64,000 nucleotides of DNA from Cymbidium sinense (lineage: Eukaryota; Streptophyta; Magnoliopsida; Asparagales; Orchidaceae), in assembly GCA_021442155.1 (NCBI GenBank), contig CM038214.1:22841808-22905807 (forward strand). The letters run 5' to 3'. Below are positions 1 to 64,000 of the stretch, piece by piece (positions within the stretch are counted from its first letter, which is position 1; each line of letters starts with the position of its first letter). A program made the translations under genes and the position numbers. A model generated the notes under the pieces. That model was not told the origin of the DNA, did not search any database, and saw nothing but the letters and a program-made list of their open reading frames with translations.

Positions 1-1355
1 TAATGACTTGATTTCCCTCATACATAGGAACCCCTATAGATCTTTATCATCCTTGCGACTCACTACTATGGATCTCCATCATTCATACAAATGAAAGAAA
101 ACACAAAAATGGCGAGACACCTTTGACTATTTAGAAAATAAGATTACTATTGAATCAAATGGGATTCTTTTGAGAAATTCTTCTTTCTTGTCTTCCATGA
201 GAGACTTGCTATTAGGTATGGAATGACCCCAAATTCTATGAAAATCGCTTTTGTCGACATGTTAGGCTCAATTTTCAAGAGATCTAAGAGAATGATAGGC
301 ATTTTCACCACATGATTTGAGAACTTCATATCATCCTCCACAACACTCTTTTGATTGCTCAAATTTTTTTTTAACCTCCCTAGTTTTGACATGGGTTCAA
401 AACCCTCCAAAAAAGAAAAGAAAAGTATGAGTGAATTCATCTATTATAGGTACCACCCGCATATCTTTCTCATCTAAAGGATCCAGAATATGAATTGAGT
501 CTGGCTCTAAGCACTAGTAATTAATGAAAATCAGTGATTGGGACTAGGAAGAACATTCACTATAATTTCATCATTCCCTTCTACCGCTCATCATACATGA
601 TGGATGTCGACCCCAACTTTCACATAATGGATGTCGACTCCCAAAAAAATGTCATGTTCAAAGAATTCACCCTTTTTTTTTCATCTCCATTTTCACTTGA
701 CAGAAAAAATTTTAGAACAAATCTAACTCAGAAGGCAGGCTAGACTAATTGACTGAGGCCAACCAACTATTCTACTTCCATCTAGCAATGCCGAGTGAGT
801 GAAGCACCCTAAATATAGTCAAGGCAAAGCTCCATTGTATACGTGAGGATCCTATTCTATCAAGCCTTCCAACTTATCCTAATAACAACTAGTCAGATTA
901 GGAGGACTAAGCTAAGACTTAACCTTGCCATTTTGAGTTACCCTATGATTTCGAAGGGGCTCAAACCACTGATCCTGAAGTGTTCTCGCTCCATAGTGTA
1001 TCTTATTATCGCCTTTTTGATGAACCAGACTTACTTGCAAATGTACTTTTCTACCATCTTGTTTGGTATTTTGGAAAGCTTAGACAAAGGAGGATAATGA
1101 CTCTGAAAGTTGAAAAAAAAAGTATAGGCTTCGCTCAATTTGACTAAGACTAGTTAGTGAGAGTTGCTCCATTAGTTGGATTTACTGTAGGTCAATGCCA
1201 AACAAAGTTATGGGAAGAAAATGGTTCTACCAGACAAAACACAAAGAGATGCACACAATAAAAAGAGGTGCTAATGACTGTTTTGACACAAAGAGTCTGC
1301 CTGTCTTATCAAAGTCTCTCTCTGCTTATGGTCTTTCAGTGACTTATGATAAAGG
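1..1355. other. Unassigned AT-rich sequence
   Basis: I see no recognisable gene, tRNA or transposon domain on either strand. The longest open frames are under 100 codons and show no family motif. Given the retroelement wreck that begins just to the right, this is probably further decayed repeat DNA, but nothing in it proves that. Confidence 0.4.
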
Positions 1356-1624
1356 ACTACTCATCTGAGTGGCAATCCACACCCCCTCACACTCCCCCTT
1401 CTCTAACAATGATTCATCATTGCAAAGGGTGGAGAGACATTCTTGATCCAAACTTTATAATGAAATAGTCAATGTTATGCTCGATCATAAAGAGAGAGGT
1501 GGTAAAACCCAATAACCAGTAAGGTACCAAAGAGGGTGAGATGGCAACATTAATCTCACTTACTAAAGTCATGTACTATTATGCATACACAAAGATGGCA
1601 CGTGATATGGATCATCCACTTTAC
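1356..1624. repeat. Direct repeat, copy 1 of about 260 bp (LTR-like)
   Basis: This block recurs in the same orientation at 6,802-7,072, with long identical stretches such as AACAATGATTCATCATT and CTCACTTACTAAAGTCA, and a shared end at TCCACTTTAC. Read on the minus strand both copies contain a purine run followed by GTGTGAGGGGGTG, which resembles a polypurine tract next to an LTR start. The pair brackets minus-strand Ty3/gypsy pol remnants, so it may be a relic of the two LTRs. I could not find clean TG...CA ends, so the LTR reading is tentative, while the repeat itself is directly visible. Confidence 0.75.
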
Positions 1625-2159
1625 TGGGACTATCTTCAGTCTATTAATGTTACTCCACCCATTGCTTAATCTTCATGTATACATAGTAGTGCTCGTCAAA
1701 GTGAGCGAGATTACCATCTCGTCTTAAGAAAGAGACATGTCCCTTATTCTTTTCACTAGGTTACAAGTGCCTTAAAGACATGGATTCGCTTGATGAGAGT
1801 AACTAGTACTCCCAAGGCATGATGACACAATGGTGATACCTTCTAGTTAGGTCACAAGAATTTTATGGTTTGACCCATTTCCATTGCATGTAATTGAACC
1901 TAGAGGCCTAGGTTTTCTATACGATGTAGTGTGTTACCATATCTACCTATATAGGTTCCTAACTAACTCCATAAACCTTCACATGATAGAATCAACTATC
2001 AAAAGGCCTTCTAGATCTTAGGGATGTCAACACTGGAGGATGTAACATATATCAATTGATATCTTCGAAAGCATCTTGACAACTTAGTGAAATCGGACAT
2101 TTTTTTTAAAAGAAAAAAAAATGGTTTACATATATACCGAGATATTAGAAATGAATCTA
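1625..2159. other. Spacer between direct repeat and RT remnant
   Basis: No motif is recognisable. By position, if the flanking repeats are LTRs, this would be the decayed RNase H/integrase side of the minus-strand element, now much shortened. Confidence 0.3.
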
Positions 2160-2830
2160 CTAAAAAAAAATCCAAGTTTTCCTTATAGAGATCTTAATTG
2201 AGTTAGACTTTGGGAGGTTCCATTTCAACTTGGATTTTGTGGGATCTACACAATTCCTTTCAAGGATAATGAATTCCAAAATTGACCGATCAAACTCAAT
2301 GCACACTTCAATGGATTCTTTTAAATCCATATTTTGAATTCGAAAGACGAGATCGTACATGATCATTGATAACTTGACTTATCACAACGATATCATCAAT
2401 ATAGAATTCTACTTTATAATTCAGTAACTTGTCAAAGATTTTAGTCATTGCATGTTGGTATGTTGAGCTAGTATTTTTCAATCCAAAAGACATGATTTTC
2501 TTAAAATAGATGCTTATTAGGGTTTAAAAGCTGTGTGATGTTCATCTTCAGGGGCCATCTTGATCTGATTATATCCAGATAAGCCATCCATGAAAGAGAA
2601 TATTGACTTAGTTGCTGCTACATCAATTTGTTAAGGGGAATTCTTCCTTAAGACAAGCTTTTTCAAATCTCGAATCAACACCCCACTCAAATTTGCCCAT
2701 TTTCTTTCGACGGATGAAGACTAGCTATCTAGGGAGGATATTACTCTTTCCAAGTAACTTGACTTCAATGAATTTATCGACAAGGTGGAGTGCCTTGCCC
2801 TAATTTGGAAGGCACATTGATAAATTCATC
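2160..2830 (-). pseudogene. Ty3/gypsy reverse transcriptase remnant
   Basis: Read on the minus strand, broken frames carry the RT domain of a plant Ty3/gypsy polyprotein. In order come a decayed VCIDYRDLNKA-like segment near 2,700, SGYNQIKMAPEDEHHTAF near 2,575-2,530, MSFGLKNTSSTYQHAMTKIF from 2,493, and the catalytic box as FYIDDIVV near 2,405. After it, 2,366-2,160 matches the region following the active site (LVFRI then SILEFIILER). The function was reverse transcription of the element RNA. It is a pseudogene: frames change several times and stops intervene. Upstream on the same strand lie the retropepsin and pre-protease remnants of the same element, in the expected order. Confidence 0.85.
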
Positions 2831-3359
2831 AATAATCGTTCACACTGAATGTCATTTCATCATACGTACAAGATAGAATAGCATAGAAGTTTCTTTACAT
2901 CCCCGATAGGGTGCATGTAGATCATTTTCAAAGGAGATATAACATATATGTTGATATATGAAAGATCTCGATGAAAATGCATCTAACAAGAGTAAGATTC
3001 AAAACTTTTTCGATAACCGATGTACCAAAGCATGGTGCTTGAAATATGGGCAATGAAAGATATGAAGCATTTCATCATTTGAATCTCCCTTAGATTTTAA
3101 GGTCTCTATTGAGAATACATGCTTATTTTTCACTTGTTTGACTTTCCCATCTAAATCGTCAGAAGAGCTATCGTATAATACAATTTATCCATAATGTCTT
3201 CTGACTTGTGGGATGGCAGTGCTTGGCCTTGTCTTTGGGAAACCTTTTTTTCCCTTATTTTGAAGACAAGAAAATGGAAGGTGGAGGGACCTTCTTATAA
3301 TAAAAATAGGTAGGAAGAGCCATCGAATGGACTCGTTTGGTTGGGATGAAAGTACACAG
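2831..3359 (-). other. Decayed linker of the minus-strand Ty3/gypsy element
   Basis: This lies between the recognisable RT and retropepsin remnants on the minus strand, so it corresponds to the protease-RT linker. I see no conserved motif in it and no independent gene. Confidence 0.4.
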
Positions 3360-3800
3360 CATTATCATATACACTAATGTCTCAAATATTCTCCTCCACG
3401 AGTATATTTGAGACATTGGAGCAAAGTATATGGCACCATCTCATACTCATGAAGCCATGGTCATCCTAATAAAGCTCTAAAAGAGGTATTTGCATCAATC
3501 AAATGGACTTCGATTTTCAATTCACCTAATTTCAATGGAAGGGTAAGATAACCAAAATTTTTCTATCCTTTTTCATTAAAGCCATGATGCATCAATCTGT
3601 ATGAACATAATTTCTTTGTATCCAGTGATAAAATTTCTAAAGTACGAATTATTATGACGTTCATTGAAGATACAAGGTATACTAGGATTCTATTAAGAGT
3701 ATTACCATAGTCACATACAAAGATATATTATAATCTATAGTTTTTCATAAAAGATCGTCATCTATAAAGGAGATGGTAAAGAGATCCTCGATGGGAAGAC
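3360..3800 (-). pseudogene. Ty3/gypsy retropepsin (aspartic protease) remnant
   Basis: The minus-strand translation reads GYLTLPLKLGELKIEVHLID, then the family hallmark ALLGxPWLHEYEMVP with an in-frame stop inside LLGRPW, then LLQCLKYTRGG. This is the C-terminal half of a plant Ty3/gypsy retropepsin, the protease that would mature the Gag-Pol polyprotein. The N-terminal part with the catalytic Asp (about 3,700-3,800) is decayed beyond recognition. It sits upstream, in transcription order, of the RT remnant. Two more copies of the same domain occur at 35,520-35,938 (plus) and 37,200-37,830 (minus). Confidence 0.85.
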
Positions 3801-4267
3801 ACTATTTTCGTTAGAATAGGCTAGCCAAGCTAGTAGCAAGGACATGAGAAAGCTTGTGTGCCTGAGAGAAAGCAAGTTATGATTTTTTTAGTCTAATTTC
3901 TTCATTTAAAATATGACACTCATCTCTTTGTTATGCACCTCTCCTTTGAGTCTAGAGATTCGATAATTCTAAACTATAATAATTGTAGTAGAGAAATGCA
4001 TTTTATATAAAAGATCATGGGTGGATAAAAGTTTCAGATGGAAATGTGATTTCACTAAGTAAAATCATGTTTATGACTTTTTCCATGGGTGGATGAAAAG
4101 TTTCAAATGGTTCCAAATTCTAGATTTAGAATCTCACTTGTTTCTCTACTTGCCATGCTTAGTTATATACACTCATCAAGCTATTTCAAATGAACCTTGC
4201 CAATTAGCTTTGGAGATCGGGTTCTCACTCCCAGTACAAGTGGTAATTCTTCCTAGAAATCCCCTTC

Positions 4268-4800
4268 TCATTGTCTTGTCTTGCTCCCCAATGTTGTCCC
4301 TTTCGATCTCTTTCTCATTGCTTCCCTCAAAGCGGTTAAGATGCCTATTGAGTTTCTCAAGGAGAGGAGGTATATACTTAGCTTAGATGGCAACTTTCTT
4401 AGATGAGAAAGGACATTATAATCAACATTAGGCTGATCTTCAACAAGCATATCTAGGGGTGGAGCATCCTATGGAGGGGCTTCTTGATCCTTTGTACCAA
4501 TGACTTGTTTCCCTCTATCTTGAAGTGCTACTCTAGGAGATAGAACCTTGCCACTATGGAGGTTGACTTCGGTGATCTCTTGTTGCAGGGTAATGGAAGG
4601 TTCTACCTAGGCATTAGGCTCACCTACAGCTTCTCCTATGGGACTCTCAGAATCAGATGATTCCAAGTCTATCTCAAAAGGTGAACCCATAGTATTCAAA
4701 GTAGAAAAGTCTAATTCTGAATCAAAAAGATGAAGATTGGAATTTTTATAGTTATTTTGACTTGAAGAGTTATCATTAAGAATATAAGTAGACAATCGAC
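4268..4800 (-). pseudogene. Ty3/gypsy pre-protease (gag-pol linker) remnant
   Basis: The minus-strand frame 4,450-4,268 contains DYNVLSHLRKLPSKLSIY, which matches the YNVLAHLRRIPALLSVYDAL-type block that precedes the protease in this group of plant Ty3/gypsy polyproteins. A similar block (NYNVLAQLRKLPNRLSIYDA) is in the plus-strand element near 35,280. The acidic Ser/Asp-rich frame at 4,795-4,607 would be further toward gag. It belongs with the protease and RT remnants at 3.4-2.2 kb. Function of this linker is not known to me. Confidence 0.6.
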
Positions 4801-4999
4801 CTTTCTCTTTATGCTTCCAATTTGTCTATTTTCTTATTATATTTTCTTTTTTTCCAATTCTTTCTTTCCTATTTCTTCTTTATATTTTTCATACTACATT
4901 TACACTCCCATTCTATTACTTTGACTCTTACCATGTCCAATTTGGTATTCTTTGAACGAAGCTGATACATTTCTTTTATAAGTTAAACCATCAATTATT

Positions 5000-5641
5000 T
5001 GAATTGAGAATCTAGATCCCCAATAGGAATTATTATGCTTCATGCTCCAAATTATTGATGGTTCAATAAAGATAATATGGAATATCTATTTATTGGATTG
5101 GGCAAAATAGTGCAGACTCGATCGAAGGAGATAATGGGGAAATACCATAGACCAATCTGTCTTACAAGTCACACTATAAGCAAGGAGGTTAATTGCTTCA
5201 AATATACAACATGAATTTTGTTAATACATTGGAGTTGGGCCCTCATGTCTATCCAAATGAATCAATCTTTCCATGGGGTCCATCTTTGCCTACTAGGTAA
5301 GAGGATAGCAAGTTATAAATTCTATCTCTATCTTGGTAGACATGTATTTTATTAATATTCAATTCATAGATAAAAAATGAAGTAGTTAATGGTGGGCATT
5401 ATCCTTTTATTATATGTGTTCCTAAGAAAAGGGCATGGGAACACATCGACTTTGGAATGAAAATGGGAAAGAAAAGTAGCTCAGTTCCATCAAAATGATA
5501 GTAAGATTCTTGGCGCAAGAAGAATGGGTGATTCATGTCATCTTAACATGGTTCTACTTCCACTCTATTTTTTTAGAAATATCAAAAAGATTTCAATTAC
5601 ACATTAAAAAATGAAGACTCAGAATTGCATTTAGTGGAAAA
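5000..5641 (-). pseudogene. Plastid DNA: trnT-psbD intergenic spacer
   Basis: The stretch carries phrases I recognise from the plastid psbD upstream region, such as GTAAGAGGATAGCAAGTT near 5,300 and TCTTGGCGCAAGAAGAATGG near 5,510. Its orientation, reading from trnT leftward on the minus strand toward psbD, agrees with plastome order. It is a nuclear plastid insertion with small deletions and many transitions. No psbD coding sequence is visible at the left edge; the boundary near 5,000 is approximate. Confidence 0.6.
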
Positions 5642-5713
5642 AGCCCTTTATCAGATTTGAACTAATGACTTATGCCTTACCATGGGGTTACTCTACCACT
5701 GAGTTAAAAGAGC
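5642..5713 (-). pseudogene. trnT-GGU: Plastid tRNA-Thr(GGU), decayed copy
   Basis: The 72-base minus-strand sequence aligns without gaps to plastid tRNA-Thr(GGU). The D-arm (AACTCAGTGGTAGAGTA), anticodon loop ATGGTAA with anticodon GGT, and T-loop TTCAAAT are all in place. The acceptor stem still pairs with one G-T wobble. The T-stem has transitions but remains paired. The anticodon stem now has two mismatched pairs (C-A and C-C), so it is most likely nonfunctional. It lies inside a plastid-derived segment, with trnT-psbD spacer to the left and presumably trnE-trnT spacer to the right. Confidence 0.9.
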
Positions 5714-5929
5714 ATTTTGCTTTTTCAATTCATGAATTACACGTCTTCATCTTTCATTGTGATTCTATTGTATGTGCATATACAAATAATGGAACAATCA
5801 ATTTGATTTATATAGAAGTGGGTTAGATTCACATTTTGGTAAAAAAATGAAAATAAAAAATGCATTAAATTGTTTCAAAGTCAAACCTACTTGCTTTGTT
5901 GACTTTTCATATAGAAAAAAGATTCACTT

Positions 5930-5932
<3 letters not shown>
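5714..5932. other. Probable plastid trnE-trnT spacer, then unassigned
   Basis: By plastome order the sequence right of trnT should be the trnE-trnT spacer. Its AT-rich character fits, but I cannot identify a diagnostic motif. The plastid-derived segment probably ends before the TA microsatellite at 5,933. Confidence 0.4.

Positions 5933-5982
<50 letters not shown>
5933..5982. repeat. (TA)n microsatellite
   Basis: An uninterrupted run of about 25 TA units. It creates a spurious Tyr-Ile open frame on the plus strand. Confidence 0.98.
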
Positions 5983-5986
<4 letters not shown>

Positions 5987-6393
5987 GACATATATTCAAG
6001 ATCTTTTCTTGAATCATGTGATGGGGATTCGTAACCTAAACTGAATTCTTTTAAAAAGATGTTTCAATCCTTGTTTACTTAGTGTGAGATAGATAGGCAT
6101 AACTCATCGTAACGCAACGGAGCAATGAGTTCAAATTTAAGAAAAGAAATGAGAGTTTGACTCTTTTCTATTGGATTAATAACTCCTAAGTGATCTTATA
6201 CTTTGTTTTATTTTTTTGTTATATTTCATTATTGTACAAAATTATAATTCTACTTTATTTTCTTATTATTACACTTAATATTACCGATTATACTTAATAA
6301 TACATATTCTTTCATATATGAAATATACTTTCATATTACTAAATTAGTAACTCATATTAAATGTGAATATTAGTTATATCAAAATATGTAATA

Positions 6394-6396
<3 letters not shown>
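5983..6396. other. AT-rich sequence without recognised features
   Basis: The sequence lies between two TA microsatellites. Nothing gene-like is visible. Confidence 0.4.

Positions 6397-6464
<68 letters not shown>
6397..6464. repeat. (AT)n microsatellite
   Basis: An uninterrupted run of about 34 AT units, longer than the one at 5.93 kb. The near-perfect repetition implies recent slippage compared with the decayed surroundings. Confidence 0.98.
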
Positions 6465-6467
<3 letters not shown>

Positions 6468-6801
6468 AGGTAGTAGAATATTTATGAGTATGGGTAGCTC
6501 ATTCATGAACAAACCATCACTCATACTATCATCATAGTATGATGACAATCGTAGCATGCCCCCTCAGTGGTTTAGGACATCACCCTTTCAAAAGGCAATG
6601 GGAACTGACTTCTCCCGGTGGTAGTGGACTACAAAGGAAGTAGGTCATGGATTATCAATAAACCTAGAATTCATTCTTCTTTGTGCGAAGCTAATGGGGA
6701 CAAATTGTAAATTCATTGGTGAGATGTCTACACTGGTTCAAATCTAGGTCAGACCAAGAATTCGTCACTCCATGAATAAGATCTAAAATATTATCTAAAT
6801 G
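6465..6801. other. Unassigned sequence
   Basis: No motif recognised. If the flanking repeat is a 5' LTR of the minus-strand element, a primer-binding site would be expected near the right edge, but I do not see one. Confidence 0.35.
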
Positions 6802-7072
6802 ACTAGTCATTCGAGTGGAAATCCGCACCCCCTCACACTCCCCTTTCTGTAACAATGATTCATCATTACAAAGGTTGGTGAGACATTCCCGTCATGGACT
6901 TTGCAATGAAATAGTCAATGTTATGCTTGGTCATAAAGAGAAAGGTGGTGAAACCCAATAACTGGAGCAAGGTATCAAACAGGGTGAGATGTCAACATCA
7001 ATCTCACTTACTAAAGTCAAGTACTATTATGCATACACAAAGATGTCACGTGATATGGATCATCCACTTTAC
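6802..7072. repeat. Direct repeat, copy 2 of about 260 bp (LTR-like)
   Basis: Second copy of the block at 1,356-1,624, same orientation, differing by scattered substitutions and a few small indels. Both copies end at TCCACTTTAC. The divergence shows an old duplication. Confidence 0.75.
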
Positions 7073-10000
7073 ACATGAAATGAAGTCTAAATGGAATATA
7101 TACCAACATGACTTATAATTACAAATAGGATAAGACATGAAATAGTATATTGGTTAGATTACTAGACTCCTCTATCTAGACAAAAGGAATATAGAAATAG
7201 ATGTAAAGCATTGTAGATCTAAAAAAGTTAAGGTAGATAGGACATCATCATAGGGAATACTTATTAGTAAGGGCTATTGACTAGCTGGATTAGGGAGCTC
7301 CTTAGTGAGATAGATTTGTTGCTCTGACTATCCCATTTTTTCTATTGATAGGTTAGATTTTTGGTTGAATGTTAGAAACCATCTAATGGAGTCTTCCAAT
7401 GCCAACTAGTGCTTTTCTAGATCTTTTAGGCTTTTTTTTAGCCATGTCTCCTCTCTTGAGTGTACTAGTAAAAGTCAAATCCATAAGAAAATTAGTTTGA
7501 AAGTAGTCTTCTTTGAAATAGGAAAAGAAATTTGGAAGGAAAACATCTACGATCGAGTCATTCAAATCAAGTCGAAAGTCAAGCTTTTCATCACCAGTAG
7601 TAAAGACAAATGGGGATTCAATCATTGTCTTTTCTTAATCTAAGTCAATTTATGTTGAATGAAAATTATTCTTTATCACCTAAGAAACTAAACTTACTTC
7701 ATCCTCATCTCTTAAACTCAAAACTAAGCCACTAGAGATTGCAAGGTAAGATGTCGACCGGGAACACATCCCTTCTCACTATGCTATCTAATGCTTATGG
7801 TTCTTTCTTTCATCTAGCAAAATGGTAATGACATTAGAGTATGATGGCCTTCCAAGGGCTATCATGCCATAAAAAAAGCAATGTGAAATTGCTAGTCTAG
7901 AGAAACATTCATAGTTCATCTCCCACCCACCGCCTCGATTTCACTATTGCTAGGAGAGCGTCTCTAACATTCTAGAATATCCATTAGAGAAAGGGAGCTT
8001 TGGGGAATAGACTGTAGAAAAACCATAACACTTGGGAGAGGCTTACTAGTTTAAAAGAACATTTACAACCTAAGATGCACATCTATTTGGCTTGGATGGA
8101 GCTTTTACTTTCAAATGGCATGCACGATTGAGATGTCTCATAGGTAGGTCAAGGCCAAGCATTTCTCCTTTGAATACGTTTTATCAGAAAATAGCTCAAA
8201 CTTAGATTAGGGGACCTAATTAGGAGCTTCTTTCTTTTATAGATATGAAGATGCCTTGAATGAACCTAAGCAAGCCGAAATCTCAAACTCTAAGTATGAA
8301 GTGGACATCTATGATTTCATTGGAAACATCTCTTTCTATTTAACTAGTTTTGTAGCAGAGTGAGTACCTTCAATAAGATAGATTGACTCTTTTTTATTCT
8401 AGTTGGGATAGCTGAGTGGAGTGAACCCCTTTTGCTGTAGCTTCTCATTTTTCAAAAGTCATAGACTGAGATGACCTCTCACCACTAAATTACCTGTATA
8501 GAATGGAAAAGAAGGCTTGAAATCTCATAGGCCCTTGCGCTTTAGTTTGTAGAAATCTTTCTCCCTCTTGCAACTTTGATTGAGTACATGACCCTAAAAT
8601 AGATCAAAGAATTCACTCTCTTCTTGCCTTTGACTCTTCAAGCAAGACCATGGTTGTTATCCTGATAATCAATTTTACTTTAGGGTTTCTTGAGATTCTT
8701 TAGCCTCTTTCATGTGCCAATTTGAAGTCGTTCACACCTAAATCAATCGGAAAGGTATAGTAAGTGCAAGACGACTTATTCTTCTTTATTGGGCTCTTTC
8801 GATTCCTATACAAGTAAGGGTCACTTATCTGTCAACTTTTTCACTAAATCAAGGTTATTTCTATCTTGGTGGCCTATCATATTGAGAATTATATTCTTTC
8901 TTCTTCACTCAGAGTTCTACCTTGATTATGATAAAAAGCATCTCTCAATTCAAGATACCATCTCTTACTTCACCATAGCCTTGGGTTTAGAATTAGTTAA
9001 CATGTCCTCTTTCTAATGCCTATACCTACTTTGCTTAGGCCTAAAAGTAGCCTTTGGCTGACTGCTCTTAAGAAAAAGATTCCTGGGTCAAGATTGCTAC
9101 TCAGAGATAGCCAAGTCTATAGTCCCTATTGAATAACATTAGATGACATATAAAAGAAAGTCATAATATTGTTACATTTCCTTAGGTTTCAACCCAAAAC
9201 TCTTTTTACTCTTCTAGTCTACCTACGTCATTCTTTGCTTTTGAAAGAGAACTTCACCACATTCAAAACTATTGTGGATTCAATCAAGAACTACAATTAC
9301 ACCTTATCAAGTAGTAGATTTGCTAACAACTCTAGAGTTTGACTATTACCTACTTGATTGACTGAATGGAATAACTCCTCCTATTTACAAAAGGCTCAAG
9401 GGCCCTAGCTACAGACAAGAAAGACACAATGTGCTTCATCTACAATCAGCATAAGAAAAATGAGATTCGGTACACATTGATCAATAAAACCTTCCTAAAA
9501 ATAAATCAATTTACGCACTGCCTGCTATAAGGTCTGGCACTGATAGTTGATCAGCTAAATCTATTTCAATCTCTTTTTTTATCACCCTTCTCATTCCCAA
9601 CTTAGGTGGGAATATTTCTTCTTCTACTAGAGCATTCCTTTTGATGAAGAAGGAGAATTTTTGGGTTGTTCGGTGTGATGTTGGATTGAGTGGAAATACT
9701 TAAGCTACTTTTGTGCTTAATGACGAGATGGACATCGATAGGAGACTTAAAATAGGCCATCTTTCTTTCAAATAGATCTTGCAAATATTATTCCACAAGG
9801 ATTTAGCACTTCATTTGATATTTGGTGTAAGAGAAGATTCTAAAATAAAGACACTTACTTTTAGAGGTTACTTTCTTTCTAGTATAGCATGTATTTTTTT
9901 TCATCCAAAGAACATCATAAGAATAAGAAAACTTTCATAAGACAAGGCAAGCACAAACTCTTATAATGCCCACTAAAAAAGAAAAATGTCGGATCAAGAT

Positions 10001-13000
10001 CTATGATAATGATGCATATAGGTGCTATATTTTCCATTTCTATTTTCTAAATAATGAGTCGATAACCCAAGAGAGCAATGATGAAAAGGTCAAAACCTCA
10101 AATCTACTCTTGGAAAATGGGTTTATGTTCTAGTAAAAGTCAAGTCTGATACTTTTGCTTCCTAAACCTTTTCATGCCTAAATTGCTTTGCTAGATTGAA
10201 ATAAAAGTTAAGGCCTTAGATTAAGGAAAGAGTTGCATTCGATATGGATATGGAGGAGTCTCTACACTCTACGAGTGCAGATCAATAAGAAATCCAAAGT
10301 TTTTTGGGATATGGTAACCAAACTGGCATCAACTTCTCAAGCTAATCACAGAAACCTGATGCGATGCTCAAACTTGATGTTTTCTTTCATTCCTAAACAA
10401 GCTACCCTCGATTTATGTATCACAGCTAGCTCATACCATGGAACCGCCTACAAAATTCCCTCAGTGTCAAGCTAGATTTAATATTCCATGGCTAACTAAA
10501 CTAGGACAATTTGAAATATGAGGCTTTGAGATTTACTTTTGGGGAGAAGATGGGATCTTCTCGACCATAAGATAAGGTGTTAGGATGAGGTTCACATAGC
10601 TAGCCCTGATGCTAACCTCTGGTATTTGTTCTCTCTAGAAATGCATGGCATGTCCTAAACTCTTTTTATTAGAAGTCTAGTCTTTTAGAAAGCACATCAC
10701 TGCTTCTTTCTCATAGGTCATAAGTCTATGAAAATAAAAAATCTATTGGAAAGTTGCATCCCCACTCTTTCTCTTTCCAAAGCATAGGCTGCCTTAATAG
10801 AATAGAATGACTGATCCTCATCCTCCTCTTCTAGGACATGCTCATTCAGATTTCATGCTATTTATTGTACTTATCATACATAATTTTGAGTAGAATGGAT
10901 TCCATCTTGGATCCCTCCCTATTTCTTTAAAAAGTGAAGGTGCTTGTCCGAATGAGTCAAGCTTCTCTTCTTGAAGAAAATTTCATCTCCTATCCCATGA
11001 CTAAGTAAAAGAAGTGATTGAACAACTTACTTGATGAGATCAGTGCCTCTTCTTGAAAAGAAAGAAAAGGTTCTATCTAGAAAGGGACGTCCATTAGGGC
11101 TAGGGACATCGGGTCTTCTCTTTTGAAAAGAAGGTATATTTATTCTCATTTAAAATAGCAATAATAGTAAACCAAAAATTGATTGCATTCACTTGAAAAG
11201 GCTCTCTTCCATAGCGGATGGGTATTGTTATTACATTCAACAAAAATAAAGAAAAGAAAGAGAGCATCGAATCTTGCATAAATGTACACATCTGATTTAT
11301 TCACATCTTGAAGCTTAGTGCCCTTTGTGAAATTATACACTCTTCCTGGAGGGTGAGAAGTATTATTTTGGTCTATTGAGGTACCTAAAATGGATCATGA
11401 TCATATAATCATGACTCAACAAAGGATTGATTGAACAAGCCAATCAGCATATATATTGTTAGAACTGTTGGCAAAGTGTCAGTAGTAGCTTAAAGGTCGA
11501 ATGAAAGCAAATGCATCTTTTGAGTAGGTAAAATTGATCGATTTGACGGTGACTAAGGACTTCATCACCAAGGTCTAAAGGGATTACAACAAACACTCAC
11601 ACCTTGCAACTACTCTATAACTTCACCCCAATTCTCCCCACTTCTAGCCATGTATTCATCATATCCCACTCTTTATAAGCTAGCCGAGGCCTAAGGTACC
11701 TGCATATAGCAAAGGATCATCATAACTAGAGGTCACGCACCTCATGATCAGAACTGACTTCCGAGCTTGGGTTGCTACAGTGTCAAAAGTGCACTAACAC
11801 TAGTTAGGTATGCCACACGCTCAGATGATTACTCACTTTTGAGATGTCTACATCCTTTGCCTCATAAACAGGGTGAATGTAGGTCTTAGGAGTAGACAAC
11901 CAAAACCAAGTTGAATCATAATTTTGGAATCATAGGGGAAATATATGAAAAGCATTCAAGCAGACCTGGTCAATAACTCGACATAGTTCTACTTACAATG
12001 CTCCCTAGGGGTGTAATCTAGTATATGTATGGTATGGTTTTTAGAGAGACTTTTGGTCCCTTACCATACTCATATTCTCTTTAGAAAGAGCAAAGATACC
12101 AACATAGCAATCCTATGACTGCACCTTTAAAGACTTTTCTAAGGAGGAAGAAATGTGATATACCTCAAAAACAGATGTCTCAATTTGCACTTTGTGGAGT
12201 GGACTCCTCCCGAGTGCCGCATGAGGCTATGACTTACATGTTTGATATATCTTGCCCAATAAAAGGGCTCCATAACATATAAAGATGCCTCTCAGAAAGA
12301 CACACAAGGTACCCCCAGTCAGGTTTTCAGTCACTAGAAAGGGAGAATCTTGGCATTAGAAAGATTCACATCTCCCCTCAATTGAAGTTATAACACTACT
12401 TAGATCCACTTAGTTATAGAAATCTCCTAAATGAGAGCTACAGAGGTTATGTGTTGCTCTTAAGAATAATCAATTGGGAAGACGTTAGTACTAGTGCTTT
12501 TGATAAAAGGGATGCAATTGGATCTTCACCTGCCTCTACTTTTGATAAAAGGTCGACCAATTTTGGATATAGAGAAAGTGACTCTGAAATTGGTGAAAGT
12601 TGCTACTGAACGGCCTAGCTTCCCTCTCGCTTCTTATGATGGGTGATCAACAGCCTATGCCTCTAAAGGTGTTATCTAGGCTTCTATGGGGAGAGTTATC
12701 TTCTAAAATGGAATTATCTAACCTACTTTTCTAGCTACCAACTTAGCCTTTTTTATGCTATTTGTATCTATGTTGCTTCTGCTGGTAATGCAGGATCTAC
12801 TAAAGGCTTTGTAATTCATGGTTCTGGTGGATCGCATCAGTAGGTTGTGTCTATGAAATGGTGGCTCACTTATTTTTTATTAGGAGGATCTCTTTTTAGA
12901 GTCCTAACATTGAATCTACTTCTACGGAATCCACTGCTAAGAATCAAATTGCCTTCTTTCTCATCCTGCATAGTCAACACCGAATATGAACATAATTAGG

Positions 13001-16000
13001 CTTTGCAGCTCACAACACAGTCATAATATATCTAGCACAAGTAGCTCTAGGTTTGAAACTAGTAGACCTAGACGATGTTGAGTTAGTTAGGCTCAATCAA
13101 TTTCGTTGATTCTGTGGACAGTGACCCTCCATGTGGTAGGACATACCAAAGTCAGAGTCATAACCTAAAAAAGAGAGGCTTACTCCTGGGAGCCTTAGAT
13201 TCTAAAAAGCTTAGGGAGGTCAATAAATTCACTGGTGGTCCAACAAAGTTACCATGTCTCCATCCAACCGAGAAGTGGATTTCTCTCGATTCTAAGACCA
13301 CTATTCTAGTGGAAGGGGTTCTACTTCTAAGTGGGGCTAATCTGTGACTCATGGGTCACCCTGGGTCTCAGAGCATCTCATATTGTAAGTTGTAGAACTG
13401 ATCGATCTACAACTGGGCCTGGAACCACTCTTGCTTCTTCCTCTGCCTCTGCAACCACTCTTGCTTATGGTAGTGGAAGAATATGTATTTGTTGCCTCTA
13501 CAGCTGGTGGATTGACTGCTTCATATAAACCTAGAGCTTTTACTTATGTTAGTGCTAGTGATGCTACTCTAGCTCATGATCATGAGTAACTTAACCAACT
13601 TTTGGCTCATCCACTAGCTCAACCAAAGAGCTTTACCAAAAGACCTGTTGGATTAACAAGATTAGTCAAAAGAGCTTTCTTGAGTCATGAGCTTTCTGAG
13701 CCAAGTCATCAAAGAAGGAAATTTGTGAGCTTCTTAGTAGGGCTTCATCTCTTTAAGATGAAGCTACCTTAGCCATTGGTCCTAAGTTGGTCATAAACCG
13801 ATAATAATATTTGAGTGATAGTAATTATGAATATGTATAGGATTTGCATGTGTTTATAGCTTAAGTATGTGAAGGTAATGTTTTCTTTTCACCATGCATC
13901 CAACATTCAAATCTCATCCTTCGCTTAATCCTTGTATCGATCCAACCATTCCTGGACTTCTTTAGCCCTTCTACCAAAGCTATCAACATCATTGAACTCA
14001 TTGTACCACTTTATCTTCTGACACTTGTGTGGGCATCTTCACTTCAATCCTATAAATGAACATGGATCTTAAGGGGAAAGGAAGAAAACTAGCTCGTTTA
14101 GAACCTCCATTTTAATTGCATACTTGAGTGAGAAAACTAGGTTGTAGCTTTGGGAATTGGTAAATGACTTTCTTCCTACAAGAAGGATTTTTCTTTCATG
14201 GGATGCTAATCAAAGGAATCATTCCATAGCTTAACCAACTCCTCACTTTTGAAATGAAACAAAATCGAGTAGAATAGAGGCGTGAGTCTTATAGATGATG
14301 GTAGAGCAACATCTTAATCAAATCTAACATAAGGGGATTAACCAGACTGAGAGAGTAGAAAAATAATATTGACCCACAAACCAACATTAGGAACTAAAAA
14401 GGAAGATATTCCTGATTAAGAAAGACTACATAGTCCCCTGAAAGACTATGTAGAATTTGTGAAACCAAGAGTACCATAATGAGTCCTAGTAATTAGAAAA
14501 CACCACTATGAGTGAAAATGCTACTATGTGAAATACAATCCTCACGAACTAGAAAACACAAAATCTCTAGATGTCACACAATCTTCACAAGTAGGAACTT
14601 TTCATCAAGAAATAGCACCATGGTTAGTCCTCCATAAATCGTTAATCTTTCTCTCAATGACCAAGAAGAACACTCACAATCGAGTGTTTTCACACTCAGA
14701 ATGCAGATTGTGTCAATAATCGCAACTGCACCTAGCTTTGCACAACTAATATAATACGCTATAATACACCTTCATACATCCCACACCATTGCTATTTATA
14801 ACAAAATTGTGGCGAGGTATGTATCTGCATGAGAAATTGAAACACGCATCTGAGAAAGAACTATAGGGGTAGGGCCTTTTAGCCCGACCTTAGGAACTAA
14901 AATTGAAATGCTAACAGTGACTTGAAAATACTTGAATCACTTCACTCCACTGAGACAAAGAGATTGCTTGCTTACTTATCTTACTCATAGGCCATAAGAC
15001 TTAGGGTTCTATGTCTTCAAAACTCAAGCATGCACAGTAAACTAAATCCTTGTTTAGGGGAAATAGAAGGTTGTGTTGGCATACTAACAGCTCTCCTAAT
15101 GCATCAAATCTCTACGATGCTAGAAGAGAAACTGTGAGTATCTGCACAAAGTTCCTGTTGATGTAGAATATTTGTATTCACATCTCCTAGAACTTTGAGT
15201 TATAAGACTCACATAGTAGAAAAATTAGAAAGATAGACCTCACAAGTCAGTCACTTTGTGAAGTACATTATGTCATAGTGTTATTCACACAAAAAATAGA
15301 ATGTGTCTCATACACATCAAATAAAAGATAGGTTTGTTGCTTTTGTTCTTTCCTCGAGAGAAAGTATGCTGGACGGGGTCACACTTACCTACTAGTGACT
15401 GAAAAGCAGGTCAAACTATTTCTCAGAATTGAAATGAGAAGATAAATTGTAATATATCAAACTTGAGTCATGCCACCAAAGATTCTAGATGGAATTTATT
15501 GTTCCAACTACAATCTGAAAAGATTTTAAGATTTTCTATAACTTCATTTAGGTAGAGAGTGGGTAGTATAGCTACATAAACAAAGCTTACATTTACACTG
15601 CCTACACGACCATTATCATGTAGTGGTCAAGGGCATCTACTACTAAGAGTACTACTAGCATAGGTTTGCTCCAATGCTAAGAGCATGTGGTAATTGCTAG
15701 CATATCGAGCCTAAGAGCCATGAGGCCCAAGACTGACAACCATGAACAATGCCATAGGACGTTGTCTAACCGACTCAGAGTGATGGATGGATCTTCGATC
15801 CATCTAAGATTATTAGCCTTTGAGATGCCCCAAAAGTTGTTAGAACCAAAAAGATCTCACTTTTAATCTAGAGAACCAGAACAAGCATTCATTTGGGGCA
15901 AGTTAGTGAACGCTTGATAACCACTTTTTCAGCTTGAGCAATATCATCGAAATAAATGCTCAAAATGAGAAGTTCTTTTGGACCACTAATCTCCAAATGT

Positions 16001-18444
16001 ATCAAACTTTGAAGGGACATAGTCTATCTTTCTTAACCATGATGTCATCATATGGCCAAAATGTTTGCTCTTATGATCTTCCTTTATAGAGCTACTGTAG
16101 GATCTTTTGATCAACAACATCCAGATGAAGAAGAGGAGGTTTTCAAGGAGTAGGGTGGCATATAAAATGTTTTCCTTGCTTCTTCTTCTTATAATGCACT
16201 AGTAAGAGAGAGTCCTAATTTGGGTTTTCGTAATGTGATTGAACCTATAAAAATAAAACATGCTTCATTTCTTATAACATGATTTGTATTCTCCTCTCCT
16301 TTCAGTCAAGTATAGCAAGCTCACATCTTCTTTCGATTCTTGACTTATCAAATCAAAGTCGTATTATATACATTATGAAATCAAAGAAATCAATCAGTGA
16401 AATTCTAAAATAATTTCATTGAAGTAGCAAAATACTTTTTCAAAGAGAAAAGATCTAATATCTTTCTAAAATAGACTTATTTCACATTTTTATTTTTCTA
16501 TTTTCAATATAATCTATTTGGTAAACCCATTTATCCTATCCCTTGAGTAATGAGATTGAAAGGATTGGTTTTTACAGGCTCGAGCAATGTGAGAGGAGGT
16601 ATATATCGGCTCAAGCAAAGTGAGAGGAATGAAATAACTATCCTACTTTTTTAAGGAGAGGATCAGGTGATCAAGAATCAATTCAATAATATGTCATGTT
16701 CAAACTAGTAGAATCCATTCTATTGTTAGTAATGATGAAAACCAAGTTGAATGTGATCTCTTGTTGAAGCCAAGAAACGGTTATACAGATCCATAAAATT
16801 AATTTTCTCCAATCTCTTACCTCCATCACTATCTCTTCACTGCATTTCCTTCATTATATGATTAAATGCCTTCTACTAATGCTCATCTCTTGATGATAGA
16901 TGGATCAACCTTCTCAATCAATGGCATAGTCTAAGATTTATGTTGAAATAATCAATTGAGCTACTCCTTGCTTCTCCAATCTTCTCATCTAATGAAGATC
17001 AAATTCCCATTGGCTTATGATTGCCTTTTCCCTAACTCTATAAGTAAGAAATGACCCTGACCTAGCTTACTTAATTGCTTTTTTGTTCCCTGCTTCACCC
17101 ACAAGGAGAGAAACTAGGATGAGTAATATTAGTGGGTGGATTCTTCCTCTTCTCTAGCTATTTCTTTTTCATGGAATAGGGGTTTGGGTGAATAATGTGA
17201 TAACTCATCCATGCAGGTATTCCCTATCTGCTATCATGCCCCTCTAAAGGTTGTGTCAAAGAAAAAAGAGTCTAATATTGTAGAGAAAGAGAGAAATCTA
17301 CTTCTTCGAATTGGACTTGGGCCTCAGGTTGATGAAGGTAAAGATAAAGACATGGTCCTCTTGCTCTTCTCTTATAGCTATGTCTTCAACTACAAGAGCT
17401 ACTGGAGTGAAATTGCATATATATAGAGAATGGAGCTTGCCTATAAGTCATCTCTATGCACACTCACCTGGAAATGGAAGACTGCAAGCCAGAGTCTTAA
17501 AACTAAACTAAGGAAGCGGACCTTGTTCTCTTTCTCATGTTAGACTCATTAATGAAGTCTCAAGTAAGTCAAGTCAACTATTGTCCTTAGAGTTGCGTGG
17601 AACTCAACCCACTCTTTTCATCGCCTCATCTCCTTCTATTTCATGAAGTGGGCTTATACCTAACTCGTGCAAAGATGGACCTTCTCCTTTTGTTATACCG
17701 CATACATGATATGTCACTTTAATTAAACTAGTACTCATTGCTTACTTTGAGGAGTGTGAAATAACTCCCTATCTTCCAAGAACGGATGTAAGAACTACTT
17801 CATTGCTCCTTTCTTCATGTCGATAAGGAACCCTCTTTATTTCCTCTAGGAAAGTGATTTGAGAATATGAATAGATGGGAAACCTCCTATAATTCTAATC
17901 GACAGTCAATTTCTAAGAAGTCCAATTTTGATACTAGTCTCAGGGTCTAAATCCTCTAATATAAGGAAGAAATGCATTCTGATCATTACTTAAATACAGC
18001 TATGATAGTCAACTAGCCTCTACTTATAGAATAACCTATGCCCCTTGACTCTCTTCTTCTCTCCCTAAGGTTTCCTTTATAATGAGTGTAAAAGAATTTC
18101 TTATTGTAAGTAGTAACTATGCCTAAACATGCTAAGGACTACTAATAAGAAAACAATCTAGCTCCTTATCATATATGAAAAATAAATATCTATTCTTGTC
18201 TGGCCAGTAAAAGTAATAAGAGTAGAAAATTGTATGAATAAGGAATCAACCATTCATTGCTATGCACCTTCTCTTATTACTCAGGTAAATCAAAAAATTC
18301 TTCTTATATAAACTATCTTTTTTTATCCCTAAACCAACCCCCCTCTCAAACAAAAAATATTAGTCTTTTAAAAACAAAAAGCCACATGACTGCATTTCAA
18401 GCATTCCCCCTTCCTACACTTTTCTTTTTTACTTTTTTTTTATG
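7073..18444. other. 11 kb without recognisable genes
   Basis: I find no conserved protein, tRNA or rRNA on either strand; the longest open frames are about 60-80 codons. Much of the sequence is rich in AAAGAAAG/CTTTCTTC-type purine or pyrimidine tracts and looks like old intergenic or organelle-derived DNA, but I cannot name a source. Small features are a perfect 8-bp hairpin at 15,786-15,804, a short duplicated phrase near 16,580-16,620 (CTCGAGCAATGTGAGAGG and CTCAAGCAAAGTGAGAGG), and a segment near 16,290 repeated at 49,444. Confidence 0.4.
16289..16400 (+). repeat. Dispersed repeat, copy 1
   Basis: CTCTCCTTTCAGTCAAGTAT and the following AGCAAGCT recur, with few changes, at 49,444 in the same orientation. 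Similarity continues loosely for about 100 bases through a TTGACTTA/GAGTCAAGATAGG region to ACATTATGAAATCAAAGAAA. The nature of the repeat is unknown. Confidence 0.55.
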
Positions 18445-18544
18445 NNNNNNNNNNNNNNNNNNNNNNNNNNNNNNNNNNNNNNNNNNNNNNNNNNNNNNNN
18501 NNNNNNNNNNNNNNNNNNNNNNNNNNNNNNNNNNNNNNNNNNNN
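18445..18544. other. Assembly gap (100 N)
   Basis: Exactly 100 undetermined bases, which is a conventional placeholder, so the true distance may differ. The flanks are a T-rich tract on the left and ordinary AT-rich sequence on the right. Confidence 1.
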
Positions 18545-19079
18545 TAACAATGAGTTCTTTGCTTAATTGTATGTAATTCATTTATAATCTAGGTTGTATA
18601 AGGGTAGAGCTACTACTCAACTTGTTTATGGGTTTATGGTGGTACCACCAATGACCTCTTATTATTTTTGATTAACTTTATAAATTGATTGATGATTTGT
18701 TTAAGCTTGTGCATTAAGTGTCATCCTTTTCCTAGTTTCTTCCTTGCTTTAAGTATGGCTTGGATGTGGATTAAGCTCATAGGAAAAAGTAAATCTTTTA
18801 CCAAATTTAACAATTCAAAACTAAAAATAAAGAACTCATAACCTCACCTAAAGCTTAGGCTAAAAATCAGGATAAAAGAATTAGCAACCCCTTAGCTGGA
18901 TGAGTACTTCTTTTGTAACATCATGCACAAATGCATATTGTGTTCACTCTTGATTAGAGGGATTCCACCTTTGCTAGAAAAACTTGGCTTGACCTTTGAG
19001 AGCCATGGTGGAAATACACCTTCTCTCTTCTTGCTGATTTTGGCCAATAATCTCATTTCTCATGCATTAGGCATATGAA
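18545..19079. other. Unassigned, upstream of LTR-like repeat A
   Basis: No gene is visible. It may be the beginning of the LTR-like repeat that is clearly recognisable from about 19.1 kb, but I could not define a left end. Confidence 0.35.
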
Positions 19080-20048
19080 TCCTATTAGCTTGACTCAAAA
19101 ATAATTGTCCAAAAATTAAAAAAAAATGAAATCTGAATAGCATTAGATTTAGATCATTTGAAGCATACCCTTACATGATCTAGTCTCTTTCGGGTGAGTT
19201 TAAGAACTTAGTCTCTTTCTAAATAAATAACGACTAGCTATCTTGCATAAAGCATATAACTTGTCTATATGAATTTAAAATCATTGGAGGAGTTAGCACC
19301 CCATGGAGTTGTAAGTCCAAACATGGTGTGTTCTCCCTTGTGGAGGCAAACCAACTACCCATTTTGACTTTGATTTAGGTTGTACTTTCATCCCTCACCA
19401 AAGCTCCTTAGATTTAGGTTCTGAGGTTGCTTTTCTCCTTTATGGGCCATAAGCTTAAATACTCACTTCTTAGGCATTTCCTTAATCATGTGTTATTGAA
19501 TCATAAGCCAGAAATTTCTTATGAAAAATTCAACTTAAATAAATTAAATAAATTAAATAAATCTCAAAAATGTAGAGCCCAATCATAGGATAGTTTGAGA
19601 TGCTCATTGGGTTTCCTGGCATCGTGGGTATCTCCTACTTATCTTCTTTTGGCTTCGATAATAACTCCCTCTCTTTGATCAATCCCATTTGATCTTCTAA
19701 AATAAACTAATCGATTGATAGTCTTACCAATTAAAATATTTTGAGACAATGATCATTTACTTTAATTGAGAGTATTCCTAAGGGATCTCATTTCTTAGGA
19801 TGTAATTAACTATGGGGGCTTGCCCTTGTAGGGAACTTAACAAACCTGATTTAAAATAAACCTTACTTTACTTTTCTATGTAAAGTAGAAAAAAAATTTT
19901 TGGTACATATGCAGACCCATTATCCTTAGGAGTCCTTATTGAGGTGATTAGGTCCATTTTAGGGTGATGACTTCTATCTTTTGAGATAATACACCTCTCC
20001 TCAATGCCGTGCCTGATCACCCTCAATAATGACATCTGTGGATCTACA
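19080..20048 (+). repeat. LTR-like repeat A
   Basis: This region is homologous to 29,820-30,710. The last 260 bases align closely: AATTAACTA(C/T)(A/G)GGGGCTTG, AATAAACC, TGGTACAT, GACCCAT, AGGAGTCCTTATT, ATCTTTTGAGAT and GATCT(A/G)CA. The homology stops right after TGGTGTCA, which resembles the TGGTATCA primer-binding site of plant retrotransposons, so GATCTACA would be the 3' end of an LTR. A stem-loop with arms 19,934-19,952 and 20,012-20,031 ends 18 bases before that site. No TG left end was found, so the LTR status rests on the right junction. Confidence 0.6.
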
Positions 20049-20056
20049 TGGTGTCA
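20049..20056 (+). other. Primer-binding-site-like TGGTGTCA, element A
   Basis: TGGTGTCA directly follows the CA end of repeat A, and the same octamer directly follows the CA end of repeat B at 30,711. Plant LTR retrotransposons commonly have TGGTATCAGAGC here, complementary to the initiator tRNA-Met 3' end. Only the first eight bases fit, so the match is partial. Confidence 0.45.
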
Positions 20057-20749
20057 AAAATACATAAAGAAAAAGAAGATGTATATTTACATCCACATTT
20101 TATTTTGCATAGAGTGAAGATGGAAGCATATATTTTATTCTCTAAAAGAAATTTGATGAAATTTTCACCACAAAGCACCAAAAGAAAAGCATGGTTAACA
20201 TGATGGCATTGGAACCACGAGAACCCAGGAGGGAGAAAGATGATGTACGAGATATGTGATTCTCATAGTAGGTTGGACAAAAATCCAGAGTGAGAGAGGG
20301 AAGCTTTTAGAAGAAAACCAAGAGAATGCTTCATGTTTTCTTAGATTCTTTCTATGGGAGTAGCACAAGGATTATCATTCTTTACCCCATGAGAAAGCAC
20401 TAACACCTTCCTTGTTGGAGCTGGGCTTTGCACACTAGGAAAAGGCTTTCGCGATAGAAAACTAACCACTAGTGATGAAGTGAACCCCACGGTGTGATAT
20501 CGAGAGGTCCCTCACAGTTAAGTGCAAGATAATTTCCCTCTTATTAGTAAAGTACCCCTCTTCCTATTTAGGGGGTGTTGACCTCATTTTTGGAATGAGC
20601 TTACAATCCCTCCATCTTATGACACATCTAGTAATTAAGTGGACACTTAACCTAAACCTAAAGGCTTAGAAGAGTTAGCCATAGGAATAGGTCATATCTT
20701 AGGAGTGTTAGGAAAATTTGCATACCCTATAGCTTGAACAAAATCCTGA
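20057..20749. other. Probable internal leader of element A
   Basis: The sequence follows the primer-binding-like site and has no recognisable gag. It may be an untranslated leader of a retroelement. No other feature is seen. Confidence 0.3.
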
Positions 20750-21560
20750 CTTCCTCCTTTCAAGTCAAACTCCAAATCAAATCAACTTCAAATCTCAAAT
20801 CACTTCCAAACTTAATTGAATTTTCTCAAACTTAAATCAATTCCAACTTAATTGATTTTCTCAAACTTAAATTAATTTTAAATGATTGAAATCCATGATT
20901 AAATTCCAAATCACAAAAGAAAAAAAGAAAAAAAAAATTGTTCCTAAGAGACTTTGATTCTATCTTATGGACTTAGCCTAAATCAAATCCAAATCAATTC
21001 AAATTCAAAAGATTTTCACAAAACCCATTTATATTCTCATTTATAATCATAAATAAAAATGAAATATAAATTCAAATATCCAAAACTAAATTCAAAATTC
21101 AAATTCAAATTCAACCAAAATTCGACCTAAGCCTTTCAAGTCAAAATCTTGAACTTAGCCAAATAAAATTCAAATCAAGCCAAACGCTTGATTTTTCTTC
21201 ATGATTCAATCAATACTTCAATCATGAATTCAAATATAAATATAAACTTTAATCATCAAACCAAAACTAAATTCAAAAATAAAATTCAAATCAAACTCAT
21301 TTTCACCCTTTGAACTTGAAATTTTCAAATAAATCAAAACCCATTTGACTCCACATCACTTGCAAATGGATTTATATTTCAATCATAAGTCTATATGTGA
21401 GTCCAATCAAACTTGATTCAAGCTTTGATCAAGTCAATTGACCCACTTAGGCTCACTTGACCCAAAGTGACATAAAGTACCCCTTTTGAGCCAAATTTTA
21501 ATCCTACCCAAATTGTCATTCAAGTTGAAATGAACTGCTTTGCAACTTATCAAAGAGGGG
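20750..21560. repeat. Degenerate TCAAATCAAATTC-type repeat
   Basis: This is a C/A-rich stretch built from variations of short words such as TCAAATTCAAAT and AAACTTAAAT. Its reverse complement contains GGGTCAAGTGAGCCTAAGTG and resembles the TTGATTTGG/AATTTGGTCAA sequence that hosts the LINE at 51.8-62.0 kb (GGGTTAAGTGAGCCAATTGG at 61.38 kb). It is therefore the same repeat class in the opposite orientation, probably a non-coding spacer of an LTR retrotransposon. Confidence 0.6.
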
Positions 21561-24500
21561 CCCATAGCTTAGTGAGTGTGGCTGAAAAACAAAAAGAAGA
21601 AGAAAAAGAAAAATTGGGAACTAGCCACCCATCTAGTGAAGGATCAATAGTTTTGTCCATGGTCATTTAAAGGATTTTATGTTCTTTGCTATGCATCGTT
21701 TCCCTTATGTTTGCTAAGTGTAGGTTCGTTCATCAATACCAGCTTGCCTAGGAAAGTTGGTTTTGAGTCGACCTTCGCCATTTTCTATCTTTCTTGTGGG
21801 GGGCTTGGCAGTTTTGTTCGGACTTCATGTGTGGGGCGATTTGGTCTCCTCTTTGCCTGGGGTCCTCCTTGAAAACATTATATGATGTGTATTTTGCTAT
21901 TGGGATGAAAATAATTGCCTCAACATTAAAGGTTGTATATTTTGTAGGCTATCTGGAATTATGCCCATTGCCTCAATAATATGATTCACTTTTGCATACA
22001 CACCCTCTCAAAAAGGATGCATCAACCCAGCATGCACTACATGTCTAATTTTAGAAAGAAAGTTTTACATTTTTTCTTTTTATTGTAGCTCCTCTACATT
22101 CATTCCTTAAAGAAAGTGATCGATTATCCTATTATTCCTAAGAAAAAGATTTGAAAAAACCTTTTAGTGTTCACCAAAGTTTGAGTCCTTGGCCAGTGCA
22201 TCTCTTCCGAGCAGACTCATTTACATGATCAAAGTCCCTATGAGGTTGCTATCTGATATCCCTTCTTGATCACCTCTCACTCACCCTAATCTGAAGATTG
22301 GAATCACACATCTAACCCCTGGAGAGGCTTCATTTAGGAACTCCTTTTTGGTCCGGTGGGTGCTTGAGATCCTTTTTCATCAAGTCCATCTCTCCTACCA
22401 ACGGTTCCTTGTGGCTCCTCACTTATGCCTTTGACAACCCCATCCATCACCTCAGTGAATTCCAGTGTTCATTTTTTTTCTACTTGAAGTTGATCAAACT
22501 AGTACATACTTTCCACTTTCTAAAAGTTTCAATGATTTGATGTACTATAACACCTTGGCATATGTAAACCAGTCTATAAGGAAGGTGGTTTTCAATCAAG
22601 AATCATGCTTGATCCAGACTTGAAGGAGATCGTACATTCTTCTACCTACGTAATTTGATGAATCAATAAAAAAGCGTTAGTGATCATGAATATCTAACCT
22701 TTTTGGCTTTCTACTTTTAGAGAAGTTGCTAGTGATGACCTCTTCTTATTCCAAGTCCTGACTCATCCGAAGAATGCTATCACCTTCTCTTCGAAAAACA
22801 TAATGTGACTTATTTGGGTGAGGGGGGCTACGATAGGACCGAACGGATGATAGAAAATTGAAGGAATTAGAGGTGTCACTCTCCCAAGAGCACAGCATGG
22901 CATGCACGAAGACAAGGCTTGTGCATCAGGGATGAGATCATAGGGAACTATGTTTATTCTTTGGTTTAGTTCTTCTATTTGAAAAGAAACAATAAAAAAG
23001 TTCAAAACTTCCTAGTTGCACCTTTCTTTCTTCTTGCATTTGCCCAATCAAACTCCTAAATTGGTGAATGCAGAAGTTCCATCGCTATTTTTCTATGCAA
23101 CCTTGATCTCGAGCTTCCATTAGGATCACTTTCATCTAACTTTCCTTCGACCTTTGTGGCTGTTAGTGAAGTGGAAACTAAATTCATAGTAAAATTCTAT
23201 ATCGATTTCAGATAGATCAAGCTTCAGACTAGGAGTTGCCATTGGTGGGATAGATCTCGTTCACTCTTGAGTTGAAATGTATGCTCGATTGTAGCCATCT
23301 TGCTCTGTGGATTGTTAGCCAGTAACTTTTTCTTTGCTATTCACCTTGACTCTCTTATAGAATGGAAGCCTCAAGCCTATTTCTTTCGAGACATGATTGA
23401 AGAAAAGGCTAATGTCCTAACTCTTACAGACCTAATCCTAATACAGTAGCTATGCTATCCATTCTTACCTTAAATGCAATGAAGTTAGCAAACAACTTTC
23501 AAAATCGACTTGAAGATAGGCATTGGATAAGTTCCTAAGGCCCTAGAGTGACCATAAGTATCCAAGAGAGGAGTCACTTTCATTTTGAATGAGAAACCAT
23601 TGGTTGAAAGCTAGAAATAATAAGGATGATCAGATTCATCTTTTATCACAGAACATATTGACTCACCTTAGAAATTTTTCTAAAACAAAATTGGAAGAAA
23701 AGAGATCTTATATGAAATGATCATTGTATAGTGAATAGACCATATTTTCACTAAGAAGGTGATAATTTGATTTTTACAAAAGTGGTTTGTGTTAGACATT
23801 GTTTGGAAGTAATACCTGTTGATTCAAAGCTAAAATCATTTTCGAAGGGTAAAAGCCTTCCATTTGTGCATAAAGATATGGATGCCATTATCGATAAATA
23901 TGTAGTAGTAAAGAGCTTGTATATCCGGTAAAGCATGAAGGAGCAAGGTGAGAATGCAATGGATAGCTTGCTATGGTATAATCCCAAACAAAGGTATTGT
24001 TATTGCCTCGATTCAGTTGATTTGGATGCCTTTTTGAAGGTCAAACCCCCATTTCCTATTTTTTTTATTTCTATTGCTTTTTTTATATTCATATGTGAAT
24101 GCATGAATGAGAGGTTGATGTGCTTGACCCCCGAGGACATGCATTTTATTTTAGTCCAACCCTAGTTAGAATGAACAACAAAGTGAAACATTCAAGAGTC
24201 CCATTGTAGCTACTTACTCACACTTTTGTATGACCATAGACTACTTGACTATAAGTAGAGTTTAAGAGGTATAATGTTCTCACCCAAAAGGTATTTTGGA
24301 GTGAAGTGTGAGAACCGGGACCGAGTAGAGGTGAATAATGAAATCGTGGTTTTAAATGAGAATCCATATATATAAGCCCTTAATGAATAACATCCAAAGC
24401 ATACTTCATTTCATTCCAGTATTTATTGCATTGCTTCTAGCTCAACACTCAACGTCAATGACCATCTTAGAGTAATCTTTCTTAGAAAAAGAGAGAAGCA

Positions 24501-27500
24501 TTACTCCAATGACTACCTCGGCTCACGGTGATGGGCGAATAGACCTATTCGATAGCCGTGAACCGGACTTACCGCTCAAGTCAACAATGATCTTTGGCAT
24601 CAAGACTTAGAAGAAGATCATTTTGATAGAACCTTTCTTGACTATTTTGCTTGAATGATACCTTTGTTGATGGATGTGCTTGGCCTACCTAACAAAACTA
24701 AACATGTGACCAAGGCAGTCCGACTAGAGGCCAACATACATAATGTAGCACCCCTAGGTCAGAAAGCCAATTTCATTGTAAACAGGCATGGTACCAGCCA
24801 ATTGACTGGCTAGAAAAAGATCATGTTTTGAGAACTGCTAGATGGGCCAAAGTCTTGATCCTATGTGCTGATGGAGATAATGTTGGCCCTCGCACTCAGC
24901 TAAGCCCTTGAATGTATCTCTAAGTAGTTTCAAAAACCCTTTATTCCCTAAAAACATGAGTCCTTAACTAGTGACTCAACTCAAATCGATTGGACTTTTC
25001 AATACAGTTTCACAAGTCTTGTCCAAACATCAGGTGAAAAGAAGAAGGCCATTTATAAAGCAAGTCATGGAAGAGAAAGCCTTCCTCTATGCACAAAAGG
25101 CATTCAATTAGACAAAAGACTTTTGTCAATATTTCTAGCAAAAGCCTTATTTTTATAAAAATAAAAGAAAGTATAGAATGAGAGAAGCCATGAAGCTATT
25201 ATGAAATTCATAGATAAAAGAAAATAGAGAAAAGCAAGGAAAGCATAATAGAAGACTAAGATACTGAAAAGAGATTTCTCTAAAAAACAATTCCTATTAC
25301 GCAGGGCAAAGCACTCTCATGAATCCAACCTGTAACTTCTTTTCAAGACTTTCTTCCACTTGATTTCTAAGAAAAAGTCATTCTATATTCATACTAGAAG
25401 AGTTCCAACCTTCCATGAAAATCTAGGCAAAGTCCTTACCAGTCCAAGCTCCAAGCTAGAATGACTCGGCAAGACATCCATCTCTCTCTTCCTTTCACAA
25501 TTACTTTTGGTGTCAAATAGTCAACTATAGAAATTCTTGGGCTTCTATGATTTCTCTTTCTTTATTTGCTATGCAACTTTTCCTTTCACTCTAATTAATA
25601 TTCAATAGGAAGGCAATTGTTCTAGCTCTTTTGGCACTTGGGCATAGATGGTCTGGTGTCCACGTATGTTTATGGTGTGCATGGTTCTTGATTGATTGCT
25701 CTTCTTTCATAAGCAAAAGCTATCAAATATTTCCCACCTTTTCTTAATTCTAAGGAATAAAGCATTCTCTTAGACAGTGAAAAGAATAGATAGAGTCATA
25801 CTTCCCTATTTTTAGAATATAGCACATGAATCTATAAAAGAAGTAGATGGACCAGAATTGGATGTGTGAGGAGAGAGTATAGACAAGAATAAGTGAGATC
25901 TATGTTTACTAGAGAGTGAAGATGGAATGATTTTATTCCCACTCCTATCCTAACATGCTAAACTTTTGATTCCTAGTGTGCTAAGCCAGTTCTCCCTCTC
26001 CCATAGCTATCAGTCTAGTACCATTAGCTCTCCAAAGCAATCCATTCTTTCTGGGCAAGCTAGTTCCTTATCTTCATTCTATCCAATCAACGGCTTGGTT
26101 GAGGCTGAGATGGAGCAGATGTTGAAAGAGTTAGGATAACAATCAGTTAGGGAATCTGTATTAGCAATCAAAGGATTGATTTCTAGTCTATTAGCAAAGA
26201 TATATTTGAGATTCAATGTGGGAGAAGCTAGAGTAGAATGATATACTTCTTGCACCTATGGTCCTATGGAAAGAAGGTGGATTCTTTATAGAAAGTATCC
26301 TAATCTATCTATCAATCAAGTCTATCTAGTAAAGTCCTTGCTCTTCTCATATATGATATTCTATCTGAAAGAATAGGCTATCTATGAAGGTGGTCTTATC
26401 TCTTTGACTTGTTCAAAAATTGGTTATTATCAACTAGGTTCTTCTTTTTGCAAGTTCATCTCACTGTCTTGCAGCTTCAATAAGGAAGAATTCCTTTTCC
26501 TAAGAGAGAATCCAAATAGCTATCCAATAGTTGCAACTAAGCTAGTCAAAAAGGAAGTAAAGGAGCCAAGCAAGGTAAATTAGGAGCAAAGCTGCTCTTT
26601 CAGCTAGTCTCCATGGAATCTGATGCAGTTAGCTAGAGTCGTGGTAGTTTAGTTTATCTATTCAGCTTGATTGGTAAGCCCATCCAATGTTCAATAAAAA
26701 ATTCCAGTTCCAATTGACTTAATTGCAGTCCTTCTTATGTACAAATCACTTCATACTTGAAGATAAGTGGGAGTCTAATTTGAAATTATTGGGGGTACAA
26801 GCATATGCGAGTGAATAGCTTTCATAAACAAGTTTAAAATAAGCCCGTAGGTGGCAATAACATATGGTATGGTCATTTAGGCTGCTTTCTATACAAATCC
26901 TTGAGGGATCTCTTTGCTCTTTGATAATCCCACCTCTTCTACTCTACTATTTTTGAATGCCCCATGAATCTATTTTAGTATGAAAGTCTTCTCTGTAATA
27001 GATATCGCAAGGAGTAAGGACAAAGCAAGAGATTAGAAAGAAGATAGAAAGTCAGATAGCTGATGGGGTTGTAGCTAAGAGCTAGTCGTTTCTTACTGAG
27101 ATAAAAGAAAAGATGAATCTTCCTCATTTCATGGTTCTTTCTTTGGGATCCATAAATTCATCGCTACTGAGTCTTCTAGTTAGCTTAGCCTGGGATAAGA
27201 AAAGATCCCCTATTTTGATTCTACTTTGGGCAATGTCAGTTCTCAAGAAAGAAAAATTCAAGCCAGCTTGGCTTATGATTTTTGGTCAGTACCTAAACAG
27301 GAACATAGAAATTGAGAACAAATAGCATTTTTCCTACTTATTGTAGGATCCCTTCTGCCCCCACTAGTGCAACTTGCTCTGCATTTAGGGTTCCGGCTTT
27401 CATCAGCGTAATGATTGCTCTTTTGCACTTAGACTATCCAAAGTTCTGACTAGAAGGAAGAAAGCAATGGTAGATGAAAACTCTCTTTGCCACTATTGCT

Positions 27501-28439
27501 ATCTCTATCCCCATCGTGCTACTCTAACCTCCCTTCTTTGCCTAGGTATCTTCTACATGAATATGCTATGCTACGATCAGTATCATAGCTAAAGCTAAGT
27601 GCTCATCTTCTCTTGCTGATTCTCTTCCATTTACTTCATTCTCTATCTTTGCTACGCACCTTGACTCACTCACTTGAATGATTTATTCATCACTCGGCTC
27701 AACACCTTAGCTTGGCTATAAGCCAGAACTCTAAAAAGCAAGGGGAGTCTTCCTAGACTTTGCTTAGGGCAGCGAGTGAGCCTTGGGTCATAATGAAGAC
27801 AGTAGGGAAGAACCATGGGAAATTTCAACTGTTAGAATAACTACTGCAATTGAATCTGTTGTCAGAAGGGCTACTTAAGAGGAAGGCTCACTCTAGATCT
27901 TCATTTTCTTCTGCTTATAGGATAAGAGCTTCAAGGAGTTCCTATTACAGAAGAGGACTCTTATAGGATGCTTCGCATATAGACTCATTGCATCCCTTAG
28001 ATGGGTACCTTATACTTACAAAAGGACTTTCTCTGTGAAAGGATTCATACCTAGACTAGCCATACCTTTAATGCTTGTTGGAGTCTGAGCACAAAGGACT
28101 AGGCTTGCAAACACTTTGTACTCCTTGAGTCCTTAGAAAAGGAGACATTAAGATTGCAAAGAGGATTCTCTTTTGAGCTAAAATTTAATCTGATGCAATT
28201 GATATGAGAGCAATGATAGATGGAAAGAGTGAAGTGAAAGGCATTGCTTTCAAATTTGATTTCCAAGTACCAAAAAAAACTATTAGTTCTTCCAATCAAC
28301 TTTTTGGTAATTCAACATCCAATTATAAAGAACTGCCTACTCCCACCTCGAACAAAAAAGAGATCAAAGGCTTAAAGCTTACTATTCTATATATAGATTC
28401 TACTTTTCATTATGCACATAAGGATGGAAGATGAAAATC
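21561..28439. other. 6.9 kb without recognisable genes
   Basis: No family motif is found on either strand. A stretch at 23,750-24,030 reads almost openly on the plus strand, with one stop, for about 90 codons (including KGKSLPFVHKDMDAIIDKY), and might be a gene fragment, but I cannot name it. A nested hairpin lies at 24,523-24,561. The frame at 28,204-28,434 directly precedes the ycf3 fragment and could include more plastid intron, but I do not recognise it. Confidence 0.4.
24523..24561. other. Nested inverted repeat (hairpin)
   Basis: Outer arms TCACGG (24,523-24,528) and CCGTGA (24,556-24,561) enclose inner arms CGAATA (24,536-24,541) and TATTCG (24,546-24,551) with a GACC loop. The GC content is higher than in the surroundings. 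The role is unknown. Confidence 0.5.
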
Positions 28440-28660
28440 TTATGTACAGTTCTGGAACAGAGATTCTTTGACTGGAATAAATGATCATAATGGATGTAAG
28501 CTCAATCTAAAGGAACAAAAGCTTTATAGAATTATTAGAGAGCTATGGATTGATCCCTATGAAAGTTATAGGTTTGATACGCGACAAGCAACGAGAACAT
28601 ACAAAAGCTTTGAAATATTCTTTTACTAGAATGAAACCTGTTATTACCCAGAAAAAAAAT
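28440..28660 (+). pseudogene. ycf3: Plastid ycf3 (photosystem I assembly): intron 1 end and exon 2
   Basis: ycf3/pafI encodes a plastid tetratricopeptide protein needed to assemble photosystem I. Bases 28,440-28,492 match the 3' end of its group II intron 1 (TGTACAGTTCTGGA, then AATAAATGATCATAATGGATG). Exon 2 starts about 28,493 with GTAAGCTCAATCTAAAGGAA and continues through GAGAGCTATG, ATTGATCCCTATGA (IDPYD of the repeat) and AGAACATACAAAAGCTTTG (EHTKAL). Several internal deletions, including loss of the residues before IDPY and of most of RSYILYNIG, destroy the frame. Similarity fades after about 28,650. Because intron sequence is retained, the copy came from DNA and not from spliced RNA. 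Confidence 0.85.
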
Positions 28661-28744
28661 CTATCATTACAAATAATGAGTTACTATAAAGTTTCACACA
28701 ATATGTATATTCTTTTTCAAGGAGGTATTATAGTTAAAGGATAA

Positions 28745-29819
28745 GCGGTAAGCGGTTCCCTTCTCTAATAGGGTAGGGCTGATCATGTATCTACTTTCGG
28801 GCTTTCCCATCCCAAAATTCCATCTTCTTGATAGCACAGAAATATGACTCAGATTGATTGCATCAACCCTTCCTTTTTTTCTATCTCAGATGGTACGAGA
28901 AGAAAAGATGCCTGCTACGCTTCCTCCATCATTGGCCTTTGGAAATGGTAAATCAGTTCCTTTCCTTCCCCAACATCAAAGGTGCGTAGCACACTCTTCA
29001 CTTTCTATCAAGTAGTGTACACCACCAATAAAGACAAGCAATACATGGTCTTCAAGGTAGAGGTTAGGTTGTTAGCTTTAGAAGTGGCACCAAAGCACAT
29101 GGATAAATCATCATTGGAAAATCAAAGCACAGCAAATAGAGCCTAGGTGAGAAGAGGGAAAGGTAGCAAGATCTAAGAAAAATTGACATAGGAGTGTTTG
29201 AAGCGATTGGACAACTTTCCTTGGCCTGAATCATATCCCTTCCTTCAAAGAGTGAATTTTGAAGGAGAGAGAAAGTGATTTTCTCAAATAGGCTAGCTTC
29301 ACTAATGAAATTGACTATCAGAACAAAAACCATACTACTTGAAGGCATACCTCCCAAACAAAGGATACCATCTTAGGCATAGCAAAAGGAAATGGTAAAC
29401 AAAACTATTCTACCCTAGCCACCCAAGCCGATATCACCGACAAGGAAGGAAAGGTAGCCTTGGCTTCTGACTTAGCAGAAAATTTAAACTAGGCAAGTAA
29501 GGGTGTTTAATAAATATTTACCAGACATCACCTTCCATACCAGTCAACAAGAAAGGAGCTAACTGGTAATCAAAAGATGAATATGTTGAAAGAAATTAAA
29601 ACAACTGCGAAAACCAAGTTCACGCTATAAGTTTAGTAAATATTTTTCAGCTTCATTATTAGTTCTTGCCATATCATTAATAATCCCCAATACTTTTCTA
29701 AAAAATAACAGTATCAAAATCAATAATCTACCATCACAAGATTGCTATATGCAGAGTCTAACCAGTTTGGAAAATTGCATACCTAAAGCCTTAAACAAAA
29801 TTGTGAGTCAAAATACATT
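28745..29819. other. Unassigned sequence between ycf3 fragment and LTR-like repeat B
   Basis: No gene motif is recognised on either strand. Part of the right side may belong to the LTR-like repeat, whose left end I could not define. Confidence 0.35.
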
Positions 29820-30710
29820 AAAAAAAATTATTGCATTAATCAAGTGCATAACATACAAATCATTATCTTAGGGCTAAGAAGTGAGTCTAGGATTTTAGCT
29901 TTCTTTCCTTAATGCAATAGTCTAGCCATCTTGCATATATAAGGCTAGCATCATGATTTTAAAATATATTACATGGGGTTTGCTAGCAACCCTTCCGTGA
30001 TTAATAAGTCTAGAAGAGTCAAGGATATGTTTATTTTTTCAAGTGAGAAAATAAAACTAATAATTCCTTGAAATTAGATTTGGTCAAGCCTCCTTACACA
30101 CAAACCACTTTTAGACTTAGATTCGAAGCATTCTATTAGGATAAGTTTTCAACTTCTAGGTGTTTCTATAGTCTTATGAATCTAAATCCTAGATTTCTAA
30201 TAAAATGTAAACTCATAATTTCAATAACTTTAATTTCAAAAAAAATGTAATGTCTAACACTAGGATACCAATTACTTACTAGGCATCTCAATATCTAAAA
30301 ACATTTCATACTTATTCCCGATTGGCCAACAAAATCTTCCTCCTTGAAGTGTTTCATTTTGAATTTCTAAATTAACAATGTTTTAATGGCATGCTTTAAA
30401 ATCCATGGAGATAAAAGTCAATTTCTTTAATCAAGTGTATTCTTAGGAGGTATTCTTTTCCTTCTAAGATATAATTAACTACAGGGGCTTGTCCTTAGAT
30501 GGAACTGTGAACCATATAATAAAATAAACCCTCTCTTACTTTTTTATGTAGCTTAGGGGAAAATCTCTGGTACATTGAAGACCCATCAACCTTAGGAGTC
30601 CTTATTAAGTAATCAAATTTATTATAGGGTAATATGTTTATCTTTTGAGATGATATATTTATCCCTTAATGAATTATTTGATTACTTAAATAAGTATTGT
30701 AAGATCTGCA
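29820..30710 (+). repeat. LTR-like repeat B
   Basis: Second copy of the repeat at 19,080-20,048, in the same orientation and considerably diverged. Shared landmarks include TAGC(C/T)ATCTTGCATA at about 29,930 and the closely matching last 260 bases. It ends with GATCTGCA followed by TGGTGTCA. A stem-loop with arms 30,601-30,618 and 30,675-30,693 stands 18 bases before that site, exactly as in copy A. Ty3/gypsy gag begins about 2 kb downstream on the same strand, which fits a 5' LTR. A TATAAATAG lies just beyond the junction at 30,776, an odd place for an LTR promoter and a reason for caution. Confidence 0.6.
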
Positions 30711-30718
30711 TGGTGTCA
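30711..30718 (+). other. Primer-binding-site-like TGGTGTCA, element B
   Basis: The same octamer follows repeat A. It fits the first bases of a tRNA-Met primer-binding site. Sequence identity between the two elements breaks down immediately after it. Confidence 0.45.
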
Positions 30719-32650
30719 TAAATTATCTCCATAGATTTTTTTTTCGACTTGAGAGAGAGTTCCTCTCTCTATCTTTATAAATAGGCTTTTATCTTTTATA
30801 CATCGGTAATGTACATGTGTCATTCATAAGTTATAATTTCCTTTTATTTTATTGGGCACCACTCCATTTCATTCTTGGTAGAGCATATAGAACATCTATA
30901 CATTGAATTATAAAATGCCCCTCCTATATTTGATAAAATTAAATAGATGGGTCCTATAACTTGGAAATATTCAAATGCTAAAATAAATGTTTCTTCTAAA
31001 CAATTTTGCAATAAAAAAGATAGCAAAAAATCTTTTAATGGGTCAAAATATTTTGAATTTATAATTTTACTTAACTTTTTATAACTTATAGAATATTCTT
31101 TAAAAAAATGGTTGGACAACCCATTTTACTACTACTACTAGGGTCAACTTCTACTTGGTAGTAGTAGATTGCTTGATGGATTCTCCATGATAAAATTGAG
31201 CGGCTTTGAAGACTTAAATATCATTGTTGACAAATTGACCTTAGCTCATGCTAATAGTGCATTTATTAAAGACAAAAAGTCTAACTTGGAGTTCTCCAGG
31301 TACCCCGTAGCACTCCTACTTTTAGTAGGGAGGTGTCTACAAAAACAACTTACAGAGCCTAGGTAAGTCTTGTATTGAAGAAAAATCAAATTGCCTAGTT
31401 AAAAGACACATGTTTTCTCTTTTCCCAGCACTTTTGAGATAGGTTCCACTTCTGAGCCTCCCATGATGACCAAAAGTCAAAAGATAATAGAAATGGGTGG
31501 CTTAAAAATAAGACATTAATGAAACAAAGTGAGCCCTTATAAATCGAAGAAGCTAGAGTGAGGGAGTGGTATACCCTTATGGATACTTCTCATCTTTTGG
31601 GAGAAAGTAGATTATACCCTTTTTTTATAGCCTAAGAAAGGAAGATGTATATAGAATAGAAAGTTCTCCATCGTACCCCTTTATTTATAAAAATAAGAAG
31701 AGTTTTAATCTATTAAATAAATAAACTTATGTTAGACTATGAGGTCCTTCATAGAACTATTAGGTCTTTTACTTATAAATAGGAAAAGTTACTTACATTC
31801 ATGAAGGGAGAAAATTCTAAGGAACTTGAGAGAAATTCTAGGAGAAGATATGACTATCCAAAATAAAGAAAAGTGAAAGGTAGTTTCTCTAGAGAGAAGA
31901 AGTCCCTATCAACTAATTCCTATTGTATCTCGATCGGGTATGATCATCTAGCAAGGTCATTAACATGATATAGAAATGAACTGATTGAATAAGAAAATAT
32001 GGGTATCTTTATAGGAAGGATAATAGAAAAGTTTATGTGAGAAATACCCCATTGGCAATAAAGCCAAAGTCACACTCACTTCCCTTACCACCATCATAGC
32101 TAGAGAGATTAACAATTTCTTGGCCTCTTAAAAAGAGGCCCTTATCACCTTTATTAAGCCCTGAACAGAGGACTTGTCATCATCTCATGTCTCTAGAGGA
32201 GAGATGGAGCTCTTAATCCATCCCCTTATAATAGAGAAATTTTGAATAATAAAGACCTTGGTTTAGGAGCAACTACAAAGGAGAAAGTTACTATTATTCA
32301 TGAATGCCATAAAGGAGAGACATTTGAACCCAAACCCATGGGTGTAGAAACTAATGATGAACTTGAAGTAGTCCTTGATAGTAATGGTCAACTAATTCAT
32401 CTAACTTAAGAGGAAATAGAGACTATTATAGAAGAAGATGAAGAAAAAATATAGAATTTAAGGAATTTCTGACTTAGATCTAGATGACCTTTTAGATAAA
32501 GATTCAAAACTTCCTGTAGCCCACATCTTTATGGTAGACATGAGGGCATCTAAAAAATTACAAAAACTCAAGATATTAAAAAGAGGGTCCTATAAATGAT
32601 CTAACCCAAAAGTTAATCCTTCAATTACAAAAAAAGATCCAAATCTTAAG
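30719..32650 (+). other. Leader and decayed 5' gag region of Ty3/gypsy element B
   Basis: The first part holds a TATAAATAG at 30,776-30,784 preceded by an AGAGAGA/TCTCTCT hairpin, and a TAC/GTA-rich inverted repeat at 31,128-31,167. From about 32,290 the plus strand reads as an acidic, nearly open frame (32,290-32,455 with one stop; EEIETIIEEDEE near its end) that may be the N-terminal part of gag. No other gene is recognised; the minus-strand 91-codon frame at 30,844-31,119 has no motif that I know. Confidence 0.4.
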
Positions 32651-33330
32651 AATGGAAAATAAGATGGAGGATATGGTCGCTATGATGCAATCACTCCAAA
32701 ATCAAATTCCTACCATTTCATAACCTCATTCACTAGAGGAACCCAAGGATTCCCATCCCATGGATGATAGGAAATTTAGTTTAGGGGATCATCATTAAGA
32801 ACATAAAACAACAAATGGTGTATCACCCAAAATAATTTAAAGTCTCTTATGGAACAACAAGTGAAAGAGGCAACTGTATCATCCTAAGGTATGACTCTGA
32901 TTCCAAAAGGTAGACCTTGCCTTGAAGAGTATGATTATGCACCTTATTTAAACAGAATTTTACCTCCTACTTTCAAAGTATTTGATGGGATAGGAAATCC
33001 TAAATACTTTCTGTCACATTTATGGGCAAGTTGTTATAATATTAGAGGAAGTGATACTTTATCATTTAGGCAATTTATTTATATTTTAACTAGGGTCGCC
33101 TTTAATTAGTATATGGAATTGTCAAATGGTTTAGTTCACACATTCACTAAACTTGAAAACTTATTTGTTAAATTATTCACTAGTACTTGACATCATAATA
33201 TAATAGGTGACTTAGTCATCAAAAAATACAAACCTAGTGAATCTCTCATAGATTATATTCTATATGGGCCTGATGAAGATCCCTTTGTTATGTTAGATAG
33301 ATTTAGATTGATGTTTGTGTGGTGAACATG
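32651..33330 (+). pseudogene. Ty3/gypsy gag remnant
   Basis: The plus strand first encodes a short helical stretch (MENKMEDMVAMMQSLQNQIP) that resembles the coiled-coil start of a plant gag. From 32,891 it continues with PKGRPCLEEYDYAP, then LPPTFKVFDGIGNPKYFLSH, LSFRQFIYILTRVAF, YMELSNGLVHTF and ESLIDYI near 33,240. This is the capsid domain (retrotransposon gag) of a plant Ty3/gypsy element, which packages the element RNA. Stops, for example at the Trp of AFEWY, and a frame loss after 33,260 make it nonfunctional. The expected zinc knuckle is not visible; instead the sequence runs into unrelated repeats. Confidence 0.85.
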
Positions 33331-33490
33331 TAGATTTTACTAATATCCTTTTGGAATTCTATAATTATAGAGGAGTTTATAGATTGAATGAATAAATTAG
33401 ACTTACATACCTTTAGAATGCTAAAATTATAGGGGTGTTCATAAAGAAAATGAATAGATTGGGCTTATATCCTTTTGGAATGCCTAGGCA
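33310..33490 (+). repeat. Imperfect tandem repeat, about 65-70 bp unit, three copies
   Basis: Three consecutive blocks share the pattern TAGATTgaatgaat...TTA(C/T)ATaCCTTTtgGAATgct. For example TATCCTTTTGGAAT recurs at about 33,345 and 33,467, with a decayed TACCTTTAGAAT between them. The array marks the point where gag similarity ends and inserted sequence begins. Confidence 0.55.
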
Positions 33491-35095
33491 TTAATGGGGT
33501 AGCACATAGAAATTAATGGGGCAGCACTTTGGCACTGAGAATTCAGTGCCATAGCATTACAAGGCATAAGTTTAGGCCTTAAAACCAAAATGGTAGTGCG
33601 ATAATTGAGCAACAAAAAAAGAGTGATGCAATGTTTAAAATAAAGGAAATCATGTTGACTCGTTGACCAACATCTAGGGGCTACCAAAATAGCATCGTAG
33701 TGCTAGTAAAAAAGTAGTTCAAAAATACTGGTAGGTGGCAAATGCATTTAATAAAAGAGACAAAAATTTTAACAAATGCCACAAAGCTGTGTTAGAGCAC
33801 CGAGAAGATCCATAAATTTCTGATGCACTTTACGTACTAAGTTACTTATGCAATTAATAGTAATAAATATTCTAAATGCTATTTTTGATGACAATTGTAA
33901 CTACATCAATTGGGTAACTGACACCTAAGCACTGTATGTGGAGCACCACAGTGTTGGTCCTCATTATTAAAATTGAGGGACAAGTTGGTGGAATATGGGC
34001 TTAAAATCAAAAAAGGTAGTGGTTAGGAACCAGAAAAGTGGCACTATGTTACTGTCACTTTCATGATAAGACTATGGTGCTGCAAATGGGCATTTTGATG
34101 TTACAACTCAATAATGTAGCGGCATTGGTTACAACACTTTGGTGCTATAGGGTAGCACTATGGTTCCGTGAAGTGAAGCACCAAAGGTCCAAAATTCCTG
34201 AGAGTTAGCTATGGGGGTCAGCTTTGTTGTCCTATGAGACTTGAAACTTTTCTTTATGACAATTTTCTTGTGTAGTTTGATAGCTCCCACAAAATTTTGT
34301 TAGTATAATGGCTTAGCATTGCTAAATTTTGAAATTTATTTGTGCAACATGCACTCTCTCTCTTGTTCTAGATCTAAGATCAATGAAGGGAAAATTTTCA
34401 TCTCATGTTGTAACCAAGATTGACGATAGAGGCCTTCATATTTAAAACTTATTATCTAATGATCTCAATTTCAAGTTAATTTTAATTTTGATAGAGTTTT
34501 ATCCTCGCAATGACTAATTTTTTGTAATTAATGAAATCATGCTCTTCTCCCTTGCACTAGATCCAAGATCAATGGAGAGAGGACAATTAACTCTTAATGG
34601 ATTCAAGATCAATGTTGGAGATCTTGAGAAATTTTTTATGGGCCATGGAATCAATTACATTAAAACTTTTATTTCATATTTTATCTAAAATTATGCTTAT
34701 GAAGTCTTTTCTTTCTCTTCAATTATCTCATGCAAGAAGGAAATTATTCATGTGAGAGGAGGGTATTTCCAATAGGATGATAAATAGAGTGCTTTAAAGA
34801 GTGTGAAAAGTAGAGAGAGAGAGTGTGTAAGAGTGTGTATAAAGTGGCTAGAGAGTGTGAAGTTAGCCCTCCCCTTTTAATAAGAAACTATTCTCAATCA
34901 CTCTCTTCTCTTTGGGTGGTTATTGCTAATGGGGATGGGCTCATTAAGATTCTCTTCCATTTTTAATTTTTTTCCTTTTATTTTTTTTTGGAAGCCTACG
35001 GGGATTAGAAAATGGTTAATCTATGGTTGATTTATAAGAAAATCCTATTAATATAGAAGTATAATTCTCAAAATTTGACCAATATTTGGAAAAGA
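33491..35095. repeat. Inserted repeat block rich in GCAC/GTGC palindromes
   Basis: This block separates gag from the protease of element B. Its first 700 bases are packed with GGCACT, AGTGCC, AGCACC and GTGCTA words in both orientations, including a perfect hairpin TGGCACTGA-GAAT-TCAGTGCCA at 33,530-33,551 and the palindrome TGCCTAGGCA at 33,481. The later part holds two related phrases (CTAGATCTAAGATCAATG and CTAGATCCAAGATCAATG at about 34,368 and 34,557) and a GAGAGTGTG-rich tract. AGTGCCATAGCATTA also occurs at 62.95 kb. It may be a decayed LTR of another family, but I could not define its ends. Confidence 0.5.
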
Positions 35096-35938
35096 ACATC
35101 GATGATGAGGACAGTTAACATGACTTCTAATTTGGGAGATATTACTGAAGTCAATCTCCACAGTGAGAAGGTGTTACCACCTTTTCTTCATTTCTCTATG
35201 GATAAAGGCAAACACATTATTAACTAATGTCTTGAACCTTTATAAAATGATTCAGTAGTTAGGTCAGCTGCTCCTAAGGACAACTATAATGTTTTAGCTC
35301 AACTTAGGAAGCTACCTAATAGGCTAAGCATTTATGATGCCTTTATTATATCTAAGGAAATGATAGAATTTAGCACAAAGATATGCCTGCATAGTTAGCA
35401 ACATCTTCCTTTGATGAAGCTTGTTATTTTAAAAAGTTCCCAAGATAACATTCTCAGATGAAGATTTATTTTTGGGAATGACTGACCATTGTCCACCCCA
35501 TTTACATTTTAATCAAGGTGGAAAATTATAGATTATCTAGAGTTCTTATTAATCCTAAAGCTTCAGTCAACATCATGAACTTCAAAATATTATCATTTTT
35601 AAAGATTAACATATGAAGACTTAGTTCTGATAAAATGTAATTAAGGGTGTTTAATGAATGAGAGAAAAGGCTTTAGGTTTGATCACTCTATTATTAGCAT
35701 ATATGGGTTCAAAACTAAAGCAAAGTTTCATATTATTGATTCAGAGATATCTTTTAATGCTCTTTTAGGTAGGCCATGGATACATGGATATAGAATGGTT
35801 CCTTCATCATTCCACCAATGTGTTAAATACATAAGAGATGGAGTGGAGTTTAATATAAAAAGAGATATACAATCATTTTCTATTCATGAAATTGAGCTCT
35901 ACGAAGATGTTGCTAATTATATGCCTGTGGTGTTTTAA
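35096..35938 (+). pseudogene. Ty3/gypsy linker and retropepsin remnant
   Basis: The linker block NYNVLAQLRKLPNRLSIYDA lies near 35,280, as in the element at 4.3 kb. The retropepsin follows. Its active-site region reads RVLINPKASVNIMN near 35,545, where the catalytic Asp and the Gly of the D(G/P)(A/S)S motif have become Asn and Lys. From 35,654 to 35,938 an open frame carries KAKFHIIDSEISFNALLGRP, then the WIHGY motif and HQCVKYIRDGVEF. The protease cannot be active. Instead of continuing into RT, the sequence enters the CCTAAA-rich array, so pol is truncated here. Confidence 0.85.
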
Positions 35939-35989
35939 TTTGGAGTTGTAGGGAAACCATAGAGATCATAGGGTGTACTTATTGAAGTG

Positions 35990-37195
35990 GTTTGGTATGA
36001 TATTAAAACCTAAAAATAAAATAAATAAAGAAACTAAACCTAAATAAAATAAAGAAAATAAAATAAAATAAAAAACCTAAACTAAAACTTAAACCTAAAC
36101 CTGAACCTAATTGTAAAAATAAAATATAATAAAAAATAAAAACTAAACTAAAATAAAATAAATAAAAACCTAAACTAAACAAAAAAATAAAATAAACCTA
36201 AAAATAAAAAAATTTAAATAAAAAAGTAAATGTAAAATAAAACTAAAATAAATGTAAAATAAAATAAAATAAAATAAAATAAAAACTAAATAAAAACCTA
36301 AACCTAAAAAAATAAACTTAAAATAAATTAAAAATAAAACCTGAACCATAAAGTAAAAAAAATAAATGTGAAATAAACAAAATAAAATATACCTAAACCT
36401 AAACTAAATTAAACTAAACTAAAATAAATAAAACCTAAACCTAATCATGAAATAATCTTAACCTAAACCTTAAACTAAATAAAATAAAAATAAACTAAAA
36501 ATAAACCTAAACCTAAACCTAAAAAAATATAATTCAAACCTAAACCTAAACCCTAAAAATAAAAGATAAAACATAAACCTAAACCTAAAAAAAACTAAAA
36601 TAAAAAACCTAAAATAAATAAACTAAACTAAATAAAAAATAAATAAACCTAAATAAAAATAAAAAATAACATAAACTATAAAAAATAAATCTGATGCTTA
36701 TGGAACTATCTTTATAGTAGAGATGGTTCTAGTTATCTAGGGTTTTTGATTTGCACTATGCGTGCTCATTTTTTATTTATGTCATTGCTTGTGTCTTATA
36801 AAACTTGGTATGATACTTGGTTGATGAAATTGAAAAGAAGAAATGTTGAATCATAACACGTTCTCTATTAAAAAAAACAAAAACCCTAAGCCCCGAACTA
36901 AAACTGGAACCGTAGACCTAAAACCTAAAGATTAAACCCTAAACTCTAAACCCTAAAAATCCTAAATCCTAAACCTTAAACCTTAAACCCTAAACCCTAA
37001 AACCCTAAACCCTAAACCGTAAACCCCAAACCCTAAACCCTAAACATTAAACCCTTAACTAACCCTAACTCTAAAACCTTAAAATGCTAAAAACCTAAAC
37101 CTAAACTAAATAAATCCTATAATTAAATAAATAAATAAACATAAACCAAAATAAAATAAAATAAAATAAATAAAAAAACCTAACTAACTAAGTCT
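35990..37195 (+). repeat. Degenerate telomere-like array (CCTAAA/CCCTAAA and TAAAA)
   Basis: From 35,990 to about 36,690 the strand is made of AACCTAAA, ATAAAA and similar words. An unrelated 180-base piece follows (36,690-36,870), and then another array whose core at 36,981-37,052 is nearly perfect CCCTAAA, the C-strand unit of most plant telomeres. The array is flanked on both sides by Ty3/gypsy protease fragments that point toward it. It could be an interstitial telomeric tract added during break repair, or a microsatellite that grew inside a retroelement. Confidence 0.85.
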
Positions 37196-37830
37196 TTTAG
37201 GGAGAGTTGGCATTACCTTCTTTCTCTCTTTATTTTTCCACCATTCTTTTCTCAGATTATTTTGTAGTCTTTGAAGTATGTCGTAATATAAGTCTTAGGT
37301 TCTACCGGCTTGGGATTCTTTAGGATGAAAGACTTTACATCTTCCTATATCTTTGCTTCATGTATAGCAAATGGTTGTATATCACCAATGATTCAAAACT
37401 CTTCTCCATCCTCAAGTCTTTTATGCATTGGTGCATGCATTGACCATCCCAAACTCGAAGCCATGGTCGATTGAGAAGAGTTCTAAATGAAGTATATCGA
37501 TTACATAAAATTTGGCTTCTCTATGGAGGTTCCCAAACATGAGTGGTAGGACAAAGGATCCTATTATCTTCTATCTTTTTCATTGAACCCATGCACCATT
37601 AGCTTATCTTGCCCAAGATGTTGAACGTCAAGGGATAGCCTCCTTATTTCTTTCACAAACTCATGAGATTAATATAAGAGCATGGATCAATCATAATTTA
37701 ATGAATCGTAAAACTGTCATTCTCTACAATAACTTATAAAGGGTGATTATGACATGACATGAGATCTTTTTTATAGAAAGTGATAGCTAAAAGGTCTTGA
37801 GCTTGTATGACTTCTATCATAAATCACTCA
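37196..37830 (-). pseudogene. Ty3/gypsy retropepsin remnant, inverted copy
   Basis: Minus-strand reading gives IMIDPCSYINLMSL near 37,690 (the protease active-site region, with Asp still present), then MVRLLGRPW-like traces near 37,480, HQCIKDLRMEKSFE near 37,410, and after one frame change GDIQPFAIHEAKI near 37,380. The last part is close to GVEFNIKRDIQSFSIHEIEL of the plus-strand copy at 35.8 kb, so both come from the same family. Nothing upstream of the protease remains: the sequence that should be the linker is replaced by the fungal-like cox2. Confidence 0.8.
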
Positions 37831-37849
37831 ACAAAGTATGTAGTGAAAG

Positions 37850-38237
37850 TAGCAAGACACCAATGGTACTGCTCATACAAAGACTCAAATATTCTTAATG
37901 AAGTTGGAGAATCAATGGAATTTGATTTGGTTCTCAAAAGACTAGAACATAGAAAACATTACTATATATTGATAATCGAGTAGTAGTGCCAATCGATACA
38001 CACATCCAATTTCTTATTACAGGTGCTGATGTTATTCATGACTTTCTTGTTCCTTCACTAGGACTCCAAATTGATGTCATGCATGGATGGCTTAACCAAA
38101 TATCAATTCTAATTAAATGAGGAGTGTTCTATGGATAATGTTCAAAAATTTGTGGAGTATACCATGAATTTATGCCAATTGCAGTTGAAATTGTAACTCT
38201 AGAGAAAGGCTTTGCATGGATTGATAGCCAAGCATAG
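37850..38237 (+). pseudogene. cox2: Fungal-type mitochondrial cox2 (cytochrome c oxidase subunit 2), C-terminal part
   Basis: COX2 carries the CuA centre that accepts electrons from cytochrome c. The fragment starts at HQWYWSY (37,855), continues with LNEVGESMEFD, NRVVVPIDTHIQFLITGADV, then IHDF and VPSLGLQID, a decayed PGRLNQ, GVFYG.CS.ICGVYHEFMPI (CuA ligand loop) and VTLEKGFAWIDSQA before a stop at 38,235. ITGADVIHDF, IDTHI and LEK..AWIDSQ are the fungal forms; plant COX2 has [20 protein letters not shown] there. The transmembrane N-terminus is missing, one gap falls before NRVVV, and stops arise from C-to-T changes (CAA to TAA). A related nad1 follows 170 bases downstream. Confidence 0.88.
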
Positions 38238-38404
38238 TTCTTTCCCCTTTCCTTTCTTTTTCTATTGATTTATACCTGTATTTTAATTAGAATTAGAAAA
38301 TCTAAATTGTTTTTTCTTTTCTAAGATTAGACTTAGAAGAATGTGTAATTACATATGCAATTCTACTGATATTTTGAATAGAAAACCAATGCATTCAGTT
38401 CGAT

Positions 38405-38960
38405 AGAATATATTATATATTATAGTAGTTCTTGTACCAATTATACTCAGTGTTTTTTTTATAATAATAATTGAATGAAAGGTAATGGGATCAATGAAAT
38501 GATGAATTGCACCTAATGTAGTTTTTTCTTATGCTCTAATAGAACCATTTGCAGATGCTCTCAAGCTAGTAAAAATTCTTCCATCATAAGATACAAAGAT
38601 TCTATGCTTCCTAACACATATGGTTACTGTAGTTTTTAGTCTACCAGGGTGGGGTGTAATTCTTCTAGGACAAGGTCTAGCACTAAGTGATTTCTCACTA
38701 AGAATTCTATATTCACTAACTATCAAGTATTGGAGTATATGGTATTCTATTTGTCGGAATGTCTAATTCTAAATATGCATTCCTTGGATCACTACGATCT
38801 ACTGGTCAAATGATTAGTTCATAACTAATATATAGTGAAGTAGTTCTAGCAGTAATCCTACTATGTAGTTACTTTCAACATTACTGAAATTATTGAAGGA
38901 CAACAAAGTGTTTGGTATATTATTCAACTACTAATTTTTTCTTCTCTCATTTTATAGTCT
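38405..38960 (+). pseudogene. nad1: Fungal-type mitochondrial nad1 (NADH dehydrogenase subunit 1), N-terminal part
   Basis: NAD1 is a membrane subunit of respiratory complex I at the quinone site. The sequence reads VLVPIILSVFFIIIIE.KVM, then [88 protein letters not shown] and QQSVWYII. Plant NAD1 differs at these points ([38 protein letters not shown]), while the fungal protein has ADALKL, PFGQGLALSDFS and EIIEGQQSVWY. About the first 190 residues of some 330 are covered; the AETNRAPFD region is absent. Several single-base frameshifts and stops show long neutral decay. No spliced-intron scars as in plant nad1 are evident. Confidence 0.88.
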
Positions 38961-40380
38961 TTATCTTTCTTTTATATAGGTAGCTATATAAGCTAGATCA
39001 AAAAGCTAGTATTGTTTCATGGTAGATTCATGTATTGAAATTTTCTACAATTCAAAGAGCGCAACAAAAACTTTATCCACATGGATACAATAATTAGTGC
39101 TGATAAGAAATTTGAGAATTATCAAATTCCATTAAGAAGAATAAGTAGAGTGATACAAAAAGAACTTTGTTCTTTGTTAGTCCTATCTATAAGGGGAGAG
39201 CATATGGAAAAGAAAACTGACTCTTTTGTTTCTATTGGGAACAGGCCATCCACTGGGAGTTTTGAGTTTCATACTGCCAATAAATCCAAGAAATATTAGC
39301 ATAGTGCTGGGTGTATTGATTTTTTTTTGAAAGGGAGTTTGTACAAGTTATTTATTGAAAGAATAGGTTGGATTTCACTGACTTCTTTTTATTTATGTTT
39401 TTTTCTAGTAGTGCTCATATAGGTCAGGTTTTGCTCATACATGACAAATGGCAATAGTGTATGTGAATGGTTTTGAATTAATATTGAATTGAAGTAGATG
39501 GTGATTCTAATAGGATATGGAAAGAAAAAAAAAACTTTTCTATGAATCAAATTCTAGAATGAATGATGAAATCATTAAATTTAGATTCCAATATTTTTCT
39601 GGGTTGTGTGTCAATGAGTTAGTTGATGGAGGTGGTAGGGTTTCAGATTGTAAAATAGAGGTTTGCATGAAAACTCTACATTGATACCACTGTTGGATCA
39701 TGTGATAGTCAGGGTGTATCCCTATTTTCTTTCCTAGAAGTCGAGAACCAAGGTTCAGAAACCAGACAAGAGTAGGAAGTCATTGGGAGCCCTCAGGGAA
39801 AAAGTATCAATCTATTCTCTAGCTCTTCTTTCTTCTTTATAGAAAATAGACAACAATGGAGATTTTGGTCTCAACCTGTCTAGTTAACAGCTACTGATTC
39901 CTCGCATAAAATTGGTATATTAATTGCATTCTAAAGAGAGAATGCCAGAAAGACAAATCACACTTTTCTTTCCCTACCACCACCACTACTCCTATGGAAA
40001 ACAAGGTGCGGAGCATTAAACCTGTAGAACAAGTGAAAGACAATAGTCTTTTTCTTTAGCTAACTACTTCTTTAGAAAAGAATTCCTCAAGACAAATGGT
40101 TAGCTCACCAGTCAAGCAAATTCATCTTCTTTATCTATTAGTAGAAATTCATATCCTTACCAAATCGGTTTGGTAAAGAACTCATTGATCCTTCGATAGC
40201 TAGCACATTACTATCTTTCATTGTTCTTTTTGAGTTGAGGCATGGATCATTTTCTTTCTTGAGGTACTTGTTTGGCAAAGACTCAATTACTTTGATCCTT
40301 GGAAAATAAAGGCAATCCTACTTGTTCATGACTGAGCTTACAATTGATGAGTCACTGAGCTCAACCTTAAAAGGGCTAAG
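38961..40380. other. Unassigned between fungal-like nad1 and plastid rpl2
   Basis: I recognise no gene here. A 72-codon frame at 39,081-39,299 has no motif that I know. The segment could hold more fungal mitochondrial intergenic DNA or plant mitochondrial DNA. The left end of the rpl2 intron similarity may extend somewhat into it. Confidence 0.35.
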
Positions 40381-41090
40381 GAGTGAAGGAAGAGTCTTCC
40401 ATGTGACTCATAATATGTAGAAGTATCGATGTAATTTCATAGAGTCATTTGGTCTAAATGCTACATGAAGAACATAAGCCAGATGATGGAATAGCGACAC
40501 CTAAGATGTAGAAGATCATAACATGAGTGACTCTACAGATTTGGATTTCTCTATATCCACTCATGTGGTACTGAATCATACAATTCATATAAGATCCATC
40601 TATCTATATATCATCATATACATCTAGAAAATTGTATGCTTTGGAGAATCTTGTACAGTTTAGGAAGGGATTTTGATTGAGAAAAAAGTGAACCTATATG
40701 TCCTTAGGCATGGCCATACATAACATAGAAATCACACTTGGAAAGGGTGGATAATTAGCTAAAGCAGCAGGCAATAGAACTGATTGCAAAATAGGTTAAG
40801 TCGGCCACATTTAGATTACCATTTGGGGAGGTCCATCTGATATCCAAAAAATGCTTAGTAATTGTCGAACAAGTGGGTATATTATTGGGGTGAACCAAAA
40901 AAGTTTGGGTAAAATTGGATCTAAGTGTTGGTTAGGTAAGCCTCTTGTAGTCAAAGGAGTAGTTATGAACCCTATAGACCATCTCCATGGGGGTGGTGAG
41001 GGGAAAGCCCCAACTAGTAGATAAAAACCCACGACAAGGTTATCTAATGCTTGGAAGAAGTAGGAAAAGGTGTGAACCTATTTCTATCAT
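40381..41090 (+). pseudogene. rpl2: Plastid rpl2 (ribosomal protein uL2): intron and exon 2
   Basis: Plastid uL2 is part of the peptidyl-transferase region of the 50S ribosome. Bases up to 40,692 match the group II intron (AATTTCATAGAGTCATTTGG, GAAGAACATAAGCCAGATGA and TATCATCATATACATCTAGA are diagnostic phrases). Exon 2 starts about 40,695 with MSLGMAIHNIEITLGKGG (normally DMPLGTAIHN...) and continues LAKAAG, a gapped middle, then [20 protein letters not shown] and [19 protein letters not shown] (normally NPVDHPHGGGEGRAP). The last part (RKKPTTPWGYPALGRR) is decayed by stops. Changes such as R to K, P to L and V to I are C-to-T/G-to-A transitions typical of methylated nuclear copies. Confidence 0.93.
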
Positions 41091-41378
41091 AGATCGTATG
41101 GTCAGTCACTTTAGAATTCACACCTACTCTCACGAAAGTGAGACAAGCGAGTAACGATAAGAAATCTCGTTGTTAGTCATTCTACTAAGTCTTCATGTAA
41201 AAAGAATTATCTTAAGAGTATTTAGACTTCAGAGTCTTTACCTTACAGTTAGAGTATAGGTATATTTCTTTTCACTTTAGAGTATACTAAGACATTGACA
41301 ATTATAGTCAATGTATATGTATATTAGTAAAGAAATGGAAGTTTGACCTATTAATATCTATGGCCTCAGGCCATCAAG
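41091..41378. other. Junction sequence between rpl2 and ndhF fragments
   Basis: The sequence has a CTCTCACGAAAGTGAGA hairpin at about 41,127 but no recognised gene. rpl2 and ndhF lie in different parts of a normal plastome, so the breakpoint that joined two plastid pieces is somewhere here. Confidence 0.4.
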
Positions 41379-42243
41379 AATGAATTTTTTTCTTAGAGTT
41401 CGGACACTTGATTGATCCACTGACTTCTATTATGTCAATAATAATTACAACTATTGGAATCATGGTTTTTTTTTCTAGTGACAATTCTATGTCTCACGAC
41501 CAATTGAGATTTCTTTAATCTTTTCCAATGCTTCAATGTTGGGATTAGTTACTAGTTCCAATTTGATACAACTTTTTTTTGAGAACAAGTGGGAATTTGG
41601 TCATCTTTGGTTCACATGACCCATTGCAGCAGGTGCTTGTCAAAAAGTTTTTGTAACTCAGAGTCTATTTGGTTTTGGTTTCTTATTAAGAACCTTAGGA
41701 TTTGATTAGATAACTGGTAGTTTCAAATTTTGTTCTTGATCCAAGGTCAAATATTTCTTTTAATGTGCCTATTTTTTTCTTTGTTAGTGTAGTTGTTAAA
41801 TCTGCACAATTCCCCCTTCACGTATGGTTACCTGATGCCATGAAAGGCCCCACTCCTCTTTTAGCTCTTATACACGCTACTACTATGGTACCAACAGGAA
41901 TTTGTCTTGTAGCTCGACTTCTTCCTCTTTTCATAGTTATACCTGATATAATGAATCTCACTTGTTTAGTTGGCCTAAGTACAATACTTTTAGGAGCTAC
42001 TTTAGCTCTTACCAAATTTAAAGAAGTTTAGCTTATTCTACAATGTCTCAATTAGGTTAGATTATGTTAGCTCTAGGTCGGTTCTTATCGAGCTACTTTC
42101 TTTCATTTGATCACCCATGCCAATTCTAAAGCTTTCTTATTTTTGGGATCTAGATCCATTCATCATTCAATTGAGCTTATTGTTTGATATTCACCAGAGA
42201 AAACTCAAAGTATTATTCTTATGGGAGGTTTAACAAAATATGT
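41379..42243 (+). pseudogene. ndhF: Plastid ndhF (NDH complex subunit 5) internal fragment
   Basis: NdhF is a proton-pumping membrane subunit of the thylakoid NADH dehydrogenase-like complex. The fragment covers about the second quarter of the protein: [49 protein letters not shown], then an open stretch 41,765-42,031 with [51 protein letters not shown] and [11 protein letters not shown]. It ends with [28 protein letters not shown] and ILMGGLTKYV. Frameshifts, stops and multi-residue deletions (for example in the RDLFQIFNNLIYN region) show decay. Both ends of the gene are missing. Confidence 0.93.
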
Positions 42244-45200
42244 ATACAACATTCTTGCCACAGAGTCAAGAAAGTTAAGTTTTGACTAATCTTCTTAATC
42301 CAATGCAGTTCTTTTAGTAAAGTGCTGATCCAATAGAGAAAGCAGGCAAGGAGGAAAGATATGCCCCTTGTTTGGAACCTAAAAGGAGCATTCTTCATCT
42401 TGTTGAACTCTTTCTTTATACTTGACCTCTTCTGTCTAGCTAAAAAACTCAATGATGGTAAAAAATAGTGTGCCCTTCATCTTAATTGAATCATTTACCT
42501 ATATTTTCAAAGAAAGGAAGACGAGGTGGTCTAACTACTAGACTAGCTAGCCGATTTGGCATTTAGCTTCTTCTTGATGTTTCGTTCTGAAATCGATAGA
42601 CACCATATTTTCCCTCTTGGAAAGATGTGTAGGAAAATTAGATTCTAGCGGGTTGTTCCCTTTCTCAAGAGCTACTCAATGCTTCCCTCCCTCTTTCTCT
42701 TTCCATCTGCTTGGTTGATTGGATTGATTATCCATGGGCTTTTTCTTGATTTGAAGGTTTAGATAAGTTGGTGACATATTGAATCAACTTTTGATTCCAT
42801 ATGGAACCTAAAACCAATGAAGCATGATTCAACCATAGAAAGTCAAAAAAAATGAAAAATTGTACATATATGAGTTATCACTAGCAGAGAAAGACTGTAT
42901 AGAAGCAGAAAAAGCTCAATTAGACCATTAAGGCAGTTGAACCAAGACGGGAAAAGAGAGCTAGTGTTTTAGTGGAATAAACCTGAAGCGGTGAGCCTGG
43001 GTCCATTTGTTCTCATTTATTGTTGGATTGAAAGTAGGTTAGAAGGTTTTGTTAGTTCATCTTTGCATTTAGATCTGATCCAGTAGCCTAGAATACCCGT
43101 AATTGACCTGGAGGGCCTAGAAATGCAAATGATTCAAGAAGTCTGCTCGATCTGCACCTAGATCATATATGGAGATTGAATCCCTTTTCTTCTTTTAGAA
43201 TCAAACTGATGCCTTTTCTTTTTGAAAAAGAAATGCATTTCTCCTTTTTTTGTTCTTTGAGACTGTACGGTATGTAGCATGGAGTAGGAGAGTGGGAAAG
43301 GAAAATGACATAGTTGCCCTGACATTCTTTTCCAATTACCTTCAAGTCATGGTGATCCACTATGACCATCATCATTGCTAGTACGGGAAACATTGCGTTG
43401 CATGCATTTGGAAGAGGAAGAAGATTGACATGCTATATCTATATATCTTCTTCGATTCTTCTACTTTGATAATACTTTAGTTCTTGCTTAAGGAGCTCTA
43501 ACTTAAGCAATACATAGACCTCTAAAGAATAAGTCCCAGTGCATGAACACGAGGCACCATCCTCACCAGATCGTCATACTGAAACCCAAATTTGAATATT
43601 CACGATCCTTGCAGTTGAATTCATCCCCATACCTGAATCGTGCCATGGTGGTTCTCTTCTACATAGGCTCCTCCACTTCTGGAATTTAGAAATGAAACCT
43701 TTCCAAACTTAATCAGAAGAACTGATCTCTTTCTATAAGAAAAAAAGATTAGAGTTTTTAGAACGAGAATCATCTATTTTCTCATTTCTTGATCTTGGTA
43801 AGAAGACACTCAGATGCACCCACTACACACCACACTCAGATGACTAGTGTGGTTCTTCCCCCAACCATGTATCTAGGGTTGACCACATCATCACCATTTT
43901 CTCAAAGTGTGGCCATGGTCTCAATATTTGCACTGTGAAGTATGTCTAAGCTTGACAATAAGTGGAGATTTTGAGTCCCTCAAAATGAAACCCCCTTCTA
44001 GAGTAAAAAGAATTTGTGGCCCACTCACCCCAGCATGAGTGGCTAAGGGGAGAAGTGATGGTGGTTTCATGAATTCTTTTTCATAGTTAGTGGAAATTTT
44101 TTCTTTTTTTGCAGCGAAGGTTAAGATACCCAGGGAGCGGTATATTTTTTGTTTTCTTCATAAGGTTTCATTCGTTCTTCCTGCGCTCATTTCAAACTTC
44201 TTTGTATCGCCCAACAAGGCATGATGAAAAAAATGGATCCAATACCAAGACACCAGAGAGAGAACGCTAGGCTTCCTTATCTTAGATATGCTCTTTCTCT
44301 CAGAAGCAAAGCACCAAAAGCTAGAAGAAAGAGAGAGGGCTGGACGATGATGCAGATAAAGAGAGAGAAAAAGCAACATAAGCAAAGTTTTGAGTCTAAT
44401 AGTCAATTTTGAGGGATCAATTTTGAAGTAAGTGAAAGAACTATTTGCATAGATATATAGAAAGCATTTTCTCTTCAAAGTCAAAGGGAGGGTGATCTTC
44501 AAGTTTTGAGATTGATTTTGATGTCGAACAAGTTACCTACTTAAATAATATACCAAGCTATCCTTAGCTTCTTGACATGCAATATGCACTTTTTGCACTA
44601 TAGATCGAGGAGGATTCGGACATCAATATCCCCATAGAAGTGTAATTTTTTCCCATCGTAAGATGCAATACAAGACTTTCTCTATGAAATTAGTTTCATA
44701 CCCAATGAAAGAAGTTCTCAATAGAAGTTCAAGGTGCTATTCTTAGGCAAAGAGGTCAGATAGCAATAATCACATGGAAAAAGAAAGATTCCACTTGCGA
44801 AGGAAGGTCTCTCTATGCTATGGCTCTCCCATGGGGGATCTTGATGATGCTTTATCCTTTTAGTTTGATTCCCAATTCATTGGAAATGCCTACTCAAATT
44901 ATGTGTAGTTGGTACACTTAGTTCTGTATCTATTGAGTCACAGAAGGATAATAGCAACAAGGTAAAGTCAAGTGTTCAACTTAGGTGCTAAATAGTAGTA
45001 TGGAGAAATTCAACTTACCAGCATGAATTGATTAGTCATCTGTCCAACCTATCTCGGATACAAGTTTGTTCCTCTTGGTTATTACTCCAAACCAAAGAAA
45101 CTTGCATCTATAAGGTTAGCTAAAGATATGGCTTCATGGAAATCATCTATGGAATGTACCGGAGAAGGGTTTCTTCCAGCTTCTCATTTGCATAAAGGCA

Positions 45201-48200
45201 ATAGTGAAATAACACCCGATCATCAGGGTGTTTGCAATAGAATGTGTAGCTACTGCCATAGTCAACATCCATACACAAAGTATAACATAGCCTCTACCGT
45301 GCCATTTTCTTCCATGTTGAATGTAATGATTTGCTCATAAGAGTGCTAAAGGGTGAGCTGAGTTGGTAACTTCCACATTACCAAAAAAAAGAAAGAGGCA
45401 ATATCCGCAAGATGAAACAGGTGGAGGCATTGTATATAAAGATAGATGTGCAACAATAAGAAGAATGCGCTCCTTGCTATCTTGAAATTCTCTTCCAGCT
45501 AGTCAGCACTTCGCACCTCACTTTTCATTCGAGTCCCTGCTATAAATAGCATAAGTTGTTCATGAATACAATTCATGTCGAATGAAGGGCTTGGCTGACA
45601 TGAGACCGGAGCCCTAGTGTGAAAGTGGAATGTACATAAACCCTTTACTTGTCCTTGATGATATATGTCAGCTCAGATGGTGTGCTTTTGGGAAGGTCTA
45701 ATGCTCTATCTCTTACGAGAAAGATTGATGATAGAATTCTTCTAAAAAAGTCCAATTACTGGTGAGAAAGTATTTTTAACAATAGCAGCCTACGTGAACT
45801 TTGATTTCTACGAAGATCATATTAGCATTCATTTTTCTTTTATGGAAAGATACATAGCTAGAGCCTTATATGTAATAGGTTTTCTTGAAAATAACTAGTC
45901 TATCAATTATCAGTCATAATACCTTCTCCTATTAGGCACTCCTTCTCTACAAGAAACTCAAGATCTTTAGCTACTTTGGTCATTAGTAAAGTTTTCTTGT
46001 CAACAGATTCCAATCGCATATTGCTCTATGCCAAAGGTGAACTAAAAATAAGGTTTCTTCTAAAAACATGAACTTGAATGTGAAAGAGAAATTTCGTATA
46101 GTATAGAAAGTAAGAATGTAAAATCATTTCTTTAGACTTAAAATCCTTTCTTTAAACTCTAAGTATATGATCTATGTAAGATAACCTCATACAGAGGTAT
46201 ATAAGAAAGTATGGAACTTGCATCTCATACTTGTTTCATTATGCATTATGCGCATTGCTTCGCATCTCTTCTCATCAACACAACTTTGGTTTCCTTTTTA
46301 TTCCGTGGGGCACAAAAGGACCATAGATAAAAGGCTCCACATACTTTAAATTTTTGGTCCTTATAGATCGATATTCTTCCATTCAAATTTTTTTCATTCA
46401 CCCTAATTTTGTTTTGATCAAGCTTTATGATATCAAAAGGATCGACTAAGATTCACTTTTTCTTATCCCATTATAGATGTGGTGATGCAACTCTATCGGG
46501 ACTAGTTATCATTTTGATGATCTAGCCTATGTCACCCAATAAGATAAGATGATGAGTTGAGCAATGCATTTCTTTCTGATCCTAGTTCATTGCTCGAGCC
46601 AAGTGGTTCCAAGGCATTTGGCATATTGCCAACAACTATCAAAAAATGAAAGGAAAAAGGCAAAGAATATTAGCCTAAACACTAGAATCGGATGAGAAAT
46701 TGGAATATTGATTTGAAGCTTCAAATTTGCTTGCTATGCTACGTGAATAAAAAGAACCCTAAAATAAGCTAGCATAGAAGAGGACTTGTAGCACCATCAG
46801 ACAAGGAAGTCAAGCATGGAGGATGCTCTTCTTTCTTCTTCTAAGAAAGAATGAAAGCCTCACTACAAAGAAGATAGATTAGTCACAGATTCGATCCCTA
46901 CACTCACCTTATACTTTAGTAAACATATAAGGTAACTTGAACTTCATCTGAATGAAAAAAATAGACTTACTCTTTGTACCAGCTGCAGAGCTTCACGAGT
47001 CACTTATGCATAATTATACTATTTTTCAGTGGACTAGGAGGAAATGTGAGAAAAAGTCAAGATAGAGGAAACTTTACTTGAAAATCTAAGATGTTTGTGA
47101 TCCCAAACGTAGATAAGAACTAATACTTCTTCAACATTTTTTGGATGTTTATCAAAATTTCTAATGGATGGTACATTAGACCGGCAAGATCTTCTTGAAA
47201 AGGAATCTAGAAAGACTTTTCTCTTTTTATGTCTGTGAAGTCTTTCTTTTCCAAATCCAAAGATTATCTTTATAGAAAGTGCTCCCCTCCTCAGTCAAGA
47301 CCTCCATTCATTTTCGGAAGGGAAAGAATGAATAGATTCAATTCATTGAATGAGAAGGCATAAAGAATGAGTAGGCTATCCTTTTCTATTCGAGGAAGAC
47401 ATCTATTCTACAACACAGCATGAGGTAGAATTTCTAAGTTGAAGATGGAATTTCATTAAGAAAGTCCCGGTTAGGACATCAAAAAGTCTTTAGTCTTTAG
47501 GTAATTTAGGTAAAGGATTCATCCTTTTGATAGGTTTCACCCATTCCTCCTCTAGAAAGGAAAGGTTCTAACAAGTGAGATTCTTTTTTACAAACATCTA
47601 GTTCTTAAGGCTTTGAACAAGAAATCTATCTGAACGAAACTAGAGAACCAACTAGTGTGAAAGTTTGGTAAAAAATGTCAGAGATCTGCATATCCATATT
47701 AATATGAAGAGAATTGTTCTTGTGTTACCCCATCATTTTTGCATTGGGTAATGGAACAGATAGAAATGCTTCTCTTTCTCTATGCCCGCTATATCTCACC
47801 TTAGAAGCTCATAGTGAGAATGATAGGATTTGGATTGGATGGAGAGCTTATCACTCTTTGATGTATCTAAACTATGAAAGTTTTAGAAAGTGCTTAGCTA
47901 TCAAATGGATATGTTGCCATAGAACGGTAAGAAATTGTATTATCTGGTCAAGCATGACCATTGGCACAATTATGTGGAACACTTAGTTTGGTAAGTTGGT
48001 CAATGAAAAGACAATGACTTGGTTCATGACTGCCCTTCCGGTATGTGAAAGCTAGTATGAGCTCCCTGACCCATGGCCCAAACATAATTAGATAGCAGCA
48101 CTACCCCGATAAGGGGGTTGAGCTTCAAAATGACACTTATATAATGGCCTTAGAAAAGCTACAATAAAACCACTAAAAGGTTCCAATAAGCTTGCTACAT

Positions 48201-51200
48201 ACCAACATAGGAGGTGCAACTCATTAGCCTTTGAGTAGTCATCTCCTTAAGCAAGGGAAAATGAACAATGTATATCTGGTAATAGACTGAGGTGAAATCT
48301 CTCCTTTCAAAAGGGTGGTATAGTGATAGAGTTCATGAGAGATAACCTATTGTTAGCATTCTACTAAAATTATGCACCAAAGTGTGCAAGTAAGTTAGAG
48401 TTAGCAACGATGATGTGTAGCTGGTTGTACCTTCACAATATCAAACTCAAAAATCAAGCTGGCTCAACTCTGCATTATCTACAATGATGTATGGGTCAGA
48501 GTAAAAAGCTTTGTGAAGGACACCTAAACTGCACTATTCAGTGCTTAGAATTTAGTGAAAAGATAGCTCTATGGATAACCTAGTTTTTGACCACAGCTGT
48601 CAAAATTTTAGACGTATATGTTGGATCCCAATCCATCTTTGATGAACAAAAGTCTAACCTTATAACTGCCCATTTTTCGGATGAACTCCAGAGATCATAG
48701 ATGGATGGGAAAAACCAATTACATAGTATACTAGAATCACTTTTACCTTATCCTACCCCTATGATCATGGTCATGATTCTTTTGATCTTCGATCACATGT
48801 AGGTTAAAGTTCATTCGACTAGTTCTATTGCATTAGTTGAAACCCTTATTGAACTTTTCTGATTGCATCAGAAATGGAAAAGCCTAAATGGAGATGCCCT
48901 TCACTCACTTTTTCTTTTTTTTTTGAAACATCCAAATTTGTACATATCTATACTCATCCTAAGATGGATATAAAAGCTCATTGTAGCTAGACTAGGATCT
49001 ATAGTGGAATTAGGGCAACCTCTAGGGTTAATGAGTCAGAATTGCATTTTCAGACCTGGGCCCTTCGGGACACCAAATCCTCTTCCGAGAAAGGAAGAGC
49101 AGCATCACCACTGATCGTGAAAGCTAAAAAAAAAAGAAGGGCATGAACTTCTTATACTTCTGATTATGATGGAGGCTATGAGTTCCATTAATTTCATTCT
49201 GGTGGACTGAGACAGAGGGATTCCAATGTGAATTGAAAGCTGAGTTACACGATCTAATCCACTGAAGAGCTTGGGTGATATGGAGGGCATAATTGAAGTA
49301 TAAGTGCCTTGGCCATGAATAAAGACATGAATCAAATGAGAGCCATTATTATATTCCAATTCTATCCATGGTAGTTGATCATCCCAACTATCTTGACAAT
49401 CTCAGCTACATGCCTGCAACATTTCCTCAAATAACTATATAGTCCTCTCCTTTCAATCAAGTATATCAAGCTACACTATCTCTCGCTTTGCTTGAGTCAA
49501 GATAGGCTATTGTCTTACTTTGCTCGAGTACTTCTTTCTTTACATAAGATACATTCTGAAACTAAAATCAAGAAATAAAAATAAGCTTTTGACTTGGAAT
49601 CTGAAATAGCAGATGATCTACCAAGAATTTTATTGGAAGGACTAAGCCCAAAAGCACAAGATGATACTTTTTCTTTTTAGGCTTTAATTCATATCGGTTA
49701 AATGTTAGGAGCCCATCCCAAGATGTATTGGAACCGATCTTGTCAACTCCACCAAATGAGGAAAGAAGTTAGAGTATCCCAAGAGAGACATAGACAGGTA
49801 GTCAAACTAGTCAAGAATTTATTCTCTTGCATATGCCTAAGATCTCTATCTTACCTCAACTTCACACCAGTGAGATAAAAGATTCTAAAATCTACATGAA
49901 GACGTAACCCCTAACTAAGAAAACAAGGCAAATGTATCTTTCTTCAAACCAATAGCCGCACCATATACTGAGGACCACATAAGTAAATAATTAATAGCTT
50001 CTCTTTTTTTTTTTACTTACTAGCTCGTTCTTAAAACTTTATGTTAGCTAGAATTTCACTTAGGAAGGGAGGTAGTTCAAACAAGAAAGATTTAACAAAA
50101 GGAATCAGAGCTCACCGAAGGCAATGGCATTTCAACTTCTTATTGATTTGTATGCTTTTCTATCATCTGGGTAGTCATTAGTTTTTTATTACATCTCCCT
50201 TGCATGTCCTCTCTGGCTCTAGGCCTTGAAATGAAGAAATAATTGGATGTAGGAGCAATGTGTGGAACAATATTTCTAGTATGACTTGATGCTTCCTAGC
50301 TTACTATACTAAATGCATTGATGTTGTCCAAGTTGCATTATAAGTCACTAGACTAGACACACCCATCGAGGCTGTATCGATCGAATGGTAGCCTTCTTTA
50401 GGAGCCAATCTTTAACCAACTTACTTGGTTCTCTGACAAGACTTAGTATCCACCTCTTGCTTGAGATGGATATATATGTTCACAAAGTGCTTTGCTTGTA
50501 ATCAATGGCGAAGATTAATCCCCATCTCTTAGCCCAATGCATTGGACAAGGGTGTTCCTTGCTTTTGCCACAAATGGCACCTATGGGGGTTTTGGTGCAT
50601 GCTACCAATCCCATATTTACATCATGAGAATCAATGGCTTCACATCTAGCGCCTCATCCTCAATGGAGATTCCAACTTTATCTTTGAATTCCCATCTAAG
50701 TTATATTATGCTTTTCACTATACTTTCTCTATTCATTTTTTTCTTTAATAAGAATGGGAGGTCCCAAAAGAAAGCTCATCTAGTCAGATAGAAGAAAAGA
50801 AGTAGGTACGGCCACACTAGGGATGGAGATCATTGGGTAGCCATCCCTCCACCGTTGTCAACGGGACATCAGTCTTTATTGGGCCATTACCGACTATTTT
50901 GGCCAAGGCTATTGAAAGGATTTCAAAAAAGACAACACTATCCTAGTTCATATGAACATCATTGAACGATTGAATTCCACGGATCATGGCCTTACCTAAG
51001 TAGTGCCTTCTGCTCAAATACCATATCAAGTTGAACTTTTCTTCAAGATACTACACCGTAAAAAAAAAGCATTCAACAAAACTCTGTGCAAAATCCTCCC
51101 AAAATAAGAAATATTGGCATGAGTGGCTCCCAGAGTATAAGAATGATAAGGGTCATAGACTAAGCTTTAAAAATTTACACAAAGTGCCTAGGTATGATTG

Positions 51201-51779
51201 AGGGCTCCTACAAGCATTTGTGAATAGCCAGGGTAAACATATAAGAAAGAAAGATTCTAGGCCAACTGATCCAAATTGATAGGGGTATTGGTCTTATCTT
51301 ATTGACTTGGTAAAGGTTGGGTTTTGACTAAGTCCTATCAGTAGAACCAATATGCTTTTGGATGACTCAAATGCACATAGAATAGAAAAGAATATGTCTT
51401 CTCTGTCTCATGATATAGAAGCCAAGGTAATCAACAAAGGGTACAAGGGAATAGCTTCCTTTTTCTCTTTGGTCCCTAGCATTTAATGATTCTTTCCCTT
51501 GGCTGAACAACTCCCTTAATCAATCTTGTCTATGATAAAAGCACCTCACGGCCCTATGTCTTTAAGCCTTTTAATTTGATCTCTTCATTGACCTAATTTA
51601 GGTGGGCACTTCTTCTCAATTCAAAGAAGTACTCAGTCTTGACTCCACTTCTTGCTTTTTCAATGGAAGCTAGATTGCCACCTTCAAGGTCGAAGGTCAT
51701 GTTAGAAGGTGATTTGGCTTCGAAACTAGGCATTGAAAAGAAATTCACCCAGGAAAGTAGTTGTCAAGCCAGATGCAGA
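42244..51779. other. 9.5 kb without recognisable genes
   Basis: I find no conserved protein, tRNA or rRNA on either strand. The longest frame is 114 codons on the minus strand (44,158-44,502), low-complexity and without a motif. The texture, with many AAAGAAAG and CTTTCTTTC tracts, resembles 7-18 and 22-29 kb. A segment at 49,444 repeats one at 16,289. The source may be old organelle or repeat DNA; I cannot support more. Confidence 0.4.
49440..49590 (+). repeat. Dispersed repeat, copy 2
   Basis: CTCTCCTTTCAATCAAGTAT and the following ATCAAGCT match the block at 16,289. The copy here carries an extra CTCGCTTTGCTTGAG/CTTTGCTCGAG duplication before the shared TTCTGAAACTAAAATCAAGAAA-like end. 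Confidence 0.5.
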
Positions 51780-52435
51780 TGAAATTCTAACTATTGCATT
51801 TATGCTTTGAGTTTGGCTCAATTTGTCCTATATAGGTCAAATTAGGTTCAAATGAGTTAGGTTGACCAATTGACCAAATTGGATCAAGAGGGCCATTGGG
51901 TTATGTTCAAATGGTCATTTGGAATGTATTGGTGTAAGTGATTTTATTCAATTTGAAATGGATTTAGATTTGTCTCATATGGGTTCATTTAGGCTAAATG
52001 GATCAAGCTAACTAATTTGGTCAAATTGGTCAAATTGGGTGGATTGAAGGTTTAGTTTATGTTTGATTGATCAATTGAGATTGATTGGAGGAATTAGTTT
52101 GATTTGATTTGGATTAGAATGACTTTTAGTTCAATTTAATGCATTAGGTCAAATTAGTTCAAATGGGCCAACTAGGTTGATTTGATTGAGTTGAATTTAA
52201 TTGGTGGTTGTTTAATACTTAATTTGTGATTTTTGGAAGGCATTGGTTGCAATCAATTTGGATTGTAATGAGATTTGACCTAATTTGATTTTTTAGATCA
52301 ACTTGATCCAAATTGGGTTAAGTGGTCAAATTGACTTGGCTAAGTTCAATTGGTTGTAATTGGGTGATCAATGATGAGCAAAAATCACTTTGGTATAGAT
52401 TGAGTGAATTCATTTGGTCTAATTTGGGTAGGATT
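51780..52435. repeat. Degenerate TTGATTTGG-type repeat, left of LINE
   Basis: G/T-rich quasi-repetitive sequence made of words such as CAAATTGG, GATTTGG and TTGGTCAAATT. It resumes at 61,363 beyond the LINE, so the LINE split it. The same class appears in the opposite orientation at 20,750-21,560. Confidence 0.6.
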
Positions 52436-52449
52436 AAGATTTTACTTAA
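52436..52449 (+). repeat. LINE target-site duplication, left copy
   Basis: AAGATTTTACTTAA occurs here and again at 61,349-61,362, directly after the poly(A) tail. Fourteen identical bases at both ends are the footprint of target-primed reverse transcription. Confidence 0.95.
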
Positions 52450-52607
52450 AACAACGCCCTAATCTCTCGGCTGCGCTCCGTCTCTGGCGATTCTGAGCTC
52501 TCATCGGTGGTTTGGTCGGTCTTTGGCCGCTTGTCGGCGTGCTTCTCTCTGCCCTGAGCGCGCGTGTCGGGCTCTCCCGTATGGTGTGACGCCCTCGGAT
52601 TACACAA
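52450..52607 (+). promoter_or_regulatory. LINE 5' untranslated region, GC-rich
   Basis: About 160 bases with many CpG dinucleotides (GCGCGCGTGTCGGG and similar) in an otherwise AT-rich window. LINE 5' ends usually carry an internal promoter, and the position fits. No defined promoter box is visible. Confidence 0.55.
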
Positions 52608-53984
52608 ATGGCGGAGGCTTTGGTCTCTGCGAACCCCGGCCCGTCGCTACTCGACGCGCCGGCAACGTCTTCTCGACTCCGCAGTTTTACATTCAAGCAC
52701 TGTTAATGCACCTATTGTTAAATCATTCAAAGGCGCTTTGTCGGTAAGATCCCTAGCGAATGCTTGGTTAATCTCATTTCTACATCTTCTGGGATTTGCC
52801 GGTGTAATGTGTTGGTCGATGTTGAAACTTGCTAAGCCCTTTGAATTCGCTTTGGTGGTAAATTCTCCCTTGACGCCGACTCTTGATAATATTCTCTTTT
52901 TTCATAGTTTAAAGTTATCGGGCACCTTCTATCGCTTATCGACCCGTCACATTCTTATTCAACTCTCAAGCGATTTAGACTATTCGCGGGTTTTTTATTT
53001 CGTCGTTCTTATTTTGTGCATAATTGTCATATATTGAAATGGTCGCCTCTTTGATGTCAAGAGGAATCTCCCATTGTCCCTCTTTGGCTTGCATTTCCTA
53101 ACATGCATTCATTATGTCACTCATCAAGTTTTGTTTCTTGTTGGCCTTTTGGTAGACTCTCCAAATTGACCAAGCGGCCACTAGATCTAGGCGTCCGTCA
53201 TTTCGTATTCGTTGAGATAGACATCACAAAAAATATCCCAAAGAGGTTTGGATTGGCTCAGAAAAATTTGGATATAGTCAAAAATTCAATTCAAAACTTT
53301 CGTCTTTTGCACTCCGCAAGATCCGCACGACCACTCAGAATGCTTTGTGCTTCATCCTAATCTCAGAAAAAATTTACCTCAGAATAAGACTATCATTAAT
53401 GGAACTGGGAAAACCACTATTCTAGCATATGTGCCTAAAGATACTCAAAAAGAACCTCTCCTTCCCACACCAACTACTGATTTCTCTAGCGAAAAACACT
53501 CGGACCTTCATACTAAAATGCACATTGAGGGGTGTGACGATACCAATGACATTTTACCTAACCTCACCCCTGCTTGTAACAATCTGGTTTCCCAAGATAG
53601 CTCTTTGCTACATTTAAATCCTATCTGAATAGTAGCCTCCAAAACAATGAGGACCCTATGCCTTCAGAACATATTGAGAAAGATATTTGTATTACAACTG
53701 GTGCTAGAACCTCCTCATCTATTTTTCTTCAGAGTGATAATCAACAATTGAACCAAATTTCTTACACTCTTTCTGATAGGGAAGAAGGTGAAATCCCCTC
53801 TTCTAAAACCTTGATAGATCCTTCTATTATTCCGGAACTCAAAAATCAATCTCTTTCAGATGGAGATAATTTGGATTCTGATAGACCTTTTCAAACTGTT
53901 AAATACAAAAAACCCTACAAAGCTAAAATTTCTAATAATAATTTCAATAGAACCACTCGCTCTTCTTCCACCCCAAAAAAGTAA
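52608..53984 (+). pseudogene. LINE ORF1 (DUF4283/zinc-knuckle gag-like protein), frameshifted
   Basis: ORF1 of plant L1 elements encodes an RNA-binding protein that coats the element RNA. The likely start is ATG at 52,608 (MAEALVSANPG). The DUF4283 domain follows in shifting frames: KLSGTFYRLSTRHILIQLSS, then DLDYSRVF (52,910-53,000) and KWSPLFDV-like traces near 53,040. A part near 53,190-53,260 reads RHFVFVEIDITKNIPKRFGL. A decayed zinc knuckle lies near 53,310-53,370, where only HSECFVLHPNLR is left of the C-C-H-C box. The tail (53,350-53,984) is hydrophilic, Ser/Asp-rich and ends with a basic YKKPYKAKISNNN segment. At least four frame changes are needed. Confidence 0.85.
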
Positions 53985-54049
53985 TGTGGCGTCAGTTCTT
54001 TCCTCTCTTACCTTTCTTTCTTCTTTTCCCCTTTTTTGGTTGTCTCCTT

Positions 54050-57000
54050 ATGATTAATTTTCTTATTTGGAATATCCGGGGTTGTGGGACTCTTAGTCCC
54101 TTGTCGTGTTAGGAGTCTTTGTTATCCATAATATTAAGTTACTTGTTCTTATTGAACCTCTCATTAATTCTTCTAAGATTGCTTTTGTCGCTAGATCCCT
54201 TGGTTTTCATAATTTCTTCTTCAATCTTAATAATAAAATTTGGTGCTTTTGGCACAACTCCATTACCATTTCCATCATTGATGATCTTAGCCAATTGGTT
54301 AATGTCAAAATCTCCTTAGGTGATTTATCGACTTTTGGCTCTTTTATCTATGCTTCTTGTAACAGAGCTGGTAGGAATCTCCTTTGGAATCACTTACGCA
54401 CCTTCGCTTCCTCGGCTAACCTTCCCGGTTGGTTGGAGCATTTCAATACTATCATAGCTGGAAAGAAGGGGAGGATGTTCTCCTAACCTTCATTCCATGG
54501 AGGACTTCTCAAATATGATCCGATTGCAATTTGATTGACATTGGTTTCACGGGTCTAATTACGTGGCACAACTCTAGACTTTGGCGCGTCTAGATAGGAC
54601 CCTCTTTAATTGCTTTGGATCAATCAAGTGGCCCACTACCTATTGAGCATTTGAGCGAGAACTTTGTCTCGATCATGCTCCTCTCGATTTCCTTCAAAAT
54701 CCCCCCCCGTACTCCCTCTCCTTTCAGATTTCAAAATATGTGGACCCAACATAGTGACTTCACCAATGTCGCCTCACTAATTGGATATGTTTTCCGGATA
54801 ATTACATTAAAGGTATGACTTCGTCTGCTAAAGCTCAAAAGACTTAAACAAAATCTCAATTGGTGGAACAAACACATTTTCAAAAACCTTTTCACAAATC
54901 TTAAAGCTATGGAACAGAGGTTTGTTCTCTTGAAGAGGTTGTCTCCCGATCCCGATAGAGGAGTTGAACATTGCCAAGAATACCTTGGCTAATTATCAAA
55001 ATATGGAAGAAACCTATTGGCGTCAAAAAGCAAGCAAGCATATTCGATGGTGACGAAACACCGGTATTTTCATGCCATTTGTAATAAAGCCTTAAACTTC
55101 GATTAAGAAAATTAAGAACTCTAATGGTGAATGGATAACTAATAACATTGATATTAAGGATTACGTCATTGACATTTCCAAACTTTAAATTCTAATCCGT
55201 TCTTTGGAAACTTTATCAAACACTCATCTTATTCCCTCTATGATTAATAGTGAGGACAATCATTTACTCACTAGGTGTCCCTCAGAAGAGATTAGTAATA
55301 CTCTTAAGAACATGAACATCGATTACATTCTTTGGTCACGGCATATCTGACCCACTTCTTTTCATTGTTGGTCATTTATTAAATCGACTTAGTTGATCTT
55401 TGTTATTGATTTCTTTGATGGCAATCCTATACCCAAATACTTTTCTAGCACTTCTATTGTCCTTATTTCCAAAACTAGCAATCCTGAATCTTGGGGCGAT
55501 TTTAGACCGATCAGTCTTTGCACCTTTTTTCAAAAACTTATTGCTAAATTAATAAACAATAGACTTAGCTCTTTGCTTCCTAAAATCATCTCACCTAATC
55601 AAACTGGTTTTGTTAAAAACAGATTAATATCGGATAATATTCTTCTTGCGCAAGAACTGGTTCATGACATTAATGTCCCTTCTAGAGGAGGCAACATCTT
55701 ATTCAAATTGGACATCACTAAAGCCTTTGACAATCTCTCATGGGAGTTTCTCTTTCAAATCCTAAATTTGTTTGGTTTTTCTGATAGATTTATCCGGATT
55801 ATAAAAAGGTGTATCACGAATGTGGTTTTGGTTATTTTGAATGGTGAGTCCTTAGGTTTCTTTCCTTCTAGCCATGGTTTGAGGCAAGGTGACCCACTTT
55901 CACCTTCTCTTTTATCATCGCTATTGAATACTCAGGAGCCTTAACAATCTTTTACGCTAATAAACCCAATATGTCTTTTAAAACTCATGGTGGCTTCCCT
56001 ATTTCTCATCTTAGCTTTGCGAGATGATTTCATTATCTTACAACCCTTCATCATGTTAAACCATTATGAACCTTCTAAATGATTTTGGTAAAGTTAGTGG
56101 TCTTCTTCTTAATGAAGGAAAATGCAGTTTTATCCCTTCATCTAAGATTCCATCTAATAGACTTAACCAAATATCCAGAATTACTAATTTTAAGCAAAAT
56201 CAACTCCCTCTTAATTACCTTGGGGCTCCGCTCTACAAAGGCCATAAAAGATCTCACCTTTTTGATGATCTTATTCAGAAAATTTCTAACAAACTTTCGG
56301 TTTGGGAATTTCATTTACTCTCATTCGGTGGTAGGCTTACCTTGATCAAAAGCACTTTAAATTCCATGCCTATATCTTCTCCAAACCATTGTTCCTACCA
56401 ACTCTATCATCAATAGAATTGAGCGTCTATTAAACAAATTCTTTTGGGGAACCAATACCTCTCTAAAAGGATGCCGGTCATCTTGGTCCAAAATGTGGTA
56501 CTCTTGAAGAGGGAGGTCTGGGTTGTAAATCCATTAAAGAAGTAATCAATGCCTTTTCCTACAAACTTTGGTGGAATTTTAGGAGCAATAATAGTCTTTG
56601 GGCAAAATTCATGACTTCCAAATATTGCCAGGGTAAACATCCTCTCATTTGTCCCTTTAAATCGGGGGATTCTCCCGTATGGAGAAGACTATGTTCTGTC
56701 AAATGGGATGCAGAATCCTTAATTTTTTGGGGCATAAACTCGGCAATTCCTTCTTTTGGCAAGACAATGAGTGGTTGTGGATCCATTGATGACTTACTCT
56801 ACACTCACTCCACCTCGATCTTAGAGTTAATTCATTACGGCAAAACCACAAGTGGAATACTAGTAAGATTGATTCTATTCCTTCCACTTTCTTACATATG
56901 ATTACTAACATTCCTATCACTCCTAACAATCATGATCAGTTATCTTTAAGCTATCTCATAATGGGGATTTCAACCTTAAAATGTGTGGCTTCACACTAAA

Positions 57001-58015
57001 GACACTCAGATTCTTCTATTGTGTTCTCCAAAATGGAATAACAATATCCCCTCTTCTTACTCTCTAACTTGGCGTATCCTAAAAACTTTATTCATGTTGA
57101 CTCTTTTCTTTGTGGGGTAAAGGGTTTTACTTACCCTCAAATGTCAATGTTGTTCTCATATTGAGAATGTTAACCATGTTTTTTATTAATGGGGCTATTG
57201 CCTCTAAAATTTGGATTTGGTATGATGATCTATTCAACACTCAATTTTAATTGTTCTTTTAATTTATATCAACTTCTTGAGTTTACTTTGACAATACAAT
57301 TAAAGGTCATATTAAAATCATAATCGCCATTACTCTTATTTGGTTCATATGGATGGACCGAAATGATGCTAAACATCGTGGGATTATGAATCACATGAGG
57401 ATTATTGCTAGAACTAAAACAAAATTTGTGACTTGTTAAAGCCAACTTAATTCATCATAAACATTTTAAAGGTGTAAATCTAGCTAATAAGCGGGACTCA
57501 ACCTTCCGACCAAAATTACTATCGAAATGATAGAATGGTTTTGGAAGAAACCTCTTGATCATATTATTAAAATTATCTTGGCGGCTCTCTAATAATGGCT
57601 CTGGTTGTGGAGGCATTTTCGTGGACTAAGGGCATTGTCCTATGTGCTTTTGCTTATCCCCTTATTTCCAACATTCCTTATCTTGCTTATGGCAGTCCAC
57701 AAAGCTTTAGAAATTTGTATTCAAAACGGTTGGCTCAATATTTGGATAGAAGTGGACGCTCTTCTACTGATTGATCTTTTGACTTCTACCAATATGAGCA
57801 ACGCCTGTTTGTACTATCTCCTCAAGCAAACAAGGGTTCTTCTTTCTCAACTGAATTTTACCATCACCCATGTTTGGCGTGAAGGTAACGCCTGTGCTGA
57901 TTACCTTGCAAATCTGGGTACGAGATTAGACAGTATCATCTTCTTTGATCAACTTACATTACCCAAATACTTGCGTGGCCACTTGGACAACTCGCTTCCT
58001 TACCTCAGAATCTAA
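54050..58015 (+). pseudogene. LINE ORF2 (endonuclease-RT-zf-RVT-RNase H), frameshifted
   Basis: ORF2 nicks target DNA and reverse-transcribes the element RNA onto it. It begins with MINFLIWNIRGCG at 54,050, the start of an APE-type endonuclease, with FIYASCNRAGRNLLWNHLR near 54,345, HFNTI (normally GDFNTI) near 54,440 and a late DHAPL box near 54,670. RT motifs follow: SWGDFRPISLCTFFQKLIAK, QTGFVKNRLISDNILLAQE, LFKLDITKAFDNLSW (first catalytic Asp) and GLRQGDPLSP. The second catalytic pair, FADDFIIL, is split by a one-base deletion near 56,020. The thumb (NYLGAPLYKGHK) is at 56,210, a zf-RVT box (CQCCSHIENVNHVF) at 57,150. RNase H follows at 57,600-58,015 with WIEVD and HVWREGNACADYLAN. The final stop is at 58,013. 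Confidence 0.93.
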
Positions 58016-61000
58016 TTCACCTCTTTTGCCTTCCATTTTTCTCTTTTTTTTTTTTCGATTTTGTTTCTTTGTGTTCTTTATGGATAATCCTCATAGATAT
58101 CATTCTTTGTCTTGTGCTCTTTGCTATGACTTCTTTGCCTACCCCTTCTCCTCTAGTTGGATGATTCATGTTTTGGCATTTTAATTTTATGGGGCAGATG
58201 TTGAACTATATGCACATTAATCTCTTGAATTGGAACCCTGAGCCTTGGATTACACATTCTTGGTTTTATAACTACAATCACACTTGGGACTTGTTTTCAT
58301 TGACACAACTATTCTAAACGATAGAATAAAACATTCTTTGGAGGAAGTTATCTACTGATGGGTTTAGATTTTTATACTAACTCTTTAACTTTTTTCTCGA
58401 CAATAAGGCTTGGAGCATTGCTACTAACTATGTTGACTCTAGGCATCGGTTTAGTGTGCATTATCTTTGGTTGCGTTTTATTTTCTTGATTATAGTATTT
58501 TTTGGCTAATGCTTACATTCCTTGGGACTCTTCCTCCTTCAAGGCCTTATTCATAAAGGTTCCATCACTTATCGAAAGGACTTTGGTTGGTTGTTGGGCT
58601 TGATTTTATGTACAATCGGCTGTGTCCTTGCTATAAGTCCTATCTCGGCCGCTTTCTGCAAGGGAAGAAATTGTAATTCGGTCTCTTTTATTGATTGTTT
58701 TGGTCAAATACTTATCTGTGGATTGGTTTAATTGTGATTTGGGGTTTGGAGGTTTGCTGTCATGGTTGCTTGTTGTTTTGTTTGTTGATTTGGTTTTTTC
58801 ATCCCTGTGGGTTCGGGCTGCTGCAGATTTTTTCTGCTCCTCCCAGTCTTCCTCCTACTGTCTTTTGCCAGCTTGTCTACTACTGTCTTAGCAAGTTCTG
58901 GTTTTGGACCTTTATTTTCTTAAAATTTCTGATTGGTAATGATGTCTCTACTTGGAATCATCTTCTTATTCTATATCTTGCTTACATTGTTGCATTAGTT
59001 GCTCTCATGGAGTGACTTGGGTGCGGATTATTCTTTGTTGGATTCTCATTTGGTGGTTGTAAATCGCATCTAATGGGCTTGTCTTTGTTACCTTCTTGGA
59101 TTGGAGTGTCATTTTGTTGGAGAAGTATTTTAATCGATCTTTGTCTGTTGATGTCTATAGATCTTGGATGTTTGTGGATTTAGTATATCGATTAGTTGTC
59201 CACAGGTTCTTGTTATTTGCTATAATATCCCTTTCTTTGCTTCTATTATTATTACCACGTACTAATCAACTGTTCTCGGATCTTAACATATGGTTTGTAT
59301 ATTCTCAATGAGTTATTATGGCAAGCGTGGGGTATTTCTCCAAAGATTGTGGGCTGAATTGGGATTGTCTTTATCTTGTTATGAATGTTCCTTATGTGGC
59401 AACTTTTCGATTTTCTTGGTTGTTTACCGGGGTCGACATTATCCTTGATCCCTAATGCTGCGGTACTTTAATGCTTTTAAGTTACGTGGTAATTTAAAGC
59501 TGAAATTCTTGATTTACCTTTCATTGGTTTTTATTAATCCACGAATGCATGAGGCGTCATTTTGCTCTTAGAACTTGAACACCTTTTGGTTGCGGTCTTC
59601 TTTATTGGTTATTTTGCTGATTGGAATATCCCATCTCTACTTTAATATCTATTTACGAATGGAATTATGTTATTTTTTCTTTATTAGTCTTGTTGCTTCT
59701 TGTTTTGCTTCCCATGATCGGTTTGGAATTTTTGTGTATCTATTTGGATTGTGGGTCTCCTCGATGTTGCTTATATGTCTCTTGTCTTGGAGATTTATTT
59801 TTGTTTTCTTTGTCTCCTCGTTTGGCTCTCTCTTTGTTGGTTGTAACATTTGGTCTCATGACACGAAAGATGTTCTGCAATTGTGATGGTGAGGGCTTTA
59901 GTGATTTCTATCAATTTGCTACCTTGGATAACTATATGTCTTAATTTTTAGTTTATCTACTATTGCCATGTCTACTCGATTGAGGAGTTTTATGGCCAAT
60001 TCTTTGTAACTTTCTATTTTATGTTGCGTCTTAAATTCTTTGTTTTCGGATGTTAATGTTGAGCCTCATTTTTTATTCACTTGTTGATTTCTTTTATGGG
60101 GTTCCAATGTATTATTAGATTTGTTTGGTTTGGGGTTGGCTTTGGTTGCCGTGCTATCTATCTTGTCTTCTCGATTTGCATCACTGCTACCTCTTTTATT
60201 TGGTTGGTTGTCATTATGAGCACTTTATTACGAAGATGGATATTATGGCCACTTTAGTCTTTGCATATCTTGGAGGTTTGCCTTTTCTGTCCGTTCTTTG
60301 GATTTATTGTTGTGGATTACTTGAATGGTGATTGAATCTTTGCTATTGGCTATTTGCTCTTCTTTTCTTTCGGTTCTAACTCGGTTGATTGCGGTTCATT
60401 CCTTGTGTTGAGCTATCTTGTATTTCTTTTATTGCTTTCTCCGGGACATTATTAAAGGGGTTTCACGGGTTGTTTTCTGCACTGAAAGACTCAATTACAT
60501 ACCATGTGATTGGGATGGTGTTAATTATAGGCTCATCGACTTATGTAGCAATTCTCGGTAAGTCTCCTGTATTTATCTTATGGAGGGATTATATCTTTGA
60601 ACAATTTCCTTCCACTGCATGGCTATTCGAGATTCGGCAAAGATGGTTCACTTACTTATGTTTTACGTATTCTCATATCAAGATGGCTATATTGATGATA
60701 ATTCTCTTGAATGAGACTCCTTATCCTTCAGCTCCTAGCAATTACCTATATATTTTAGATATGATTTTCTTAGGTTTGCGTGTAATAAAGCTCACAAGAA
60801 TATCAACAACTGGTGCTTCCTTCTCCAGTTTGTTGGCTATGATGGCCGTGATGTTCTCACTTTTGGTTGGTAGTAGCTCATGTGATGTAACCCTTCGAAG
60901 TTTGGATGCTCATATTTGCATCGCAACATGGTGTGATTGAGCCGAGCCTTCTCTATCCCATTTTCTTATTATCATACTCATATTATACTATTTTCTCCTA

Positions 61001-61324
61001 TCCTTTTTGCGTATTACCTTAACATTCTAATCTCTCTCTTATTATTACTTTGCGGTGTTTCTCTCTTTTTTATCTTGCGGTTTGCTCCATATTACCAAGC
61101 ACTTCTACAATCATCGAGCTTTGGCCTTATCATTTCTTTAGCTTATTATGTTAAACATCTTGTATCTTTTGATTGCTTTAATGTTTTCTTTTGCTCTTGG
61201 ATGTACTTAGTTGGGGATTTACTCCTTAGGTGTAGCTCTTTGAGCGGTAGTTTAGTTTATCCCCTTTAAGGACCTTGTAACCTTTATTTTGTGCAATAAA
61301 ATACCCCTATAATGGGGTTTCCCT
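58016..61324 (+). other. Long T-rich 3' region of the LINE
   Basis: About 3.3 kb between the RNase H stop and the poly(A) lie inside the target duplications, so they moved with the element. The plus strand is rich in T and G (TTGTTTGTTGATTTGG-type text), which yields many open frames of hydrophobic codons; the longest is 183 codons at 60,389-60,940. I recognise no domain in them. Most plant L1s have only a few hundred bases here. It may be a family-specific long 3' UTR, a 3' transduction, or an old third ORF. Confidence 0.6.
61295..61318 (+). terminator. LINE polyadenylation signal and terminal hairpin
   Basis: AATAAA at 61,295-61,300 is followed by a 5-bp hairpin, ACCCC (61,303-61,307) and GGGGT (61,314-61,318) with a TATAAT loop, only a few bases before the poly(A). 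The AATAAA fits cleavage at the tail. The hairpin stands where some LINE reverse transcriptases recognise their template. Confidence 0.7.
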
Positions 61325-61350
61325 AAAAAAAAAAAAAAAAAAAAAAAAAA
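61325..61350 (+). repeat. LINE poly(A) tail
   Basis: A pure run of 26 A follows TTTCCCT. The last two A overlap the target-site duplication. Confidence 0.95.
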
Positions 61351-61362
61351 GATTTTACTTAA
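61349..61362 (+). repeat. LINE target-site duplication, right copy
   Basis: AAGATTTTACTTAA, identical to 52,436-52,449. Confidence 0.95.
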
Positions 61363-62035
61363 TTTGGTCATTTAGTCCAATTTGGGTTAAGTGAGCCAAT
61401 TGGCTTGATTCTGAAGGGGTATGAAGGTTAGAACATTTTAATGATGGATTGGGGGTTGATTGATGGCTTTGATTATAATTAATTTGAGTTAAGTTGGATT
61501 TTTACTCATTTGAATCCTTTAGGTCTAATGGGTCAACTCGGATCAAGTGGTTGATTTGACCACTTGGCTTAATTAAGTTGGTTGGAATGGATTGTAATGT
61601 TTAATTTGATCTTTGGAACAATCATAAGGCTTGTATTAAGTTAATTTGTCTTGGACCAAGTTGAATATGTTTTTAGCCCTATGGAGTTTAAATTGGTCAA
61701 GTTGGGTTAAAGTCCAAGTTGGCTTGGTTTGGTTTAATTGAATCAAAGTTAAGGTTCAATCATGTCTAATTGGCATTCAAAATAATTTGGATGGGTTCGA
61801 TTTTAATTGGGTTGATTTGGTCCTGAGTTTGGCCATCTTGAGTCCAAATAAGTTAAGTCAGGTCAACTTAGTCCCTTGATGAAATTGAACAAAAATGAAT
61901 CATATTTAGCCTTGATCAAATTAGCATTAGCTTGGAACTTGGTTTGCAATAATTTGGTTTAAGTTTGATCAATGGGTTTGATGTGGGATTTGGTTGGGTT
62001 GATGGCTTAGTCCGCTTATCTTAAGATAAGATCTA
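61363..62035. repeat. Degenerate TTGATTTGG-type repeat, right of LINE
   Basis: Continuation of the host repeat at 51,780-52,435 (GGGTTAAGTGAGCCAATTGG, then many TTGGTT/GATTTG words). No coding potential is seen. Confidence 0.6.
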
Positions 62036-64000
62036 TCCCTAGGGTTGCATCTATCCAAGGCTTGAGCTCGGTCCTCTAATTACTAAAGTGGATTAGCATT
62101 AGGAAGGTCTTGGTATATTAATCCTAGATCTAAGAAGAAGGTAGTTAACCACACTTCAAAAGTGAGGTCAACAATTAAAAGTATAAATAATTTTCTTATA
62201 TTAATCTACGAACAAAGTTTAATATAATACAAATATCTAAATCTCACATAAATTTAGAGCACTTTATAAATTAGTGCTTCATTTTAAAGAGAAAGAAGGA
62301 AATATCATTTAAAATTGTAAAATAAGATGTAGGATAACCGAAGAAGAAAGTAAAGAGCACATCGAGTAAGTTTTGAAAGTTACACTCTTTGCAATCTTTT
62401 CTTGCTTTCAGCATCCTCATCCCTCACAAATTCTTGATTATTGATCTTCTTCTCCACCTGTTGCTTAAGGAAACACTCTATCACACTCCCCTTATAACAC
62501 TCTCATAGCACTTGGAGTGTCCTCTAAGTTCTTCTCAAAGAGCTCACACACACACTATCCCTCTTACCAAGAAAAATAAAAAACATTTAGAAAAAGATCT
62601 TTTTTTTCCTTAGAAATGTCCCCTACATATAACTTAAATATAGGCCAGTCAGTTTCCTTAATGATCCTATCATAATTGCTTCAAAAATTGCTCAAAATTA
62701 TCGAATATATTATATCGGTTGTAGCTATTGATATAGCACTAAATATTGATCTAGCATTGCAGTGTGATGTTTACTAGTTCTATTTCATATTTTTTTTTCT
62801 TTAGTATAGGGTTTCTATGTTGCTTATACAATGCCTATGTGATGAGCTTGCTATATAATTATCCTATAATTAGTCTGATCTGGCACCGCGACATTGCTGA
62901 TATAGCACATAAGCATTGGCCTTACTATATAATTTCCTTAATTTAAGTCAAATCTAGTGCCATAGCATTAAGCCAAAATTTCTTATTTTTTCATTTTTTT
63001 ATAATTTTTCTATCTCAACAAAAATTTCCTTAAAATAAACACATGATAAAGGCATTAAAATGACATGAAATGTTTACAACTTTAATACTTATCTCTCTCC
63101 CATGAAACGAGATCATCCTAGCCAAGTGGTTGGAGTTTAGCATGCCTCATTTAAAGACTTCGCTCAAACTAGGGAAATATAAGAAGATGCTTAAAGAAAG
63201 GCGGTTAGTATTTAGGGACTCACCTGCAAAACTCATCTACATGCTTGCGACTACACATCCAGAAACATGTCAAGCAACTTGCCTTATTAACACTATGACC
63301 CTGATTGGAGAACTCATTACTCGACATACAACACTTGACTTTTATTGGCGAGTCCTTCCTCATGTGACCAACATAGTTGATGTGTATCTTGCTTATGTAA
63401 CCTCGCCTTGATCCTATAAATAGGGAGATTTTTAAAGAGGGGAGGAAATTTTGGCTTTTTTTTTTACTTTCTAGCATCTTTGTACCCAAAGAGATTCTTG
63501 TACTTTTCTTAAAGAGAGAGAAAGAGAAATTTTATACTTTGATCTTTTAAAATAGTTGAATTTCTTTTATTTATTATGCTTTCTTACTTTAATTTTTTGT
63601 CTTACTTATCCTAACCTTGCTTCTCAGGTGCCTAAGAGGTTTTGCATCACGTTATGGGTAAATTTGGATTCAATATTTTCTTAGGCTAGTAAGTGTGGAT
63701 GAGGATGTGAATTAAAAGCTAGGTACAAGAATAGATCATTTGACGTTGGACAACTCAGACATGGAGCAATAATTTGTCACATATTAAGAATTAAAAATAT
63801 GGATGATAAAATTACAAACCCAATTCATGTGTCTATGGAAACTATTAAATCCAAATTTGTCCATTTATGGAGGAGGAACCTTTTGAGATACTTAAGAAAT
63901 AAGGTTGGATTAAGATATCACGAATAAGAAGACAAGAGAGTAATAAAATAATAAATAAATAATAATATTTATTCCGCAAGATCAAAGTACAAAGACTAGG
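62036..64000. other. LTR-like repeat debris at right edge
   Basis: No gene is recognised. 62,690-62,970 has the GCAC/GTGC-rich texture of 33.5-34.2 kb and shares AGTGCCATAGCATTA with it. 62,460-62,570 is rich in CACACTC/AACACTCTC words, similar to the complement of the GAGAGTGTG tract at 34.8 kb. A TATAAATAG stands at 63,415. These hints point to decayed LTRs, but ends and internal domains are missing. The frame at 63,130-63,411 (93 codons) has no known motif. Confidence 0.4.
63415..63423 (+). promoter_or_regulatory. TATA box candidate
   Basis: TATAAATAG in the context GATCCTATAAATAGGGAG is a typical plant TATA element, often found in LTR promoters. An AAAGAGAGAGAAAGAG leader-like tract follows about 90 bases downstream. 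There is no coding region to assign it to. Confidence 0.3.

Follow-up and report, generated by a model that had tools for sequence, protein, structure and literature searches.

A fungal-type mitochondrial segment on an orchid chromosome

The window analysed here, a stretch of 64,000 nucleotides from Cymbidium sinense, corresponds to C1:22841808-22905807, where C1 is a 377-Mb contig in a 3.53-Gb assembly of 2174 contigs. Twenty contigs (C1-C20, 73 to 377 Mb) are of chromosome size, and C21-C23 are smaller than 0.2 Mb. Positions 37842..39034 of the window (+ strand) are homologous by blastn (88%) to positions 4006-5216 of another contig, C992. A first-pass annotation of the same DNA, made from the letters alone, had put a fungal-type segment at 37850-38960; the place was right, and the borders set by DNA comparison with C992 are slightly wider.

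The segment contains the 3' part of a cox2 pseudogene (37842..38237, +), unbroken at the HQWY motif, and the 5' part of a nad1 pseudogene (38407..38934, +), frame-shifted and stopped, both identified by reading, tblastn and PDB matches. Next to them lie the first 30 bp of a tRNA-Gly gene (39005..39034, +), cut by the right junction and recognised from the C992 trnG at 5187-5258 (ARAGORN) and the junction letters. When 12 pieces of C992 were searched against the 64-kb window with tblastn (E 0.01), cox2 matched at 37828-38234 and nad1 at 38407-38884, both on the + strand and both interrupted by stops and frame shifts; the other pieces had no match.

To the left, the segment is joined to a repetitive element (37195..37841, +) recognised by repeat matches across the assembly. 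To the right is a flank found across the family described below (39035..41325, +; 68 matches listed, from the best 40 of 322 candidates scored), and farther on a plastid ndhF fragment (41714..42028, +; Pfam Proton_antipo_M, 72.8 bits), which scored 113.8 bits against chloroplast NdhF and 70.4 bits against the best plant mitochondrial ND5.

A longer, less changed tract on a separate contig

C992 is 102.5 kb long, with bases 1-80,000 and 92,501-102,500 examined here. Its first 69.8 kb comprise 2.9 tandem units of about 24.2 kb that are 98.7-98.8% alike, each with a fungal-type cluster of about 6.4 kb at 0.4-6.8 kb. Within this tract of about 6 kb, Pfam recognised COX1 (three pieces, with a LAGLIDADG_1 frame in cox1), ATP6 (ATP-synt_A, two frames), COX2, NAD1 (NADHdh) and NAD3 (Oxidored_q4), and ARAGORN recognised trnG. 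The best PDB chain for nad3 scored 61.8 bits and the second-best, a bacterial one, 59.6 bits. Reading by eye suggested two further genes, nad2 and nad4; for nad4 there was no Pfam hit, and tblastn gave 41-44% matches in two fungal-like mitogenomes that carry no annotation. The frame that we take to be nad2 had no useful PDB or Pfam match. Several genes of the cluster are frame-shifted too. The fungal cox2 frame, 168 codons long, is free of stops in all three copies. A group I intron match reached 30.5 bits, below the gathering score of 50. In the first unit, standard ARAGORN found Ser and Gly tRNAs and Rfam found one tRNA at 3468-3546 that is neither of those two; neither program found a tRNA-Met there. 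A Gln(ctg) tRNA on the opposite strand inside nad1 appeared in the metazoan mitochondrial mode of ARAGORN only and was not credited.

Beyond the fungal cluster, the unit carries remnants of RuBisCO large subunit, Ycf4 and CemA, a piece of ribosomal S2 and an integrase zinc-binding piece. There is a 5-kb run of N on the scaffold (L034 2490-7490), which may be a scaffold gap, and past it come an ndhF-type piece and a nad1 exon of plant type. Between the first two units there are 128 substitutions and 101 gaps, unevenly spread: 1-7 kb, which takes in most of the fungal tract, has 3 substitutions, and other parts have up to 16 per kb. Mis-polishing with nuclear or plastid reads might account for this.

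The tract matches a transfer that is already known. An insert of about 8 kb from an Ustilaginomycete mitochondrion is common to an epidendroid orchid clade, with an acquisition date of 28 to 43 million years before present, according to PMC11827590; the same paper lists pseudogenes of atp6, atp8, cox1, cox2, nad1 and nad4 for the insert of Corallorhiza maculata, and describes up to eight fungal tRNA genes, among which tRNA-Gln and tRNA-Met are expressed and charged. PMC9966765 cites the insert as longer than 8 kb with 14 genes. The first-pass annotation had noted that fungal mitochondrial DNA has been reported in orchid mitochondria, and these papers bear this out. Like the published insert as described there, C992 has fungal atp6, cox1, cox2 and nad1 (by Pfam) and probably nad4 (by reading and tblastn), broken and in one organelle-like tract; unlike it, C992 has nad3 (by Pfam) and perhaps nad2, neither of which is in the Corallorhiza maculata list. 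The 1.2-kb piece in the window very probably belongs to this insert.

We infer that C992 is itself mitochondrial, given its organelle-like features: the stop-free cox2, the plastid remnants, the plant-type nad1 exon and a near-zero branch in a DNA tree of 17 rows (C992 and 16 nuclear copies, rooted on C992), in which the C992 branch measures 0.003 and those of the nuclear copies, from the same node, 0.067-0.114. Only if C992 is organellar would it, at 88% identity to the window and on so short a branch, represent the less changed organelle copy of a nuclear insert. Because its tandem units differ and include an integrase remnant, C992 could instead be a young nuclear array, and the fungal DNA could have passed directly from fungus to nucleus with no plant mitochondrion involved. 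We regard this as very improbable. The tandem arrangement, the 128 substitutions between the first two units and the integrase remnant are in its favour, but the fungal tract shares one unit with plastid DNA, a plant-type nad1 exon lies on the same scaffold across the gap, all 16 sampled nuclear copies have long branches where C992 has almost none, and of the six fungal protein genes given for the Corallorhiza maculata mitogenome, five were seen or read on C992. A nuclear copy on C10 spans the end of the C992 unit unbroken (23716-24300 adjoining 3-2690), so a head-to-tail or circular arrangement predates that transfer.

The segment is of fungal rather than plant type

Read through its interruptions, the COX2 of the window scored 123 bits (E 9e-35) against 6hu9 and 112 bits against plant COX2 7jro, and its NAD1 scored 107.5 bits (E 7e-30) against fungal ND1 7zm7 and 87 bits against the best plant ND1. 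For both predicted translations, these scores are far above chance. We take the three PDB entries to be yeast COX2 (6hu9), Vigna COX2 (7jro) and Chaetomium ND1 (7zm7). PDB scores and tblastn thus bear out the first-pass reading of two disabled fragments, cox2 and nad1, that are fungal in type and lie on the same strand; the residues that it quoted are present in the window, and in printed alignments plant proteins differ at those points (TSADVLHSW in COX2 and a ten-residue stretch in ND1). The motif ADVIHDFA(V/I)P is not diagnostic alone, because a DNA pattern for it, searched in GTDB contigs, matched three bacterial contigs only (match frames unchecked).

Comparison with the native gene points the same way. 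The native cox2, on contig C1935, is split at HQWY, the exon 1 frame running to HQWYRS near 15.83 kb and exon 2 starting near 17.08 kb, whereas the cox2 of the window is uninterrupted at the place where the native gene carries its intron. The cox2 of C992 and of the window terminates with AWIDSQA and a stop, and the native gene continues.

The trees of both genes that the first-pass annotation had proposed as a check gave a mixed result. With nad1 alone, a grouping of the query with plants was rejected (p 0.00015); with cox2 alone it was not (p 0.25 and 0.36), and grouping with fungi in the single-gene trees had weak support (61/88, 63/49 and 54/46). Since the cox2 tree alone was undecided, we built a tree from concatenated cox1, cox2 and nad1, which placed C992 with fungi (100/98) and rejected its placement with plants (p 0.00012). 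A sister relation between the query and the native cox2 was rejected as well (p 0.00027), although this is weak evidence because the constraint also breaks the pairing of the native gene with Vigna.

These trees used a thin fungal reference set with no named basidiomycete. The named fungal references are presumably all ascomycetes. Fungal mitogenome references were sought in IMG/VR, GTDB contigs and plasmid records, which yielded one fungal-like nad1 piece (IMG/VR) and two fungal-looking records filed as bacterial plasmids. The former is a fungal-type nad1 stretch in IMGVR_UViG_3300023063_000046, a viral contig of 43.9 kb that, given this stretch, is probably fungal mitochondrial DNA. The latter, NZ_CP110133.1 (a Peribacillus plasmid record) and NZ_CP053901.1 (a Proteus mirabilis plasmid record), carry mitochondrial genes and look like fungal mitogenomes. 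A third record, NZ_CP087955.1 (a Wolbachia plasmid record), also carries mitochondrial genes and looks like an insect mitogenome.

Might the segment be a plain nuclear copy of plant cox2 and nad1 whose fungal look arose by chance? In addition to the undecided cox2 trees, Vigna is a better match for the parent-tract cox1 (378 bits, 170/207 identical) than the sampled fungi are (budding yeasts 334-340 bits, one with 157/207 identical; 147/192 identical to L037, NZ_CP053901.1), with identities of 0.82 to Vigna and 0.76-0.77 to yeasts. For C992 cox2 the identity with fungi is 0.63-0.66, with Vigna 0.63 and with the native gene 0.58; for C992 nad1 it is 0.53-0.64 with fungi and 0.54 with Vigna. Against these points, however, the native cox2 is 85% like Vigna and only 53-58% like C992, plant cox2 is split where the window copy is intact, and both the nad1 and the three-gene tests reject a plant placement. 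A chance resemblance therefore seems to us scarcely credible.

A nuclear family with two shared ends

The window copy proved to be one of many. With the window segment as query, 43 rows were obtained, corresponding to 40 loci after three split ones were joined (40 of 49 candidates scored). Three of these loci are on C992 and at least 37, whole or partial and including the window, are elsewhere. C1 holds 21 of the 37, with 12 of the 21 between 21.4 and 26.3 Mb. With the 7-kb C992 tract as query, 51 rows were listed (40 of 184 candidates scored), and 20 of the 51, 14 of them on C1, share both ends (C992 4005-4010 and 5210-5216). A copy at 22.59 Mb on C1 and another on C8, beyond those 51 rows, also have both ends. 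All copy numbers are lower bounds, as 40 candidates were scored out of 49, 184, 322 and 2521 in the respective searches.

Other nuclear pieces are longer or different. They include pieces at 56.62 Mb on C10 (C992 positions 3-6227) and at 58.36 Mb (753-7000) and 58.84 Mb (3063-6739) on C11, and others on C1191, C17, C5 (25 Mb) and C13, all with 86-93% identity. The differing extents of these rows suggest that several pieces entered the nucleus and that one founded the family.

In the 17-row tree, the long C10 copy branches first (0.067) and the other 15 copies form one group (100/97). Within that group the copy at 58.93 Mb on C11 branches first, followed by a C16-C3-C10 group and a C1-C5-C6-C8 group. 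Both ends are present in 12 of these 15 copies; L011 and L029 lack the left end and L031 lacks the right. The copy at 58.93 Mb is less than 100 kb from other fungal pieces at 58.84-58.88 Mb, and for this reason the C11 cluster of nuclear mitochondrial inserts (NUMTs) is the likely birthplace of the family.

The first-pass annotation had envisaged a single nuclear relic and had named misassembly as a concern. The relic is chromosomal and decayed, as proposed, but it is not single, and a one-locus misassembly can be discarded because both window junctions recur at 20 or more places in the assembly. A broader artefact, in which DNA of a contaminating fungus was joined to plant DNA, has in its favour that everything rests on one assembly. 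Contamination would nevertheless have had to produce identical junctions at 20 places or more, together with graded divergence and shared decay in 16 nuclear copies, and a contaminating fungus would not bring the plastid DNA found on C992. This explanation strikes us as extremely improbable.

Flanking DNA and mode of amplification

The left flank (37195-37841) gave 2521 first-look candidates, and the best 40, which were scored, all matched. Thirteen of these 40 are not beside any listed fungal-segment locus. Three such copies were examined. Two (L065 and L066) end at 37840 and continue into other sequence, which is 90% alike between them over 527 bp and unlike the right flank of the window; the third (L064) includes 17-18 bp of the fungal piece and could be a cut-down family member.

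On the right, the break falls inside trnG. The stretch 39438-41070 also occurs at 46.96 and 47.06 Mb on C2, at 138.59 and 138.80 Mb on C7 and at 32.9 Mb on C9, away from listed fungal loci, and 40394-41273 lies within a wider dispersed repeat. Some cox2 rows away from fungal places, which may be of native type, lie near the right-flank matches on C2 and at 138.59 Mb on C7. DNA downstream of the C11 copy is homologous to 41769-42804 of the window (85%). Neither the left flank nor the right flank at 39035-43000 matched mitochondrial-like DNA (C992 pieces and C1935:7700-17700) at E 1e-3, and a mitochondrial origin of the right flank would therefore follow from its neighbours only. Short matches of 51 bp and 45 bp lie near 43.2 kb. 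Copies on C1 have up to 10 kb of flank in common, and long stretches are shared with the C5, C6 and C8 copies.

One explanation for this arrangement is that a transposable element captured the fungal fragment, the family then being a mobile element with foreign mitochondrial cargo. The repetitive left flank, which occurs without the fungal piece and continues differently in two of the three copies examined, is compatible with such an element, as is the presence of the same two ends at 20 or more places on several contigs. There was, however, no inverted repeat pair of at least 40 nt in 30-50 kb of the window; the self-comparison of the window gave two repeat pairs longer than 150 bp, neither of which flanks the fungal piece; and no transposon domain was hit by any of six open frames taken from the window, L026 and L028. 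Nor were terminal repeats, a target-site duplication or transposition genes seen in the parts searched, and the ends of the unit lie beyond those parts. With 21 of 37 loci on C1, 12 of them at 21.4-26.3 Mb, and flanks shared over up to 10 kb, the family has the look of segment duplication. A cargo-bearing transposon is thus an unlikely account. Clustering on C1 and long shared flanks lead us to favour copying by duplication of chromosome segments over transposition. Slightly easier to entertain, though still doubtful, is a wider formulation in which a nuclear mobile or recombining repeat took up the mitochondrion-borne fungal piece and multiplied across chromosomes, which would have created a small interspersed family of DNA from another kingdom.

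Decay and age of the nuclear copies

Relative to C992, the window shows C>T or G>A 52 times and T>C or A>G 13 times, and changes of the former kind are the more numerous in all 16 nuclear rows. Changes in the window fall at codon positions 1, 2 and 3 in the numbers 39, 27 and 21, and in none of the 16 nuclear rows is the third position the most changed. At fungal-segment places outside C992, all 36 cox2 rows have at least one stop, which in some is only a TGA. The window copy is thus mitochondrial sequence on a nuclear chromosome with disabled frames and relaxed constraint, and appears to mutate like unselected, probably methylated nuclear DNA. Nothing in its sequence suggests that it yields a product. 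It resembles other NUMTs in being chromosomal, disabled and more diverged than the organelle-like copy, and differs from them in that the copied DNA was itself foreign and that one piece has become a family with the same ends.

Between the root of the tree and the window copy there are about 0.10 changes per site. At a nuclear rate of 2 to 7 changes per site per billion years, this corresponds to roughly 14 to 50 million years, which is compatible with, and says no more about, the published 28-43 million years.

Origin of the family and relation to known transfers

The following history accounts for these observations. A fungal mitochondrial tract with cox1, atp6, cox2, nad1, trnG, nad3 and probably nad2 and nad4 would have entered the mitogenome of an orchid ancestor, where it would still be present, as on C992, little changed though with broken genes. 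Mitochondrial DNA bearing the tract would then have reached nuclear chromosomes on several occasions. A 1.2-kb piece with breaks in cox2 and in trnG would have been joined to a repetitive element on the left and to DNA containing ndhF on the right. Duplication of this composite, for the most part inside chromosome 1, would have produced the copies at 20 or more places that keep both ends, the one in the window among them. We consider this account as a whole highly likely. The route that the first-pass annotation had sketched, from fungus to plant mitochondrion to nucleus, gains support from the C992 tract, the decayed chromosomal copies and the three-gene tree that rejects a plant placement.

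Given the match between the C992 tract and the epidendroid insert, the transfer itself is not new. The insert was reportedly first described by Sinn and Barrett in 2020 and by Valencia-D et al. in 2023. What we did not find in the literature searched (titles and the starts of abstracts) are nuclear copies of it, which either of those two studies may report. In Cymbidium ensifolium, mitochondrial fragments occur on all 20 nuclear chromosomes, and a 270-bp fungal region is the sole fungal DNA mentioned in the portions of that paper covered here (PMC11003039). The part that appears new, within the literature searched, is the decayed, amplified nuclear family with shared ends and a repetitive element attached at the left; in being nuclear, decayed and amplified, the window copy differs from the published insert. 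Host repeats and segmental duplications can carry organelle DNA, and here too passenger organelle DNA has multiplied along with its flanks.

If this history is correct, the orchid nucleus would hold a second archive of the published fungus-to-orchid mitochondrial transfer. Its decaying copies could date the event independently of slowly evolving mitochondrial DNA, and would record which parts of the insert were present at each departure. The family would also illustrate a route from foreign organelle DNA to a dispersed nuclear repeat, and would mean that cox2 or nad1 of fungal appearance in an orchid nuclear assembly is not necessarily contamination.

Other features of the window

The window contains further DNA of organelle type. 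About 25 kb to the left of the fungal piece, positions 8849-12450 match C1935:7700-11587 (80-83%), on the contig with the native mitochondrial cox2, and form a separate NUMT. A tRNA-Thr(GGU) at 5642-5713 on the - strand scored 47 bits in Rfam; we take GGU to be a plastid-type anticodon, and this tRNA possibly comes from a plastid insert. Directly before the left flank, 36000-37190 is an AT-rich degenerate repeat (GC 20% over 36001-37000) with many AAACCCT- and AAACCTA-like motifs, and it resembles a decayed plant telomere-type repeat.
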